From Arctopsyche grandis (lineage: Eukaryota > Arthropoda > Insecta > Trichoptera > Hydropsychidae): a stretch of 64,000 bases of DNA. A program made the position numbers and the translations under genes. The first letter of the stretch is position 1; each line of letters opens with the position of its first letter. The stretch spans positions 20,822,256 to 20,886,255 of the forward strand of contig NC_135357.1 of assembly GCF_051622035.1 (NCBI RefSeq), in the 5' to 3' direction. Positions 1 to 64,000 of the stretch are shown piece after piece. The notes under the pieces are model-generated. The model saw only the letters and a list, made by a program, of their open reading frames with translations. It was not told the DNA's origin and ran no database searches.

Positions 1-1075
1 CACCGTAGGACCTACGGTGAAACTATTATGAAGCGAGTATATCCTTCTTGTATTGATGATTCCACAATGGAAGAAACTCTTTTAGATTAGGATGAAGATT
101 TAACAATTGTGTGTTTGACGATGAATGAAGAATTAAATAAGGAGTTATCAAAGACAAATATACAAAATAACATAAATAAAAATAACCTCGACTTTAAAAC
201 GAAATTAAAATATACATGCTGACAAGAGAAAAAACCGATAATTTAAAAAAAATGTTTTCGTCCCTTTTAACAATAAAACCGACTTTGACCGAAACTGAAA
301 GAGTTTTTTCCATTGTTGGAAATTTTTGTACCAAATCTAGAAATAGGCTTTCGGATTCTCATTTAAATATTTTAGTATTCTCAAAAAGCTACTTTAAATA
401 AGTTTTTTTTTTATAATTACATTTTTTCCAGTTAATAGATATATTATTTTTATTTATTAAAAAATCAACGGACAACAGGATGTAGATATGTATAGAAAAC
501 AAATAGTAAATATATAATATATGTAACATCCGAGTCCAATAACAGATTTTTACAGAGATTATAAAAAAAATGAAAAAGACAAATATAAGGAAAACAAATG
601 AAAAAGAAAAGAATAAAGGCTATAACATGACAAAATAGAACATTGCATAAATAAACTATAGTATTTAAATATTGGAAAAAGGTTATTAAATAGAATATAA
701 GAAGAAATTGAAATTTACAAATATAAAACAAATGAAAAAGGTAAATACAAAATAAACAAATGAAAAGGAAAAGAATGAAAGCTATAACATGATTAAATAG
801 GACATTACATAACTAAAATAAAGTATAAAAATATTGGAAATATTGGAAAAAGGTTATAAAATAGAATAGGAGATGAAATGAATGAAGATATTATGTATTG
901 TTTACATTTTTTATATTTTGTAAATAAATAAATATTTTTTTTATTGATAAAAAATATATTTAATTGAAAAAAAAATTTTTTACACGTGTCCGGGGATCCC
1001 GGGAATCCCGGGAACGATTCCGGACTCCGTCCCGTGTCCCGGGAATTGAAAAAGTCCGGGAATACAGAAACCCTA
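1..1075 (+). mobile_element. hAT transposon, right part (left end cut by window)
   Basis: The right end is a GC-rich terminal segment (about 985-1,075) reading into CAGAAACCCTA. A second copy in opposite orientation starts near 36,057 with the same terminal sequence. Both copies share a decayed transposase 3' end; this copy's coding remnant is at 216-401. The interior at 420-980 is AT-rich and non-coding. The left terminus lies outside the window, so the target duplication cannot be checked. Confidence 0.7.
216..401 (+). pseudogene. hAT transposase C-terminal dimerisation-domain remnant
   Basis: The 61-codon reading frame contains LTIKPTLTETERVFSIVGNF followed by TKSRNRLSDSHLNILVF. This is the signature of the hAT family C-terminal dimerisation domain: a T-x-x-E-R-x-F-S core, then a basic R-N-R-L helix. 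In an intact transposase of more than 500 residues this domain closes the catalytic fold. Upstream frames contain stops, for example the TAG at 88-90, so the gene is dead. It belongs to the element at 1-1,075. The same residues occur, frameshifted, in the copy at 36,057-36,790. Confidence 0.75.
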
Positions 1076-1887
1076 ATGTACATACATATTTTTATACTAT
1101 TTTGTATATGTATACATAGGTACGTATAATAAAACTCAGATATTATTACTACAGTTAAAAGACATTTCGGGAGACACTATAATATACATAGTTATACCAA
1201 TAACCACTACTTGACATTAAAAATTTTATTGAAAAATTTGGTACAGTACTGTAACTTATTTATGTATGTACTTGTAACTTATTCTTTAATAACATTTAAC
1301 ATAATATAATTAATCTTTCATACATATTATATTAATGTATCTATGTACTTATAGACAGGCTTGTTATGTGTGTAATCTAAATGTCATTGAATTAACAAAT
1401 ATACATTTATAGAATTTACAAATATACATATACATATGTATATGTATTTTACATACAATACAATGTATGGTATGGTTTAATAGCGAGATTTTGATTAATA
1501 CATTTGATTAAAATTCCATCAGGCTAGGTCGCTTTTATTAACGTCTCTAAGGTCGCCTTACAATTAGTAATATACCGCATATTGTTGATGAAATTTTACC
1601 ACAGCCGAGCAGGAAATGGCAGCGAGATTAATCAGACCTCAGATAATCGGGTTAATTTTTATCGAACTAGATAATTAATTAATTACGAAACATCACGATC
1701 ACCTTTGTGTGCTATATATAGGTATATCGTGATGAATACAGCAAGCTTAGAAATCCACTAAATGACAAACTATTGTATATACGTATTTCTTATGACACGA
1801 CATGAATTATTCATGGTATTAACGTGTGCGTGCGTGTTCAAAGATACATGTGTACATACATATGTACATACGTTGTATACTGTAGAC
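1076..1887. other. Intergenic, non-coding
   Basis: No coding signal. The part at 1,480-1,760 is less repetitive than its surroundings and carries TAATTAATTA-like homeodomain-type sites. It looks like unique non-coding DNA. Function is unknown. Confidence 0.4.
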
Positions 1888-2288
1888 CAGCGTTTCTCAA
1901 CCTGGGTCCACATTGCTCCCCTTGGGAGGCACAGACCCTCTCAAGGGAGACACAAACCAAAATTTTACTTTTGGGGAGGCATAACGAGCTCTAGGTGTGG
2001 CACTTTCAGAAAATAATTATAAAAAGTTTATATGAAAATAATATCGAAGAAGAGCTCAAATTTTTTATTCGTCATCAAACTGAATATACGTTTGCATTTC
2101 GGAAAATATACTGGGGCTGCTTTGATGTTTAGCAAATATCGAAGATTTATCGCATATCTGAAGAAATATGTGCCAAATATTTTTTAAATAAGGTTGAAAA
2201 GGCATTAACATTTTAATAAAAACATTAAATTTCATTCAATCAAGCCTACTTCGAGATCGCCTTTTTCGACAAATATGTGAGGACGATT

Positions 2289-3239
2289 TTGTTAGTAGCG
2301 TACAAAATATCGAAATAAAAATTAAATTTAAAAATTGAAATTAAATATCAAAATTAAAACTATTATTATTATATTAAAATTAAATTCAAATATCAAAACA
2401 AAATTATAATCAATATATTAAAATTAAAATAAAATATTGAAAGTTAAAACAGAACATGCCCAATTTAAATAAATTTTCGAGATTGACCTAAAATTAGATC
2501 ATCAACAATCACACACAGGTAATCCTCGACTTTTGTTTGTCGAAGATGTTTTGAGTTACGAAGATACGCACTAAGATCGAAAAAAAAAATCAAATTATTA
2601 TTTTTACTTCCCCGTAATGCGAAGTTACTGAGAATATCTCATGTATTAGTATGGGTGACCGAGCGATGGTCGCAAACCGGTGCGTTGTCGGTATATCAAT
2701 CGAAATTTTTTTAGTCTTCAATTGTTTCTCTCGTCGAAATAAATCAATTAATTAAATCATTTCAGAGGTAAAATTTATCAGATAATGTCTTCAATTGTTT
2801 CTCTCGTCGAAATAAATCAAATAATTAAATCCATCTCGGAGGTAAAATTTATCGGATAATGTGTGATTATTAATTTTATTTCGACGAAAGAAAAAAAAAC
2901 CCTTTGACAAATCACCGACATTTTTTTTTGTTAAATGTTTCCGATGGCCGAAACACAGTAGTATATCGTGACGACTTATAAGAAACAATAACAAGGTTTT
3001 TTTCGCTCGTAATCAGAGAAATTATAATATTTCTCTGGTTGTAATGCGTATCGTCGTAATTCAAAACATTGTTGTAATTCAAAACATCAACGATGATCTA
3101 ATTTTAGCTCAATCTCGCTCTTTAGCTTAATTTTGATATTTAATTTCAATTTTTTAATTTAATTTTTATTTCGATATTTTGTACGCTACTGGTTTTAAAA
3201 GTTGGCCCAAAATCGTCGTTGGTTTGGTGCGTACGGACC
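2289..3239. mobile_element. Non-autonomous palindromic DNA element, nested copy
   Basis: This copy matches a second one at 47,784-48,799. The right end carries AATCGTCGTTGGTTTGGTGC and GTACGGACC, which is the terminal repeat of that copy. The left terminal repeat is missing here: the copy begins at the inner GTAGCGTACAAAATATCG. Inside is a direct duplication of about 66-90 bp (about 2,713 and 2,788) containing CAATTGTTTCTCTCGTCGAA. No protein is encoded. It interrupts the hAT transposase after RQICEDD, so it is younger than the hAT. Confidence 0.7.
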
Positions 3240-3578
3240 ATTAATCGTGTTGTTATACTTTGGAACAGTATTGTGTCATTAATGAGTGACAATCGATTTA
3301 GGGAAGAATTGGTTGGTGCAAAATGCGATATATTGTATTTCTTTATCAGATATATTTGAGAAATTTAATCTCGTAAAAATTAAAAATATAATTATTGTTT
3401 TTTTTTTTGGAAAGCTCAATCTTTTCAAAATTAATATTGGACGACGCGAGTCAACACAATATCTATCATTGGCAATTATTTTTAATGAAATACATGATGT
3501 TTATATATATGTATGTACATACATATATTGAATATTTGAAGCAGCTTCATGAGGATATGCAAGATAGATTTAATGATA

Positions 3579-3767
3579 CAGGTTTTCCACCTTAAATTCA
3601 ATATTTTACATTTCAAATTTAATATTTTTTCATTTCAAATTCAATATTGGAATTAAATGTGGAGTGCTCAATGATTTCATGCTACATAATTACATCAATA
3701 TTCATTGCCGCAATCAATAAATATTTAATTTGAAATGGAAAATATTGAATTTGAGGTAGAAAACCTG
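3579..3767. mobile_element. Fold-back MITE with TA target duplication, nested in hAT
   Basis: The ends CAGGTTTTCCACC and GGTAGAAAACCTG are inverted repeats, and the inner arms continue with AAATTCAATATTTT and its complement. TA flanks both sides (3,577-3,578 and 3,768-3,769), as in Tc1/mariner-type elements. It sits inside the hAT transposase between RFNDT and SNIPNWVI, so it is a later insertion. Confidence 0.75.
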
Positions 3768-3934
3768 TATTATAAATCAAATATTCCCAATTGGGTGATT
3801 GCAAGAAAGTCTGATAGATCTTCAAAATAATATGAATGCACAAGTAGTTTTTAGTTAGTTATTTAAACTAAATAACGATAATTTTTGGATAAACACTGGA
3901 ATAGTGAGTATATTTCTCATAGCTTTGGGAGAAG

Positions 3935-4087
3935 GCAAGTTTATATGTCACTGCATTTCCTACATCTTATCTCGTCGAATCTGGATTTAGTCGAGTTATG
4001 CATCTCCTCTCAAAAGCTCGTAACCGTCTTGATGTAAAAAGAGGCGATCTCCGTATGTCACTAAGAACACTTGAGCCAGATATGTAG
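3935..4087 (+). pseudogene. hAT transposase C-terminus (ZBED5/SCAND3-like group)
   Basis: Fifty in-frame codons to a TAG stop include SYLVESGFSRVMHLLSKARN and then RLDVKRGDLRMSLR. The string TSYLVESGFS-x-V with a following R-N-R-L-D helix is typical of the hAT dimerisation domain seen in ZBED5/FAM200/SCAND3-like transposases. This is the 3' end of the transposase of the element at 1,888-4,181. The upstream frame is interrupted by nested insertions and stops, so no functional protein is expected. Confidence 0.8.
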
Positions 4088-4181
4088 ATTTTAATATGTA
4101 ATTTTTTTCGAAAAAATATGGTGGGAGAAAAATATTAAACGCAAAAGAAGGCCACGGTCCAAAAAAGGTTGAGAAACGCTG

Positions 4182-5127
4182 CTGTAGAATGTAGGCGTTC
4201 GCAATATACAGGAACAAAGCCTTCAGTTTTGGAGACCTTTTATACCTACGTCAAATTAACAAAGAGTTTCAATTGAAAAGCTCTATAAATATTTTATACA
4301 CATATTTCGAAAAGACATATTTTATTTACTCCAACATAAGATATGTACATATGTACAATTTATAAAATGATGATGCAAAAGGGAAACAAAAAAAGGACAG
4401 ATAAAAGTCATAAAATCGACAGCACTAAAGCATTCACATGTAAATATGTACAAACTGCCAACACTGTTTATTGGTCTACCGCAATAAAAAATTTCATATG
4501 GGATTCGCCATTATTATTTTACAAGCCATTATTATATTTTAAGATGATCCGTTATACTGTTCGAGATGTCAATTTTTGATATTGAATAGAACCATACGAA
4601 ATTTGATTAATTACCAATGAAATATTGATTAATTATTGTCGGTTAAACAATCATTATTTTAATTAATTATTTTCATAATTACAACGTAATGTCTTGATTT
4701 ATTCTACGCCGTGTGAATTCCCTATTAGCGGGTGTCAAAAAAAAGTAAATAAATGTTTGCGGGCTCCTTGCTTTCACAAATTTTCGTGTGAAATGAATGG
4801 TTTTAGCTATTAAATATACATTTATATACGTATGTATTTAAATAATTGTCAAATGAAAAAAATAGACAAGAAGACTCAATGCAAACATCCAGTTACATAT
4901 ATATAAATTAATATAAATACATATATGTATATTCGGAAATACATACATATGTATGTAAGTATGATATTTTCGGCCAACTTTATCTTTGATTTGAAATTAA
5001 TGATAGACTCAGCAGCTCTTTTGAATAGCGGATCAAAAAGAACGTAGGGTGACGATTCATTCGACTAATCTATACACACTAGCGGCTAGTGACTAGCCGA
5101 TAAAACATTGTCTTCTAAATTCATAAC
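4182..5127. other. Intergenic, non-coding
   Basis: No coding signal. The stretch at 4,590-4,700 is dense in TTAATTA/TAATTAAT motifs that homeodomain proteins bind, which is also what AT-rich DNA gives by chance. Short ATGTACATATG-type palindromes are scattered through it. Confidence 0.35.
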
Positions 5128-5224
5128 CAGACTTAAGCGGCCAGGACCCACAAAAAATAGTTCATAAGTAGGACAATAGTAAATCTTTTTTTGTGGGCTA
5201 AAGCATCCTGGCCGCCTAAGTCTG
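5128..5224. mobile_element. 97-bp hAT-type MITE
   Basis: The left end CAGACTTAAGCGGCCAGGA and the right end TCCTGGCCGCCTAAGTCTG are inverted repeats with one mismatch. The flanks TTCATAAC (5,120-5,127) and ATCATAAC (5,225-5,232) are an 8-bp target duplication with one change. Confidence 0.8.
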
Positions 5225-5457
5225 ATCATAACAATCCAACTAACATAAAATTGAAATTAATATATTTCGGTACTGCCATTATAAACTCCGATGATGTTTA
5301 GAAAGCAAACATAAAAGACAACAACGATGAAACAAATGTACATACATACATATGAATGCATATGTATTTGTAAAATAGCACCTCGGGTATTTCCTTTTAT
5401 TAATCTGTTCACAGGGGACAAAATACGATCTATGTATATTGTACAAGGTATGGTGAT

Positions 5458-6453
5458 TAGAGTTTCCAATTATTCGACTTCATCAACTATTCGAATATCG
5501 AATATTCGAATATATTCGAATAGTTGTGACCAACTATGAAATTAAACATTATATCCTGTAAAATATTATATACTATGTAACCCATTTTTTATATTACAAA
5601 TAAAAAAAAAAGTTTTAAACAATAGAAAACAGTGTGAAATATTAATTCAAAATAATTAAAATGAGTGGGGTCCACATACATTAAAAAAAAAGTAAATTTA
5701 TCGTCACACATAAACATTATTTTAAAATTTAATCTCGCCCTTAATTTTGTTTTTATTATTGCTGCTGTGGAGAACACTCTTTCAGTAGCAGTGGACGTTG
5801 GCTTAATTGTTAATAAAAATTTTTGAAGGATATCTAAAGCTTCGGTTCGTTTTTTAAAGTTATCCAAGTACTTGAAATTTTTTTTTAACCTTTTAGAATT
5901 ATCTTGGAATTTGAATAACGTTCTTTTATAACGTGCACGCGTGTTCAATCAATTTATTAGATTTGAGAAAAATATCCGGATCGATAATGTGTCGCTACGA
6001 ACTCCGAAACACAACTGAAGTTCAAAACAAAATAAATGTAACGAAATATATTTGCTTATCCATAAAAATTGCATTCCCGCTTCAGACTGTATTTTCGTTT
6101 CCGTTTCAAATAAACGCTGCAATAAGTTCTCTTTCATAAAATACATAAGTTCAATTTCTAAAGCGAGGAATTCCAATGTCAAGTTCTACGATTCCATTGC
6201 ACTGAGGCGATAAAATGACTGCGAGTCGACGTGTTTTTTATTTTACACAATACACTGTTGCGTTACACATTTCGAGTTAAAAATAAAATTGTATTATGTT
6301 AAAAAAAATTCTAAATTTGTAAAATATTTTATAAAAATATCATTAAAAAATTTCACGAATACTATTGGAATAATAGCTGAAATATTCGTATAACGAATAG
6401 TTCAAAATAGGCCGAATATATTCGAATATCGAATATTCGGATTGGAAACTCTA
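5458..6453 (-). mobile_element. hAT transposon, 1.0 kb, defective
   Basis: The 13-bp terminal inverted repeats TAGAGTTTCCAAT and ATTGGAAACTCTA are perfect. The flanking 8-bp target duplication ATGGTGAT is also perfect (5,450-5,457 and 6,454-6,461). Sub-terminal ATTCGAATAT-type repeats stand at both ends. A transposase remnant lies on the minus strand at 5,589-5,948. The exact duplication suggests a fairly recent insertion of an already deleted element. Confidence 0.92.
5589..5948 (-). pseudogene. hAT transposase C-terminal remnant
   Basis: The frame contains LQKFLLTIKPTSTATERVFS followed by a basic K-L-R-A-R-L-N segment, the hAT C-terminal dimerisation domain. It resembles the remnant at 216-401 (LTIKPT-x-TxTERVFS), so the two elements are related, but their terminal repeats differ. 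It is only about a fifth of the normal transposase length and lacks the catalytic domain. Non-functional. Confidence 0.75.
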
Positions 6454-6461
6454 ATGGTGAT

Positions 6462-8659
6462 ATTTATTTTAAATTGCGGTAATACATGAATGTACTTACA
6501 TATGTATGTACATACGTAGGTAGTTATGAACAAGAAAGCCACCGAGCTTTCGCATGCAACAGGGGAGCATTAAAGCGCGCGCGGGTGGGCTTAATTTGAC
6601 TCAATGTTGACATATAAGCCCGAGTAAATATTATACGTCGGTATGCATACACACATACATACATGTATTAGGGTGTGTACTATTAATTATAGTTAACATT
6701 CGAAATACCATCATCGTCATAAGATAGAGTAATAAACGATGCTTATCCGACTCGATCTAACGACAATATCAGCACGCAACACTCGTTATTTTACTATTCA
6801 ATTAACGCTAGTGCACATAAAAACTCAATATGAAGCATACTATTATGTATGTATGTAGTTTGTATTGGAAGACGTTGTCGTCGAATATCTCTCCGTATTA
6901 TTTTCGGTATAAGATATTCTAGTAATTTTTTTTGTGCGTGATCTCACAAAATTGTCTATAGAATTATTTTCAGTTTTGGCTATTTTTTGTCTATTTTTAT
7001 TTTATTTCATTTCAATTTGATACAATTTATCAAGATGTGTAATACAACATTATTTCAGATTGTTGCATTGATTTTAGAGTTAAGCTTCAGACCCGAATAA
7101 ATTGTAATGGGGCTTCTCAAATTCTCGACTTCAAGTTTAAGTTTCCGAGTATTAATTTGTTTAAACGTCTGAAGTATTTAAATATATCAAAGGTTTTTCT
7201 ATTTATAGGTGAAATTTTCCATTGAAATATATGTATGTAAATAGCAAATTAAGTAAAGAATTATGAATACTACACGAATAAATTCAATATTATGTTCTAA
7301 TTTGTTTTAAGTGAAATACTTATCGAAATATTCACTTTCATAAAAGTAATGTACACTCATTATAAATACATACATATATATTACGAATAAACAAATCATT
7401 CAACTTAACATAAATGTATTCAATATTAAATAAATTATCCCAACATTAAATAAATATTTCCAACATTCAACAAATTTATTGCACACGAGAAAAACTATTA
7501 TAACTATAATTCATTATATTTCAGTAACTTTTTATTTGTTTATATTTAATTTTTTAAATTTGTTTATATTTTTGGAAAGTTTTTATTATTTAAGGTGTAC
7601 CAAGTGAATATTTTATTTATTTAAATTGGCACACATTCAGAAAAAAATATAAAAGAAAGCAGTACAGTTAGACAAAAAACATACAAATATAAATGAAAAT
7701 ATTATATTCCAAGTAGGTACAGTGAGTACCACATGGTAATATAAAGAAAACAAAAAATAAAAATTACAAAAACATTAAAAATAATAAATAATGAATGCCA
7801 ATGAAATATTGAATGAAATGAAAGCAAATCAACCACATGTTTTATATATTTAAAATAAATAGTACCCATATATTTTAAGGTTAAAAGTATTCGAAATAAA
7901 GTTACGGTGTACCAAGTGAATAGTATAATATCCAATTTAAAGTGAAAAGTAGCTAAATTTAAGTTCATTATACTTAGTGAATACTATCTAATATAAAGTT
8001 CAACTATACATTCCCCATCGAAAAAAATGAAAAAATGTATGTATAAATATTGATATAAAATTAATATCCTGTTCAAATCAAATTATTGAATCAGTCTACA
8101 GACTCGTTGTTATATGTTTCAGCATGTAAAATAAAATTAATATATTCATAATTTATTTTAAAAGAATACCAAAGGAGACAAGTTTATCGATTTCAATGTC
8201 GAGAAATATAGACGTTTGTGGGTTCACGTAGACTACGGTAACGTAAACGTTTCGTAGACTTTCCATGTGCTTTTTACGATTACGTTTCACGTGTTTCCGT
8301 AGTATCTACGCACAGAAGCATGCAAACAGACACACACACACACACACAGACACAAAGATTTGTAAATATAGCCCGATGAAGTTCCAAAATACTTACATGA
8401 TTTGAAAAATATGTCTGTATAGAGATATGATTGATTTAAAACATAGAAATAGTTTATATGTAGAATCTTTCATCGGTGAGGACATCGAAGTCATATACGC
8501 CAAGTTCAAAAAGTGTACCGTAGATAAACTTCAACGAATAAAATTAAAAAACAACAATTTTTTTTATGTGTTTGATATGAAAAGTTATAGCGTGCTGTTG
8601 CTTAAGCCGTTTTTGCGTTTATTTATTTACGTTTCTAAAAAATATCAATAAACGTATAT
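6462..8659. other. Intergenic AT-rich DNA
   Basis: No convincing coding signal. The phrase GGTGTACCAAGTGAATA occurs twice (about 7,592 and 7,904), hinting at an old local duplication. A CA microsatellite lies near 8,330. A 74-codon frame at 8,427-8,651 has no recognisable domain and is probably chance. Confidence 0.35.
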
Positions 8660-8689
8660 TATTTATAAATGAACGTATATAAATAAAAT

Positions 8690-8965
8690 ATGTAGCGATT
8701 TTAGCGGTACTGCGAAGCGAATGAAGCAACCGCCCAGTGCGAGGCTTCGGCCCCGACTGAGGCAATAAAATCCAGTCGTTCCAGGGCTGGGTTTTACCAC
8801 CCCCAAAGTCCCACCCCATACACCTTTATGGAAGTCTCCCGGTCCACCTGGTTCCCCTCATCCCTCGCACCACCCGAAGTTCACAAATTCGACGGTGGCA
8901 CCGTTCAAAAATTCATATTAAAAATCAACCGACAATTCCCACAATTCACCCCCTCTGGAGTGACG
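8690..8965. other. GC-richer island of unknown origin
   Basis: This stretch is clearly richer in G and C than its AT-rich neighbours. It contains CCGCCCAGTGCGAGGCTTCG and CACCACCCGAAGTTCACAAA. Short frames on both strands have no recognisable domain. It is probably a transposon or retroelement fragment. Confidence 0.3.
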
Positions 8966-8999
8966 TCATCATCAAATGTGTCATGTCGTATATATGTAA

Positions 9000-10334
9000 C
9001 TTACACGATGTTTCTGTGAATTTATGCATGATGCTATACCGATGAGCGAATTAACGGGAACGTAACTGTGACGTAGATATTGTAAAGGTGCGTAGACGAT
9101 TTTCACTAATGAAACTTGACGCGGGCTTAGATAATTAAAACTTATTGAAAGTATCGATCTGATGTTTTTATGTTAGAACTGACACTATGCTTCTATACAA
9201 AAATTACGTAGATTAATTTATTATACCTCTACTAATCTTCCTAATTAATTTTTGTAAATTAATCAATATTTCACTTACTACATATGTACATTGTATGCAT
9301 GTTAATTTATTTAATTATTTATTAAACAACATTATTTTATTTTAATAAATTATTTTATTTTAACATGTCTGTATAAAATTTTTGTTTTAACAACAATTTT
9401 ATACAGACATGTAGTACATATATATTTTGAAGTCAACGAATCATTTGAAATTCTGAAAAATTAAATAATTTAATGGATACCCCGAAATTTATAATCCCCG
9501 TATTTCCTTAAGTAACATTTTCCATTAACATTTACATATAAATATTATATTAAAAATCATTCTAAATGCCAAATTCCCAATTTTAGTTCGCCCTTAAATT
9601 CAAAACATGATTTATATACAATATTTTTTACTGAAATATAAAAAAAACAATTTTTTATGTACCGAAGTCAATCCATCCGATACCTTGTTGAATTAAAGTT
9701 AAAATTAACAATACAATAACAATAAAAATAATAATACAATAACAATAATAATACAGCAATAACAGTAAAAATAATGTTTCAGTTTACTGTACATACATAC
9801 ATATAATCGAATAAGATTAAATTGAAATAACTTTTCCGAGAACATAATATGCGGAACGCGTTCTAAGGCACACCACACTTCAGAAAAAAATCATATTGTA
9901 ATATTAAAATGCAAAACAAGTACGGAAAGTATCGCATAGTTATTCTCGAACAAAAAATGTACTCCACATTTGTCTGCGATATGAGAATCTTGGTAAAGAT
10001 TGTGGATAACCGAGTTGCTTATGTGAATGTCGGTCGACGAGCTTTTCGCGTGCCGAAAAAAATAAGTTCGCCGTGTAAGTTTTCCGCGGTGGAAAACGCG
10101 AGATTTCCTCCACTGCGAACTTAATGCCAGTGATATTTAGTGAAAGTTCTAGAATTGATTATAGAACCCGTCTCATACTCTTCCAGTCGTACATTAATGG
10201 GAAAAATTTCGTTCATGGAAAATTCTCACAACGTATTTTGACATAAAAGAGTACTTCAAAACAAACTGGGTCATTTTTATATTCGCGCTCTGGCTGAAAT
10301 AAATATACATATGTACATACATATTATATCATAA
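9000..10334. other. Intergenic AT-rich DNA
   Basis: There is a trinucleotide-like AATAAC/AATAAT run at 9,705-9,775. A hairpin at about 9,364-9,410 has ACATGTCTGTATAAAATT and its inverted copy. A 71-codon frame at 9,909-10,124 is less AT-rich than its surroundings but has no known domain. No gene is supported. Confidence 0.35.
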
Positions 10335-10570
10335 TAGTTTGATGCCCGTTGAAAATTCAACGGGTGGTTTCGGAAAGAAATTGATATTTAATATGAAGTT
10401 AAAATACGAATAGTAATAATTAATCGGAATAGGAACTGAAACAGAAATCGGGTACCGGGAATCGGAACTGAAACAGGGATCGGAAATAGGAACAGAAACA
10501 GGAATCGGGATTCAGAACTGAAATAGGAATTGAGAATCGGAACTGAAAAAGAAACTGAGAATCAGAAATG
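10335..10570 (-). mobile_element. Helitron-like 3' end with inner minisatellite
   Basis: The hairpin CCCGTTGAAAATTCAACGGG at 10,345-10,364 corresponds to the 3' hairpin of the element ending at 13,665. On the minus strand it is followed by an eroded terminus. Then comes a degenerate repeat of about 22 bp built from CGGAACTGAAACAGGAATCG (about 10,430-10,570), shared with other elements in the window. Confidence 0.55.
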
Positions 10571-10689
10571 AAAAAAATAGAATAAAATAGATACAAAATG
10601 CATACAAAAGTTTAGTTTACAAAATATAATACTTTCCGTTTATAAACAATATTATTATAAACGGAATATTATTATTGCATATATAATAT

Positions 10690-10925
10690 ACGCATTATTA
10701 ACGTTGAATTAACGTTGAATATTATTATTAACATTAACGTTGAATATTATTATTACATATATAATATACGCATTATTAACGTTGAATTAACGTTGAATAT
10801 TATTATTAACATTAACGTTGAATATTATTATTACATATATAATATACGCATTATTAACGTTGAATTAACGTTGAATATTATTATTAACATTAACGTTGAA
10901 TATTATTATTACATATATAATATAC
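10690..10925. repeat. 78-bp tandem repeat, three copies
   Basis: The phrase ACGCATTATTAACGTTGAAT starts units at 10,690, 10,768 and 10,846, and a partial unit starts at 10,924: exact 78-bp spacing. Because 78 is divisible by three, a reading frame stays open across the array, but its Ile/Asn/Tyr repeat is a product of the period and not a gene. Confidence 0.95.
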
Positions 10926-10979
10926 GCATCTCATTGGTTGCGCCTCTTATACGGATCTCATTGGTTTCGCAAAGATAAA

Positions 10980-12337
10980 ACTTGCACGGATGAGACAAAG
11001 TTTACTGAGTAAATTAAATATAGCATTCTACTTCGTTATTACCTGCAGTATTCATTAACAGAGTTTTGCCTTTTTGTTTAAAACCCGTAATAAATTTCTT
11101 TTGGTGCTCTATTTTGCTCTGTTTCACGAAAATCTCATATGTATGCATATCAAATGTATGTACGTAGGTGCGTGTATTTTTTATCATTTGCTAATAAAAT
11201 ATACATATTATACAAGTACACCCAAAAAGTTTTTGCGGCGCTCTCTGTATATGTATCTCTGTTTTCTTTCAATATTTTATACGGCAAATGTTCCCAATGG
11301 AATTTTTGCGGCGGAATTCGAGGTGCCGTCTCTTATTGAAGGACATCACATATGTGCTCAAATTTTCATTTTAAATGAAAAATGCAAGTCAATACAAGAA
11401 AACATACCTACGTATAATAATTCAACCACCACACCCACCGACAAACTCATAAAGGTACCTGAGTTCTGCGCTAAAAGCTTTGCTTGTAATGAAATAAACT
11501 ACAGCTACACACCACAAAGCACGATGCATAATCTGTAGTATACATTCTCGTACTGTGCAAATGTACATCGTATGTCGTATGTACATATGTACATATCATA
11601 TTTATATGTGTGTGCGGCTAATGAACTGTCCCCGGACAGCCTGTTGAGCTTTTCTGGCGAACAAAAGCGAATTTTAAAATGCAGACGATAAGCTCTTTTG
11701 CACCGACATTGCTAAATCGCTATTAACTCCTCTCGCTCTCGACCGCCCCTTTGTGCCGAAAAACCTTTCACATAACGATATTAACGCTCTCTCGAATTTA
11801 CGTTAAATTTTAACGAGATCGGATCGCTAATGGCGCCGAGACTATCCCTCTTCTGTACGCCTCTTCCACTTATGTTGGAAAAAATTAAATGATTTTAAAA
11901 CGTCTGTCCGATGCAGATACAGCTGAATGGCTAAATGTGACGCGAAAACACGAGCTGGCTCGGTCAACAGATTTTAAGTAAAATTTATAAGTTCTATATA
12001 ATATTATACGTAAATAGGTACATACATATGTAGTAATTGGAAAATTTTATCTCGTTGACCCACATATATCGGGTTATGTCTAATCCATGATTTTATTTTA
12101 TTGTAATAAACTAGTGGCCTGATGCACACACTTGTGCACTCGGTAAAAGATCACAATTCGGATCACCGAAAGCCGCCATTTGATCGGCCGACATAAAAAA
12201 AAGAATTATTAATTATACATACACGCAGGCGCAAAGCCCACTCTTATGCCCACTGTGCTGCGTCTCTTTCCATGATATACGATTCCAAGGTGAGAAAGAA
12301 ACACGGTGCATGTTTAACAGCATGCACTTTTATTGTG
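10980..12337. other. Intergenic, partly unique DNA
   Basis: A 154-codon frame at 11,074-11,538 has no domain, no homologous look and low-complexity composition; it is probably chance. The part at 11,620-11,960 is GC-richer and non-repetitive and could be a conserved non-coding element. The part at 12,110-12,330 holds GC-rich repeat-like DNA. Confidence 0.35.
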
Positions 12338-12658
12338 TGCATGCCCGCGATGCGATGGTTTCTGTAAAAAAAAATCGCCCAAAAATGGGAACGAGAAAAC
12401 AGGAATGAGTGGCATTGCAACACAATAATTTCAAATGTTTTCGCGTCGCCATCTACGTTGTTAGAGTAAAATAAACAAACAATTGAATAATTTGAAATAT
12501 TTTCGCCGCCTGCGTTTTTCCGACGCAGTATTAATTTGATTAATTATTATTTTAAACTGAAAAATTCACTTATTGAACTATGTACATCGAGAAACGGGAA
12601 CGGGAACGGGAATTGCATGCGTTATTGTGGCATTACAACGTATGCTGGGTTCAACTGG
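12338..12658 (+). mobile_element. Helitron-like element, 3' part
   Basis: It shares GGTTTCTGTAAAAAAAA, TGAGTGGCATTGCAACAC and GAATTGCATGCGTTATTGTG with the copies at 14.1, 27.3 and 53.2 kb. It ends TTCAACTGG followed by T, the CTRR-T terminus expected of a Helitron. The 5' end is not resolved. No Rep/helicase is encoded, so it is non-autonomous. Confidence 0.65.
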
Positions 12659-12979
12659 TACGATATACATATGTACAATATAAGAGTTACATATTGAAAA
12701 TTCAATATTTACAGTGGGTTCAAAGAAAATAAAAATCGATATCGTGCATAGGGTTGTGAAATTTCTCCGGATTCCCATACAGTATTTTAATAAAGTAAAA
12801 TTAAAATCAGGTATATGTACATATACGAATCATTTCGTAATTTAAAACGTGGATATTTAAGTGATTTAACAAGATTTCAATGTAGGCATGTATTGCTTAA
12901 TATCTGGATATCTGGTGATCCCCATTAGATTGCATGGAGTCAAAACAGACCCAAAAAAAGAGAGATGGGGACACGCTAG

Positions 12980-13190
12980 TTGCCTTTGAAATGTGATGCA
13001 GAGGCGAATGTTGCGCATTCCATGGACCGCAAGACGTTCGAGCATCTCCATTCTCCAAGAGCTGGCAGTTTCAGAGAAACTCTTCACAACCAGGATTGTT
13101 TCCTCATTTGGCCATATTTCCAGAAAGAATTTAGATCTCGAGAAGCTGAGAGGGCAGTCTCCCACAAGATGCGTTTGTACGTTTTGATTT
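12980..13190 (+). pseudogene. Non-LTR retrotransposon reverse-transcriptase fragment
   Basis: Plus-strand frames read QRRMLRIPWTARRSSISILQ, then after small shifts FGHISRKNLDLEKLRGQSPT. This is the same C-terminal region as the better preserved fragment at 31,863-32,441 (RRLLRVPWTDKRTNVSILEE ... FGHIARRGEESLERL). Frameshifts and the short length show a dead fragment. Confidence 0.7.
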
Positions 13191-13194
13191 CGAT

Positions 13195-13357
13195 TTGCGG
13201 CAGCTTAGGGGTGGCAGCCTAGGGGTGGCAGCCTCGTGGCGGCCGCCTAGGAGCGGCAAATACAGGGCAGCCGCATAGAGGTGGCAGCTTCGAGGCGGCA
13301 GTCCCTAGGCTGCTTCGAGGCGGAAGCCTGGGGGCGGCAGCTTAGGGGTGGCAGCCT
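13195..13357. repeat. GC-rich minisatellite
   Basis: Degenerate tandem units of about 14-16 bp are built on GGGGTGGCAGCCTAG. It is one of only two strongly GC-rich stretches in the left half. It directly follows the retrotransposon fragment and precedes the CAGTTCCG minisatellite. Confidence 0.8.
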
Positions 13358-13364
13358 TGATTAC

Positions 13365-13665
13365 TGTTTCAATTCTGTTTTAGATCCGATTACTGTTTCA
13401 ATTCCGAATCCCGATTCTTGTTTCAGTTCCGGATCCCGATTATTTATTTAGTTCCGGATCCCGATTACTGTTTCAATTCTGGATCCTGATTCCTTTTCCA
13501 ATTCCGGTTCCCGATCCCTGTTTCAGTTCCGATTCCCAATTCCCAATTTCTGTTTTAGTACCGATTCCGATTAATTATTAATATTCGTATTGTAACTTTA
13601 TTTTAAATCATGTATCAATTTGTTTCCGGAACCACCCGTTGAAATTTCAACGGGTACAACACTAG
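13365..13665 (+). mobile_element. Helitron-like 3' end with inner minisatellite
   Basis: A minisatellite with unit like TTCAATTCCGGATCCCGATT (13,365-13,570) is followed by a perfect 22-bp palindrome at 13,634-13,655, a short spacer and CTAG before T. A hairpin about 7-10 nt ahead of CTRR-T is the Helitron 3' signature. The 5' end is not resolved. Confidence 0.7.
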
Positions 13666-13669
13666 TTTC

Positions 13670-14098
13670 TTTACATAATGCACCTAAATACGTACATATG
13701 TATATACATACATTGTACCACGTATGCATGTAATATAATATGGGTACAGGTGAGCACTTACATTAAGTGATTTTAACCGGAATCCTTGAAACAATTAAAA
13801 ATTAGTGGTTGTAGACATTAATCGACAATTAAAAGCTTCTCGGAACGGATCGTCTCTCAAATGTCAAGATTCACTCGGCGTTAAGTTAAGATAATGTTCG
13901 CGTAAGTCAATATAGTGTTAATCCAAATTACACAAAATAAACACATATTATACGTATCTACCAGGGCTATGTAGTCGGACCATTTCAAGCAGAGTCGGAG
14001 TCGTAAAAATCAACCGACTCCGATTCTTATTGTTTTCTTTATTGCAGTAATTGTCAACTAGAGTCTCGAATTACATATATTGAAGTAAATCCACTAAA
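13670..14098. other. Intergenic; solo hAT-like end
   Basis: Mostly unique. At 13,974 CAGGGCTATGTAGTCGGA followed by an AGTCGGAGTCG hairpin resembles one end of a hAT element; no matching end was found. No coding signal. Confidence 0.35.
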
Positions 14099-14455
14099 CT
14101 AGCTAAACCCGGCATGCGTTGCAACGCCACAATAACGCATGCAATTCCCGTTCCCGTTCCTGTTCCATTTCTCGTTTCCGTTCCCGTTTCCATTCTCGTT
14201 CCCGTTCCCATTTGTCGGAAAAACGCAGGCAGCGAACACCTTGGTCGCGACGCGAAAACATTTGAAATTATAGCATTTCAATGACACTCATTCCCGTTTT
14301 TCCAATTTCCGTTACCATTTTTCGACAATTTTTTTTCACAGTAATCTTCCCGGACATGCATACAACAAATTCTAAAAGTTCCATCGTAATCAGTTCAGTG
14401 GTTTAGGAGCCTATTCGAAACACACACACACAGACATTCAATTTTATATACAGTC
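14099..14455 (-). mobile_element. Helitron-like non-autonomous element
   Basis: On the minus strand the element ends GCATGCCGGGTTTAGCTAG before T, the same terminus as the copies at 28.0 and 53.2 kb. Its 5' side carries the TATATAAAATTGAATGTCTG start and CCACTGAACTGATTACGATG. The middle has CCCGTTCC-type simple repeats. No protein is encoded. Confidence 0.75.
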
Positions 14456-15651
14456 CCAGGACAGAATATTACGCCACCCGATTGAACCACGTTCCCGCCC
14501 ATTTGTAACGGTTATAAATAATTCACAATAATATCTTTTGTACTAGTTTTTTTTTTGTAAGTTCATCCTTATTTGCTACTCTATTCACCAACAAAAAATA
14601 ATACAACATTATCCTTCAAAATGTCTTCAAAAATAAAAGTGAAATGATAGAAATAAGTTTGCTCCTGAATTTCGTAAAGCATATACGAGCGTTTCTGCGA
14701 AGGTTTTTTATTATTTTGTTAAAAACACCGTGATTTTTTCTTTTGCTGCAGCTTTAATGTATTTTTAGCGTAAGTTGGTGATTAATTTGTAAAAAAATTA
14801 CTTTCATTTATGTTTTAAATTACTTTGTGAGTCTTAAATAGATTTTTTTTAGATTAGTCGAAAAGCAATTATTTTTAAAGAAAAAAATGCAAGTATTATA
14901 GCATTTTTTTATATTCTTTGCAATAAAAAAAAATACAAATTATATAAATAGCACAAGTAATATATGTACATATTATAGGTATGTCATATGTCAAATGTAC
15001 ATAAAATATTTAATGCAACCATTATCTATCCTTTTGAACAAATTTATTGAAATAGCTTCGACATTTTTATTCGTACATTTTATTTCCGTTATATGCGGTA
15101 TATTATATTCAAAGACAACTCCAAATGAATATTCTTGAGAGAAAAAAAAGTTTCGAAACTGAATCAAAATAAATAGCTCTATAAGTTTAGTGCGCGGTAT
15201 CAGATATTGCTAAACTTTCACATCTTCCTAAATTGTCCCTCTGAATATATTTCTAAAAGTGAAATCGTGATTACTTTTAAAATACGTGATATATTTAAAT
15301 TTAGATAATTTAAACTTTCACCGAACGATTTGAATCGATTCGAAAATAGCTTCTACCAGTTGCGATTCAAATTTATATCGAAGGGAGAAAAAATAATTTT
15401 TCATTTTTCATTTTATTTCAAATTCGAAATTATATTGGGATATATTCACCGTATTTGAACTATATACATATTTATGCTTCTAATAAAAATTTAGCAAGAT
15501 GATTGAATATTGGTCATCAAAATGTGAATAAGAGAAAGCGCAGGGTTTATGATTTTAGTGTTAATAATGAGACAATTGGGTTTTTCTATTATGGATTTAG
15601 AGAGCCACAGAATAAACAAGTTTGAAAAGCGTTGCAATCATAGCGTGATAA
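14456..15651. other. Intergenic AT-rich DNA
   Basis: No gene, no clear repeat. Long A/T runs throughout. Confidence 0.4.
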
Positions 15652-15883
15652 TCTAATATATAATTTCAAAAGAGACTTTGTATGTTAGTATGTAAGTATC
15701 TTTGGTTGGGAACTTCGTAAACAAAACAATGTTTCCATGACGACAATTCAATCGGTTGAATATTATTTATTTTTTCGATTCAAATAAATTTAATAAATAA
15801 ATAAATGAATATTTACTATTAGATTCGCCATGTTTAAGCTGTTTATATTACAAATACTGAGCGAAGCCGGCTAAAACAACTAA
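15652..15883 (+). mobile_element. Short non-autonomous Helitron (232 bp)
   Basis: It begins TCTAATATATAATTTC after A and ends GAGCGAAGCCGGCTAAAACA ACTAA before T: the A|TC...CTRR|T structure of a Helitron. A near-identical element stands at 55,662-55,876. It is too short to code for anything. Confidence 0.8.
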
Positions 15884-17640
15884 TATAGAATAAACAACAA
15901 TATGCTTTTCTGTCAAAAGCCGCCGAGCGTTTCAACGCTGAAATTTCCGCACGACAAGGATGTCCGGTGAGATACCATTTCAATGGAAATTTTAAGAGAG
16001 AAAATACACGAATTCACTACTGATATTAACAAAACTATGTCCCATATTTTGCAAGGTAACCTTAATTCAAATAATACTTGAAAATACAAAATACAAAATT
16101 TTGGTAAAACTGTCTAGTTTGCAGGTCAATGACTTGTCGACTTTTCTTTGAGAACACTCCGCGCCCAAAACCGGAAACTCAATATCTACGCCTCGGGATA
16201 TATTTGGACGCATTTTTCATAACTTTTTCTCGTTGAGCCTTCCTTTTTTGCTTCTACTCTGCAGGATATTGTCATGTCGTAGAAAATTTGAATTTCGTTA
16301 CGAAATTTTCTGGAAAACTAAATAAGGGCGTTTTCCAATGCTTCTCATTCGGCAATATATCAAGTTAAATTATTTATCCGAGCGCTATACCGTGATTTAA
16401 ATTAAATGCGTTGTCGCCGGAATTACTCATTAAACCATTTACATATTATATATATGTACATATGTATGTACGTAGATATATTAATGTACGTTCATCCTAT
16501 ATAATATATGTAAGTATATACATATGTTTGTGTATATATATATAGGTACAAACATGCACGTCAAAGGATTTCAATTTCAGACTACTTATACTTTGACATT
16601 TTAAAAACAAGAAATTTTAATCTCCAACTATATCGTTTCAAGTATATTCTGTAAGGCAAACTCATACATATATATATACAAAGATATATCCTAATCCGAT
16701 TTAAGCAATTAATTATAAAATTTAATAACAATAAAAATAGATCTTGGTTTTTAAAAACATTTTAATAGATTTCATATTTAATTTTATTATTGAAACCCAC
16801 CAAACCTTTTAAGAGGGAAACCCTCGTCAACGTTTTTATTCGAGTGACTAACTCCGGCTTCATAATGAAGGTTCAAATACGAGAAGCATAAGTATATCAT
16901 CGAGTTACCAGACTATTATCTCAAATTCAAAAGCGTATAATTATCATTTGAAATATAAATCGATTTTTTAAAATTCAAGCACCGTTATTAGTGTTTGAAT
17001 TTTTTTTATAATTATACATTTTAGCCGGAATATTTAAAATACATGTATGTATATGTAGATACAAACAAACATTTGTATGTATATTCAAAAATGATTACAT
17101 AAAAGCAGAATCCCTAATCGGTTTAGGAACTTTATTCAAATAAAATCACTTTAATAAATGTATATGTATGTGCATATGTAATATTTATTACACAATACGA
17201 TGATGTCTATACGTCCTTTGGTTTGAATTACTACACGTCTAATTAGATAAAACAAATTTATTAATTATTCTAGCTCTAAAGAAACTTGTGTATACCCCCA
17301 CGTGCGAGATCATTTGTCATGCTGATCACCCGTGCCCCCATTTTACACCGTCGGGTCACGGAACGGTTTCCGAAAGCAAATTGATTTTCATCTTATGCTT
17401 GTTAGTCGGAAACCTGATCGTGATTTGTATGTACACGATGGAAACCCTCTTCTAGTTGTACTATTAATAATCCAGTAGATATCATACCTAAGAGCAGCTT
17501 ATTATTTTACATATTGCGCCATAGTGACTAAATATGTATATATTTGTATATGTAGATTACTCCAATGCATTATTATGTCCAGACAAAAATACAAACATAT
17601 ATAAATATTTATGTACAGATATATAGAAATATTGAAAAAA
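15884..17640. other. Intergenic, mixed unique and AT-rich DNA
   Basis: No coding signal. The parts at 16,110-16,420 and 17,270-17,420 are GC-richer and non-repetitive, and are candidates for conserved non-coding DNA. Confidence 0.35.
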
Positions 17641-17644
17641 AATA

Positions 17645-17740
17645 CAGCGTGGACTAGTGGTTAGCATAACATAGTGGTCACGGGTTCAAGTATCACTAGT
17701 TTGTTACTCCAGGTCGATCGTTTCCTATCAGAGTTTGCCA
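17645..17740 (+). repeat. tRNA-derived SINE-like repeat
   Basis: GGACTAGTGGTTAGCATAAC resembles a tRNA A box region, and GGGTTCAAGTATC 20-30 bp on resembles a B box. The following GGTCGATCGTTTC is shared with 47,700-47,750. It does not fold as a complete tRNA, so I call it a SINE head and not a tRNA gene. Confidence 0.5.
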
Positions 17741-17844
17741 ATATATCTGATTTTCATTGAAATGGTTCCAACGAATTGGCAACCTCTACCCATTTCTCGC
17801 AATTTTCCAGTATTCAACATCTCAAAATTTGGCATCTTAATTAC

Positions 17845-18192
17845 TGGTTCAGTTCCGAATCCGAATTCCTGTTTCAGTTCCGGATCCGGATTCCTTTTTC
17901 AGTTCCGGATCCAGATCTCTGTTTCAGTTTCGGATCCCGATTCCTTTTTCAGTTCCGGATCCGAATCCGGATTCCTATTTCAGCTCCGGATCAGGATTAT
18001 TTTTTCAGTTCCGGTTCACTTATACATATATATAAAAAAAACATTAATTTCTAATTGGCTGTCATTTAATATTATTTTTTATCGATTCTTTGATTCGATA
18101 AATTTAATAAAAAACAAATGAATCTTTACTGTAAGATTAACCATATTAAATCCGTATAACCATTGAAGCCGGGTAAAACCACGAGTATAATA
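17845..18192 (+). mobile_element. Helitron-like element with inner minisatellite
   Basis: A 22-bp minisatellite (TTCAGTTCCGGATCCGGATT) at 17,845-18,020 is followed by TTCTAATTGGCTG and by TTGAAGCCGGGTAAAACCAC GAG before T. That is the 3' end of the family seen at 15.7 and 55.7 kb, with CTAG mutated to CGAG. Confidence 0.6.
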
Positions 18193-18899
18193 TAATATGA
18201 GCAACATACTTTCACGAGCATAGTAATTACGAACGTACACCTTGTAACTTTTAATTTATTTAAAAAAAAAAAAACCAGAAAATCGATGTGTTTTGTCATT
18301 CGTGAGACATTCAAGACTGACATTCATATCTAAGTTTTGAAATACAAAAAAAGTGTCAGGAATTCCAAAAATCATCGGAAAGGTAAAAAAATATCGTGAA
18401 TAATTCAATAGAACTTTTTAACTGTGTGAAAACATTTCCAAGTGCATACATACGATATTAATAAATACAAGTACATACATACAATACGAATAAATACAAT
18501 ATACATAATATAACGTCAAACTGTGTTCAATAGACGTTACCTGGTGCTATTTAGAACACCTCACCGTATGAGCTATAACACAAAACTGTCTCGTTTGTGT
18601 TTCTTGTAATAAAAATAAATATAAGTGAATTATAAATATGTACATATGTATACATGTTTATGTAAAACAGCTTTTTGTCTAATGTCACTCCTATCGAACG
18701 GAAATAGGTTCTACTTCGTCGTTCTAGGTCACCTACGTAAAAATGTTTTCCCCATAAATTCATTCCTTTTCAAAATGAATGCATACTATAATACATGTAG
18801 AGTACTCAAATTTACATTTTTCTTTCGTCAATTCCATAACGTGTGACCAACATTATTTTTCAACGACCTAAATATTTATATATACATACATACATACAT

Positions 18900-18900
18900 A

Positions 18901-18962
<62 letters not shown>
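18900..18962. repeat. (TA)n microsatellite
   Basis: An uninterrupted run of about 30 TA units. A Tyr-Ile frame across it is an artefact. Confidence 0.95.
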
Positions 18963-18967
<5 letters not shown>

Positions 18968-20480
18968 ATATTTACAAATTAGACATTATTTAAATACCAT
19001 TAAAATCGATGTACGTACATATGTATGTATGTACATATTTAATATTCATATGTATGCATGTGTACCTTTTCTATTTCCTGTAACCTTAGATTTTGTGGCT
19101 GGTAAGCGACGGAAAAAAAGTAAATTTACATTTAAGGTAGCGTGGCGGCCGGAAAATGTAAACAAACGGTTTTTCCAGAAATGTAATCCGGCGAGAACCA
19201 ACAAAGGGGCTGTTTAAATAAACGGCACCATGATTGAAAATCCCAAGATCGCATTTTTCTTCGCATATAATCAGATTTGAAAGGTCAACAAGCAGTGGAT
19301 TCGATGAAATTAGTCGACATTTCAACATTCAATGACGTCACAATACGAAAATTCTTTTAATTTTATATTGAATTACCAACCGAGACATATTATCCATTTT
19401 GATACTATTGAGATTATGTTACTAAAAAATAAAAGAATTATTTTTAGGAATAATTGATATTTATAAAATTTCCTACACAAACACGCAAATTCACCATTAA
19501 ATGCCATTTTAGCGATCTAAAAATCGGATGCTATCAAAATAAAACTGTTAAATCAATCTCCTTTGTTTGCAATGTCAAGTCCACATATGTATGTATACTC
19601 ATAGATCAAATCACTCCAATAAGACATCAAAATTTATACTAGACCTTAATCTACAGTTAAAGGTCAACAATTTACTAATTTATAACACGTCATCCAAATG
19701 AAGAACTTCACAAGCTTAATTTTGGCTACAATCAACTCTGACGCGACCACTCCAAATGCCTGAATTAATTATAATTCAGTGTATAATTCAGAAGCCTACG
19801 GATCAATCGCTGAATTAGTAATCCAATATTTTTACCGTGTGTCTCCTGTCTCACAAAAGCCGCACGCAGCATACAGCACTTTCGTAAAATGCGACGTAAA
19901 CACACACACCGGGGCTGCATTTACGGTCATAAAATGTCGTCATCCGAGGAAGACAATTTTACAAGAACTATGTAAATGATGAAGAAAAATCTTATTCCCA
20001 TTATAGGTTGGCCCAAATATTTTTTTAAATTATTGTTATGTTAGTTTCATCAAGCTTAATCAAACAAAATACACACTACAGATATTCAATTTCTTTCGAA
20101 GAACGTTTATTAATGATATATTATGGTAGGAACAAAAAACATAATAAAATTTAAGAAAATAAAAAAGGGTTTTTATAATAGCACTATAAAATTATAAAGT
20201 TTTCGCCAATTTTACTCCATATCAATTCTGTTACTCGACTATTGCTGTAATCTTGATGTTGGTAATTGTAAAGTCGAACAAATTGCTCAACTTCTTCAAT
20301 AAATTCAATAGAAAAATCCAAAAAAATCCTAATTTTTATTTAGCTGTCAATTTTCGAGCAACAAAGAATGAACACGTTCAATCTTTGCAAAGTGCAGCGC
20401 GCATGCTATATACCATTAAAATATATGAGAATAATAAATGCTTCCTGAAGCATTTGCAGCGTGCACGCTGCATGCGTCTT
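18963..20480. other. Intergenic, partly unique DNA
   Basis: The stretch at 19,085-19,340 is GC-richer and non-repetitive (GCGTGGCGGCCGGAAAATG); 19,780-19,980 is similar. Short frames here show no domain. No gene is supported. Confidence 0.35.
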
Positions 20481-20489
20481 TGGTGTGCG

Positions 20490-21480
20490 GCCGAGCTTAG
20501 TCCTATCGAATTGAAACTTAGTATCGGTTACTGAAATTCTTATCGATACGACGTTAAATTTTTTCAAATTTTTAAGTTGACCGGAAATGGTACCTCCCCT
20601 TATACATAGGTGTCTTCTATTTTTTAAGTTTTTGAATTCAATTATCTCCCAAATGGCTAATCGAATCGGATTGTAAATTTTTTACATGTAATATAAATTA
20701 TAAATTTTAGACCCCAATATTTTTTTTATAAACCGGAAGTAGTACTTTTACTTTTTGCCGGAAGTAGGTTTTTTTATGTTTTTCTCAGAAACCTTTTGGT
20801 TTATTGAACTGAAATTTCATATCTAGAAGTTTAAGTTTAATAATAATTTATTTTTAAAATTTAGTAAGCATCCGTCAACCGAAATTAATAGCTTACTCTT
20901 GTTTGATTTTTCTTCCACTTTTTTTTCGACCCCTTAAACATGTGTGCTCTTCACAAAAAAATTCAAGTACTATTCGTGTATTAATGTGATGACCAAATTT
21001 TATAAACCGGAAGTAGTATTTTTTCCTCTTAGAAAGGTCAAAAATGTTGTAGCAACAATTCTGTCCACACCCCTGAACGTATCAAGCTGAAAATTTGTAT
21101 TTGTATTTTTTATGTACTGTCTTAGAGCTTATAAGGTTTTGGTCAGAATTCGTAAACCAGTAGTATTTTTTTTAAACAATATTTCATTATTTCATTTTGA
21201 CCTTTTAAAATGTTTTATTCTGCTATATATTTATTGTGTATAATATTAATAGTGATTTTGAGTAATAAAAAAAATTTGAACAAAATCCAACAACCAGAAG
21301 TAGAACTTTTGTCTTGTGCATATGTTTCCATACATTTACGCTCAATTTGTATCGAAAATGCTGTCATAGCTATTAGTATTTCATAATGCTGCCGGTATGT
21401 GTGAATGTATCTGTACGGTTCAATATAAATTTTTTTTGACCTTCTTATATCCCTCAAACACATAGATAAAGGTAACATCC
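20490..21480. repeat. Dispersed 'CCGGAAGTAGTA' repeat, long copy
   Basis: The phrase AACCGGAAGTAGTA recurs several times within this copy (about 20,735, 20,757 and 21,005). Long parts match 31,380-31,800 and 32,470-32,700, and a piece at 46,900-46,950 and 47,542-47,570. It starts with TAGTCCTATCGAATTGAAAC, which is also found near 35.6 and 43.0 kb. It is non-coding and probably the untranslated part of a transposable element. Confidence 0.7.
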
Positions 21481-21499
21481 GTTTATTTTTATATATAAG

Positions 21500-21900
21500 A
21501 GAACCGGGACTGAAACAGGAATCTGGATCCGGAATTGAAAAAGGAATCCGGATCCGGAACTGAGAAATGAATCCGGATCCGGCATTGAAAAAGTAATCGT
21601 GATCTGGAACTGAAACCGGAACCCGGATTCGGAACTGAAACAGAAATCCGGATACGGTACTGAAAAAGGAATCCGTATCCGGAACTGAAAAAGGAATACG
21701 GAACGGGAACGGAAAAAGAAATTCGGAACCGGAACTAAAAAAGGAATCGGGATCCGGAACTGAAACATGAATTGGAATCGAAATTTGAACAGCAAAAAAA
21801 CATTGTAGTCATAGAAAATTAGATATTTTCGATAACGTCCGGGATTCTACCACCTTACATTACATTCATTAAACCTAAAAGTCTCTTTCGAAATTATACA
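21500..21900 (-). mobile_element. Helitron-like element with inner minisatellite
   Basis: Minisatellite GGATCCGGAACTGAAACAGG runs from 21,500 to 21,790. On the minus strand ATAATTTCGAAAGAGACTTT near 21,895 is the Helitron 5' motif seen at 15,652 and 55,662. Arrangement: 5' motif, spacer, minisatellite. Confidence 0.55.
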
Positions 21901-22689
21901 TACATAAAGTAGATTGCACGAGCATGCATATAATAAAACAAACATTTTATCCATTGATACTTCGTACACCGATAAAAGTTAATTGCAAATAAGGAAAAGA
22001 TGAATTTTTCATACCAGATTGGAAAACCACGCCCGCTTCCAGTCTAATGCATTTAACCGGAACTGGTCGCTAGGCAACTCGCTCCAAAAGTCGTAATGTT
22101 TCAATTTTAGTACGGATCTGTGGGTCATTTTGGGTCGTCGTCCAACGACCCTTTGACAACCATTTTCCTCTTACAGAAGGCATATTAATGGCCGATGATA
22201 GTCGCTCGACTCGAACCCAATTAGAAACTCACGTGTTCATTTGTCAAAACTAAGTCATGTTAAAACATACGTACATAATTATATAAACAAATAACTATAG
22301 ATATATTACACCTTGTATGTTAGATTATGAAACAAATTTCACATAGCGCGTAAGCGATGTGTGAAAATTAATTTTCGGGCATGAGAGCATGTCACTTTGA
22401 TATCGGTACATCGTTAGGGCGACATTCTTCTATCACCCTAATGCACCCTAGCAATAAGTGCGGACAATTTTCCAGAAATTGCTTCAATAATGAGCTTAAT
22501 CGCGTGCCTCCAGACGTTACATCAAATCGATTCGACTTGAACGATTTTCCCTTACATTTTTCTCAAACCTCATAACACTATTCCATATGTGGTGTAGCTA
22601 CATACACATGCGAATATAATATGTATGTATATGTACATAGATGTACAGAATAGAATATGTATGTATATGTACATTTTATATACTACATA
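21901..22689. other. Intergenic unique DNA
   Basis: GC-richer and non-repetitive for about 22,010-22,240 and 22,370-22,560; candidate conserved non-coding DNA. A 64-codon frame at 22,381-22,575 has no known domain. Confidence 0.35.
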
Positions 22690-23240
22690 TCATATATATA
22701 AAGACGGTAATCTGTGTGTGTGTGGGTGTGTGTATGTGTATGTGCCCTAACGCTCGCCGAACATAATGAACGAATCGATAAAAATCGATAAATTAATTTT
22801 TCGACGAGACGACTTTGTCGCGACTCGAACCGATCACCCCTCACTCAAATACCCTCTTATAGGTGTATTCAATTACGCCACGATCCAATTTGAAATTCTC
22901 CTTTTTTTTTAAACATTAATTGAAAATTTTCGCTATCGCCATAAATACGTAATAAAATTATTTTATTTAGCGAGGTTTTGAACCATTTTTTTATATATTT
23001 ATTTTGAATTAAATTGAAATTTAAATTTAAATTATTTATATTTATATTTTAACGATATTCGAGAAAAAAATTGATTTCATTCACCACGGGCGCCGGGAAT
23101 CGAACCTATGACCCTCCGATTTGTGCCAAACGCGATGTGCTCACGAGCCCGCGCCGCATGCCATATCCTCGCCCAGGATACGGGTTGTAAATACACATCA
23201 TATGAATATGCACTTAATTTGTGTTGTGTAATAATAATAT
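22690..23240 (-). repeat. Composite repeat with two tRNA-like modules
   Basis: On the minus strand two modules with tRNA-like internal promoter boxes lie head to tail. One contains GGTTCGATTCCCGG (complement near 23,100), the other GGTTCGAGTCGCGAC (complement near 22,820). A second copy in the opposite direction lies at 37,249-37,800 and shares the TGACCTCG edge and the AAAGACGG/TGTGTGTG edge. Confidence 0.6.
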
Positions 23241-24150
23241 TTAACGTTACGAGGTCAATGACCGTTTGTGTATAGTCGGAAAATTTTACGTTTTGTTAAC
23301 TTTAATTAACATTTTGTTAACGTTAACTTTAAGAATTGAAAATTATTCCAAATAAAGAATTGAAAACTATCTATGAGAGTCCGGTTCCGGTTCCGGATTT
23401 TTTTTAGGTTTATACGAGTATATAATAATTTTATACCCATGCGATGATGTTTCATCGGGCTATTCACTAGTGTTATATGTATATTACAATCGAACCCTTT
23501 TAATATGATATTTTCTACTAATTTCAAAAAACAATACAAATTTTCAACCAATTTCAAACGACATATTTATTGGAAAATCTTGTTATACGAAAGTGTTTAA
23601 ATATTTTTTAATATTAAAATAACAATTTCGTAAAACAACTAAAATAAAAAAATTGCTTTTAAGCAATTTCCTTCCGGATTACAAACATAATTCGTCATAT
23701 CGCATATTTCGTTCGCTATTCAGTAATATGCATCAGTGCATTCATCATCATCCCGGAAAGGTAATTAAATACATTATTCGATAATATGATAAAATTCCAG
23801 ACTTCCACGCTGTAAGATAATATGTTCCAAATGAAGAGTGAAATATTTACAAATGCGTTAATATTGTGTGTAGATATGTTGTATAAACTTTCGAGGTTTT
23901 CGATCGATTACACCCGCGGGGGTTAGCAATCTATTGCGAAAGTTGGCAAATAAAATTTACGCTTGTTTTACAGACATCGTATATACATTAAATCCGCGAA
24001 ATATTGAAGTAACTAACTTTCCACACATAAATTATTACTGGTCTAAATACAAAAATAACTGCCGAAGTTGATCCGTCCATCACATCCATTACAACTTATG
24101 AAACTTGCGAAACTGGATGTAGATATATTAGTAAATGTGTGTAATACATA
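23241..24150. other. Intergenic AT-rich DNA
   Basis: No gene. The GTTAACTTTAA run at 23,285-23,330 is a small simple repeat. Confidence 0.4.
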
Positions 24151-24151
24151 C

Positions 24152-24296
<145 letters not shown>

Positions 24297-24299
24297 GGT

Positions 24300-26582
24300 G
24301 TTCTTATGTACATATATGTATGTACTTCCATTGGATTTCAATTTCGAAAACCAATTCAGTATGTTTGGTGATTAATTGATCATGTGAACACACACATAAA
24401 ATGATTTCGAAAGTTTCTCTGTAAATAAAAAATAAGAAGAGGCTAGTAAAAAAAATAAACAATTTCGGAAAATTCTGTAATGTAATGTTGCATAAGTCGA
24501 TATTTTAAATCAATGAAATGACAATCAGAGTCATTTCAGAGTTAGTTATACAAATTCTTTTATGTGTAGATTCATTATAATTCTACATTTTAACAGTGGC
24601 AAAAATTTTGCAAATGAATGGTTCTTAGTATGAAGTCGTCAAATGAAAAGTTACAGTTCGTTAAATTCGCGACCTCCTTGATGAATATTCATTATTCACT
24701 TCTAGAGCACACAGAGTTGATTCAACTTTTTTTACCCAAAATTAAGCAAGACTTTCGTGAAACATTAAATAATCCCTGAATAAACCTGTGCTATCTATAG
24801 GAAGATTATAAACCTAACCATATATAAAGCATTTTAATTATTAAAAATGCTAGTACTATTTTACCGGAAATATCAAACTTAGCATTCATTGAACACTCTT
24901 TTCTAAATAAACAACAAAAATTAATATTGTCATATTGAATATACAGAATATGTATGTGCTGAATTGTACTTATACATATGTACATAATTTGTACCTGCAA
25001 AAATATACCTACATACATATATTTCAAATTCAAGCCCAACAGCACTACCATTATAATTGAACCCGTTTAAGGCCTTTGTGAAGCAGCTGTGCATAATTAA
25101 TTATGTGTACAGAAATTGAGTAACTATTGAAAGAGGAACGAGGCTATTCTACGTACATACATACACACATATACCGAAGAAAACCTAATCAAAGGAAAAT
25201 TTAATCAAATAAAGCTTCATCTAATTTTATGAATCTTACGTAATTGTTACCTGAATATATTAATTTAGAGAGCCACTTTATGTATTTACATATGTATATG
25301 ATATGTATACACACAGATATTACAAGGTACGAATATCCATGGAGATCTAGCCTAACGAAGTACATACATATACATATACATACACGTACATAGCCATAGT
25401 GACGACTTGGAGCTAATCTGTAATGTCACTATGGCGAAATTGTAAATAAATAAATAATATGAACATCTATGTATAAGTATTTATAAATCACATTGTGTGT
25501 CTCTTTGGTTTGCAACTGTGGCTTAATTTATGATATGTGTATTGAATTTTAAATTTGTACCTTTTAAGATATACACGTACATACAATATTCTTAAGTTAT
25601 TGTATATATGTATTGGCGAATTTTGAAACTAAGTAATTGCTTTTTATTAATAGTTGATGACAATAAAGTTTAATGCAAAAAAGGAGCATGAAATTCTGAT
25701 TTTTTAAAATGAATTGTGAAAAAAACTACATAGTCAAATAACTAATAATTGAATGAACGAATTTGACATCAATATAATTATTTGACCGACATCTGAGAGC
25801 AGTAGAATAAAACTAATAAGTTCATTTAAGAATTTTTGCATTTTGATTTAGTCTCATGTTTCAACTCGACTCTATTTTTTTTTCTTTAATAACAAATTCA
25901 ATAACCCAAATATGTCTAATTTCTTAAAATAAGCCTAATCTTCCGAAATCGGTTTGTATCCAGAAGCGCGACGAAAACTTTTTCTCATAGACAAGGTCCT
26001 TATTATGTAAGAACATGCTCAATTGGCTGTGGCTTTTTAATATTTCAAAAAGGCTTAAATTTCTAAACTAAACTTTTGCTATAAAAATTACGGTCAGTGT
26101 TTAGGGTCTCACCTTTCCATTCATAAATTATTTAAAACCATCTGTAGGTTTCGACATTACGACATTAAAAATTAATGTAATGAAAGTGCGCTCTCCATGT
26201 GAATGTAACAGGTGTTTTTATTCTATTGCCACTTAACAGGTATTTTTGCTTTTTTCTTTTTACTTTAGATCTACATATGTTTTTATTGAAAACATTAAAT
26301 ATGTAGATACTCGTGTTTTGCCTGGTGATATCGAAAAGATTATTAAAGAAAATAGTTGAAATATCAAAGTTCATAAGAAAAACACAACTTGATTATTTCA
26401 GAGCGAAAGTCCACTCGAGGTACATATATACACAATTAAACTTTTTATACAATTTTAATAATTTTTTCTTTAATTTGAAATTTCGTAATTATATATGTAA
26501 ATATAAAAAAAAACATTTTTTTAGTATTATACATATTCGTTATATATTCATACATTGACGGATAGAGTAGATACATACATAA
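24300..26582. other. Intergenic AT-rich DNA
   Basis: No coding signal on either strand. TACATATGTA palindromes are frequent. The phrase CTATGGCGAAATTG near 25,430 has no recognised role. Confidence 0.4.
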
Positions 26583-27292
26583 GGTGACCCGAAAAAGACG
26601 CGCACGACAATGCTGCGCCGACATACCCGCGCATAACAATACCACGCAGAACAACTCGTCAATGCCACGCTGACAATCCTTATTAATTATTTTTTTTGTC
26701 TATTAAATCATTATTAATATTTGTGTATTAAATCGATTAATAAATAAAAAGCGCCAACAATGCCACGCTGAATATAACTACAAAATCAAATAAAAAGTCC
26801 TTTTTGGTTTTAGTCGATATTGCAGCACTACTCATACATAGATAGAAATTTACTAGGATTCGTTAGTTTTTGAAAACCGGGTTTTCTACTATATTTTCAA
26901 AATTCAAAATTTAAAATTTGGCAAATCGGTTACAAGTATGAAGTACAAATTTGTTTTTTGTGAAACGGGGATAAAAATGTTTTTTTAAAAATTTATTTCT
27001 CAAATTGGAAAACAATAAAAATGTAAAATTAATTCCGATTTAATAATAATAAATAAACTTCGAGTGGATAGTGTTAAATAGTGTTTTAATTTTTATCACT
27101 AAAAATCAAGTGACGCGGATGTCTAATTATGCTTGAAATATTATTGAATAAAAAGAATTTACTTTTGTCCGGCGCGGTTATGTCGGCACGGCTATGTCGG
27201 CGCGGCCATGTCGGCGTGGCTATATCGACACGGTTTTGTCGGCGTTGAATTATCATGCGCGATTTTGTCGTGTGCGGTTTTTTCGGGGTGCC
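26583..27292. mobile_element. Fold-back element with GC-rich repeated arms
   Basis: The left arm starts GGTGACCCGAAAAAGACGCG and the right arm ends CGGTTTTTTCGGGGTGCC, inverted copies. The arms are built from short GC-rich units (GTCGGCGCGGCCATGTCGG on the right, with its complement on the left) around a 500-bp AT-rich centre. No protein is encoded. Confidence 0.7.
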
Positions 27293-27314
27293 ATAATATT
27301 ACAATACCTGTATA

Positions 27315-28001
27315 TCTATATCTATGTATAAAAATCAATGTTTGTCTGTTTGTCTGTTTGTCTGTTTGTCTGTTTGTCTGTTTGTCTGTTTGTCTGTTTG
27401 TCTGTTTGTCTGTTTGTCTGTTTGTCTGTTTGTCTGTTTGTCTGTTTGTCTGTTTGTCTGTTTGTCTGTTTGTCTGTTTGTCTGTTTGTCTGTTTGTCTG
27501 TTTGTCTGTTTGTCTGTTTGTCTGTTTGTCTGTTTGTCTGTTTGTCTGTTTGTCTGTTTGTCTGTCTGTTTGTCTGTTTGTCTGTTTGTCTGCTTGTTTT
27601 TTTGTCTGTCACGTATGCTTTCCTATAACATTAAACCAATTGCGATGAACCTTACAGGAGGTATTGTGTGTATGTCCGCGATGGTTTCTGTAAAAAAAAT
27701 CGCCCAAAAACGGGAACGGAAACGGAACAACGGGAATGAGTGGCATTGCAACGCAATCATTTCAAATATTTTCGCGTCGCCACCTGCGTTGTTAGGGTAA
27801 AATAAACAAACAATTGAATAATTTCAAATGCGTTCGCCTAGCCGCCTGCGTTTTTCCGATAAATTATCATTACTGTAATTTTATTTTATTATTAAGTATT
27901 AATTTGAAACTGAAACATTCACTTATCGAAACACATCGAGAAACGGGAACGAGAATTGCATGCGTTATTGTGGCATTGCAACGCACGCCGAGTTCAGCTG
28001 G
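27315..28001 (+). mobile_element. Non-autonomous Helitron with expanded inner microsatellite
   Basis: It starts TCTATATCTATGTATAAAAA after A, runs into an 8-bp repeat array, and ends ACGCCGAGTTCAGCTGG before T (CTRR-T). The 3' third matches the copies at 12.3, 14.1 and 53.2 kb (GAATTGCATGCGTTATTGTG). No Rep/helicase is encoded. Confidence 0.75.
27343..27600. repeat. (TGTTTGTC)n microsatellite, about 32 units
   Basis: An 8-bp unit is repeated with almost no change. It keeps frames open on both strands (Cys-Leu-Ser-Val, and on the other strand Asp-Lys-Gln-Thr-Asn-Arg-Gln-Thr), which are not genes. It occupies the 5' part of the Helitron at 27,315. Confidence 0.97.
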
Positions 28002-28044
28002 TTTTATATATTTATTGATTTATTTATAGGTACGTACATACGTA

Positions 28045-28205
28045 AATCAAAAACTCCCCAAAATACAAATTTTTCTAGACCATGGAAACGTGATCAGTGA
28101 TCGATTCTGAGTTCGAATAAGTCAAAATTTCAAGTCCGAATTTTCGCATTATCAAAAAAACCTCATCTACATATTGTTAATACGTGTATAGATAAAGTAA
28201 AAAGT
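28045..28205 (+). repeat. Dispersed repeat (GTGATCAGTGATCGATTCTG family)
   Basis: It shares CCCCAAAATAC, TTTTTCTAGA, GTGATCAGTGATCGATTCTG and ATAGATAAAGTAAAA with 35,570-35,810 (same strand) and 42,790-43,020 (opposite strand). Non-coding. Confidence 0.75.
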
Positions 28206-28209
28206 ACTT

Positions 28210-30604
28210 ATAAAGTGGTACAAAGAAAATTTCCCAGAAAATTTTCAAAAAGTCATAATCAATTATAAAATGGTAGATGGGTTTATTAGTTTCTCGTTTA
28301 TTTAGAAAATGGGACTTTTCCGAAAATAAATTTATTCAACCTACCTCTCTGTATTTTGCATAGTACAGGATTCTTCCCCTCAGGCGAAAAAACCGTCGTT
28401 GCCATCTCTGAAAACTCCAAGTCTGCTTCATCAGGTAACCCTCTTTGATCGTTTTCTATAACACGGAATAAATAACATGAAAATTAATAAAATTATCTTT
28501 CGTATTTCTCAGATTGTATTTGTGATCGAGTCGTATCTTTGTGAAAAAAGAGTGTTCGTATTTTACAATATATACATATGTATAATTCTGATGGTATAAA
28601 ACAAAAATTTTAATTCCTAAAAGAATAGCAAATATAAAAATTACTGCTATGAGTTGTTTCGGTACTTTTTCGTCTATTAAATCTATTAATAAATATTTTC
28701 ATTAAATTTTCTCTCTATCCGAAAAATCGTAACTCAACAAATGAATAATAAAAATTACTGTACTACTTGTTTTAAAATTTGCAGTGAATGAACAAATGAA
28801 TACATCTCGATATGGTTTTAAAACTTAGACTTCATCCTTGAAAAACCTATTTACAATATTTCAATGATAATTATAATAATTGTGCTCTTTTTTTATTATT
28901 ACTCAATGTATTTGTATTGTTATTACGCAATGTATTGGTTCCGTTACCATTACCTATTTTACACATTTTTACTTTTTTCTTTTACTTTAGCTCAAAAGCG
29001 ATTTGTATTTTAAAGTTTCAAAATATAATAGCTATAGCTATGTATGTATATTCGAATTTTAATAATTAAATAAAAGAGTATGGAAAACTGAAGCAAGAAC
29101 ACGACGGGTCGAAATCGTTCATTGATTTTAAAATGGAAATGCATTATCCCTTTTTATATCACACACACATTATATTAATTTTTATTCGTTAAACATTCTG
29201 TTTTTTATTTGTTGGAATAAAATTCGATCAAAATTACCCGATATTGTATTTACGACAAAATTTAATTGTTTTTAATCCACAATTCATGTTTCTATATTTT
29301 ATATTTCATTTTTAGGGACCACACACTGGCTTAGGCAAAATATAAACACTGCACATTTATTTTTGAGTATATAAATTATCTAAAAATGTATGCGCCATTT
29401 ATTATTACATCAACCATAGCCAAAAATACAAATTATATTTTCAGTATTCATTAACATTATTTAGTCACAAAAATTAAATAAGCAGTTACATATAAATGAG
29501 TTGCAACCATTTGTCTGGCAAAACACTTTTTCATCCAATAGTCGCATAATTTTCACATGGCAAACAGAAGAGATAAACACGTTGTTAACGTGACAACTGC
29601 TCATACTGGTTCTTTGTCACACTGAGGAACCATATTCGTTGAAACCATGAAAATAAACAAACAACCCTAATTAGATCAAGACAAATAAACTAGACTTTGG
29701 GAGCCGGTTAAACTATTTCACTTAAATTACAAATTTATTAATATTTATAATTTATCAATAACGATTGTTATCACAATTTGATTGATATTGTCACTACGAA
29801 ACTTATCACGGATGTCAATGATTTTTATTATAAATTTTAGTTCAATTTAATATATTTTTAACTTGAATATAGCTTTTTGCGTACACTTAAATATTTGGAT
29901 ATTTGTATCTTGTAGAATCAGTTGTGGGTTCAAAAGGTAAGCCGTTACTCCTTATCGTGAAGTATTTTGAGGGTCATCGCCCACGTGTTGACAACAGGTA
30001 GCCGGTCTCAATTAGGTCTAATGGAGGCGACAGGTGTGTCCATCTACATATTTACATTGCGATGACTATGCCGAAAAAGCGCGGGTACACAGTGATAAAA
30101 CATATGTTTTGAGCTCTCAATTTACTCTCAATAATTCCAATTACATACATAAATACATATAAAAAAATATATGTAAGATATTATAAATTTAAAAATTACT
30201 CTTTTAATATTTTAATATGCATTAATAGTATTTGAACACGAATTTTGCGGGATTCGACGATTTGTATTCAAACAAAATTTTATAATAATTTTATTAAAAT
30301 AAAAAACATCAATATCTATTCTATTTCAATTCTATTATGTATAAAATAAAAATAAATATAAAAAATAAACAAATCATTGCGCATAATGTAGAAAAAAAAT
30401 CGAATTAACTTTTTTTTTTAATTTAAAAATGAAATCAATAATTTTGAAAAATTATATTCAGAAACTAAGCAAACTATAAAATATCAACAGATAATTTTCA
30501 TATACTTTGAACATATATAATTTTGATTAAGTAAATTTTATAAAATAATTTTTAATGTAATATTTAAGAGGCCATAGCTGATTTTACAAAAAAAATAAAA
30601 AATA

Positions 30605-30612
<8 letters not shown>
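28210..30612. other. Intergenic AT-rich DNA
   Basis: No gene on either strand. The part at 29,900-30,110 is GC-richer and unique (GAGGGTCATCGCCCACGTG) and could be non-coding conserved DNA. Confidence 0.38.

Positions 30613-30680
<68 letters not shown>
30613..30680. repeat. (AT)n microsatellite
   Basis: Pure AT dinucleotide run preceded by an A-rich tract. Confidence 0.96.
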
Positions 30681-30689
<9 letters not shown>

Positions 30690-30974
30690 AGGATATAGAG
30701 CACACACATACACATACATACATAAAGACACACGTATTTTTTTCACGTTTAGCACATAACCTTAAGCTAGAAGTACTTGGACTCCTGTAAATTATTCAGA
30801 TTTACACGTGCTCCTCTGTGGAAGTGTGAACGAGCTAAATAATAAAAATACAGCGTTTCCCCGGGCCAATCTCAACGGATATCCAGGGACAAACTATCAC
30901 TCATCATACCCGTCTGCTTGGACACTTATTAAAAATTGGCGTGTATATTGAAATAAGCAATGAATCAAACAAGC

Positions 30975-31320
30975 AGGAGGAGGATCGTATCGAGCGTGTG
31001 GAGTGTCGAGTGTGGAGTGTAGAGTGTGGAGTGTGGAGTGTAAACAAAGCTGGCGGGGTACTAACAGGCGCGGGCCCCGGGGGCGAGTCCCCCGCGGAGC
31101 GCGCGCCCCCGTAGCGCGTGGGTGGGGGCTCGTCGTCACTATCGGAGGTGTCGGTGTGGGTGCGCGGGGGCGCGGGCGAAGCCCCCGGGCGCGCGCCCGC
31201 CGCCATCAGCCGACACCACCCCGCGCCCCGCGCCCCGCGCCCCCTCACACCACCACCCCCTCCACACTGGGGCTCCCCCGCATTGCGCATGCCCGAAACC
31301 CCTCAACTACCCCATTCCTC
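30975..31320. other. Strongly GC-rich island
   Basis: A tandem GAGTGTGGAGTGT stretch (about 30,990-31,045) leads into a very GC-rich segment at 31,050-31,320 with CCCCCGCGGAGCGCGCGCC and a triple CGCGCCC repeat. Composition is unlike anything else in the window. Overlapping frames on both strands are artefacts of few stops in GC-rich DNA. No protein domain is seen. Confidence 0.6.
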
Positions 31321-31379
31321 CCAACCCCACCTACACTTCCTATTACCAGACAACGAATCCTTCGTTTTTACAAATTTCC

Positions 31380-32700
31380 CTAAGAGTAGGTACACCTGGA
31401 TTTTACACACACACACCGGAAGTGGTAGTTTCCTCTTGTTCAATTGGTCTTTCACTATTTTTTTCAACCCTTTAAATATATTTGCTCTTCACGAAAAAAT
31501 TTAATTATAATCAATGTCAGTATCAATATCAATAATATCAATGTGATGGAAATAAAAAAAAAAAATCAATACATTTAATAAGCTGGAAGTGGGATTTTTT
31601 CCTCTTAGGAAAGTCAAAAATGTTGTGACCACACGATTTTTTCCACACGACACGAAGTTGAAAATTTATATTTGTACTCTTTATGTACTAACTTGGAATT
31701 GATAAGGTTTTGGTTAGAGCTCGTAAATCTAAAGAAGTATTTTTTTTAAAACAATATTTCATTATTTTATTTTGATCTCTGTAACTATTTCTATCTTCTT
31801 GATATTTTAGGTTTATAATATTTATAGCGTTATTTGAGTTCTCAGCTTTAAACGGTATAGAGGTGGTCGATAATTTTGTCTATCTGGGGTCACTCATATC
31901 TAACAACGGCGGCATTGAATTGGAAATACGGCGCCGGATTACATTAGCAAAATCGGCAATGTCACAACTAACGAAGATTTGGAAGAATAGAGCCATTACA
32001 ACTGCTGTCAAAATCCGTCTCGTGAAGAGTCTCGTTTTTTCTGTCTGCCTTTATGGTGTCGAGACGTGGACTATGAAGGCGGCGGATAGACGGAGAATCG
32101 ATGCCTTCGAGATGTGGTCCTGGAGACGGCTACTGCGCGTGCCTTGGACCGACAAACGCACGAATGTGTCTATTCTTGAAGAATTAAAAATCAAGGATAG
32201 ACTGTCAACAATATGTCTGAAACGTATATTGCAGTTCTTCGGCCACATTGCACGAAGAGGTGAGGAGAGCCTGGAGCGGTTGGTTGTGGTTGGTAGCGTC
32301 GAAGGCAGAAGAGCCAGAGGCAGATCCCCCGCACGCTGGACTGACCAAGTATCTGCAGCGACGGGCGCTTCCACGGTAGCAAGTCTTCGCCTGGCCGAAT
32401 TTATAACTGAATGGAGGCAGCTGGTTGACCGGACATCATAGTCACGATCCTCAGTGATGAGGGAACCGACAGCAATATATTGAGTAAGAAAAAATATTTG
32501 AACAAAATCCGGCAACCGCAAGTAGAGATTTTGTCTTGTGTAAGTTTCCCTACATTTTTTCACAATTTGTACCGAAAATGCTCTCATAGTCGATATGTGT
32601 GACTGTTTTTGTATGTTTCAATATCGAATTTTGTTTTTTATACTTTTTATATTCCTCAAATACAAAGATAAAGTCGTGAGTTGGTCACATCCGAATATTT
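31380..32700. repeat. Dispersed 'CCGGAAG' repeat, copy carrying a retrotransposon fragment
   Basis: 31,410-31,800 and 32,470-32,700 match successive parts of the copy at 20,490-21,480 (for example TCATTATTTTATTTTGATC and TTGAACAAAATCCGGCAACC). The reverse-transcriptase fragment at about 31,850-32,460 lies between the two halves and is absent from the other copy. Confidence 0.7.
31863..32441 (+). pseudogene. Non-LTR retrotransposon reverse-transcriptase C-terminus
   Basis: An open frame of 192 codons encodes the C-terminal part of an insect endonuclease/reverse-transcriptase polyprotein. It begins VDNFVYLGSLISNNGGIELE, the 'FVYLGS' motif after the polymerase palm. It goes on through RRLLRVPWTDKRTNVSILEE and FFGHIARRGEESLERL, and ends with the basic RGRSPARWTDQV box typical of RTE/jockey-like LINEs. 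The catalytic palm and endonuclease are absent, so it is a 5'-truncated dead copy despite the open frame. No poly-A tail or target duplication could be assigned. It lies within the dispersed repeat at 31,380-32,700. Confidence 0.85.
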
Positions 32701-33031
32701 TTTCCAATTTTGAAATGTGCCGAAAATGTAATACGGATAAGATTTTCCTATGAAAAAGTAAAAAAAAGGAAAAATACACACGAAAATAAAATCAAAACGA
32801 TAAATATTTAAATATTTATAAAAATCACTTAAGCATAACATTTTGATTAATATTTAATTAATATTATTATTCCTACTAAAATAATATTTTCCAGGATGAG
32901 TGGAATAAATACACAATTTCATTTGTTTTGAAAAAATAACTCGAACCAATGTTCATTGAATTTCAGTGGATGTGCAATTTAGTATGCAAAACATCTTTGA
33001 ATAAATATATTTTCTTTGAACCACAAATCAT

Positions 33032-35090
33032 TTAGTCTCGTCGTCTGCAGTTTTTCATCCATTTATTAGATAATGGTTTTTGATAAAACCTCCACGGAAG
33101 TTTTTGACAGAAAGGTTTTCTTTGTTTAATTGGAGTATTTTTTTCTACTACATCTCCTTGTTTTATTTGTACCGCATCGCCTTGTTTTTTTGGATTGATT
33201 GAATTGGTTATTTCTATTGTATCTCCTTGTTTTTTTCCCATAAAAATAATATCACCCCTGGCCGACTTGATCACAAAGAAAAATGGATGATCAGCTCTGA
33301 ACTCTTGCGGAAGGCTTCTAGTCATGATTATTGCTAAAAATATTTTATTAATGTATGCAAAATAGTATTCATTACGAAAATTCCCCAAATATAAAAAAAG
33401 TATTATTTGAAAAGTATTATACATATATGTGTAGGTATGATAGATTGTAAATATACCTGTAGCTGCAGCAGCTTCAGTTCCCTCCTCGTTCACTTCAACG
33501 AAAGCTTTTTGAATTGCCTCGGATACGTAGAGTTGCTTTGAATTTTTAATGAGTCCACTCAAATCTGCTTTAGATGGATCAAATATTAAATTTACTCCCA
33601 CCTAAAAGGAAAACATTTTCCTGGCGTAAATAAAGTCGATTAAAATCTTCCAGAAAATAAAATAAAATACTAACTTTAGGTAAAACTTTGTTTAGGTCAA
33701 TTTCCGTTTCAATTTTAAACTTTGGAATTGAAACTGAAATCTTCTTCGAAACCAATTTGTCGAAAACTAATGACAAGTCGCCACTTTTCAACTTTTCTTC
33801 CAAACCGCTTAAACCGTCAACTTCTGTCGGTAAAATAATTACCATTGACATTTGTTTTCCACTGTAGAACATTTCCAAAGCCTAAATATATAGATACTAT
33901 ATTAAAATGTGTCTAAATATATATCAAGAGTACAATTAAATCAAAATGCTTATATTTTAATGTATGCACCTCTGCATTCCATTCCGGAATATAAGCATGG
34001 GGGAAAGTATTTATCTGTTCCATCATGTCAACTTTAACTGTTTTGTTAGAACTGATATAAAAATCTTCTTGCTTCGTCTTCAGCACGTTAAATCTGTTTT
34101 CCCAATTCCCCTTCGAAAAATAGGAAATAATAACAAGTTTGGATCAATCCGAGATATTAATTTTGTTAAACGACCAATAAACAATTACCTTAAAATAAAT
34201 AGCATTAACTAACACCAAAGAAGTGCTGCCAGAAAGTGAACTTGACTTAATTAGCTCTTTAATTTTGCTATTCGTTTTTTGTTCCACCTGTAAACACCTT
34301 TATATTAATAATAAACTCACATATATGTATAATTTATAAATACATAAACTTATGTGTTTCAATTTAAATAAATAATATGCCGATAGTCAGCCTACCCAAG
34401 TGTTGATTATTCCAGCCGCTTGTCCAGAATTTGCAAAATCAACGTTTTGTACATCGGAGTAGAAAACATCAACAGCCAAATTTTTAAACGTTGGCAACAG
34501 AGATAATCCATTCATTATGAAAATATTATTGGCGATATTCAAAGTTACACCTTGGATACTGTTTAGACTTGAGATGAACGGCTTAAATTCATTCGTCGTC
34601 TGAAATTTCAAAACAAAATAAACACTCGAATACTTACATATAATAAATTCATTTAACAGAGTGCCTATTAAATGCACGCACATACGTAATTTGAATCGGG
34701 CAAATTGAGAGCTGAGTAGAGTTCCTTCTGGGTAGCACCTCCTGCTCCCAATGATAAAAGTGCAAGAGCTATTTCGGCCGAAATAGGAGACATGATCGAA
34801 CTAGCTCCAGGCGCCAAAGCAACAGTTTCCTATACAATTCAACTTTTCATATGAAAATCGTATTTAATGATTTTTAGTTCATATCAAAATAAAATAAATC
34901 TAAGCACCTTATAAAACTTATCAAAAAACTGGCTGGAGGACTCCATGAGGGTGATCGCATTTGCATAGTTTGAGTGAATAATGAGCAGCGCCAAGTAAAA
35001 TACTAATAAATTCATTTAATACATGTTCTTTCATCATTTTATTTCAATGAAAAATTATGTTCACATTTTCTTACCTTTGAATTGCAGCAT
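33032..35090 (-). CDS. Serpin A: secreted inhibitory-type serpin, 9 exons, 450 aa
   Basis: Coding exons, 5' to 3': 35,075-35,090; 34,908-35,002; 34,686-34,829; 34,396-34,599; 34,189-34,287; 33,970-34,110; 33,675-33,881; 33,457-33,601; 33,032-33,333. All have GT-AG introns and join in frame from ATG to TAA. Residues 1-21 form a signal peptide ending A-N-A. Serpin landmarks are SSIMSPISAEIALALLSLGA (exon 3), VLVNAIYFK (to residue 186), the hinge EEGTEAAAAT (341-350, P17-P8) with small residues as in true inhibitors, and ADHPFFFVIK (from 364). The last intron splits the P7 codon after G, as in the exon cassette at 51-64 kb. Counting 17 residues from the hinge puts P1 at Ser with Arg at P2; an Arg P1 is possible if the loop is one residue shorter. 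The protein runs 66 residues past the usual FMGK end, with three KQGD repeats and a basic finish. Likely a haemolymph inhibitor of serine proteases. Confidence 0.93.
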
Positions 35091-35171
35091 TTTATAAATC
35101 GTACGGACGATTCTAGTAGTAAATGTATACTGCAAGTTGAACAGGTGTATGTGTATACTGTGGACAGTTTG

Positions 35172-35186
35172 TAAAAATGCTGTATA
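35172..35186 (-). promoter_or_regulatory. Possible TATA box of serpin A
   Basis: The minus strand reads ATATTTATACAGC about 85-95 bp upstream of the ATG, which would leave a 5' UTR of about 55-65 nt. No start-site evidence; AT-rich DNA makes such matches common. Confidence 0.3.
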
Positions 35187-35244
35187 AATATTGTTATAAA
35201 CGACTTCTAAAGCAAAATTACTTTGAATTATTTTTATATCCATA

Positions 35245-35569
35245 AAAACATGCTAATATTTAACGTGGGGGAGCAACCATTGACTTCTAGTAATCCTTGA
35301 TGAGTACTTATTGTTTCTAAATTGTATGTATTATACATATGTATGTTTTATACACACGGCTGTATCCATGGGAGAGCTATGGGCCCTTCATTAAAAAAAA
35401 AATTATAATTATGAGAATAATTATTGTATATCAAGATATGTTTATCACACGATCATGTATGAATTATTTGCGCCTTGAATTTAGCACACATATGTATTTT
35501 ATTTATTTTATTGAAAAAACAAAAAAAAAATTGAAAAAAATTTACGTCGTGTCCATAAGAATTTCAGTA
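35245..35569. other. Intergenic AT-rich DNA upstream of serpin A
   Basis: Nothing recognisable; short frames only. Confidence 0.35.
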
Positions 35570-35810
35570 ACCGATACTAAGTTGCAGTTCGATAGGATTA
35601 ACGGTGTTCAAAAAATCCCCAAAATACACAGACACACAGCACACACACACACAGACACACACACACATTTTTTCTAGATCATGAAAATGTGATCAGTAAT
35701 CGATTCTGAGTTCGAATCAGTCAAAATCTCGAGTTCGAATTTTCGCATGATCACAAAACTTCATATATTGTTACTACGTACATAGATAAAGTAAAAACAG
35801 TACTAAATCA
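35570..35810 (+). repeat. Dispersed repeat (GTGATCAGTAATCGATTCTG family) with CA run
   Basis: It matches 28,045-28,205 and, in reverse, 42,790-43,020. It contains AGTTCGATAGGATTAACGGT, a CA microsatellite at 35,636-35,666, TTCTAGATCATG and TCGAGTTCGAATTTTCGCAT. Confidence 0.75.
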
Positions 35811-36056
35811 CGACGTATATGCATATATATGTATGTATATAAATATTTCTCAAAAAATCGCAAAATTAATTTAATAATTTGGTACAAAAAAGTCGTAAAA
35901 GTAACGAAAAATTATTTATTCTATTCAACTTGATATTCTAGTATGAATTCCCTTGATAAATATTTCTTTTAAATGTGAAGAATATGTACCTAATATTCCG
36001 TGAGCTCTTAGAACGAATAAATATAAAAAAATTGGTTTAAAAAAAAGCCTTGGAGG

Positions 36057-36790
36057 AGTGGGTTTCTGTATTCCCGGACATTTTCAATTCCCGGGACACG
36101 AGACGGAGCCCGGGATCGTTCCCGGGACACATGTAAATAAACATTGCTATTTCAATTTAATATATATTTTTATTAATAAAAATTATTTATAAAATATAAA
36201 AAAATAAACAATACATAATATATCTCTTAACTGGAAAAAATGTAATTATAAAACTAAACTTATATAAAGTAGCTTCTTAAGAATACAAAAATATTTAAAT
36301 GAGAACCCGAAAGCCTATTCTAAAATTGGTACAAAAATTTCCAGCGATGGAAAAAAAACTCTTTCAGTTTCGGTCGAAGTTGGTTTTATTGGTAAAAGGG
36401 ACGAAAACAATTTTTTAAACTATCGGTTTTTTCTCCTGTCAGCCTATATTTTTAAATTTATTTTTTAAAGTAGAGGTTATTTTTATTTACGTTATACATA
36501 TTTGTCTTTGATAACTTGTTTAATTCTTCATTAAAAGAGTTTCTTCCATTGTGGAATCGTCAATACAAGAAGGATATACTCGCTTCATAATAGTCTCCAC
36601 GTAGGATATACATATGTTACATTCGCTTTTATTACAACATTTATAGAATGTTTTGTTAGGTATAAAATTAGAATTATTTGTGTTAAAAAAATCAGGTTTG
36701 GGCTTCTTCTTTCTTCGATTCTAATTTTCAATTCTCGGAATAATTCATCGTAAGGTCAAGTCCTTCGGAATTAAGATTTTCCAAAAATAG
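36057..36790 (-). mobile_element. hAT transposon remnant, second copy of the left-edge family
   Basis: It starts GGGTTTCTGTATTCCCGGAC, the inverted form of the end at 1,075. It continues in reverse order through the same GC-rich end, the TERVFS-type transposase remnant (about 36,340-36,420) and ATACTCGCTTCATAATAGTC, matching bases 25-45. The far end near 36,790 is not sharply defined. Confidence 0.7.
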
Positions 36791-37248
36791 AATTACAAGA
36801 AACGATTTTGGCCAAATGCACAGAACCATTATAATTTTTTTATATATGTATGTACATATTTACATATATATGTATGTACATATTTACATATATATGTATG
36901 TACATATATCTATGTAAGTGGTAAACCTGATGAAATATCATTGCACAGAACCATTATGCTTTTTTTATATATGTACATATGTATATTGTATGTACATATA
37001 TCTATGTACATAAGTGCTAAACCTGATGAAATATCATCACATAGGCTATGCCAATCAAATTATTCAATAAAAAATAATAATAAAATCTTAAAACCCGAAG
37101 TCAAAATCGAAGTCGAAATCGGAATCGGGAATCGGATAATATGAAAAAAAAATGTTCAAAACCTCGTAAGGAAAAAGGTTTATGAGCTTTGTATGTTTAG
37201 TTTACAAAAACTAATACCTACAATTATGTACATACGTATAAATAAACC

Positions 37249-37800
37249 CCGGTCATTGACCTCGCAACCTTGAATATTATAAATTACATATATATGTAAA
37301 TCACAATTTAAATTTCATTAAATTTGGAACGCTTCCTTTGTCAGTCGCCGTGGTGTACTGGTCTAAAGCGCAGTCGAGCAACAGACCGGCCTGGTTCGAT
37401 CCGCAATCTCAATTTCAGTTTATTTTTCAAATACCGTTAAAATATAAATAACTTTTATTAAAAAATATATATTTAATTGTTTAATATAAAAAACAAAAAA
37501 AAACTTCAAGACCTTGCTAAATAAAATTATTATTCCGTATTTTTATATGGCAAGTACGAAAAATTTTCGATTAATGTTTAAAAAAAAGGTCAATTGAAAA
37601 TTCGATATTGGCTTCGTCGCTCACTCTCTGAACTCAGGTATACCTATAAGAGGATTTATGTTCGCGCGAGGGTACGCGGGTTCTATTCCGAATGAATTTA
37701 TACAAAGTTTAGTTTTTTATCGATTAATCATTATATTAGGCTAGCGTTAGGACACATACACACACACAGACATATACACACACAGAATAGCGTCTTTATA
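37249..37800 (+). repeat. Composite repeat with two tRNA-like modules
   Basis: It matches 22,690-23,240 in opposite orientation. The first module (37,345-37,405) has GTGGTGTACTGGTCTAAAGC and GGCCTGGTTCGATCC. The second (37,640-37,695) has TATAAGAGG and GCGGGTTCTATTCC. Both lie on the plus strand. A truncated third copy of the left edge and first module is at 38,080-38,200. Confidence 0.6.
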
Positions 37801-37804
37801 TATA

Positions 37805-37995
37805 TACCCGTTGAAATTTCAACAGGTGCTTTCGGATTGATGCATGATTTAAAATAAAGTTACAATATGAATAGTAATAATTAATCGGGATCGGAAATCA
37901 GTTATGCCAATTAAATTATGCAATAAAAAATAATAATAAAATTAAAAAACCCGAAGTCAACATCGAATTTGAAATCGGAATCGGATAATATGAAA
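37805..37995 (-). mobile_element. Helitron-like 3' fragment
   Basis: CCCGTTGAAATTTCAACAGG and the following GCTTTCGG ... AATAGTAATAATTAATCGG match the copies at 10,335 and 13,665. Decayed and truncated. Confidence 0.5.
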
Positions 37996-38209
37996 AGTAC
38001 GTATTTTTACATCGCATGATGTGAGCAAAAATGTATGTTTAATTTACAAAACCCAATACTCGCAATTATGTGTAAACAAACCCCGATCATTGACCTCACA
38101 GCCATGAATATTATAAATTACATATATATTAAATTTAGAATGGTTCCTTTGTCCAGCCGTCGTGGTCAAATGGTCTCAGTCGAGCGGTATTATAAAATCG
38201 TACTAATCT

Positions 38210-38890
38210 TGTATTGTGACCAACCTATAAGATATACTGACCATTCGTCAAAATAAAACTGACTATTGAACATTAATACTAACCATTTACGTTTAAATAT
38301 TGACCAGTGTCGTTCTTAGACCCTAAAGCGCCCTCGGGCAATTTTTACTAAGCGGCCCTAGAAATTTTTTTTAAAAAATGGGTTACCATCCTCCTTTTTC
38401 CAGACTTGGGACCGGCAGCGAAGTGGTTAACAAGGTTTCCCAACCCCAGGTGGATTTAAAAATAAATAAAGAAAGTAATATTTCAGAAATGAACTTTCCA
38501 AGCCTTTCTTTCTGCAAAATCATTAGTTAAAGCTGAAAAATCAAGATTTTCAGTAGATAAAATTTCAAAACTGGAAAGTCTATCTTGTGACACTGTAGTT
38601 CGGAAATAAGTTTTAGCATTCTTTTGGCACTCTAATCTAAAATGTTTTAGGGTCTTTGGCGCTCTAATTTTAAATTTTAAAGCACCTTCGGCGCATCAAG
38701 CGGCGCCCTAACATACCGGTGCTCTCGGGCACCGCCCAGCCCACTGGTAAACCGACACTGATACTGACCATTTACATTTAAATACTGACCGTTTAATATA
38801 AATACTGACCTTTTATTATTTATACTGACCACTTGTATACTGAAAGGTGGATACTGACCGTTTAATATAAAATACTGGCCATTTATTAGA
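38210..38890. repeat. Minisatellite 'ATACTGACC' interrupted by a hAT-like insertion
   Basis: Units of about 20 bp around ATACTGACCATTTA occur at 38,230-38,315 and again at 38,755-38,890. The segment between them (about 38,313-38,755) contains GCGCCCTCGGGCA and GGTGCTCTCGGGCACCGCCC and ends CCCACTG, like a decayed hAT element beginning CAGTGTCG. Confidence 0.6.
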
Positions 38891-38899
38891 CTACAATAC

Positions 38900-39942
38900 A
38901 AGCCTTTTATTTATATCCTAAAGTTCGAAAAGCAACACTATGAGTTGTCGACTACGAGTCATTTTATTGTTTCTTGTGATATTGATTCGTATATAAAAGC
39001 AATTCAATCGATCAACCCAGATATGTCAGAAATTGTCTTTATAAGATGTGATTGAATAATTTGCAAATTTAATGTCCAGGAAGGACATTTGAAATTTATA
39101 TAGGTAATATCATTTTTAAAAAAAAAACAATAACTTACCCTTTGGTAACTTTTGCATGCAGGTCAAATTTTACCTTTTATATCCAACATATTATAGTGTC
39201 TATTATGCTAAAAATTCAAAGATTTTTGGGTGAATCATTTTAAATTTTCATCAAAAATATTTACGTTTGCAAAATTTTAAGAACACTTGCTCGACTTAAG
39301 TGGGTCAAAAATGGAAACAAGTAAACAAAACCATGCAAAATGAAAAATAGCTTGTTATTTTTTGCTAATTTATGTCAATAATGTTTAATATGTATTAAGG
39401 TTGTTGATTAGAGACTCATACTGCTTCAGCTCCACCATTTTATTCTTCAAATTTACCTTTCAAAACGCAATCTGTAGTCAGTTCTGCATTTGGATTATAT
39501 TTAGCAATAGTTCATACCGGTAAACGAATCATATTCATTCACCGTGTTATTTGATGCCAAAAAATACCCTTTAAAATAATTTTGTAACTATTCCAAGTAT
39601 ATTTTCTAATTTTGTAAAAAATTCTAGAAAATTATGTATGTATGTATTTGACACAATTTCGTCACGTTCTTTGATATATGCAGGATTAAAACGAATATAC
39701 ATATACAGTACAATTGGATGTTCATATACATATATGTATGTACATATAGATTTCCAAAGATTTTTTGAATCCTCATGTTTAATTAATCATCTTATTAAGT
39801 ATGTACATAATTTAAATGTAAAATCTATATTTTCGTCAACCAATAGCAAAAGTGCTATAAAAATGAATATTGTCATGTAATTTTAAAGGTACATATACAT
39901 GTACAGGATCAATAAAAAATATGAATATGTGTCTAATTAGCA
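38900..39942. other. Intergenic; hAT fragment at 39,060-39,170
   Basis: CCAGGAAGGACATTTGAAAT and CTTTTGCATGCAGGTCAAAT match the inner part of the MITE at 41,635-41,989. The rest is AT-rich without coding signal. Confidence 0.4.
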
Positions 39943-39948
39943 TTTATT
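39943..39948 (-). terminator. Polyadenylation signal of the ZAD zinc-finger gene
   Basis: AATAAA on the minus strand (GCAATAAATGC), 30 nt past the stop codon at 39,978. Confidence 0.6.
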
Positions 39949-39977
39949 GCATATTTTTATGATACAATTACATAATT

Positions 39978-42906
39978 TTACTTGGTATTGTCATAAATAA
40001 CCTCTTCATCTTTACTAATATTATGACTATCAACTAATTGATTTAAATCAATAGAAGTATCTTCTGCTTGCAGACTGTTGATTCTCATCGAATTTTCTGA
40101 TTGTTGGGACTGTTGAAAATCTTCAAGTTCATTCATATTAAGAGAATGTATACCAGCTGGTAGTTTAACAACTGTAACTACTGGACTTAAACTATCTGAT
40201 TCCTTGTCAACTACTGGAGACACTGATGTCGAATTTTGCCTAGAGATCTCGTTTTGAATATTTTTTACCTGGAAAACATAAGTGAGAGTAGATTAAAATT
40301 TTTAACATGAAAAATCTATGACCTTCGAATGATTATCAAACCTGCAGCGTTGGAGAATTCTTGGTGGAAGTTATGACATTGCTACTGTGAGTACGCATAT
40401 GACCTACGAGAGCTCCGCTGGAATGGTAACCACGACGGCAAACGTTACAAATGTAAGGACGTTCTCCGCTATGGATACGAGAATGAACACGCATCCCTCC
40501 CGATGTGGTAAAACCGCGACCACATTCCTTAAAATTCCAATGCAAAATTAATTCGTGTGTTTCATAAATTTTGATAAAAATATAAACATGCAGCTTGTAT
40601 TTTACCGAACAAACATAAGGCCGATTTTTATCATGCGTGCGTAAATGAACAGTTAGATCGCGAGCAAATGGAAATGAACGTGGACATCGAGAACATTTAT
40701 TTGATTTAGCTGCGGTGTTGTGTCTTCGTATAATATGCACACGTAGGTGTTCAGCACGATTAAAGCCACAATTGCAAATTGTGCACAGATGTGACCTGAA
40801 AAAATATTAAAGAATTTCGAATTTCATTAAAAAATCAGAATTTATACGTTTGAATACAATATGGATATTTACCTATCGCCGGACGAATGTGTTTTTATGT
40901 GAGTTTCTAAAGAACTTGTTAATGGAAATGATTTTTCGCAATGTGGACAAGAATATTGACAAGTATGACTCTAAAAAAGAATGAATTTTGTAGATTAATA
41001 TGCTGACATTGTTTCCATAGTTTCCATGTGCATATTTTCGTTGTTTACCTTCGGGTCTACCTCACGGGCCGGAATGTGAAATTATCGAAAACGCAAATAT
41101 CGGAAGGCAAAGACCGAAAGATTTGCGCGAGCAGGATACAACAGGAACAAGAGGAACAGACTTTTCCTCCCGTATTAATATGCGCGCGCAGAATTATGTT
41201 CAGAAGCCTGTTCCTCTTGTTCCTGTTGTATCCTGTTCGCGCAAATTAAGTGAGTATGTACCGTTTACCATGCACCCTTTTTTTTTTGATCTTTCGACTT
41301 AAAATCTTTCGATTTTCGATCTTTGCCTTCCGATAATTGCGTTTTCGGTAATTTCACATTCCGGCCCGTCACGGAGACCGGTTTACCTTCATATGTTGAT
41401 CGAGTTGTTGGAGGGTTTCGGCAAGAAAACCACATATGTTACAGGCAGATATGAAATGATCTTGTGATGAACCTACATCCTTGGCGTCTATTTGTCTGTG
41501 TTGGGCGTGCATATGTTTATTTAGGTTGTAAGGAGCATTAAACGTTTTACCACAAACAGAACACATAAGTCGATCCTCTGGAATACAAAATTATAATACC
41601 ATATATGTACACACTTGAACTTAGCCCCTTCCATCAGTGGCGTAACTACTATGACGCGGGAGTATGCAGTGCATGCGAGCCCTTAGGGCCGGAAGGATCT
41701 CCAAATATTAATAAATACATTTAAAAAAATAAACTTATAATTAAAAAATAAAGGAAAATCGATTTCACTAAATGAAAACAGTCAAAAGTAAGTATAAAAA
41801 AATTCTGACTTGACGAACTTGCAATATTAACAAAGAAGAAGTTCAAAAAATGTCTTTGAAAGATGTGTTTTTACATATAGGCTAGGAAGGACATTTAAGA
41901 TTTGGAAGTTTATTTATTTAATTGAAAAAAATAGGGGGCCCCTTTTTTAACTTTTGCATGCCGGTCAAATTTTTCTAGTTACGCCACTGTTTTCCACTGA
42001 TTTTTTAAATTCGTTAAAAAAATTATTGTTCAGACTACTTCATTTCTAAAATACTAGTGTAGCAATAAAATAAATATATCTCAATATCGGTTTAATATTC
42101 AGTTCCGTAAACGGAATTCTGTTTCAGTTCCGGATCTCAATTATATTTTCAGTTCTGGATCCGGGTTCTTGTTTCAGTTCCGATTAGCCATGTTTAAGCG
42201 GTTTTTATTACAAATACCATACGAAGCCGGGTAAAACAACTAGTATGATATAAAAAAAAGTGTGCAACTATACGTAAATAAATAATATTAATAATTTCGT
42301 AAGGTATGATATATTTCAAATCTGGAAGATGTAGTGCTAAAAGACATTTCTTGCATTCCCGAGTATGTATTTAATTCCATTATTTTTCTTGTGTTTTGTA
42401 CATGTGTACTTTGCACAATCTTGCATTTTTTTTCTATTTGTGGTATGTCTTGGAAAATAGCTCCAAGTTTTGCATTATTATAACTTCGATTATAACATGG
42501 AAGGGTGATACTGAGCAAAATCTGTTCTGCAATATCCATACGAAACTAAGAATTTTCTTTTTTCTTTTCATTGGATAATTTTGAATACAATATATAAGAA
42601 ATAAACATAGCCATTTCAAAAATGTAAAAGAAAAAAATTTCTATATATTTTTAAAAAATTCCTCATTACTGGAAAACATTCCAATGCCTGATCTACTCCT
42701 CCCATGCCGTGGTAATAATCGATGATACATTTTGGTTTGTAAATATTATTTTCTTCAGTTCCCACATTTTTGATTCTTCTTTTTTAGTTTATCTATGTAC
42801 GTAGTAACAATAGATGAAGTTTTGTGATAATGCAAAAATTCGAACTCGAGATTTTGACTGATTCGAACTCGAATCGATCACTGATCACGTTTTCATGATC
42901 TAGAAA

Positions 42907-42953
<47 letters not shown>

Positions 42954-45777
42954 TGTGTATTTTGGGGATATTTTGAACACCGTTAGTCCTATCGAACTGA
43001 AACTTGGTATTGAGAACTTAAAGTCGCCATTAAAACTAATAATAATCAAGTATCTGATTGCTATTTTTAATTTTGACCATAAATATTAACAAAAATGATT
43101 GATACCTGAATGTATTTTGAAATGCACTTTGAGTTCTGTAACAGTAATAAATTTTTTTTCGCAATTCTTGCATGAATATGGGCGAATATCTAAATGTCGA
43201 CGTATATGAACATTTAGTCTGTAAAAAAGTAAATAAACGTGAAAAATAAATAAAAAACGTGACAAAATATATGTAAAATATATACAGAATTAAATTAACC
43301 TATCTTTGGTAACAAAGGCTCGTCCACATTTTTGACACAAAAAAGGTAAATCTCCCGTGTGTGTTCTCTCGTGATTTTGTAAATGATGTAAAAGGTTAAA
43401 ACCTGCAGAAATAATTGAACATTACATAATTTAAATTGTTATTTTATATATTGAAGCGCTGTATGAATAAATGAAAATATACCTTTGTGGCAGTGTTTAC
43501 ACTGAAATCGTTTGGTCAATTTGTGCTGTATCATGTGTTGCCGAAGATTTCGAGAGTGTTTGAATGTCTTGTGACAAAAGCGACACTCGTGTGTACCACT
43601 AGAATGATTTACATTAGTATGTACTATCAATTCATGCTCTGTAGCGAAAGTCCATCTGCATCTACCGAACTAATATAAAAAAAACGTTACTTTTATTTCA
43701 ATCACAAAAGATATATTATTTTAATAATGAGGTAATATAAATACTGTATATTACCTCATTATCATTATTATTAACAATGTATGTATATGTATACTTGGCA
43801 ATAATATGGTTTGTCGGGATCATGAGTAGCTTCATGCCGCTGTAAATCATTCAATTTTCTGAAGCATTTTCCACATATGCTGCATTTGTGCTTCAATTTT
43901 TTGATTTCTACATCGAAATGTTTTCATACAATTATTTATAGTAAAAACAAAATTAAAATCATGTTTTAATATATTATATACTCTACCATTTATTTTTACT
44001 TTATCTATGAGATCTTTTATTGGGTTGGTTTCTATGGAATCATTATTGATGAATTGTTGAATATTTGATAATTCTTCATCCTGAACCATATCTATAATTT
44101 CATCTAGAATAATAAAAAATAAAATGCTTTTAATTAAAATCAAAATTGAATAAATGTATAATATTTCAATGTGGTCCAACCTTGATTTTGTTGCATTTCA
44201 ATATCTAAATATGCAGGTGAATTTTTTTCTATTGCTGTTGAATTGGGCGATTCTTTGACTTTCATGAAATGCTTATCAATCAGATGTGACTGAAAATTGT
44301 ATAATACATTGTATAATTGTTGCTATTGTTAAACCAATTATTATAATAATATGTAAATAACCTGGAGAGATTCTACATCAATAAAAAGCTGTCGACATGA
44401 ATAACAAAATAAGTCATTCGATTTTTCATCAATTTTTTTTTCAATATTTTCTTTGGTATGTAACTTCTGTTTTTCCTGATCTACCAAACATATAAAGTAA
44501 ATAAAATACTACTAATTATAATACCACAAATATTAATATCTTATCCATTTGTATATAAATATATAAATACATATAAAACCTAGTTCATTTGTAAAATTTT
44601 GATTGCCATCATCGGTAATCATATTTTCCAACTTGTTAAGAGACACTTGAACATCACCGGGCGAATGTCTTGCCATGTGAAACCGTAAGGTACGGATATC
44701 GCACCATCGGCTTCCACAATAGCCGCATTGAAATCTTTCTAATTCATTGTGCATCTGTCTGATGTGCGGATTTATGTGTCTAAAATTAATTTATGGATTG
44801 ATTTATATGTATATGTATGGAATATCAGTTGATAAATTAATAATCTTATACCGTTGATGAAGAAAAGTTATGCTGCAATAACGACACTGCAACTTATCAT
44901 TGATGTGTGATTCGGTATGTTTCGAATTATGCTTGTCGAGTTCATTCCAACTAAGGAAATGAAGATCACATTTCCGACATCCAAATACTAAAGAGGTTGA
45001 TATTCGTCTATTTTTCTATAAATACCAACAAAAACATTGATTTTCATAAAAAAAAATTGTAAAGTAATAATTAAATCATTAACTGACTTTCTTTATACTA
45101 TTTATACATTGTATTTTTAAATCTTTATCCTTTAATTTTAATTTTAAAACATCACAGGCAGAACTTCTTCCAAGTTTTTCAGTTGCAAAATTAAAATCAC
45201 TAGAAACGATGGAATCATCTGAAAACGATGGAATCAATAAAAACTTAATTTTCTCAAGATGTACTTTATTGTGATTCTAAAAAAATCTTAAATAACTCAC
45301 CGCCATAATTTACATACAATGAAGCATTTTTATTTTCATCGTCCATTTTATGTGCGATATTGGAATCGACATCAGAAAGTGGATCTAGTAGAAATTGACG
45401 TAAGCTAATGTCCGCACTTTCACATTGGCTCTTGAAAGAATATAATTTAGTTAACTGAGTTGCACAAGACTCACAAAGTTGAGCAGGTAAACCATCATTT
45501 TCAGTAATCTAAAATGTATATATTTTATATATGTATATTATCTCAAATAGTATAGTTTAAATATCTCACAAAGGCCAAAGGTTTGGTCGCCCGTCCTACA
45601 TATAATTAAATGACAAACATTGACATAACATACCACAACTTTAGTGCAAGACATGATCATTTCATAAAATCGTGGTGAAAGGCCTTCTTCAGTAATAAAA
45701 AGCCCTTTCATTTTAGAACTCTCTTTTAAGCAAATTCTACAAATTTTATCTAAACTCAATTTAACACTGCTATTCAT
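39978..45777 (-). CDS. ZAD C2H2 zinc-finger protein, 17 exons, 887 aa
   Basis: Coding exons, 5' to 3': 45,634-45,777; 45,301-45,508; 45,088-45,218; 44,852-45,015; 44,580-44,779; 44,362-44,480; 44,181-44,289; 43,987-44,103; 43,795-43,907; 43,483-43,669; 43,300-43,402; 43,106-43,218; 41,387-41,577; 40,873-40,970; 40,606-40,795; 40,342-40,527; 39,978-40,268. They sum to 2,664 nt and stay in frame. The exon 3 donor is GTCAGT, a weaker site. Residues 13-63 hold a ZAD domain (KICRICL ... LCESC), the insect zinc-binding dimerisation module. Then come 17 C2H2 fingers in clusters, e.g. [25 protein letters not shown], [25 protein letters not shown] and a last pair with the HSGERPY linker. The tail is acidic and Gln/Ser-rich. 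Likely a nuclear DNA-binding regulator; target unknown. A MITE sits on the donor of exon 13, and introns carry other transposons. Confidence 0.93.
41053..41380. mobile_element. Fold-back MITE inserted on a splice donor
   Basis: The two arms, from GGGCCGGAATGTGAAATTA to TAATTTCACATTCCGGCCC, are long inverted copies, with CAGGAACAAGAGGAACAG and its complement near the centre. The flanks GTTTACCTTC (41,043-41,052 and 41,381-41,390) are a perfect 10-bp direct duplication. On the minus strand this is GAAGGTAAAC, the exon 13/intron junction of the zinc-finger gene. A second copy is at 58,947-59,324 with a 9-bp duplication. A 9-10-bp duplication fits a Mutator-like (MULE) family. Confidence 0.9.
41635..41989. 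mobile_element. hAT-type MITE in a zinc-finger gene intron
   Basis: The terminal repeats CAGTGGCGTAACTA and TAGTTACGCCACTG are perfect inverted copies and typical of hAT. The flanks are only loosely similar, so the insertion is older. A fragment of the same family is at 39,060-39,170. Confidence 0.8.
42100..42243 (+). mobile_element. Helitron-like 3' end with minisatellite, in intron 12
   Basis: CAGTTCCG-type minisatellite units at 42,105-42,185 lead into CCATGTTTAAGCGG and ACGAAGCCGGGTAAAACAAC and CTAG before T, the Helitron terminus of the 15.7- and 55.7-kb family. Confidence 0.65.
42790..43020 (-). repeat. Dispersed repeat with (GT)n, in intron 12
   Basis: Reverse-orientation copy of the family at 28,045 and 35,570 (ATAGATGAAGTTTTGTGATA ... 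ACCGTTAGTCCTATCGAAC), with a GT microsatellite at 42,908-42,953. A Cys-Val frame here is an artefact. Confidence 0.75.
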
Positions 45778-45917
45778 TTTTTTTTCGCTGTTTATTCAAC
45801 GTAGCAAAACAAGTATCTCCTGCTACCATTTCACTGAAGGTTATGTGTCAAAATGGCTATATATAGTGTTGCCACAAATATATAGTGCTGCCACATTAAA
45901 AAATTAATGCTTTCATT

Positions 45918-46271
45918 GGTTTGGTAACAATTTCACGGTTCGGTGATTACTAGTCAAATGTGAACCTGTCACAGGACAACCGGTCACGAGAAAACTGGTC
46001 ACACCCTATAATCGGTCAACCAGTTTTCTCGTCTGTGACCAATCTAGAGCGACCGGTTGTCCTGTGACTAGTTCACATATGACTAGTAGTCCGTTTACCC
46101 AATTTCACACATCACGAAAATTTCTTACGCAGAATATCTAGCACTTAGAAATTCCATCCACCGAAACTTATCCACCGGAACTATCACACTTACGAGAATT
46201 CTAGTGCCAAATATTCCGTATTCAGAATCGTCCTGTGCGAAATCGCGAACGTGTGAAATAGTCTGTTTACC
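45918..46271. mobile_element. Fold-back MITE (type 2) split by a second MITE (type 1)
   Basis: The outer element runs from GGTTTGGTAACAATTTCAC, continues after the insertion with ACATCACG, and ends AATAGTCTGTTTACC. It corresponds to the element at 60,525-60,720. The inner element (45,937-46,100; GGTTCGGTGATTACTAGTC to CTAGTAGTCCGTTTACCC) is flanked by the perfect 8-bp duplication AATTTCAC (45,929-45,936 and 46,101-46,108). It lies just upstream of the zinc-finger gene. Confidence 0.8.
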
Positions 46272-46950
46272 TTTATTACTATATTAGCACTTAAAATATT
46301 TTTCCCATAGTAATACCTATTTACAAGATGGCAATATTGTCTTTGCTTAGTAGAATGTCATACAAATTAGCCTCGTGTAAATGCAGCATAAGCAAAGTAA
46401 ATACCCCAGTAAGCAAAGTCAAAAGATGTAATATATTATTATATTTAGTTGCAATTAAATTCATCCAAATAATTCAAAAGCTTTCCGCGAAACCTACGTA
46501 GACGGGAAGGGGGATTTCCGGGTCGGAGTGAAAGATGCAGTGAGTAGTAATGGCAGAAGTAGTTAATTGTTCTGAGGGCTTGTTTTTTTTTTTTAAAAAC
46601 GTGCCGGAACTCACTTTTTGTCAAGCTTTTAGCTAAAGAAAATTATATTCAAATTAAATTTAAAGCAGCTTTTATAGCTATGTCATAATAGGGACGTAAA
46701 GGAATGAAATGACGGGATGCATTGATCCAAGTTGATCAATTTCAGAGGCCGCCGTTTACCGCTTTGGGCCAATGATAATGTGTCGATCTGTCGAAGAAAT
46801 CACGCCGTTCAAAGAAACAAACGGCACATTTAATCATATAAGGAGTGTAGTTATAACCCTCTTTGTAATTATGTATAATCCTTTTTAATTTTAAGTTACA
46901 AATAAATTGACAAAATTGAACAACCGGAAGTTGAAATTTTATCTAATTAA
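46272..46950. other. Intergenic DNA upstream of the zinc-finger gene
   Basis: No coding signal. The segment at 46,490-46,860 is unique-looking and less AT-rich; 46,900-46,950 is the start of a 'CCGGAAG' repeat fragment. Confidence 0.35.
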
Positions 46951-47537
46951 CCCTTTGAGTGCTGACGTCTTTTCTGTTGAAAGTCCACCACGCTGATAAT
47001 TTCGCCAACATTTCCAACTAGAATTATTTAGAAATCTGATAGAAAACATGTATAAAAATTGAAGCTAATCCAAACAAACCCTAGATCACTACCGTAGATA
47101 ACTACTACCGAGGATTTCGAGTTTTGTAAAGGTGTGTTTAAACTCTGTAATATATCTTGCAACAATATAAAATAAACAAAACAAATGTATTAATGAATGT
47201 ATTTTTCCAAAATTAGTTCTATCTTCTTCATTTTTGTTAAAATGTAATGCTCACAATCTAAATGTCAAGCCACAATCTAAAATACTAAACAGTTCCATCG
47301 AGAAATTCTGCTATGGTTATAAATTCAGAAATTCAGGTGTAAACCAGTCTTTATAAACATTGACACGGTATATACGACCCATATTCATTGCATTGTTTTC
47401 GATGCTACCTGGAAAGGCTTAGTGGGTAGTATTCTTGTTTACGTTGTACATGCTCAAAATATAGCGCCTATCGGCGTTTTTCAGGTCCATGGACTTGATG
47501 GTAAAACGCCGACTAGCGTTGGTCAGCATTCAAAGGG
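46951..47537. mobile_element. Non-autonomous piggyBac-like element (587 bp)
   Basis: The terminal repeats CCCTTTGAGTGCTGAC and GTCAGCATTCAAAGGG are inverted with one mismatch and flanked by TTAA on both sides (46,947-46,950; 47,538-47,541), the piggyBac target duplication. No transposase frame. It is inserted in a fragment of the 'CCGGAAG' repeat: sequence before and after rejoins as ATCTAATTAAATATCC. Confidence 0.88.
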
Positions 47538-47584
47538 TTAAATATCCAATATTTCTCAAACATGTACATATGTATATAGCCAGT

Positions 47585-47760
47585 AGAATAGCTTGGTGGT
47601 TAAGTTAATGCTAACTACCGAGAAGTCCCGAGTTAAAGTGCTAGTTTCATCTCGATTGAAAATAATTTATTCAGAGGATTTCTGAAGTGCTGATGGTCTT
47701 ACTTGAACGTTTGTGACCCCAAGTCGATCGTTTCTTATTTTTTCATACCATCTTTATCTT
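47585..47760 (+). repeat. tRNA-derived SINE-like repeat
   Basis: AGCTTGGTGGTTAAGTTAAT resembles an A box region and CCGAGTTAAAGTGC a decayed B box. The tail CAAGTCGATCGTTTC matches 17,725-17,740. Confidence 0.45.
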
Positions 47761-47783
47761 CTGGTCAGCTGCGAAGGTTTGAT

Positions 47784-48799
47784 GGTCCGTACGCACCAAA
47801 CCAACGACGATTTTGGGCCAACTTTTAAAACCAGTAGCGTACATAATATCGAAATAAAAATTAAATAAAAAAATTGAAATTAAATATCAAAATTAAGCTA
47901 ACGAGCGAGATTGAGCTAAAATTAGATCATCGTTGATGTTTTGAATTACAACAATGTTTTGAATTACGACGATACGCATTACAACCAGAGAAATATTATA
48001 ATTTCTCTGATTACGAGCGAAAAAAACCTTGTTGTTATTTCTTATTAAAAGTCGTCACGATATACTACTGTTTCCGCCGCCGATGAGACATTAAACAAAA
48101 AAACTGTCGGTGATTTGTCAAAGGGTTTTTTTTTCTTTCGTCAAAATAAAATTAATAATCACACATTATCCGATAAATTTTACCTCTGAGATGGATTTAA
48201 TTATTTGATTTATTTCGACGAGAGAAACAATTGAAGACATTATCCGATAAAATTTACCTCTGAAATGATTTAATTAATTGATTTATTTCGACGAGAGAAA
48301 CAATTGAAGACTAAAAAAATTTCGTTTGATAAACCGACAACGTACCGGGTTGGGACCATCGCTCGGTCACCCATACTTATACATGAGATATTCTCAGTAA
48401 CTGCGCATTACGGGGAAGTAAAAATAATAATTCTTTGATTTTTTTTTTTTTCGATCTTAGTGCGTATCTTCGTAAGTCAAAACATCTTCGACAAACAAAA
48501 GTCGAGGATTACCTGTATGTGATTGTTGATGATCTAATTTTAGGTCAATCTTGAAAATTTATTTAAATTGGGCATGTTCTGTTTTAACTTTCAATATTTT
48601 ATTTTAATTTTAATATATTGATTATAATTTTATTTTGATATTTGAATTGAATTTTAATATAATAATAATAGTTTTAATTTTGATATTTAATTTCAATTTT
48701 TAAATTTAATTTTTATTTCGATATTTTGTACGCTACTTTTTTTATCCTGCTGGTTAAAACGTTGGACCAAAATCGTCGTTGGTTTGGTCCGTACGCAGC
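47784..48799. mobile_element. Non-autonomous palindromic DNA element (1.0 kb)
   Basis: Left end GGTCCGTACGCACCAAACC plus AACGACGATTTTGG is matched inverted at the right end (CCAAAATCGTCGTTGGTTTG). The interior matches 2,289-3,239 in reverse orientation, including the duplicated CGACGAGAGAAACAATTG block. No coding capacity. Confidence 0.78.
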
Positions 48800-49244
48800 A
48801 TGAGACCACGCTTGCAAAAGCCCACCTTTTAAGGGGTTGAGACCACGCTCGCAAAATCCCGTCTTTCAATTGTCTGAGCATATTATTGATCGCGTTGGAA
48901 AACGACCAGACAGTCCGATTTAAACAGCCACCGTGGGTAAACTTCACGCTTGACGTTATCCTCGTTCCCATTTCAGCTCATATGCTCTCGCCTGATGCGG
49001 CTTCGAATGAACTTGGAAAAGATAGTAGGAAGGCCAGATAGCGTTGACTGGTTCATAACCTCAACCACACTAAACATATATAACATCCTTACAGACTGTT
49101 TTCATTGTGTTTAACTTTTCCTGTATAGCGAAGCTACAGTCCCCATGCACAATCTCTGCAACCGAAACCTGGGAAGACGCCCCGATACGGAGTTCCCACG
49201 AGGAAGCTACCGCACCGCAGCTCTACGCTCAGCTGATCATCTGA
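48800..49244. other. GC-richer intergenic segment
   Basis: Contains a short direct repeat (GAGACCACGCTTGCAAAAGC / GAGACCACGCTCGCAAAATC) and ACGCCCCGATACGGAGTTCC. No clear frame. Possibly a retroelement fragment. Confidence 0.35.
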
Positions 49245-49712
49245 TGGTAATTTGTCGTTTTAGCGTCCTTTATGGTTAGACCAATTTAAGTTGGCAGCAC
49301 TGCATGCTGTGTTCCTCACGCACACATACTCATTCACAACTAGGAATGAGTGGTTTGGTGATTACTAGTCAAATGTGAACCGGTCGCTCTGGATCGGTCA
49401 CACGTGATCACCCGTCACACTAAAACTGGTCACACCCGAAAATTGGTCACACCCAAAAATTAATAATTGGTCGAATTTTTGGGTGTGACCAGTTTTTTCG
49501 TGACTAATTTTCGAGAGTGACCAGTTTTAGTGTGACGGGTGATCACGTGTGACCGATCTAGTGCGACCGGTCGTCCTGTGACTGGTTCACATATGATAAG
49601 TAGTCCGTTTACCGGAATGAGTATAATTGTGTGAGAAATGCAGACATGCTGCCAACTTAAACTAGTATTACCATAAAGGACGCAAAAACGATAAATTACC
49701 CATCTGGTTTCC
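49245..49712. mobile_element. Palindromic element with a fold-back MITE in its centre
   Basis: Outer arms: GCGTCCTTTATGGTTAGACC ... AAGTTGGCAGCA at 49,262-49,307 and the inverted TGCTGCCAACTTAAACTAG ... CCATAAAGGACGC at 49,649-49,683. In the middle, a type-1 MITE (49,352-49,614; GGTTTGGTGATTACTAGTC to TAGTCCGTTTACCG) is flanked by the perfect 8-bp duplication GAATGAGT (49,344-49,351; 49,615-49,622). Confidence 0.8.
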
Positions 49713-50194
49713 GAACTAAATGACAACATTTGGTCCCCTAGCCGGGTGCAAACATTATTAGAGTTTGCCAATTTATCTGATTTCACTGTTGAAACGGTTT
49801 GTCACTAATTTGACAACCAATGTAGCATGTGTCACTTTAGGGCCGCCTGTTAAGGCACCAGGGTGAAAATATAAATTTAATAAATAAAATGTATAGAAAA
49901 AGTCGAGTTTTTTATTGGGTGATTAATTTTAATTCACGAGACGAAAAGTCAGAAGAGAGACAAAAGAGTGAGAAAAAAACAAGCAAACAACTGACAAACT
50001 CTGCTGTGCAGAGTTTTTGTATCATTTTTGGAGGCTGAGAGCGATTCTATGCATTCTACTTCTATGATCATATCTGATTTAAATATTCACGTAAATAAAT
50101 GTAAAATATTGATGGCTTTTGTGAAATAAGTGGAAATTTAAAAATAAATGTTTTATATATTTGATAAAATACAATAAAAAATCTGGTTATATTG
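49713..50194. other. Intergenic, downstream of the serpin B cassette
   Basis: AGAGTTTGCCAATTTATCTG near 49,760 matches 17,735-17,755. The rest is unique and non-coding. Confidence 0.35.
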
Positions 50195-50322
50195 AAATAT
50201 GTATTTATTAAACTTACATTAGTTATTAAAAAGCAGCAATAGTTAAAGAGTTTAAAAGACTTGATAAATCTTTGTATTAAGCGAGTGCAACTTCAATTTA
50301 AAGAAGATCGACATGTGGTTAC
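50195..50322 (-). other. Candidate shared 3'-UTR exon of serpin B
   Basis: A pyrimidine-rich acceptor (TTTTATTTTTTAG) precedes about 110 nt without serpin similarity, followed by AATAAA at 50,214-50,219. It lies distal to all alternative exons, where Manduca serpin-1 has its exon 10. The stop codons are already in the alternative exons, so it would be untranslated. The 3' limit is a guess from the signal. It could also be a chance acceptor. Confidence 0.45.
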
Positions 50323-51433
50323 CTAAAAAATAAAAATAGTATTAAAAACGAAACAGTTCATGTTTATATATATGTATATATATAATAATAAGATATTTAT
50401 GGTAAAGCAAAACACGTACACTGGAGCAAGCAAGCAAAATACATGCAAGGAGTCAAAACAAAGCACTCAAAATTTTATTGATTTATGAATCATTTTTTTT
50501 TCATTTTCAGCTACAAAATGCAGAGCCCATTTCGTTAATTACAAAAGTTTCGTTAATTAAAAATGTTTTTTTTCGTTTAAGTTTTTTTTAATAAATGAAT
50601 TTAAGTATTGGAAGTGAAGCTAATAAATAGTAAATAACTTGTATGAAATGTTGTACCATTAAAATAACAGTCAAAAGAATTTTTTATTCGCATAGTAAGA
50701 CAAATGTGCATTCAAATTTTGACAATATTTTCATTCACACATACATTCAAATATATTTAAATTTAAATACATATACTAAAATTTCCAGAAAATTACTACA
50801 AAATATAAAATGTAAAATAAATGTTTTTAGAATCAAGCACTTCTATTTTTATTTATGCCAGAAACCCCAAATAAATTGAAATAATAAATTAATTTAAAAT
50901 AAGGACCTGTGGCTATAAATTTGAATTACGTAGAATTTTTATTAAAAATCTATTTGAAGTATAATCTCTTTTACATACAAACTCATATGAACATTATCAC
51001 ATCATATCGTTTATGAATTGTGAACATTTGATTCCACTTCTTCACTAGCCAATAGACAAAAAACGCCAAATAACCAAAGCATTAAAAAAAGCTTTAAAAA
51101 AATAAATGCAAGCAAATCAAAAAACAATACAATAAAAAAAATTCTAAACTCTACAACGAAAATTTCAAGTGTATGAAGATATTATGTAAAAGTATTTTTG
51201 GGGTTCAGTCTGATTATTGAAATAATAAATATTAGCTATTAAGAATTAATAATGTAAAATCAGTGAAAGTTTTTACTATATTTAAATTGAAAATTAAGTT
51301 TAAACCAAACAAATATAATGTATTCCAATAAGGGATGTATGTATGTATAATATTGAAATTTGACTAAATATTTCATACTCAAACAATAACAAAGAAAACA
51401 ATATATAAAACGTCTTAACATTTTTCATAATAC

Positions 51434-51567
51434 CTATTGCTTAGAATATCCCGTAAAACCGCCATTAAATATAATACATCCATTATTAGACTTTATAATA
51501 TATGTAAATGGATGACTTGCATAAAATTCAGGCATTATATTAAATGATTCAGCTACAACAATTACTT
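51434..51567 (-). CDS. Serpin B alternative exon (12th in transcription order), predicted P1 Glu
   Basis: Acceptor TGTTTACAG, then 44 codons ending TAG directly followed by GTATTA, a donor. Encoded: split residue E, then VIVVAESFNIMPEFY, the serpin strand motif ASHPFTYIIK, and IIFNGG near the end. Taking the split residue as P7, P1-P1' is Glu-Ser. The Ser in 'ASHPF' replaces the usual Asp/Asn. This is the most distal intact exon of the cassette. Confidence 0.85.
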
Positions 51568-51774
51568 CTGTAAACAAAAATAGACGATTCGTATTACATC
51601 GAAATAATTTGTTTTAAATGCACGCTAGAAATGTATAAGTAATACTTAAAATTAATACCTTATTAGTTATAGTTGCCGTTAAAAGAATGCAATTATATTC
51701 ATAATGCATGCAAAGTAAAATTTAAAAATGTATATAAGGATTCTATAATAAAATACCTGAACAGAAAAATATTA

Positions 51775-51905
51775 TCAATTGATTTGATTAATCGATCCCA
51801 TGAACAATACCATATCGTTATTTGATCTTAGCAAAAAATAAAATGGATGATCAGCTGTCAATATTATTTTAAGCAGACGTCCACTTCTTCCCCTGATTTG
51901 CATTA
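51775..51905 (-). CDS. Serpin B alternative exon (11th), predicted P1 Arg
   Basis: Acceptor AACATTTTTACAG; stop TGA; donor CAG|GTATTT at 51,757. Split residue V, then MQIRGRSGRLLKIIL, TADHPFYFLLR and VLFMGS. P1-P1' is Arg-Ser with Arg also at P3, predicting inhibition of trypsin-like or clip-domain proteases of immune cascades. Target is inference from P1 only. Confidence 0.88.
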
Positions 51906-51998
51906 CTGTAAAAATGTTGAAAAAAAAACACATATTTTAGCCACTGTACCCACATGTATTGCGCATCATACTACATACATATAAAAGCTGTCTGTTGG

Positions 51999-52740
51999 CA
52001 GTGGTGTCACCCTAATGGTTTCCATGGGTTTTTGGAAATCCGTTCTTAGAAATCTAAAAATTCATATAATTTTTGCCAAAAATTATACAAATCTTGAAAA
52101 TTGTTTTTGATGGTTACTACTTCAAAAAGGTCGTAGTATATTACATAGCAGGTAAAGAGAAACTATCTTTTTTTCCGTTATGCACAAGCAAAAGTAACTG
52201 TTTAAATTGTCTGCAGTCTACACTCGGAACTATCCTTCCTAGTAATAGTCAAAGAGAAGCTTGGTAAAAAATAGATCCAGATTTACACCAAATAGTAATT
52301 AATATAATTGATAAATTATATATTATCTAAATATTTGAAATTAATCAATTCATTAATTTATTTCAAATATTAATATTTTTGAGTATTTTATAGAAGTATA
52401 TTTGTATATTTTTATGCTTCTAAAGGTTATTTTTTATTATATATGGTATGTTTTTATTTAATTCATTTTTTTCATTTAACTTTTTGAGATTTTAAAATTT
52501 CAAGCTCTTTTAAGGAAGAATGCGAACACTGCGAACTTGAAGAGTGTCAAAAATTTGAATTAGAAACGTAAAAATATCAACTTACACTAATCAATTCAAA
52601 TTTAACAGCTACTGGATTTATACAAATAATCATTTGAAATATTATAAATTCAAGTTATATGTAAGAAGAAATTTAATCCAAGTCACTATTACGTAAAAAA
52701 ATTGGAAACCCGTTGTTCCAAAATTGGGGTGACACCCCTG
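51999..52740 (+). mobile_element. hAT transposon, 742 bp, inside the serpin B cassette
   Basis: Ends CAGTGGTGTCACCC and GGGTGACACCCCTG are inverted repeats. The 8-bp target duplication TCTGTTGG is perfect (51,991-51,998; 52,741-52,748). A plus-strand frame at 52,073-52,267 (KLSFFPLCTSKSNCLNC) looks like a zinc-finger part of a hAT transposase; further Cys-rich codons lie near 52,515. Deleted internally. Confidence 0.88.
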
Positions 52741-53085
52741 TCTGTTGGTCTATTTATCTATATATTCCTGAAAGACAATAGTTACATATGTATATCGTCT
52801 TGATACATATGCAGTGAGAAATTAAAAAAATAATTTCTCGGATAAATTTAAAATTACGAGATTCGAAGAAACCATTTAATAATGCATAGAAATAAAAAGT
52901 AAAATTTTATGAATGAATGAATTTTTGAGAAAAAAGTTAAAAATATTTTCGAAAGGTACTGAAGATCCAAAAACGTTGGAAGTTTCAAAATTCACTAATT
53001 TTAATTTCATGAATTTGAATTTTTAAAAGCAAGTACCAAATATTTTTCTTAACCACCCGCTAAATGTCAACGAAGAAAACTAATC

Positions 53086-53183
53086 TTATATGGTTTTTAG
53101 TTCACCTCCAGTTGCATTTACAAATACAAGTAATAAAGAATTTAGGTCTGTGAGACCTATTCCATAAATTAAACTTAACCCGC
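53086..53183 (-). pseudogene. Probable decayed alternative serpin exon
   Basis: Acceptor TTTATTTTCAG is followed, in the phase used by all cassette exons, by 31 codons and TAA. The product GLSLIYGIGLTDLNSLLLVF then VNATGGEL keeps the hydrophobic pattern of the C-terminal strands but has lost the H-P-F motif and the F-x-G end. It is about 12 residues shorter than intact exons. It could be chance. Confidence 0.4.
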
Positions 53184-53207
53184 CTGAAAATAAAATTTAT
53201 ATAACAA

Positions 53208-53482
53208 CTAGCTGAACCCGGCATGCGTTGCAATACCACAATAGCGTATGCAATTCCCGTTCCCATTTGTCGGAAAAACGCAGGCAGCGAACACATTTGA
53301 AATTATTGCGTTGCAATGACTCATTCCCGTTTTTTTTTCACAGTAATCGTCCCGGATATGCATACAACAAATCCTGAAAGTTCCATCGTAATCGGTTCGG
53401 TGGTTTAGGAGCCTGTTCGAGACACACAGAAAGACCGACAGACATATAGACATTCATTTTTATATATATGTACATATATAGA
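53208..53482 (-). mobile_element. Non-autonomous Helitron (275 bp)
   Basis: On the minus strand it begins TCTATATATGTACATATATA after A and ends GCATGCCGGGTTCAGCTAG before T, the A|TC...CTRR|T rule. Inner motifs CCACCGAACCGATTACGATG and GGATTTGTTGTATGCAT are shared with 14,099-14,455. No coding capacity. Confidence 0.82.
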
Positions 53483-54460
53483 TTATTGACAGTGAAATCA
53501 TTTTGGAATGAGTACCTATGTACATATGTACATATATATTGAATAGTTTCATTTAAGGCTTTGGTGGTCTCTATTTTTTTACTAATTGTGTATACCTTTG
53601 TGTAAATTCACTCTTGGTAACAAATGTTAGATATTTGTAAACAAAATCAATTTTCAAATAAATTTAACCAAAATTTTTTTTTAATCCATTTTTCCAGATG
53701 GTGCTGGTCAATTTTTTTTATCATTTTTTAAATAAAAAAATACCAGATGTGTTAAATTATTTATCAAGTAATAAACAGGTTTTTAATTAAAATCTAACCA
53801 TTTTTAAGTGGGCTCATTCATTTTATTAATATTGACTTTCAAGATAAAAATTATTAATATAATTGATAAAAATATTAATATCCTTGCTAAAAATAAATAT
53901 AATATGTACAACAAAAACAATTATTGGCGTAGAACCAATTGAAAATTCTACTGAAAAAAATTTTTAAAGAGCTGCTTCATTGTCAGATACATGCATCCTG
54001 CTCGCGCACACGTAAGTGAGGTTGTGCGATGAAAACGGGGAGATTTCCACGACATGCCACTGGTACATACATACATATATACTATTTTTGCCTTTTTGCG
54101 AACTCTAAATCTGTTACCATATATTGTGAAGGAAATTTAGAATTATAATAATTATTTTGATAGGGTATTATTGTAATTTTTTACATATAATTCCAACTCA
54201 TTTGTTTGCGGAAAAAATAAAGAGTTATGATACTGAAATAAAATAATTATAAAATGAAAATGATCAATTAAATAAAGTATTACTGTTAAATTAATTAATA
54301 TTAAAATAAATTGGTTTGAATTTTATTTATATCGTCAGATAAGTAGAGGACCTCGTTTGTATAAGAAGATTTAGTTGGTTCTTAGAAAAATCTAGTATTC
54401 ATACAAAGTGTTTCAATCGACATTAGTAATTAAAACTGGGGAATTATAAGTAAATAAAAA
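53483..54460. other. Serpin B intron, no exon seen
   Basis: AT-rich; no H-P-F exon pattern on the minus strand. The short GC-richer patch near 53,990-54,060 (CCTGCTCGCGCACACGTAAG) may be a transposon fragment. Confidence 0.35.
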
Positions 54461-54549
54461 TTAAATGTTATAAACTATAGTCACAGATTTCGATTTAAGC
54501 AATGAAAATAAACCAAACTTCATAGCACCAGACTTCACCACAAAACCGC
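54461..54549 (-). pseudogene. Decayed alternative serpin exon lacking the H-P-F motif
   Basis: Acceptor TCATTATTAG, then the cassette phase and 28 codons to TAA: split residue G, then GFVVKSGAMKFGLFSLLKSK and SVTIVYNI. It aligns with the neighbouring exon at 54,698 (FVV-x-x-x-x-x-F ... F-I-L-K-S-K), but the A-D-H-P-F block is deleted and the FIG end is lost. The open frame suggests the decay is recent. Confidence 0.6.
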
Positions 54550-54697
54550 CTAATAATGAATTTGTAAAATGATTATGGTTTTATAATATAACTTTAATAT
54601 CTTGATCAATTTAAAATAGAAAAAGCAATGCACTAAATTATACCAATAATTTTTACTCCAGTTCATGTACACACCTGTACAGAAAATGCCTATGCAA

Positions 54698-54828
54698 TTA
54701 TTTTCCATGAAAAGATCCTATGAATAAAATTGAATTAGTTTTTGACTTTAAAATGAAAAAGAAAGGATGGTCTGCATTAACTCTCTTTATAGTAACCATA
54801 CGGAACCTCTTAGCTATGACAACAAAAC
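54698..54828 (-). CDS. Serpin B alternative exon (10th), predicted P1 Lys
   Basis: Acceptor TATATAATTGCAG; stop TAA; donor-like CAG|GTGTGT at 54,675. Split residue G, then FVVIAKRFRMVTIKRV, NADHPFFFILK, SILFIGS. P1-P1' is Lys-Arg, so a trypsin-like target is expected. The loop is strongly basic (K, R, R, K, R). Confidence 0.9.
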
Positions 54829-55661
54829 CTGCAATTATATATAAACACACCGCATTCAGTAATATATATATAATATGATCATAGATCAAAAATTGAATAG
54901 TAAAAGAAAGAAGGTTAATAAATAATAATTAGCCCATGTTTTTAAATAAAAATTATGAGTTCAGCTAGTTTTTGCAAATTCCCTTAGAACTCGAAACTCA
55001 GGCTATTGGAATCCTGACGTCCTGTTTTTATTATTATTAGAATTTTTATCATTGTTTTTTACACATTGTCATTCAACAGGTGATTTCGGATAAATAATTA
55101 ATGTGCAAATTAAAAAGAATTTTCATTGCTTGACAAACAATGACTGGAAAACGATCATTTCGAACATTCTGTACCTTCATGAAATAATTTAATTTTCTCG
55201 TAGATCAGTGATGATGGGTACATTATGTATACATATATCGAAAATGAATGTAATTTTCATTGCATCCGAATGTTTTATAGTTCGTTAAATATTTCAATAT
55301 TTCAAAGTTCATGAAAAATATTTGATGTATAGAAATTTTCACTTCATAGGAAAAATAAAAATAAATGTATCTTTTAAAAACAGACGACATAGTAAACTAA
55401 ATAAAATTTGAAATAATAATCTGAACACTTTTATTTTTACCTAATTTTCTATAATCCTAAAACCCTAAGTAATAGTTGATGTAATAATAAGTTAATGCAA
55501 TTCTACCTATAATGCATACAAAAGGCAATTTAAATAATAATGTAATTATAATTTAATAATTTAAAATGCCAGAAAAATAATATACAAAAAAATTAATATA
55601 TCAAAATAAAATATTACTGTGAATAAATGTTAGAAATATTTTCTTGTTCTTTTGAAACATA

Positions 55662-55876
55662 TCTAGTATATAATTTTGAAAGAGACTTTATACGTAAGGT
55701 TTAAAGGTTTGTGTGGGTGCATCGAAAACAAATCAAAGTTTCTATGACGACGATATCGATATCGTTTAATATTTTTTTTTTCGATTCAACCAAATTAATG
55801 TTTATTGTTAGATTGTTTTGCCATGTTTAAGTTGTTTATATTACAAATACCGAGCGAAGCAGGGTGAAACCACTAG
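55662..55876 (+). mobile_element. Non-autonomous Helitron (215 bp) in a serpin B intron
   Basis: Starts TCTAGTATATAATTTTGAAA after A and ends CGAAGCAGGGTGAAACCAC TAG before T. Nearly the same element as 15,652-15,883. It ends 32 bp from the stop side of the next exon. Confidence 0.85.
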
Positions 55877-55907
55877 TATAACATATTTTAGTTCATACTG
55901 GTAATAC

Positions 55908-56047
55908 CTATTCAACAAATCCTCTCCAAGCTCCTACAAATATAACTCTACAGTCTTTTTTATATGCGAGAATGAAATAAAATGGATGATCAGCTCGAAA
56001 AGACCGTTTGCCATACCGCGTACCACCTAGTGCATTAATTTGGAAAG
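55908..56047 (-). CDS. Serpin B alternative exon (9th), predicted P1 Leu
   Basis: Acceptor TTTGTCTTTACAG; the stop TAG abuts the donor GTATTA. Split residue A, then FQINALGGTRYGKRSF, RADHPFYFIL, VIFVGAW. P1-P1' is Leu-Gly by count, predicting an elastase- or chymotrypsin-like target. A dibasic GKR-S further on could be an alternative cleavage site if the loop is read differently. Confidence 0.88.
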
Positions 56048-56759
56048 CTGTAAAGACAAAATATATTTAAAAAAGGCATTAATGATAATCCGAAAAATCA
56101 AGTGTTTAGTTTAATTAAGGAAAACACAGTGTTTTTTTTTATATTTCAATGGTATAAAAAAAATAAGGATACGTAAGATATTCTAAATGTATGTATAGTT
56201 CTAACATAAACATAAACCAGGGGTCGGCAGAAACGGTTCATGTCATAAAAGAATTAGATAAAATACATGATAGATGTTCATCGAATATGCTGCCTTTCCC
56301 AAAAGTATATATGAATAAAACCATATTTAATGAAAAAAATTAAGAGAAATATAAAAAAAGACGAGACTTAAATCACTTTAAAATTCATAAATTAAACGAA
56401 TTCATCCAATTTGAGCAAAACCCGCCAGTTCGTTTTCAAGTTCAAATTAACAAATATTTCAAGAATATCTTGTGTGATAGCATAGGGTAAAATATGACAA
56501 CCATAACATACATATGTATGTACATATGCATATGTTTAGAGCTAATTGAACTAACAATTTAATTTACTTGACTGTGTTAAAATGAAATATTCAGTCAACG
56601 AAAAATTTCTTTTGGGTTATTTTGAAACAAAGAGTTATGTAACTATAACTTTAAAATATGATAAAAAAAAATCAATCCAAACACCTTAGTAGAAAAACTC
56701 CCCATCCTGTTATATAAAATAAAATATATATTTAATAACCTTCATATTTTAAAATAAAG

Positions 56760-56947
56760 TTAAAAAAACCATTTAAAAATATTATATATGATTTTTTTAA
56801 TATATGATTTTTGATTATATCTCTCTCGTCTATTATTCAACATCAGTCCTGTAAACATAATTCTTTCTTCCGAATTTTTTATCATGAAGATAAATGGATG
56901 ATTTGCCTCAAAAATAGGGGGAGCCGAAAAGAAATCGATCTCAATGC
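56760..56947 (-). CDS. Serpin B alternative exon (8th), predicted P1 Phe, long tail
   Basis: Acceptor AACTAACTACAG; 62 codons to TAA. Split residue G, then IEIDFFSAPPIFE, ANHPFIFMIK, IMFTGLM. P1-P1' is Phe-Ser, predicting a chymotrypsin-like target. After FTG the frame goes on for about 26 residues rich in Lys/Arg/Asn/Tyr, where other exons stop after 3-10. The donor after the stop (AAG|GTTATT) is weak. Confidence 0.85.
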
Positions 56948-57384
56948 CTGTAGTTAGTTTTAGAAATATTTTCAATATTAAAAATTTTCATACGGACAAA
57001 TATACACTTCATAAATTGATATACATATTTGATAATTAATAAATATAAATACGTCTACGTCTTATATTAACAAATACTAAAGCATAACTTACAAATTGTC
57101 TCTTAAACATGGCGCTTATTGAATTATATCAAATAAAATTACTAAATGAATAAAACTATTCCTTCTGATTCATCTATGAATTTTTTAATTTATATATCAT
57201 TCAGATAATATACATTAAAAACCAATCACCACACACAAAACCATGTCAGTAGATGTAAATTAGTAAATACCAATGAGTTTGTGTTAATATTTTTAAATGT
57301 TGATGAACAGGAAATAAGCAATAAAAACAGAATTAAATAAACATGTTTTATTCTTCAATGAAAATAGTATGTACAGCATAAAAA

Positions 57385-57521
57385 CTATTTATTTCCCAAG
57401 AATTTTCCCACGAATGCAATGTTATTTTCTTGATGAAGCATGTAATAAAATGGTCGATTCATTTCGAAGATTATATTTTTGAATGGAATCATTGGAGCAG
57501 CACAACATGCAATCATAAATC
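57385..57521 (-). CDS. Serpin B alternative exon (7th), predicted P1 Cys, altered strand motif
   Basis: Acceptor TTGGATTTTCCTAG; 45 codons to TAG. Split residue G, then FMIACCAAPMIPFKNI, and EMNRPFYYMLH where others have ADHPF/ANHPF, then AFVGKF. P1-P1' is Cys-Ala with a second Cys at P2. An AATAAA follows about 35 nt after the stop; no strong donor was seen, so this exon might use its own polyadenylation site. Confidence 0.85.
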
Positions 57522-58748
57522 CTAGGAAAATCCAAAATGATACAAATTAACCACTAATTTTGTAAATACTACAGAAATCAATCATAAAAAAAATCACAAT
57601 ATTATTCAAAACTCGAGAGTTGTTCTTTTAAAAGATTATTTGGCAAATATCACATAATCATGAATTTAGTAAATTTTACTTGCTACATAGTTATAAATTC
57701 AAGATTACCACTATGCACCGGTATTTTAGTTTAGTAAATCATTTTTATCACAATACGTATGTAGCCCCAAAATATTATTGTATTGACTCCACTATATAAG
57801 ATAATCGTATTTTTTGAATCTCTTGAAATCTTCTTTAAAAAAATGCGATAAGAAGATCACATCTTATGATGTAAAAATCATGTAAAACTTGGCATAAAAA
57901 AATATTGGATTTTTTGCATCCCCTTTAAATATTGGGGCATCATCAGCAAAAAATCATGAACATTTATTAAAATATGCAGTATAATATTTTGTACATATGA
58001 TTAATAAAACATTTTTTTTATTTTATCCTGTCAACAATTTTAAAAAAATACTTTGGGATTGTTAGTATCTAAAGCTATTTTATTACATAAATTACCTACG
58101 AGTAATTTAAGATTTTTAATTAAAAAAATATATATTTTTCTGTTTAAAATATGTACATCATATGTACATATATACGTGTAGTAAATTTAATTTGATGTCT
58201 AAATCTAACAACCACCGTGTGTGCAAGAACTTTGATAGCTGGTAAAATTATAACAATCCAAAAATTATAGTAAAAAAATAAAACAAAACAAAAACAACTA
58301 CATCATTTGTAACCAGAAATTATAAAAATTACTGAAAGATTTTCAATCTAAGTAGTTCTATATGAAAGTTGCGATTGTCTTCATGCAGTGTTAATTAAAT
58401 TAGGCAATAATTAAATATATCCATAAAAATATATTATAATAATATTGGCGGCTGGCAATTGTTGGGTTTTCCATTAATTACATTAATAAATTATTTCAAT
58501 AGTGGATGCTCAAAAAATCAAGAAAATTATAATGTAATAATATGATAAAATATTAATAAAAACACAAAAGTTTTATTTTACGTATGTTTAAAACATGACA
58601 TCAATTTATGAAATGGATTAACGCTTGGACAATTTTACCTGCTGCCATTATATTATAGATATGTATATGTATATACAAATAAATACATGAAAATGTATAC
58701 CAAATAACCAAACATGCACATATTTTTGTAAATTACCTATAAGTGATT

Positions 58749-58885
58749 TTAAAATAATTTAACATTTCCAATAAACAAAGATTTATTTTCCTGAGTTTTT
58801 AAAATATATATAAATGGATGGTTAACAGTAAACTGGATTGGGGGTCTAACATTAGTAAACATTGTAAATCCTATGACTCCAATAG
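58749..58885 (-). CDS. Serpin B alternative exon (6th), predicted P1 Phe
   Basis: Acceptor AAAATTTTTGCAG; stop TAA; donor TAG|GTAATT at 58,737. Split residue A, then IGVIGFTMFTNVRP, PIQFTVNHPFIYILK, SLFIGN. P1-P1' is Phe-Thr. It is a duplicate of the exon at 60,766, almost identical after the loop but divergent within it. A fold-back MITE lies 61 bp upstream of the acceptor. Confidence 0.9.
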
Positions 58886-58946
58886 CTGCAAAAATTTTGA
58901 AAGTAACAAATATTATGAATAAAAAAAAATACAATACAACTTATAT

Positions 58947-59324
58947 GGGTCTACCTCTCGGGCCGGAATGTGAAATTACCGAAAACGCAAATATCGGAAG
59001 GCAAAGATCGAAAATCGAAAGATCAAAAAAAAGGGTGCATGGTAAACGGTACATACTCACTTAATTTGCGCGAGCAGGATACAACAGGAACAAGAGGAAC
59101 AGGCTTTTCCTCCCGTATTAATGTGCGCACGCAGAATACGGGAGGAAAAGCCTGTTCCTCTTGTTCCTGTTGTATCCTGCTCGCGCAAATTAAGTGAGTA
59201 TGTACCGTTTACCATGCACCCTTTTTTTTTTGATCTTTCGAGTTATGATCTTTCGATTTTCGATCTTTGCCTTCCGATATTTGCGTTTTCGGTAATTTCA
59301 CATTCCGGCCCGTCACGGAGACCG
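58947..59324. mobile_element. Fold-back MITE next to a serpin exon acceptor
   Basis: Long inverted arms from GGGTCTACCTCTCGGGCCGG to CATTCCGGCCCGTCACGGAG, same family as 41,053-41,380. The 9-bp duplication AACTTATAT is perfect (58,938-58,946; 59,325-59,333). The centre carries GAATACGGGAGGAAAAGCC, inverted copies of which abut each other. Confidence 0.92.
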
Positions 59325-59885
59325 AACTTATATACGTATACTTATATAGAATATTTTTTACCGTTCGAAATCTTTAAAAATAATATTTTGTGTGTATTTG
59401 TGTGTGCGTAAGTTAGTAAATATTATACTCTGTACAGTGAATCTGTATTTGCTAATAAAGTGATATTTTCACTAATTTAAATATATTATATCTGGCAGAG
59501 TTATTTATGCAGCTATTCAACCAATGTAAGAAGCAGACATTAAGATTCTCACGAATGTATATTTGTATTCACTTCATTAGTCGTCAGTAGATAATTTAAA
59601 CATATTGCTATTAAAATACGTTCTATAATATTCTCGATAATTATTACAAAACTTATTATTGCATCAATTCATAATTACGTTAAAGGTAAAGAGATTCTGT
59701 TATGTAATTAAAATTTTATTCATTAAATAAAAAAGCAGAAACTTATAGATTTGTGAAGACAACAAGAATTGTATTCATATCGATAATTTTTAGTCATAAA
59801 AAAGTACATAAATAGTCACAGCATTACCGTAGTCCACTATCACCTATGTAAACTCTTGCTTCAATTTAAATATTGCACTAAAATT

Positions 59886-60022
59886 TCAAAACCGTTTCAT
59901 TTGTCCAGAAAACACAACAAAGTCATCATTGCTTTTGAGATAAAATGTAAAAGGATGATCCATAATAAACAACTTTGGTTGGACGATTTTAAATGATCTT
60001 GAAGATCCCCCAGATCCCATAC
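59886..60022 (-). CDS. Serpin B alternative exon (5th), predicted P1 Ser
   Basis: Acceptor TATTCCAATTCATAG; stop TGA; donor-like TAG|GTGATA at 59,844. Split residue G, then MGSGGSSRSFKIVQP, FIMDHPFTFYLK, VVFSGQ. P1-P1' is Ser-Ser by count; Arg two residues on could be the true P1 if the loop is longer. Duplicate of 61,446-61,582. Confidence 0.9.
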
Positions 60023-60524
60023 CTATGAATTGGAATATAATGATCAAATTTGATTATTTGAAAAAATTTGGCGTCATATTAATGAACACGGTGAGATTGG
60101 TGAATGTGCCCAAACTATATGCTTAATGTAATTTTGATAGTTGATAAAATTATAACAATTCAAAAAGTATAAAAAGAGAAGAAGAAAGTTATAAAAACTA
60201 CTGAAAGATTTTCAATGTAAGTAGTTGTATATGAAAGGTGCGATTATCTTCATGCAGTATTAATAAAATTAGGCAAAAATATTGTATGATAACATTGGCG
60301 GCTGGCAATTTTTGGGTTTTTCATTAGTTAAATTAATATATTATTTAAATAATGGTTGTTCAAAAAATCATGAAAATTTTAATTGTTAATAAAAACACAA
60401 CAGTTTTATTTTACATACATACACATGCTAGAAACATGACATCGAAAATAAAAACAACTAAATGGACTAATAGGACCATTAATACCTGCTCCCATTATAC
60501 TACATATATATGCATGTATATGAG

Positions 60525-60720
60525 GGTTCGGTGATTATTTCGCACACGTCACTAGAATCTCGATCACGGAATATCTGGCACGCAAAAATTCCATCCATCG
60601 AGAGTTACCCACGTGAACAAATACTCTAACGAGAATTCGAGTGCCAGATATTCCGTATTCGCAATTTTTGTGGCAACGATTATCTTATGCGTGATCGCAA
60701 TGTGCGAAATAGTCCGTTAA
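60525..60720. mobile_element. Fold-back MITE (type 2)
   Basis: Inverted arms from GGTTCGGTGATTATTTCGCA to TGTGCGAAATAGTCCGTTAA, with CACGGAATATCTGGCACGC and GTGCCAGATATTCCGTATTC inside. Same family as the outer element at 45,918-46,271. It lies 34 bp downstream of the donor of the next exon. Confidence 0.8.
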
Positions 60721-60765
60721 TTAAACAAACATGCAAATAATTTTGTAAATTACCTATAAGAGATT

Positions 60766-60902
60766 TTAAAATAATTTAAAATTTCCAATAAATAAAGATT
60801 TATTTTCCTTGGTTTTTAAAATATATATAAATGGATGGTTTGCAGTAAATTGGATTGGGCGTCTAATATAAGTACTCAATGAATATTCCACGACTTGAAT
60901 AG
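60766..60902 (-). CDS. Serpin B alternative exon (4th), predicted P1 Tyr
   Basis: Acceptor CATAATTTTTGTAG; stop TAA; donor TAG|GTAATT at 60,754. Split residue A, then IQVVEYSLSTYIRR, PIQFTANHPFIYILK, SLFIGN. P1-P1' is Tyr-Ser, predicting a chymotrypsin-like target. Tandem duplicate of 58,749-58,885. Confidence 0.9.
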
Positions 60903-61445
60903 CTACAAAAATTATGTAAATAACAAAATTATAATATTGTACATATGTACATATGTATTGTATATTCTACATATTTAAATATTTGTACAATAATTTTACC
61001 ATTCGAAATCTTTAAAAAATCATATTGTGTGTGATGTATGTGTATTTGCTAATACAGTTACATTTTCATTAGTGTAAATATAAGTTATGGTTGAGTTAAG
61101 TTAAGTCAAAATACCAAAACGACAATTAATAGTATTTTTATACTCAAAGAATGCAACGACCAATTCATGAAAACGGCAATAGGCTTCCACCATTCATGAA
61201 ATAAGTATTATTCTTAACAAGCTCATGTAATGAGGAATTTCACAAATTGGGTATAACATACGGTAAAGGTTAAGAGATTCAGGATTAGAATTTCATTCAC
61301 TAAAAAAGCATAGTTTTCTTTTTAATTTGTGAAGACAATAAGAATTATATTTACATAAATAATTTTTAAAGTGCCATAAAACAGTCACAGCATTGCCATA
61401 AGCACCTAAGTTCTTGCTTCAATTTTAAATATTACAATAAAATTT

Positions 61446-61582
61446 TCAAAACCGTTTAATTTGTCCAGAAAACACAACAATGTCATCATTGGTTTTGAGA
61501 TAAAATGCGAAAGGATGGTCCATAATAAATAACGTTGGTTGGACTAATCTAAATGATCTAGAAGATCCCTCAAATCCCACAC
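61446..61582 (-). CDS. Serpin B alternative exon (3rd), predicted P1 Ser
   Basis: Acceptor TATTCTAATTCATAG; stop TGA; donor-like TAG|GTGCTT at 61,406. Split residue G, then VGFEGSSRSFRLVQP, FIMDHPFAFYLK, VVFSGQ. It differs from its duplicate at 59,886 at P6, P4 and P3 but keeps P1 Ser and the following SRSF. Confidence 0.9.
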
Positions 61583-61974
61583 CTATGAATTAGAATATAA
61601 TGACAAAATTTGATTTGAAAAAAAAAATTTGGAGTTCTTTGAAAAGCGATAGTAGTAAACATGATAACATAACAACAACGTAACATTTGTGAATTTGCTC
61701 AAACCATATCTGTATGTACTTGATTTACAAATAAATTAAATCGCTTTTCAAAAAACTAAGTAGATAATTTAAAAAAATGCTAAACATAACAAAAATATTC
61801 TATCAATATTTTTGAAACATTCGATTGAGTGATGAAAAATAGTTTCAAAATCATGACTAATTATACCACAACGAAAGCAAATGCACCAAAAATAAAATTA
61901 GAGCAAAATAATGATGATTTAGTGAATTAATACAATAAAAGCGATTCTATAATAAAATCCAGTCACGAACTTGA

Positions 61975-62155
61975 AAATTGCAGCCACGAAAAAACCGGTA
62001 AACGAAAAATCTACTATTTCATTAGAACATTTTTAAACGCAGGAAGTCATAATATTTTGAATTTCGTGTGCGCAATTTTCCATTTTCGCAATTTTCGGCG
62101 ACCGGTTCGTTCGTGTCACCAATGTTCGTGGCTGGTTCTATCCGTTCACCAATAA
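61975..62155. mobile_element. Probable decayed fold-back MITE
   Basis: GCAGCCACGAAAAAACCGGT near the left end and CCGGTTCGTTCGTG ... TTCGTGGCTGGTTC near the right end are imperfect inverted copies. No clear target duplication. Confidence 0.45.
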
Positions 62156-62680
62156 AAGCACAACTATTCATGATATGTAAATACATAGCAATACTTCATA
62201 TGCCACACATCATGTACAAAAATAATAAATGAAATATTAAATAATGAACCCATTAATTAAAAGTGTTTTCGTTAATCAAGAACGAAAGTTGGAGGTTCTA
62301 AGGCGATTAGATACCGCTGTAGTTTCAAATTGAGTTTTTAAGTCATATGGCATATGCAGTGTTGTTTATGTATGGTGTATCAATAGTGCAAATGCCATAC
62401 TTAATGCCATGCTAATCAAATTTTTGAATTGATTATAAATCTGAGCAAAATATTGCGAAAGAATCATTGTGGTATGACAAACAAAATATTTTTTGTAGAA
62501 AAATTGAATGCTATTAAAAGTTTTACTTCCATATTGAACCATTATAAAAGTGGTCAATTTGCTATATTGCACATACACTAATGATACAATCAGTTTTGAA
62601 AATTTTATTTTATATTTATGTATTTTTAAAAAGGGATACACAGATATATATGTAAATTTAGGTACACATTTTTTTTATTA

Positions 62681-62808
62681 TTACCATGTTTGAAGTTTTC
62701 CCATAAATATTATATCACCGTTATTGCTGTTCTTCAAAAGAAATACAAATGAATGATTTGCATTGAACGTTCTACTTGGTCGAATTGCATCAAGAGTAAT
62801 AAAAAGTC
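62681..62808 (-). CDS. Serpin B alternative exon (2nd), predicted P1 Asp
   Basis: Acceptor GGTTTATCGCAG; stop TAA. Split residue G, then LFITLDAIRPSRTF, NANHSFVFLLK, IIFMGK. P1-P1' is Asp-Ala (P4-P1 I-T-L-D). The strand motif is H-S-F instead of H-P-F. The donor is unclear: ATG|GTAATA overlaps the stop codon, or a weak GTGTAC lies 20 nt further. Confidence 0.87.
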
Positions 62809-63737
62809 CTGCGATAAACCCTCAATTAATAAATACTTTGAACAACACACTTTCTATACTCCCTGGTTGAAAAAACTCAAAAATACTAACCAATATGAAC
62901 CGACTGATCACAAATATGATATTGAAATTTTTTATACGATCAGGTTTTCAAGATATGAGCAAGTTATAATTTTCTCAATATTTAATGTTGTGAGTGTTTA
63001 AAATTAATATTTTAGTCAATATAGAATTGTTTTTTCTTTTAATTTTCATACGTGTATTATAATTTTAAAATTCTCATCATATTCATGGTCAACGGGTGTG
63101 AATTAGTTTAGATTTTTAGGTTTTAGCAGAGGAGTTGAAGAATCACTTTTGAACAGTGTTATTCTATTATTTAAATTGTAAAATAAATAGTCGAGTGTTA
63201 AAATAAAACATTTTTTTATATAATATCTTATGTAGCTGTGAATCAAATATCAGAAGCAAGTTTGTATGTATGTATGAATTGTTCTGTCTGTACACATCGT
63301 TATAGATAATTAAACTTATGTTAGTGATTCTGATGAAAATGGTATGTATGTTTATGTATTTGAATTATTTGATATTTGCCATGAAAATTTTCCAATCAGA
63401 AATAAAATAAATGGTAAATCTTTATATAAAGAAAAAAAGTGACATTTCATTAAAAAATAAATACATGTGTGTATATAAATTAAAATATTCTCCTCTCCAA
63501 AAACTAATAACTGGGTAACGGTGCAATTGATTGAATTCTATTAGATCTTTTTCAAAACATGTTTTATTAATATTTATATATATTTTATATTACATAATAT
63601 AATTAATAATGAATACAAAATTATTTTGAATAATATTTATCATTAATGTGATTGATTAATTACAAATTTTAATACTGACAATAAATTATTACCTCCTGTG
63701 TTTTCAGTAGATACATACATATGTATATTATTATAAT

Positions 63738-63862
63738 TTATTTTATCTCGGCTAATTTGCCAACGAACAATGGCTTGTGGTCTGCAACGATTACAAAGTA
63801 GAAAGGATGATCTGCACAGAAATTCATTTGAATTGGCATGCAAAATGCCATCATCACCATTC
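63738..63862 (-). CDS. Serpin B alternative exon (1st in transcription order), predicted P1 Phe
   Basis: Acceptor TTTGTTTATTAG; stop TAA; donor GAG|GTAATA at 63,693. Split residue G, then MVMMAFCMPIQMNF, CADHPFYFVIV, PLFVGK. P1-P1' is Phe-Cys; the loop is unusually rich in Met. This is the copy nearest the constant exons, which lie beyond the window. Confidence 0.9.
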
Positions 63863-64000
63863 CTAATAAACAAAGTTCCTGATTATACTTTTTATAAGTT
63901 TTAAATTTTCAACGAGTATTAAGTGGAGACAGTCAACAAATATAAAACGCTTACATTTTAAAAACTTGATAAATTTGACAAGTAACGCGTATTTTGAACC

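What the first reader, a model, noticed from the sequence alone, without database searches (positions are those of the whole stretch)
51434..63862. Twelve-exon cassette for switching the serpin reactive-centre loop
Twelve minus-strand exons share one splice phase, encode P6 to the C-terminus, and carry diverse predicted P1 residues: F, D, S, Y, S, F, C, F, L, K, R, E in transcription order. This is seen directly. Mutually exclusive splicing is known for Manduca sexta serpin-1 and some other insect serpins. That this locus works the same way is inference, since the constant exons are outside the window.
Basis: partly seen in the sequence, partly recalled or inferred. Interest (0 to 1): 0.9.

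Follow-up and report, generated by a model that had tools for sequence, protein, structure and literature searches.

The report
Caddisfly serpin with twelve swappable tips
A caddisfly gene for a protease inhibitor carries a row of at least twelve alternative last coding exons, each giving the protein a different bait loop, an arrangement already known from moths, wasps and other insects.

Summary
Twelve minus-strand exons (51434-63862) encode serpin reactive-centre loops. A profile of 153 outside serpin tails finds these twelve and one other exon, and nothing else above background. All twelve read in phase 1 and end in their own stop. The window is from the caddisfly Arctopsyche grandis.

P0002, 'alaserpin-like isoform X8' (27 clustered sequences), lies on a contig of the same length. 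Its tail is 62% identical to exon 1 but not in the window. So twelve is probably a minimum, with the constant exons to the right.

New here: 10 of 12 exons have AG|GT within 45 bases after the stop (background 8-10%). They are thus most likely internal exons spliced to shared 3' untranslated sequence. Exons 2 and 7 instead have an early AATAAA.

This is a new member of a known kind: 192 of 731 genes in one insect serpin clade splice their C-terminus (PMC10513286). I saw no transcripts and no DNA past 64000.

The parts
63738..63862 (-). Exon 1 (P1 F by the N-register); AG|GT 45 nt after the stop, so the exon would end at 63693
   Evidence: (46.2 bits); 62% identical to the tail of P0002
62681..62808 (-). 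Exon 2 (P1 D); no AG|GT within 150 nt after the stop, AATAAA at +2
   Evidence: (32.1 bits)
61446..61582 (-). Exon 3 (P1 S); AG|GT at +40; block partner of exon 5
   Evidence: (27.5 bits)
60766..60902 (-). Exon 4 (P1 Y); AG|GT at +12; block partner of exon 6
   Evidence: (37.9 bits)
59886..60022 (-). Exon 5 (P1 S); AG|GT at +42
   Evidence: (23.3 bits)
58749..58885 (-). Exon 6 (P1 F); AG|GT at +12
   Evidence: (35.5 bits)
57385..57521 (-). Exon 7 (P1 C); no AG|GT within 150 nt after the stop, AATAAA at +33
   Evidence: (40.9 bits)
56760..56947 (-). Exon 8 (P1 F), with a longer C-terminal tail; AG|GT at +20
   Evidence: (29.5 bits)
55908..56047 (-). Exon 9 (P1 L); stop TAG directly followed by GT
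   Evidence: (31.0 bits)
54698..54828 (-). Exon 10 (P1 K); AG|GT at +23
   Evidence: (40.0 bits)
51775..51905 (-). Exon 11 (P1 R); AG|GT at +18
   Evidence: (41.3 bits)
51434..51567 (-). Exon 12 (P1 E); stop TAG directly followed by GT
   Evidence: (28.6 bits)
58228..61629 (-). Tandem duplication of a two-exon block: exons 3+4 and exons 5+6 with flanking intron sequence
   Evidence: direct repeat families D1, D2, D4-D8, spacing 1560-2017, identity 76-91%
33032..35090 (-). Not part of the cassette gene: complete paralogous serpin, 9 coding exons, 450 aa, with one loop exon of its own (33032-33333) after a phase-1 hinge exon (33457-33601)
   Evidence: exon structure; 100% identical over the 450 aa to P0001 'alaserpin-like [Arctopsyche grandis]'
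40336..45795 (-). Separate gene between the cassette and the second serpin: ZAD (zf-AD) C2H2 zinc-finger protein; limits approximate, from ORFs
   Evidence: ORFs; zf-AD and zf-C2H2 matches

Best explanation
The twelve exons are the alternative C-terminal exons of one Arctopsyche grandis serpin gene of the alaserpin / Manduca serpin-1 kind, transcribed right to left. Its constant exons lie beyond 64000 and end in a hinge with a split G. Each mature mRNA joins that hinge to one cassette exon, which supplies the loop from P7/P6 to the C-terminus and so sets which protease is trapped. Most exons are internal: a 5' splice site 0-45 bases after the stop joins them to a shared downstream 3' untranslated exon. 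Shown: the exons, their shared phase, the intact frames, the AG|GT excess after the stops, and the block duplication of exons 3-4. Inferred: the link to the gene of P0002, one exon per mRNA, the shared 3' exon, and the protease specificities.
For: 13 profile hits in the window: the twelve exons plus the 33-kb serpin's loop exon, far above the reversed control. Twelve of twelve are open, read in phase 1 and have their own stop. P0002 'isoform X8', a cluster of 27 sequences on a contig of the same length as P0001's, has a constant region that matches in the window only the 33-kb paralogue, G at the junction, and a tail 62% identical to exon 1, E 7e-11. AG|GT within 48 nt after the stop in 10 of 12 exons against 8-10% background, binomial p 6e-10 to 9e-9, or 8 of 10 without the duplicated exons 5 and 6, p 8e-8 to 5e-7; among 4-mers present in at least 6 of 12 it is the most enriched. 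The one-loop serpin at 33 kb lacks it. In pair 4/6 changes that alter the protein pile up in the loop (13.5 against 2; Fisher p 0.0015), as expected if the loops are what differs.
Against: No transcript and no constant exon of this gene was seen as DNA. The other members of the P0002 cluster were not seen, so it is not shown that any of them uses a window exon. Pair 3/5 shows no loop excess (Fisher p 0.52). The 48-nt stretch was chosen after looking, though 15 to 150 nt all give p at or below 1.4e-4 for 12 exons and 1.4e-3 for 10. A full donor score with recalled base frequencies gives weaker support: for 12 exons p 0.002 at 60 nt, 0.014 at 45, 0.039 at 100, not significant at 20 and 150; for 10 exons 0.001 to 0.09. 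The shared 3' exon was not located. Exons 2 and 7 do not fit it.
Confidence: 0.88

Rival explanations
1. Alternative last exons: each cassette exon is terminal and ends at its own poly(A) site, so the choice is made by competing cleavage and not by exon exclusion.
For: Exons 2 and 7, the two without AG|GT, have AATAAA at +2 and +33. AATAAA or ATTAAA within 200 nt in 9 of 12, expected 5.7, p 0.049.
Against: At 60, 100, 150 and 300 nt poly(A) signals are not in significant excess (p 0.11-0.47), while AG|GT is, in 10 of 12. It may hold for exons 2 and 7 only.
Confidence: 0.12
2. The cassette serves the complete serpin at 33-35 kb by trans-splicing or back-splicing.
For: That gene has a phase-1 hinge compatible with the cassette exons and lies on the same strand.
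Against: The cassette lies upstream of its first exon, with a ZAD zinc-finger gene between; the gene has its own loop exon, and its database record P0001 uses that one. Another A. grandis serpin, P0002, has a tail 62% identical to exon 1.
Confidence: 0.02
3. A dead array: relics of loop exons that are no longer used.
For: No expression data; the loops are very different from each other (median pairwise identity 29%); a tail search with exon 11 found no relative.
Against: 12 of 12 frames intact with acceptors and 10 of 12 with AG|GT after the stop; strand residues in pair 4/6 conserved while the loop changed.
Confidence: 0.05

Closest known systems
Manduca sexta serpin-1 (alaserpin)
   Same: Tandem copies of one exon for the loop and C-terminus; 14 copies of exon 9 (PMC5691223, passages seen). 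The Manduca serpin-1 structures 1sek and 1k9o are the two best PDB matches of the window's other serpin. That a shared exon 10 follows exon 9 there is recalled, not seen.
   Different: Another order (Trichoptera). In a quick tree the A. grandis serpins group with one other caddisfly and one unnamed row, not with a single lepidopteran gene; Manduca alaserpin itself was not in that tree. Two exons here lack an AG|GT near the stop.
Pteromalus puparum PpSerpin-1
   [quoted passage not shown] 21 C-terminal forms (PMC10513286, Results part 1 of 3).
   [quoted passage not shown] nothing about role is known here.
Multi-isoform serpin clusters of other insects in the protein collection
   Same: Clusters named as isoforms: Harmonia axyridis 42 members, Onthophagus taurus 30, Tribolium castaneum 23, Bombyx mori 22; A. 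grandis P0002 has 27.
   Different: Cluster members are not a count of loop exons; N-terminal variants may be among them.

Membership tests
Insect serpins with alternative C-terminal (reactive-loop) exons | Several tandem exons, each encoding the loop from P7/P6 to the C-terminus and a stop | tested here: met
   12 of 12
Insect serpins with alternative C-terminal (reactive-loop) exons | Splice point one base after the hinge (position +1; 161 of 192 such genes, PMC10513286) | tested here: met
   Acceptor side: best-scoring acceptor phase 1 in 11 of 12, tie in exon 1. Donor side seen only as protein: G at the junction in P0002
Insect serpins with alternative C-terminal (reactive-loop) exons | One constant serpin region upstream on the same strand | tested here: inconclusive
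   Not in the window. P0002, contig of the same length, tail 62% identical to exon 1, is the candidate; its constant region matches only the 33-kb paralogue in the window
Insect serpins with alternative C-terminal (reactive-loop) exons | One exon per transcript | not testable with these tools
   No RNA data. P0002 is named isoform X8 and stands for 27 sequences, whose tails were not seen
Insect serpins with alternative C-terminal (reactive-loop) exons | Exons are internal, with a donor after the stop (Manduca serpin-1 layout, recalled) | tested here: met
   AG|GT within 45 nt in 10 of 12 exons; exons 2 and 7 not
Dscam1-type mutually exclusive splicing by docking and selector RNA pairing | One docking sequence complementary to a site in each inter-exon intron | tested here: inconclusive
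   Below exon 12 the best 14-mer exceeds all six shuffles (97.1 against 48.0-56.7) but is a TACATATGTA-type simple repeat, 26 copies in the window, pairing poorly with introns 5, 7, 9 and 11; the 138 nt above exon 1 do not exceed shuffles (21.1 against 17.7-43.9). The rest of that intron is outside the window
Orthologue of lepidopteran serpin-1 | Pairs with that gene in a tree of the constant region | tested here: inconclusive
   P0002 falls in a group of 12 rows (10 A. grandis, Limnephilus, one unnamed; SH-aLRT 94) in a quick midpoint-rooted tree of 53 chosen rows; Manduca alaserpin not included

The most novel reading that the evidence does not exclude
A mixed cassette: ten exons are mutually exclusive internal exons whose donors sit within 45 bases of the stop, while exons 2 and 7 end at their own poly(A) sites. 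The choice of loop would then be made by two different machineries in one array, with perhaps more than 20 loops in all, and the short distance from stop to exon junction may be a limit that keeps the mRNAs from decay.
Probability: 0.2. Interest if true: 0.45.

Novelty: new member of a known kind. Interest (0 to 1): 0.3.

Why it matters
It places the serpin loop-switching array in a caddisfly, the sister order of the moths in which it was described early, and gives its DNA anatomy: shared phase, donors just after the stops, and a block duplication in which one loop pair changed fast while its strand residues did not. That is useful for asking how such arrays grow, how one exon is chosen and what each loop targets, but the principle is long known.

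Tried and rejected
Constant exons inside the window: a tblastn of P0002 hit only the 33-kb paralogue and loop exons 1 and 7 (E <= 1). More or decayed loop exons: none above background on either strand. Docking and selector sequences: the best candidate below exon 12 beats the shuffles but is a common simple repeat. Rfam: no match in the window at gathering thresholds. Relatives of the exon 11 tail: one candidate, none at E <= 0.001; that search sees only cluster representatives sharing exact words. Poly(A) signals as the general exon end: no significant excess except p 0.049 at 200 nt. In one search the loop lengths and C-register letters of exons 3, 5 and 9 were wrong (the pattern matched RSF); replace them; the dN/dS split used HPF and is not affected. 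Literature: 'Arctopsyche grandis' + genome gave 3 papers and 'caddisfl' + serpin 12, seen as listings with the start of each abstract; none of those titles or abstract starts describes this array. The loop-splicing paper PMC10513286 has no hit for Trichoptera or caddis in its main text. Other listings seen only.
Full report
WHAT IS THERE. Twelve minus-strand stretches between 51434 and 63862 encode the end of a serpin: a loop, then the HPF...F.G strands, then a stop. To avoid circularity I built a profile from 153 serpin tails not named as A. grandis (of 192 proteins at hand) and searched all six frames: 13 hits, the twelve plus the last exon of another serpin at 33 kb, from 23.3 to 46.2 bits; the next window hit had 8.5 bits and the best hit in the reversed window 8.6. 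No further or decayed copy stands out. Pfam's general serpin model matched 9 of the 12 short tails at E <= 0.01, none reaching its cut-off; exons 3, 5 and 12 had no match.

SPLICE PHASE. Scoring every in-frame AG upstream of each loop, the best was phase 1 in 11 of 12; exon 1 had a tie between phases, settled by the alignment to P0002. The score is crude: several acceptors of the 33-kb serpin score low with it.

P1 LETTERS. F,D,S,Y,S,F,C,F,L,K,R,E is reproduced 12 of 12 as the sixth residue after the split codon; counting back from HPF gives M,I,L,I,I,V,P,F,R,M,R,F. The loop is 16-22 residues long up to the HPF-type motif, split codon included. The first count lands on Y and K in the aligned Manduca serpin-1 structures, which I recall as their P1 residues, so I prefer it; the individual assignments stay predictions.

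SOURCE AND GENE. The window's other serpin is 100% identical to 'alaserpin-like [Arctopsyche grandis]' P0001, on a 38,054,753-base contig, so the window is from that caddisfly (Trichoptera, Hydropsychidae). P0002, 'alaserpin-like isoform X8', is a cluster of 27 sequences whose contig has the same length. Its constant region matches in the window only the 33-kb paralogue, while its tail is 62% identical to exon 1 over 37 residues (E 7e-11) and is itself not in the window. The simplest reading is that P0002 is a product of the cassette gene through a thirteenth exon to the right. I did not see the other members, and I could not read past 64000: the genome search was busy six times.

A complete serpin gene lies at 33032-35090, nine coding exons, with its own loop exon after a phase-1 hinge. 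In transcription order the cassette comes first, then a ZAD C2H2 zinc-finger gene at about 40.3-45.8 kb, then this serpin. It is therefore a neighbour. In a quick tree of 53 chosen constant regions it groups with three other A. grandis serpins (SH-aLRT 95), inside a group of 12 rows (94) that also holds P0002, a Limnephilus serpin and one unnamed row.

HOW THE EXONS END. After the stop, 10 of 12 exons have AG|GT at 0, 0, 12, 12, 18, 20, 23, 40, 42 and 45 bases. Random stretches of the same region have it in 8-10%, binomial p 6e-10 to 9e-9; without the duplicated exons 5 and 6, 8 of 10, p 8e-8 to 5e-7. The stretch length was chosen after looking, but lengths from 15 to 150 all give p at or below 1.4e-4 for 12 exons. 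Among 4-mers present in at least 6 of 12 stretches AGGT is by far the most enriched. No further exon gains one between 48 and 150 bases, and the one-loop serpin has none within 48. A full donor score with recalled base frequencies points the same way more weakly (12 exons: p 0.002 at 60 nt, not significant at 20 and 150 nt; 10 exons: p 0.001 to 0.09). Poly(A) signals are not in significant excess except marginally at 200 nt. So most exons are probably internal and run on to a shared 3' untranslated exon, which I did not locate. Exons 2 and 7 lack AG|GT and have AATAAA at +2 and +33; with two cases this is only suggestive. Since each exon has its own stop, an mRNA that joined two of them would still encode the first one only.

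HISTORY. Exons 3 and 4 and their introns were duplicated together to give 5 and 6 (direct repeats of 76-91% identity, spacing 1560-2017). In pair 4/6 the changes that alter the protein fall in the loop, 13.5 against 2 in the strands (Fisher p 0.0015 on rounded counts; dN 0.33 and dS 0.18 in the loop, 0.04 and 0.18 after it); pair 3/5 shows no such contrast (6.5 against 4, p 0.52). The numbers are small; one of two pairs supports fast loop change.

EXCLUSION MECHANISM. I looked for a docking sequence complementary to all eleven inter-exon introns, in 5.4 kb below exon 12 and in the 138 bases above exon 1. Below exon 12 the best 14-mer exceeds all six shuffles (97.1 against 48.0-56.7), but it is a TACATATGTA-type repeat that occurs 26 times in the window and pairs poorly with introns 5, 7, 9 and 11; above exon 1 nothing exceeds the shuffles. 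Inconclusive; the natural place, the intron between the hinge and the first loop exon, is mostly outside.

KNOWN OR NEW. Loop switching by tandem exons is established: 14 copies of exon 9 in Manduca serpin-1 (PMC5691223, passages); 21 C-terminal forms in Pteromalus, and C-terminal splicing in 192 of 731 genes of one insect clade, 161 of the 192 at position +1 (PMC10513286, Results part 1 of 3). Multi-isoform clusters of 20-42 members are listed for several beetles and moths. The finding is real and well read, and is a new member of a known kind.

Noticed in passing
33032-33240 (minus): The one-loop serpin at 33 kb carries an unusual basic C-terminal extension of about 65 residues with three KQGD motifs after the last strand.
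   Followed up: no
58948-59323: Nested inverted repeat (95-nt arms 100% complementary, outer 81-nt arms 94%) in the intron between exons 5 and 6; ORFs at 41.0-41.3 kb read alike, so it is probably a short mobile element.
   Followed up: no
31803-32441 (plus): ORF that reads like the end of a non-LTR reverse transcriptase (recalled resemblance); Pfam gave only a weak DUF6451 match below its cut-off.
   Followed up: partly
27148-27800 and 24043-24379: Long simple repeats: a minisatellite read as SVCLFVCL and a microsatellite read as YIYIYI.
   Followed up: no
17675-18121 and 21215-21846: Related repeats that read as FRIRIPFSVPDPD in several frames, one on the plus and one on the minus strand.
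   Followed up: no
P0010 (contig of the same length), P0008, P0009: Other A. grandis serpins with long C-terminal extensions; the tree suggests a lineage-specific expansion.
   Followed up: partly
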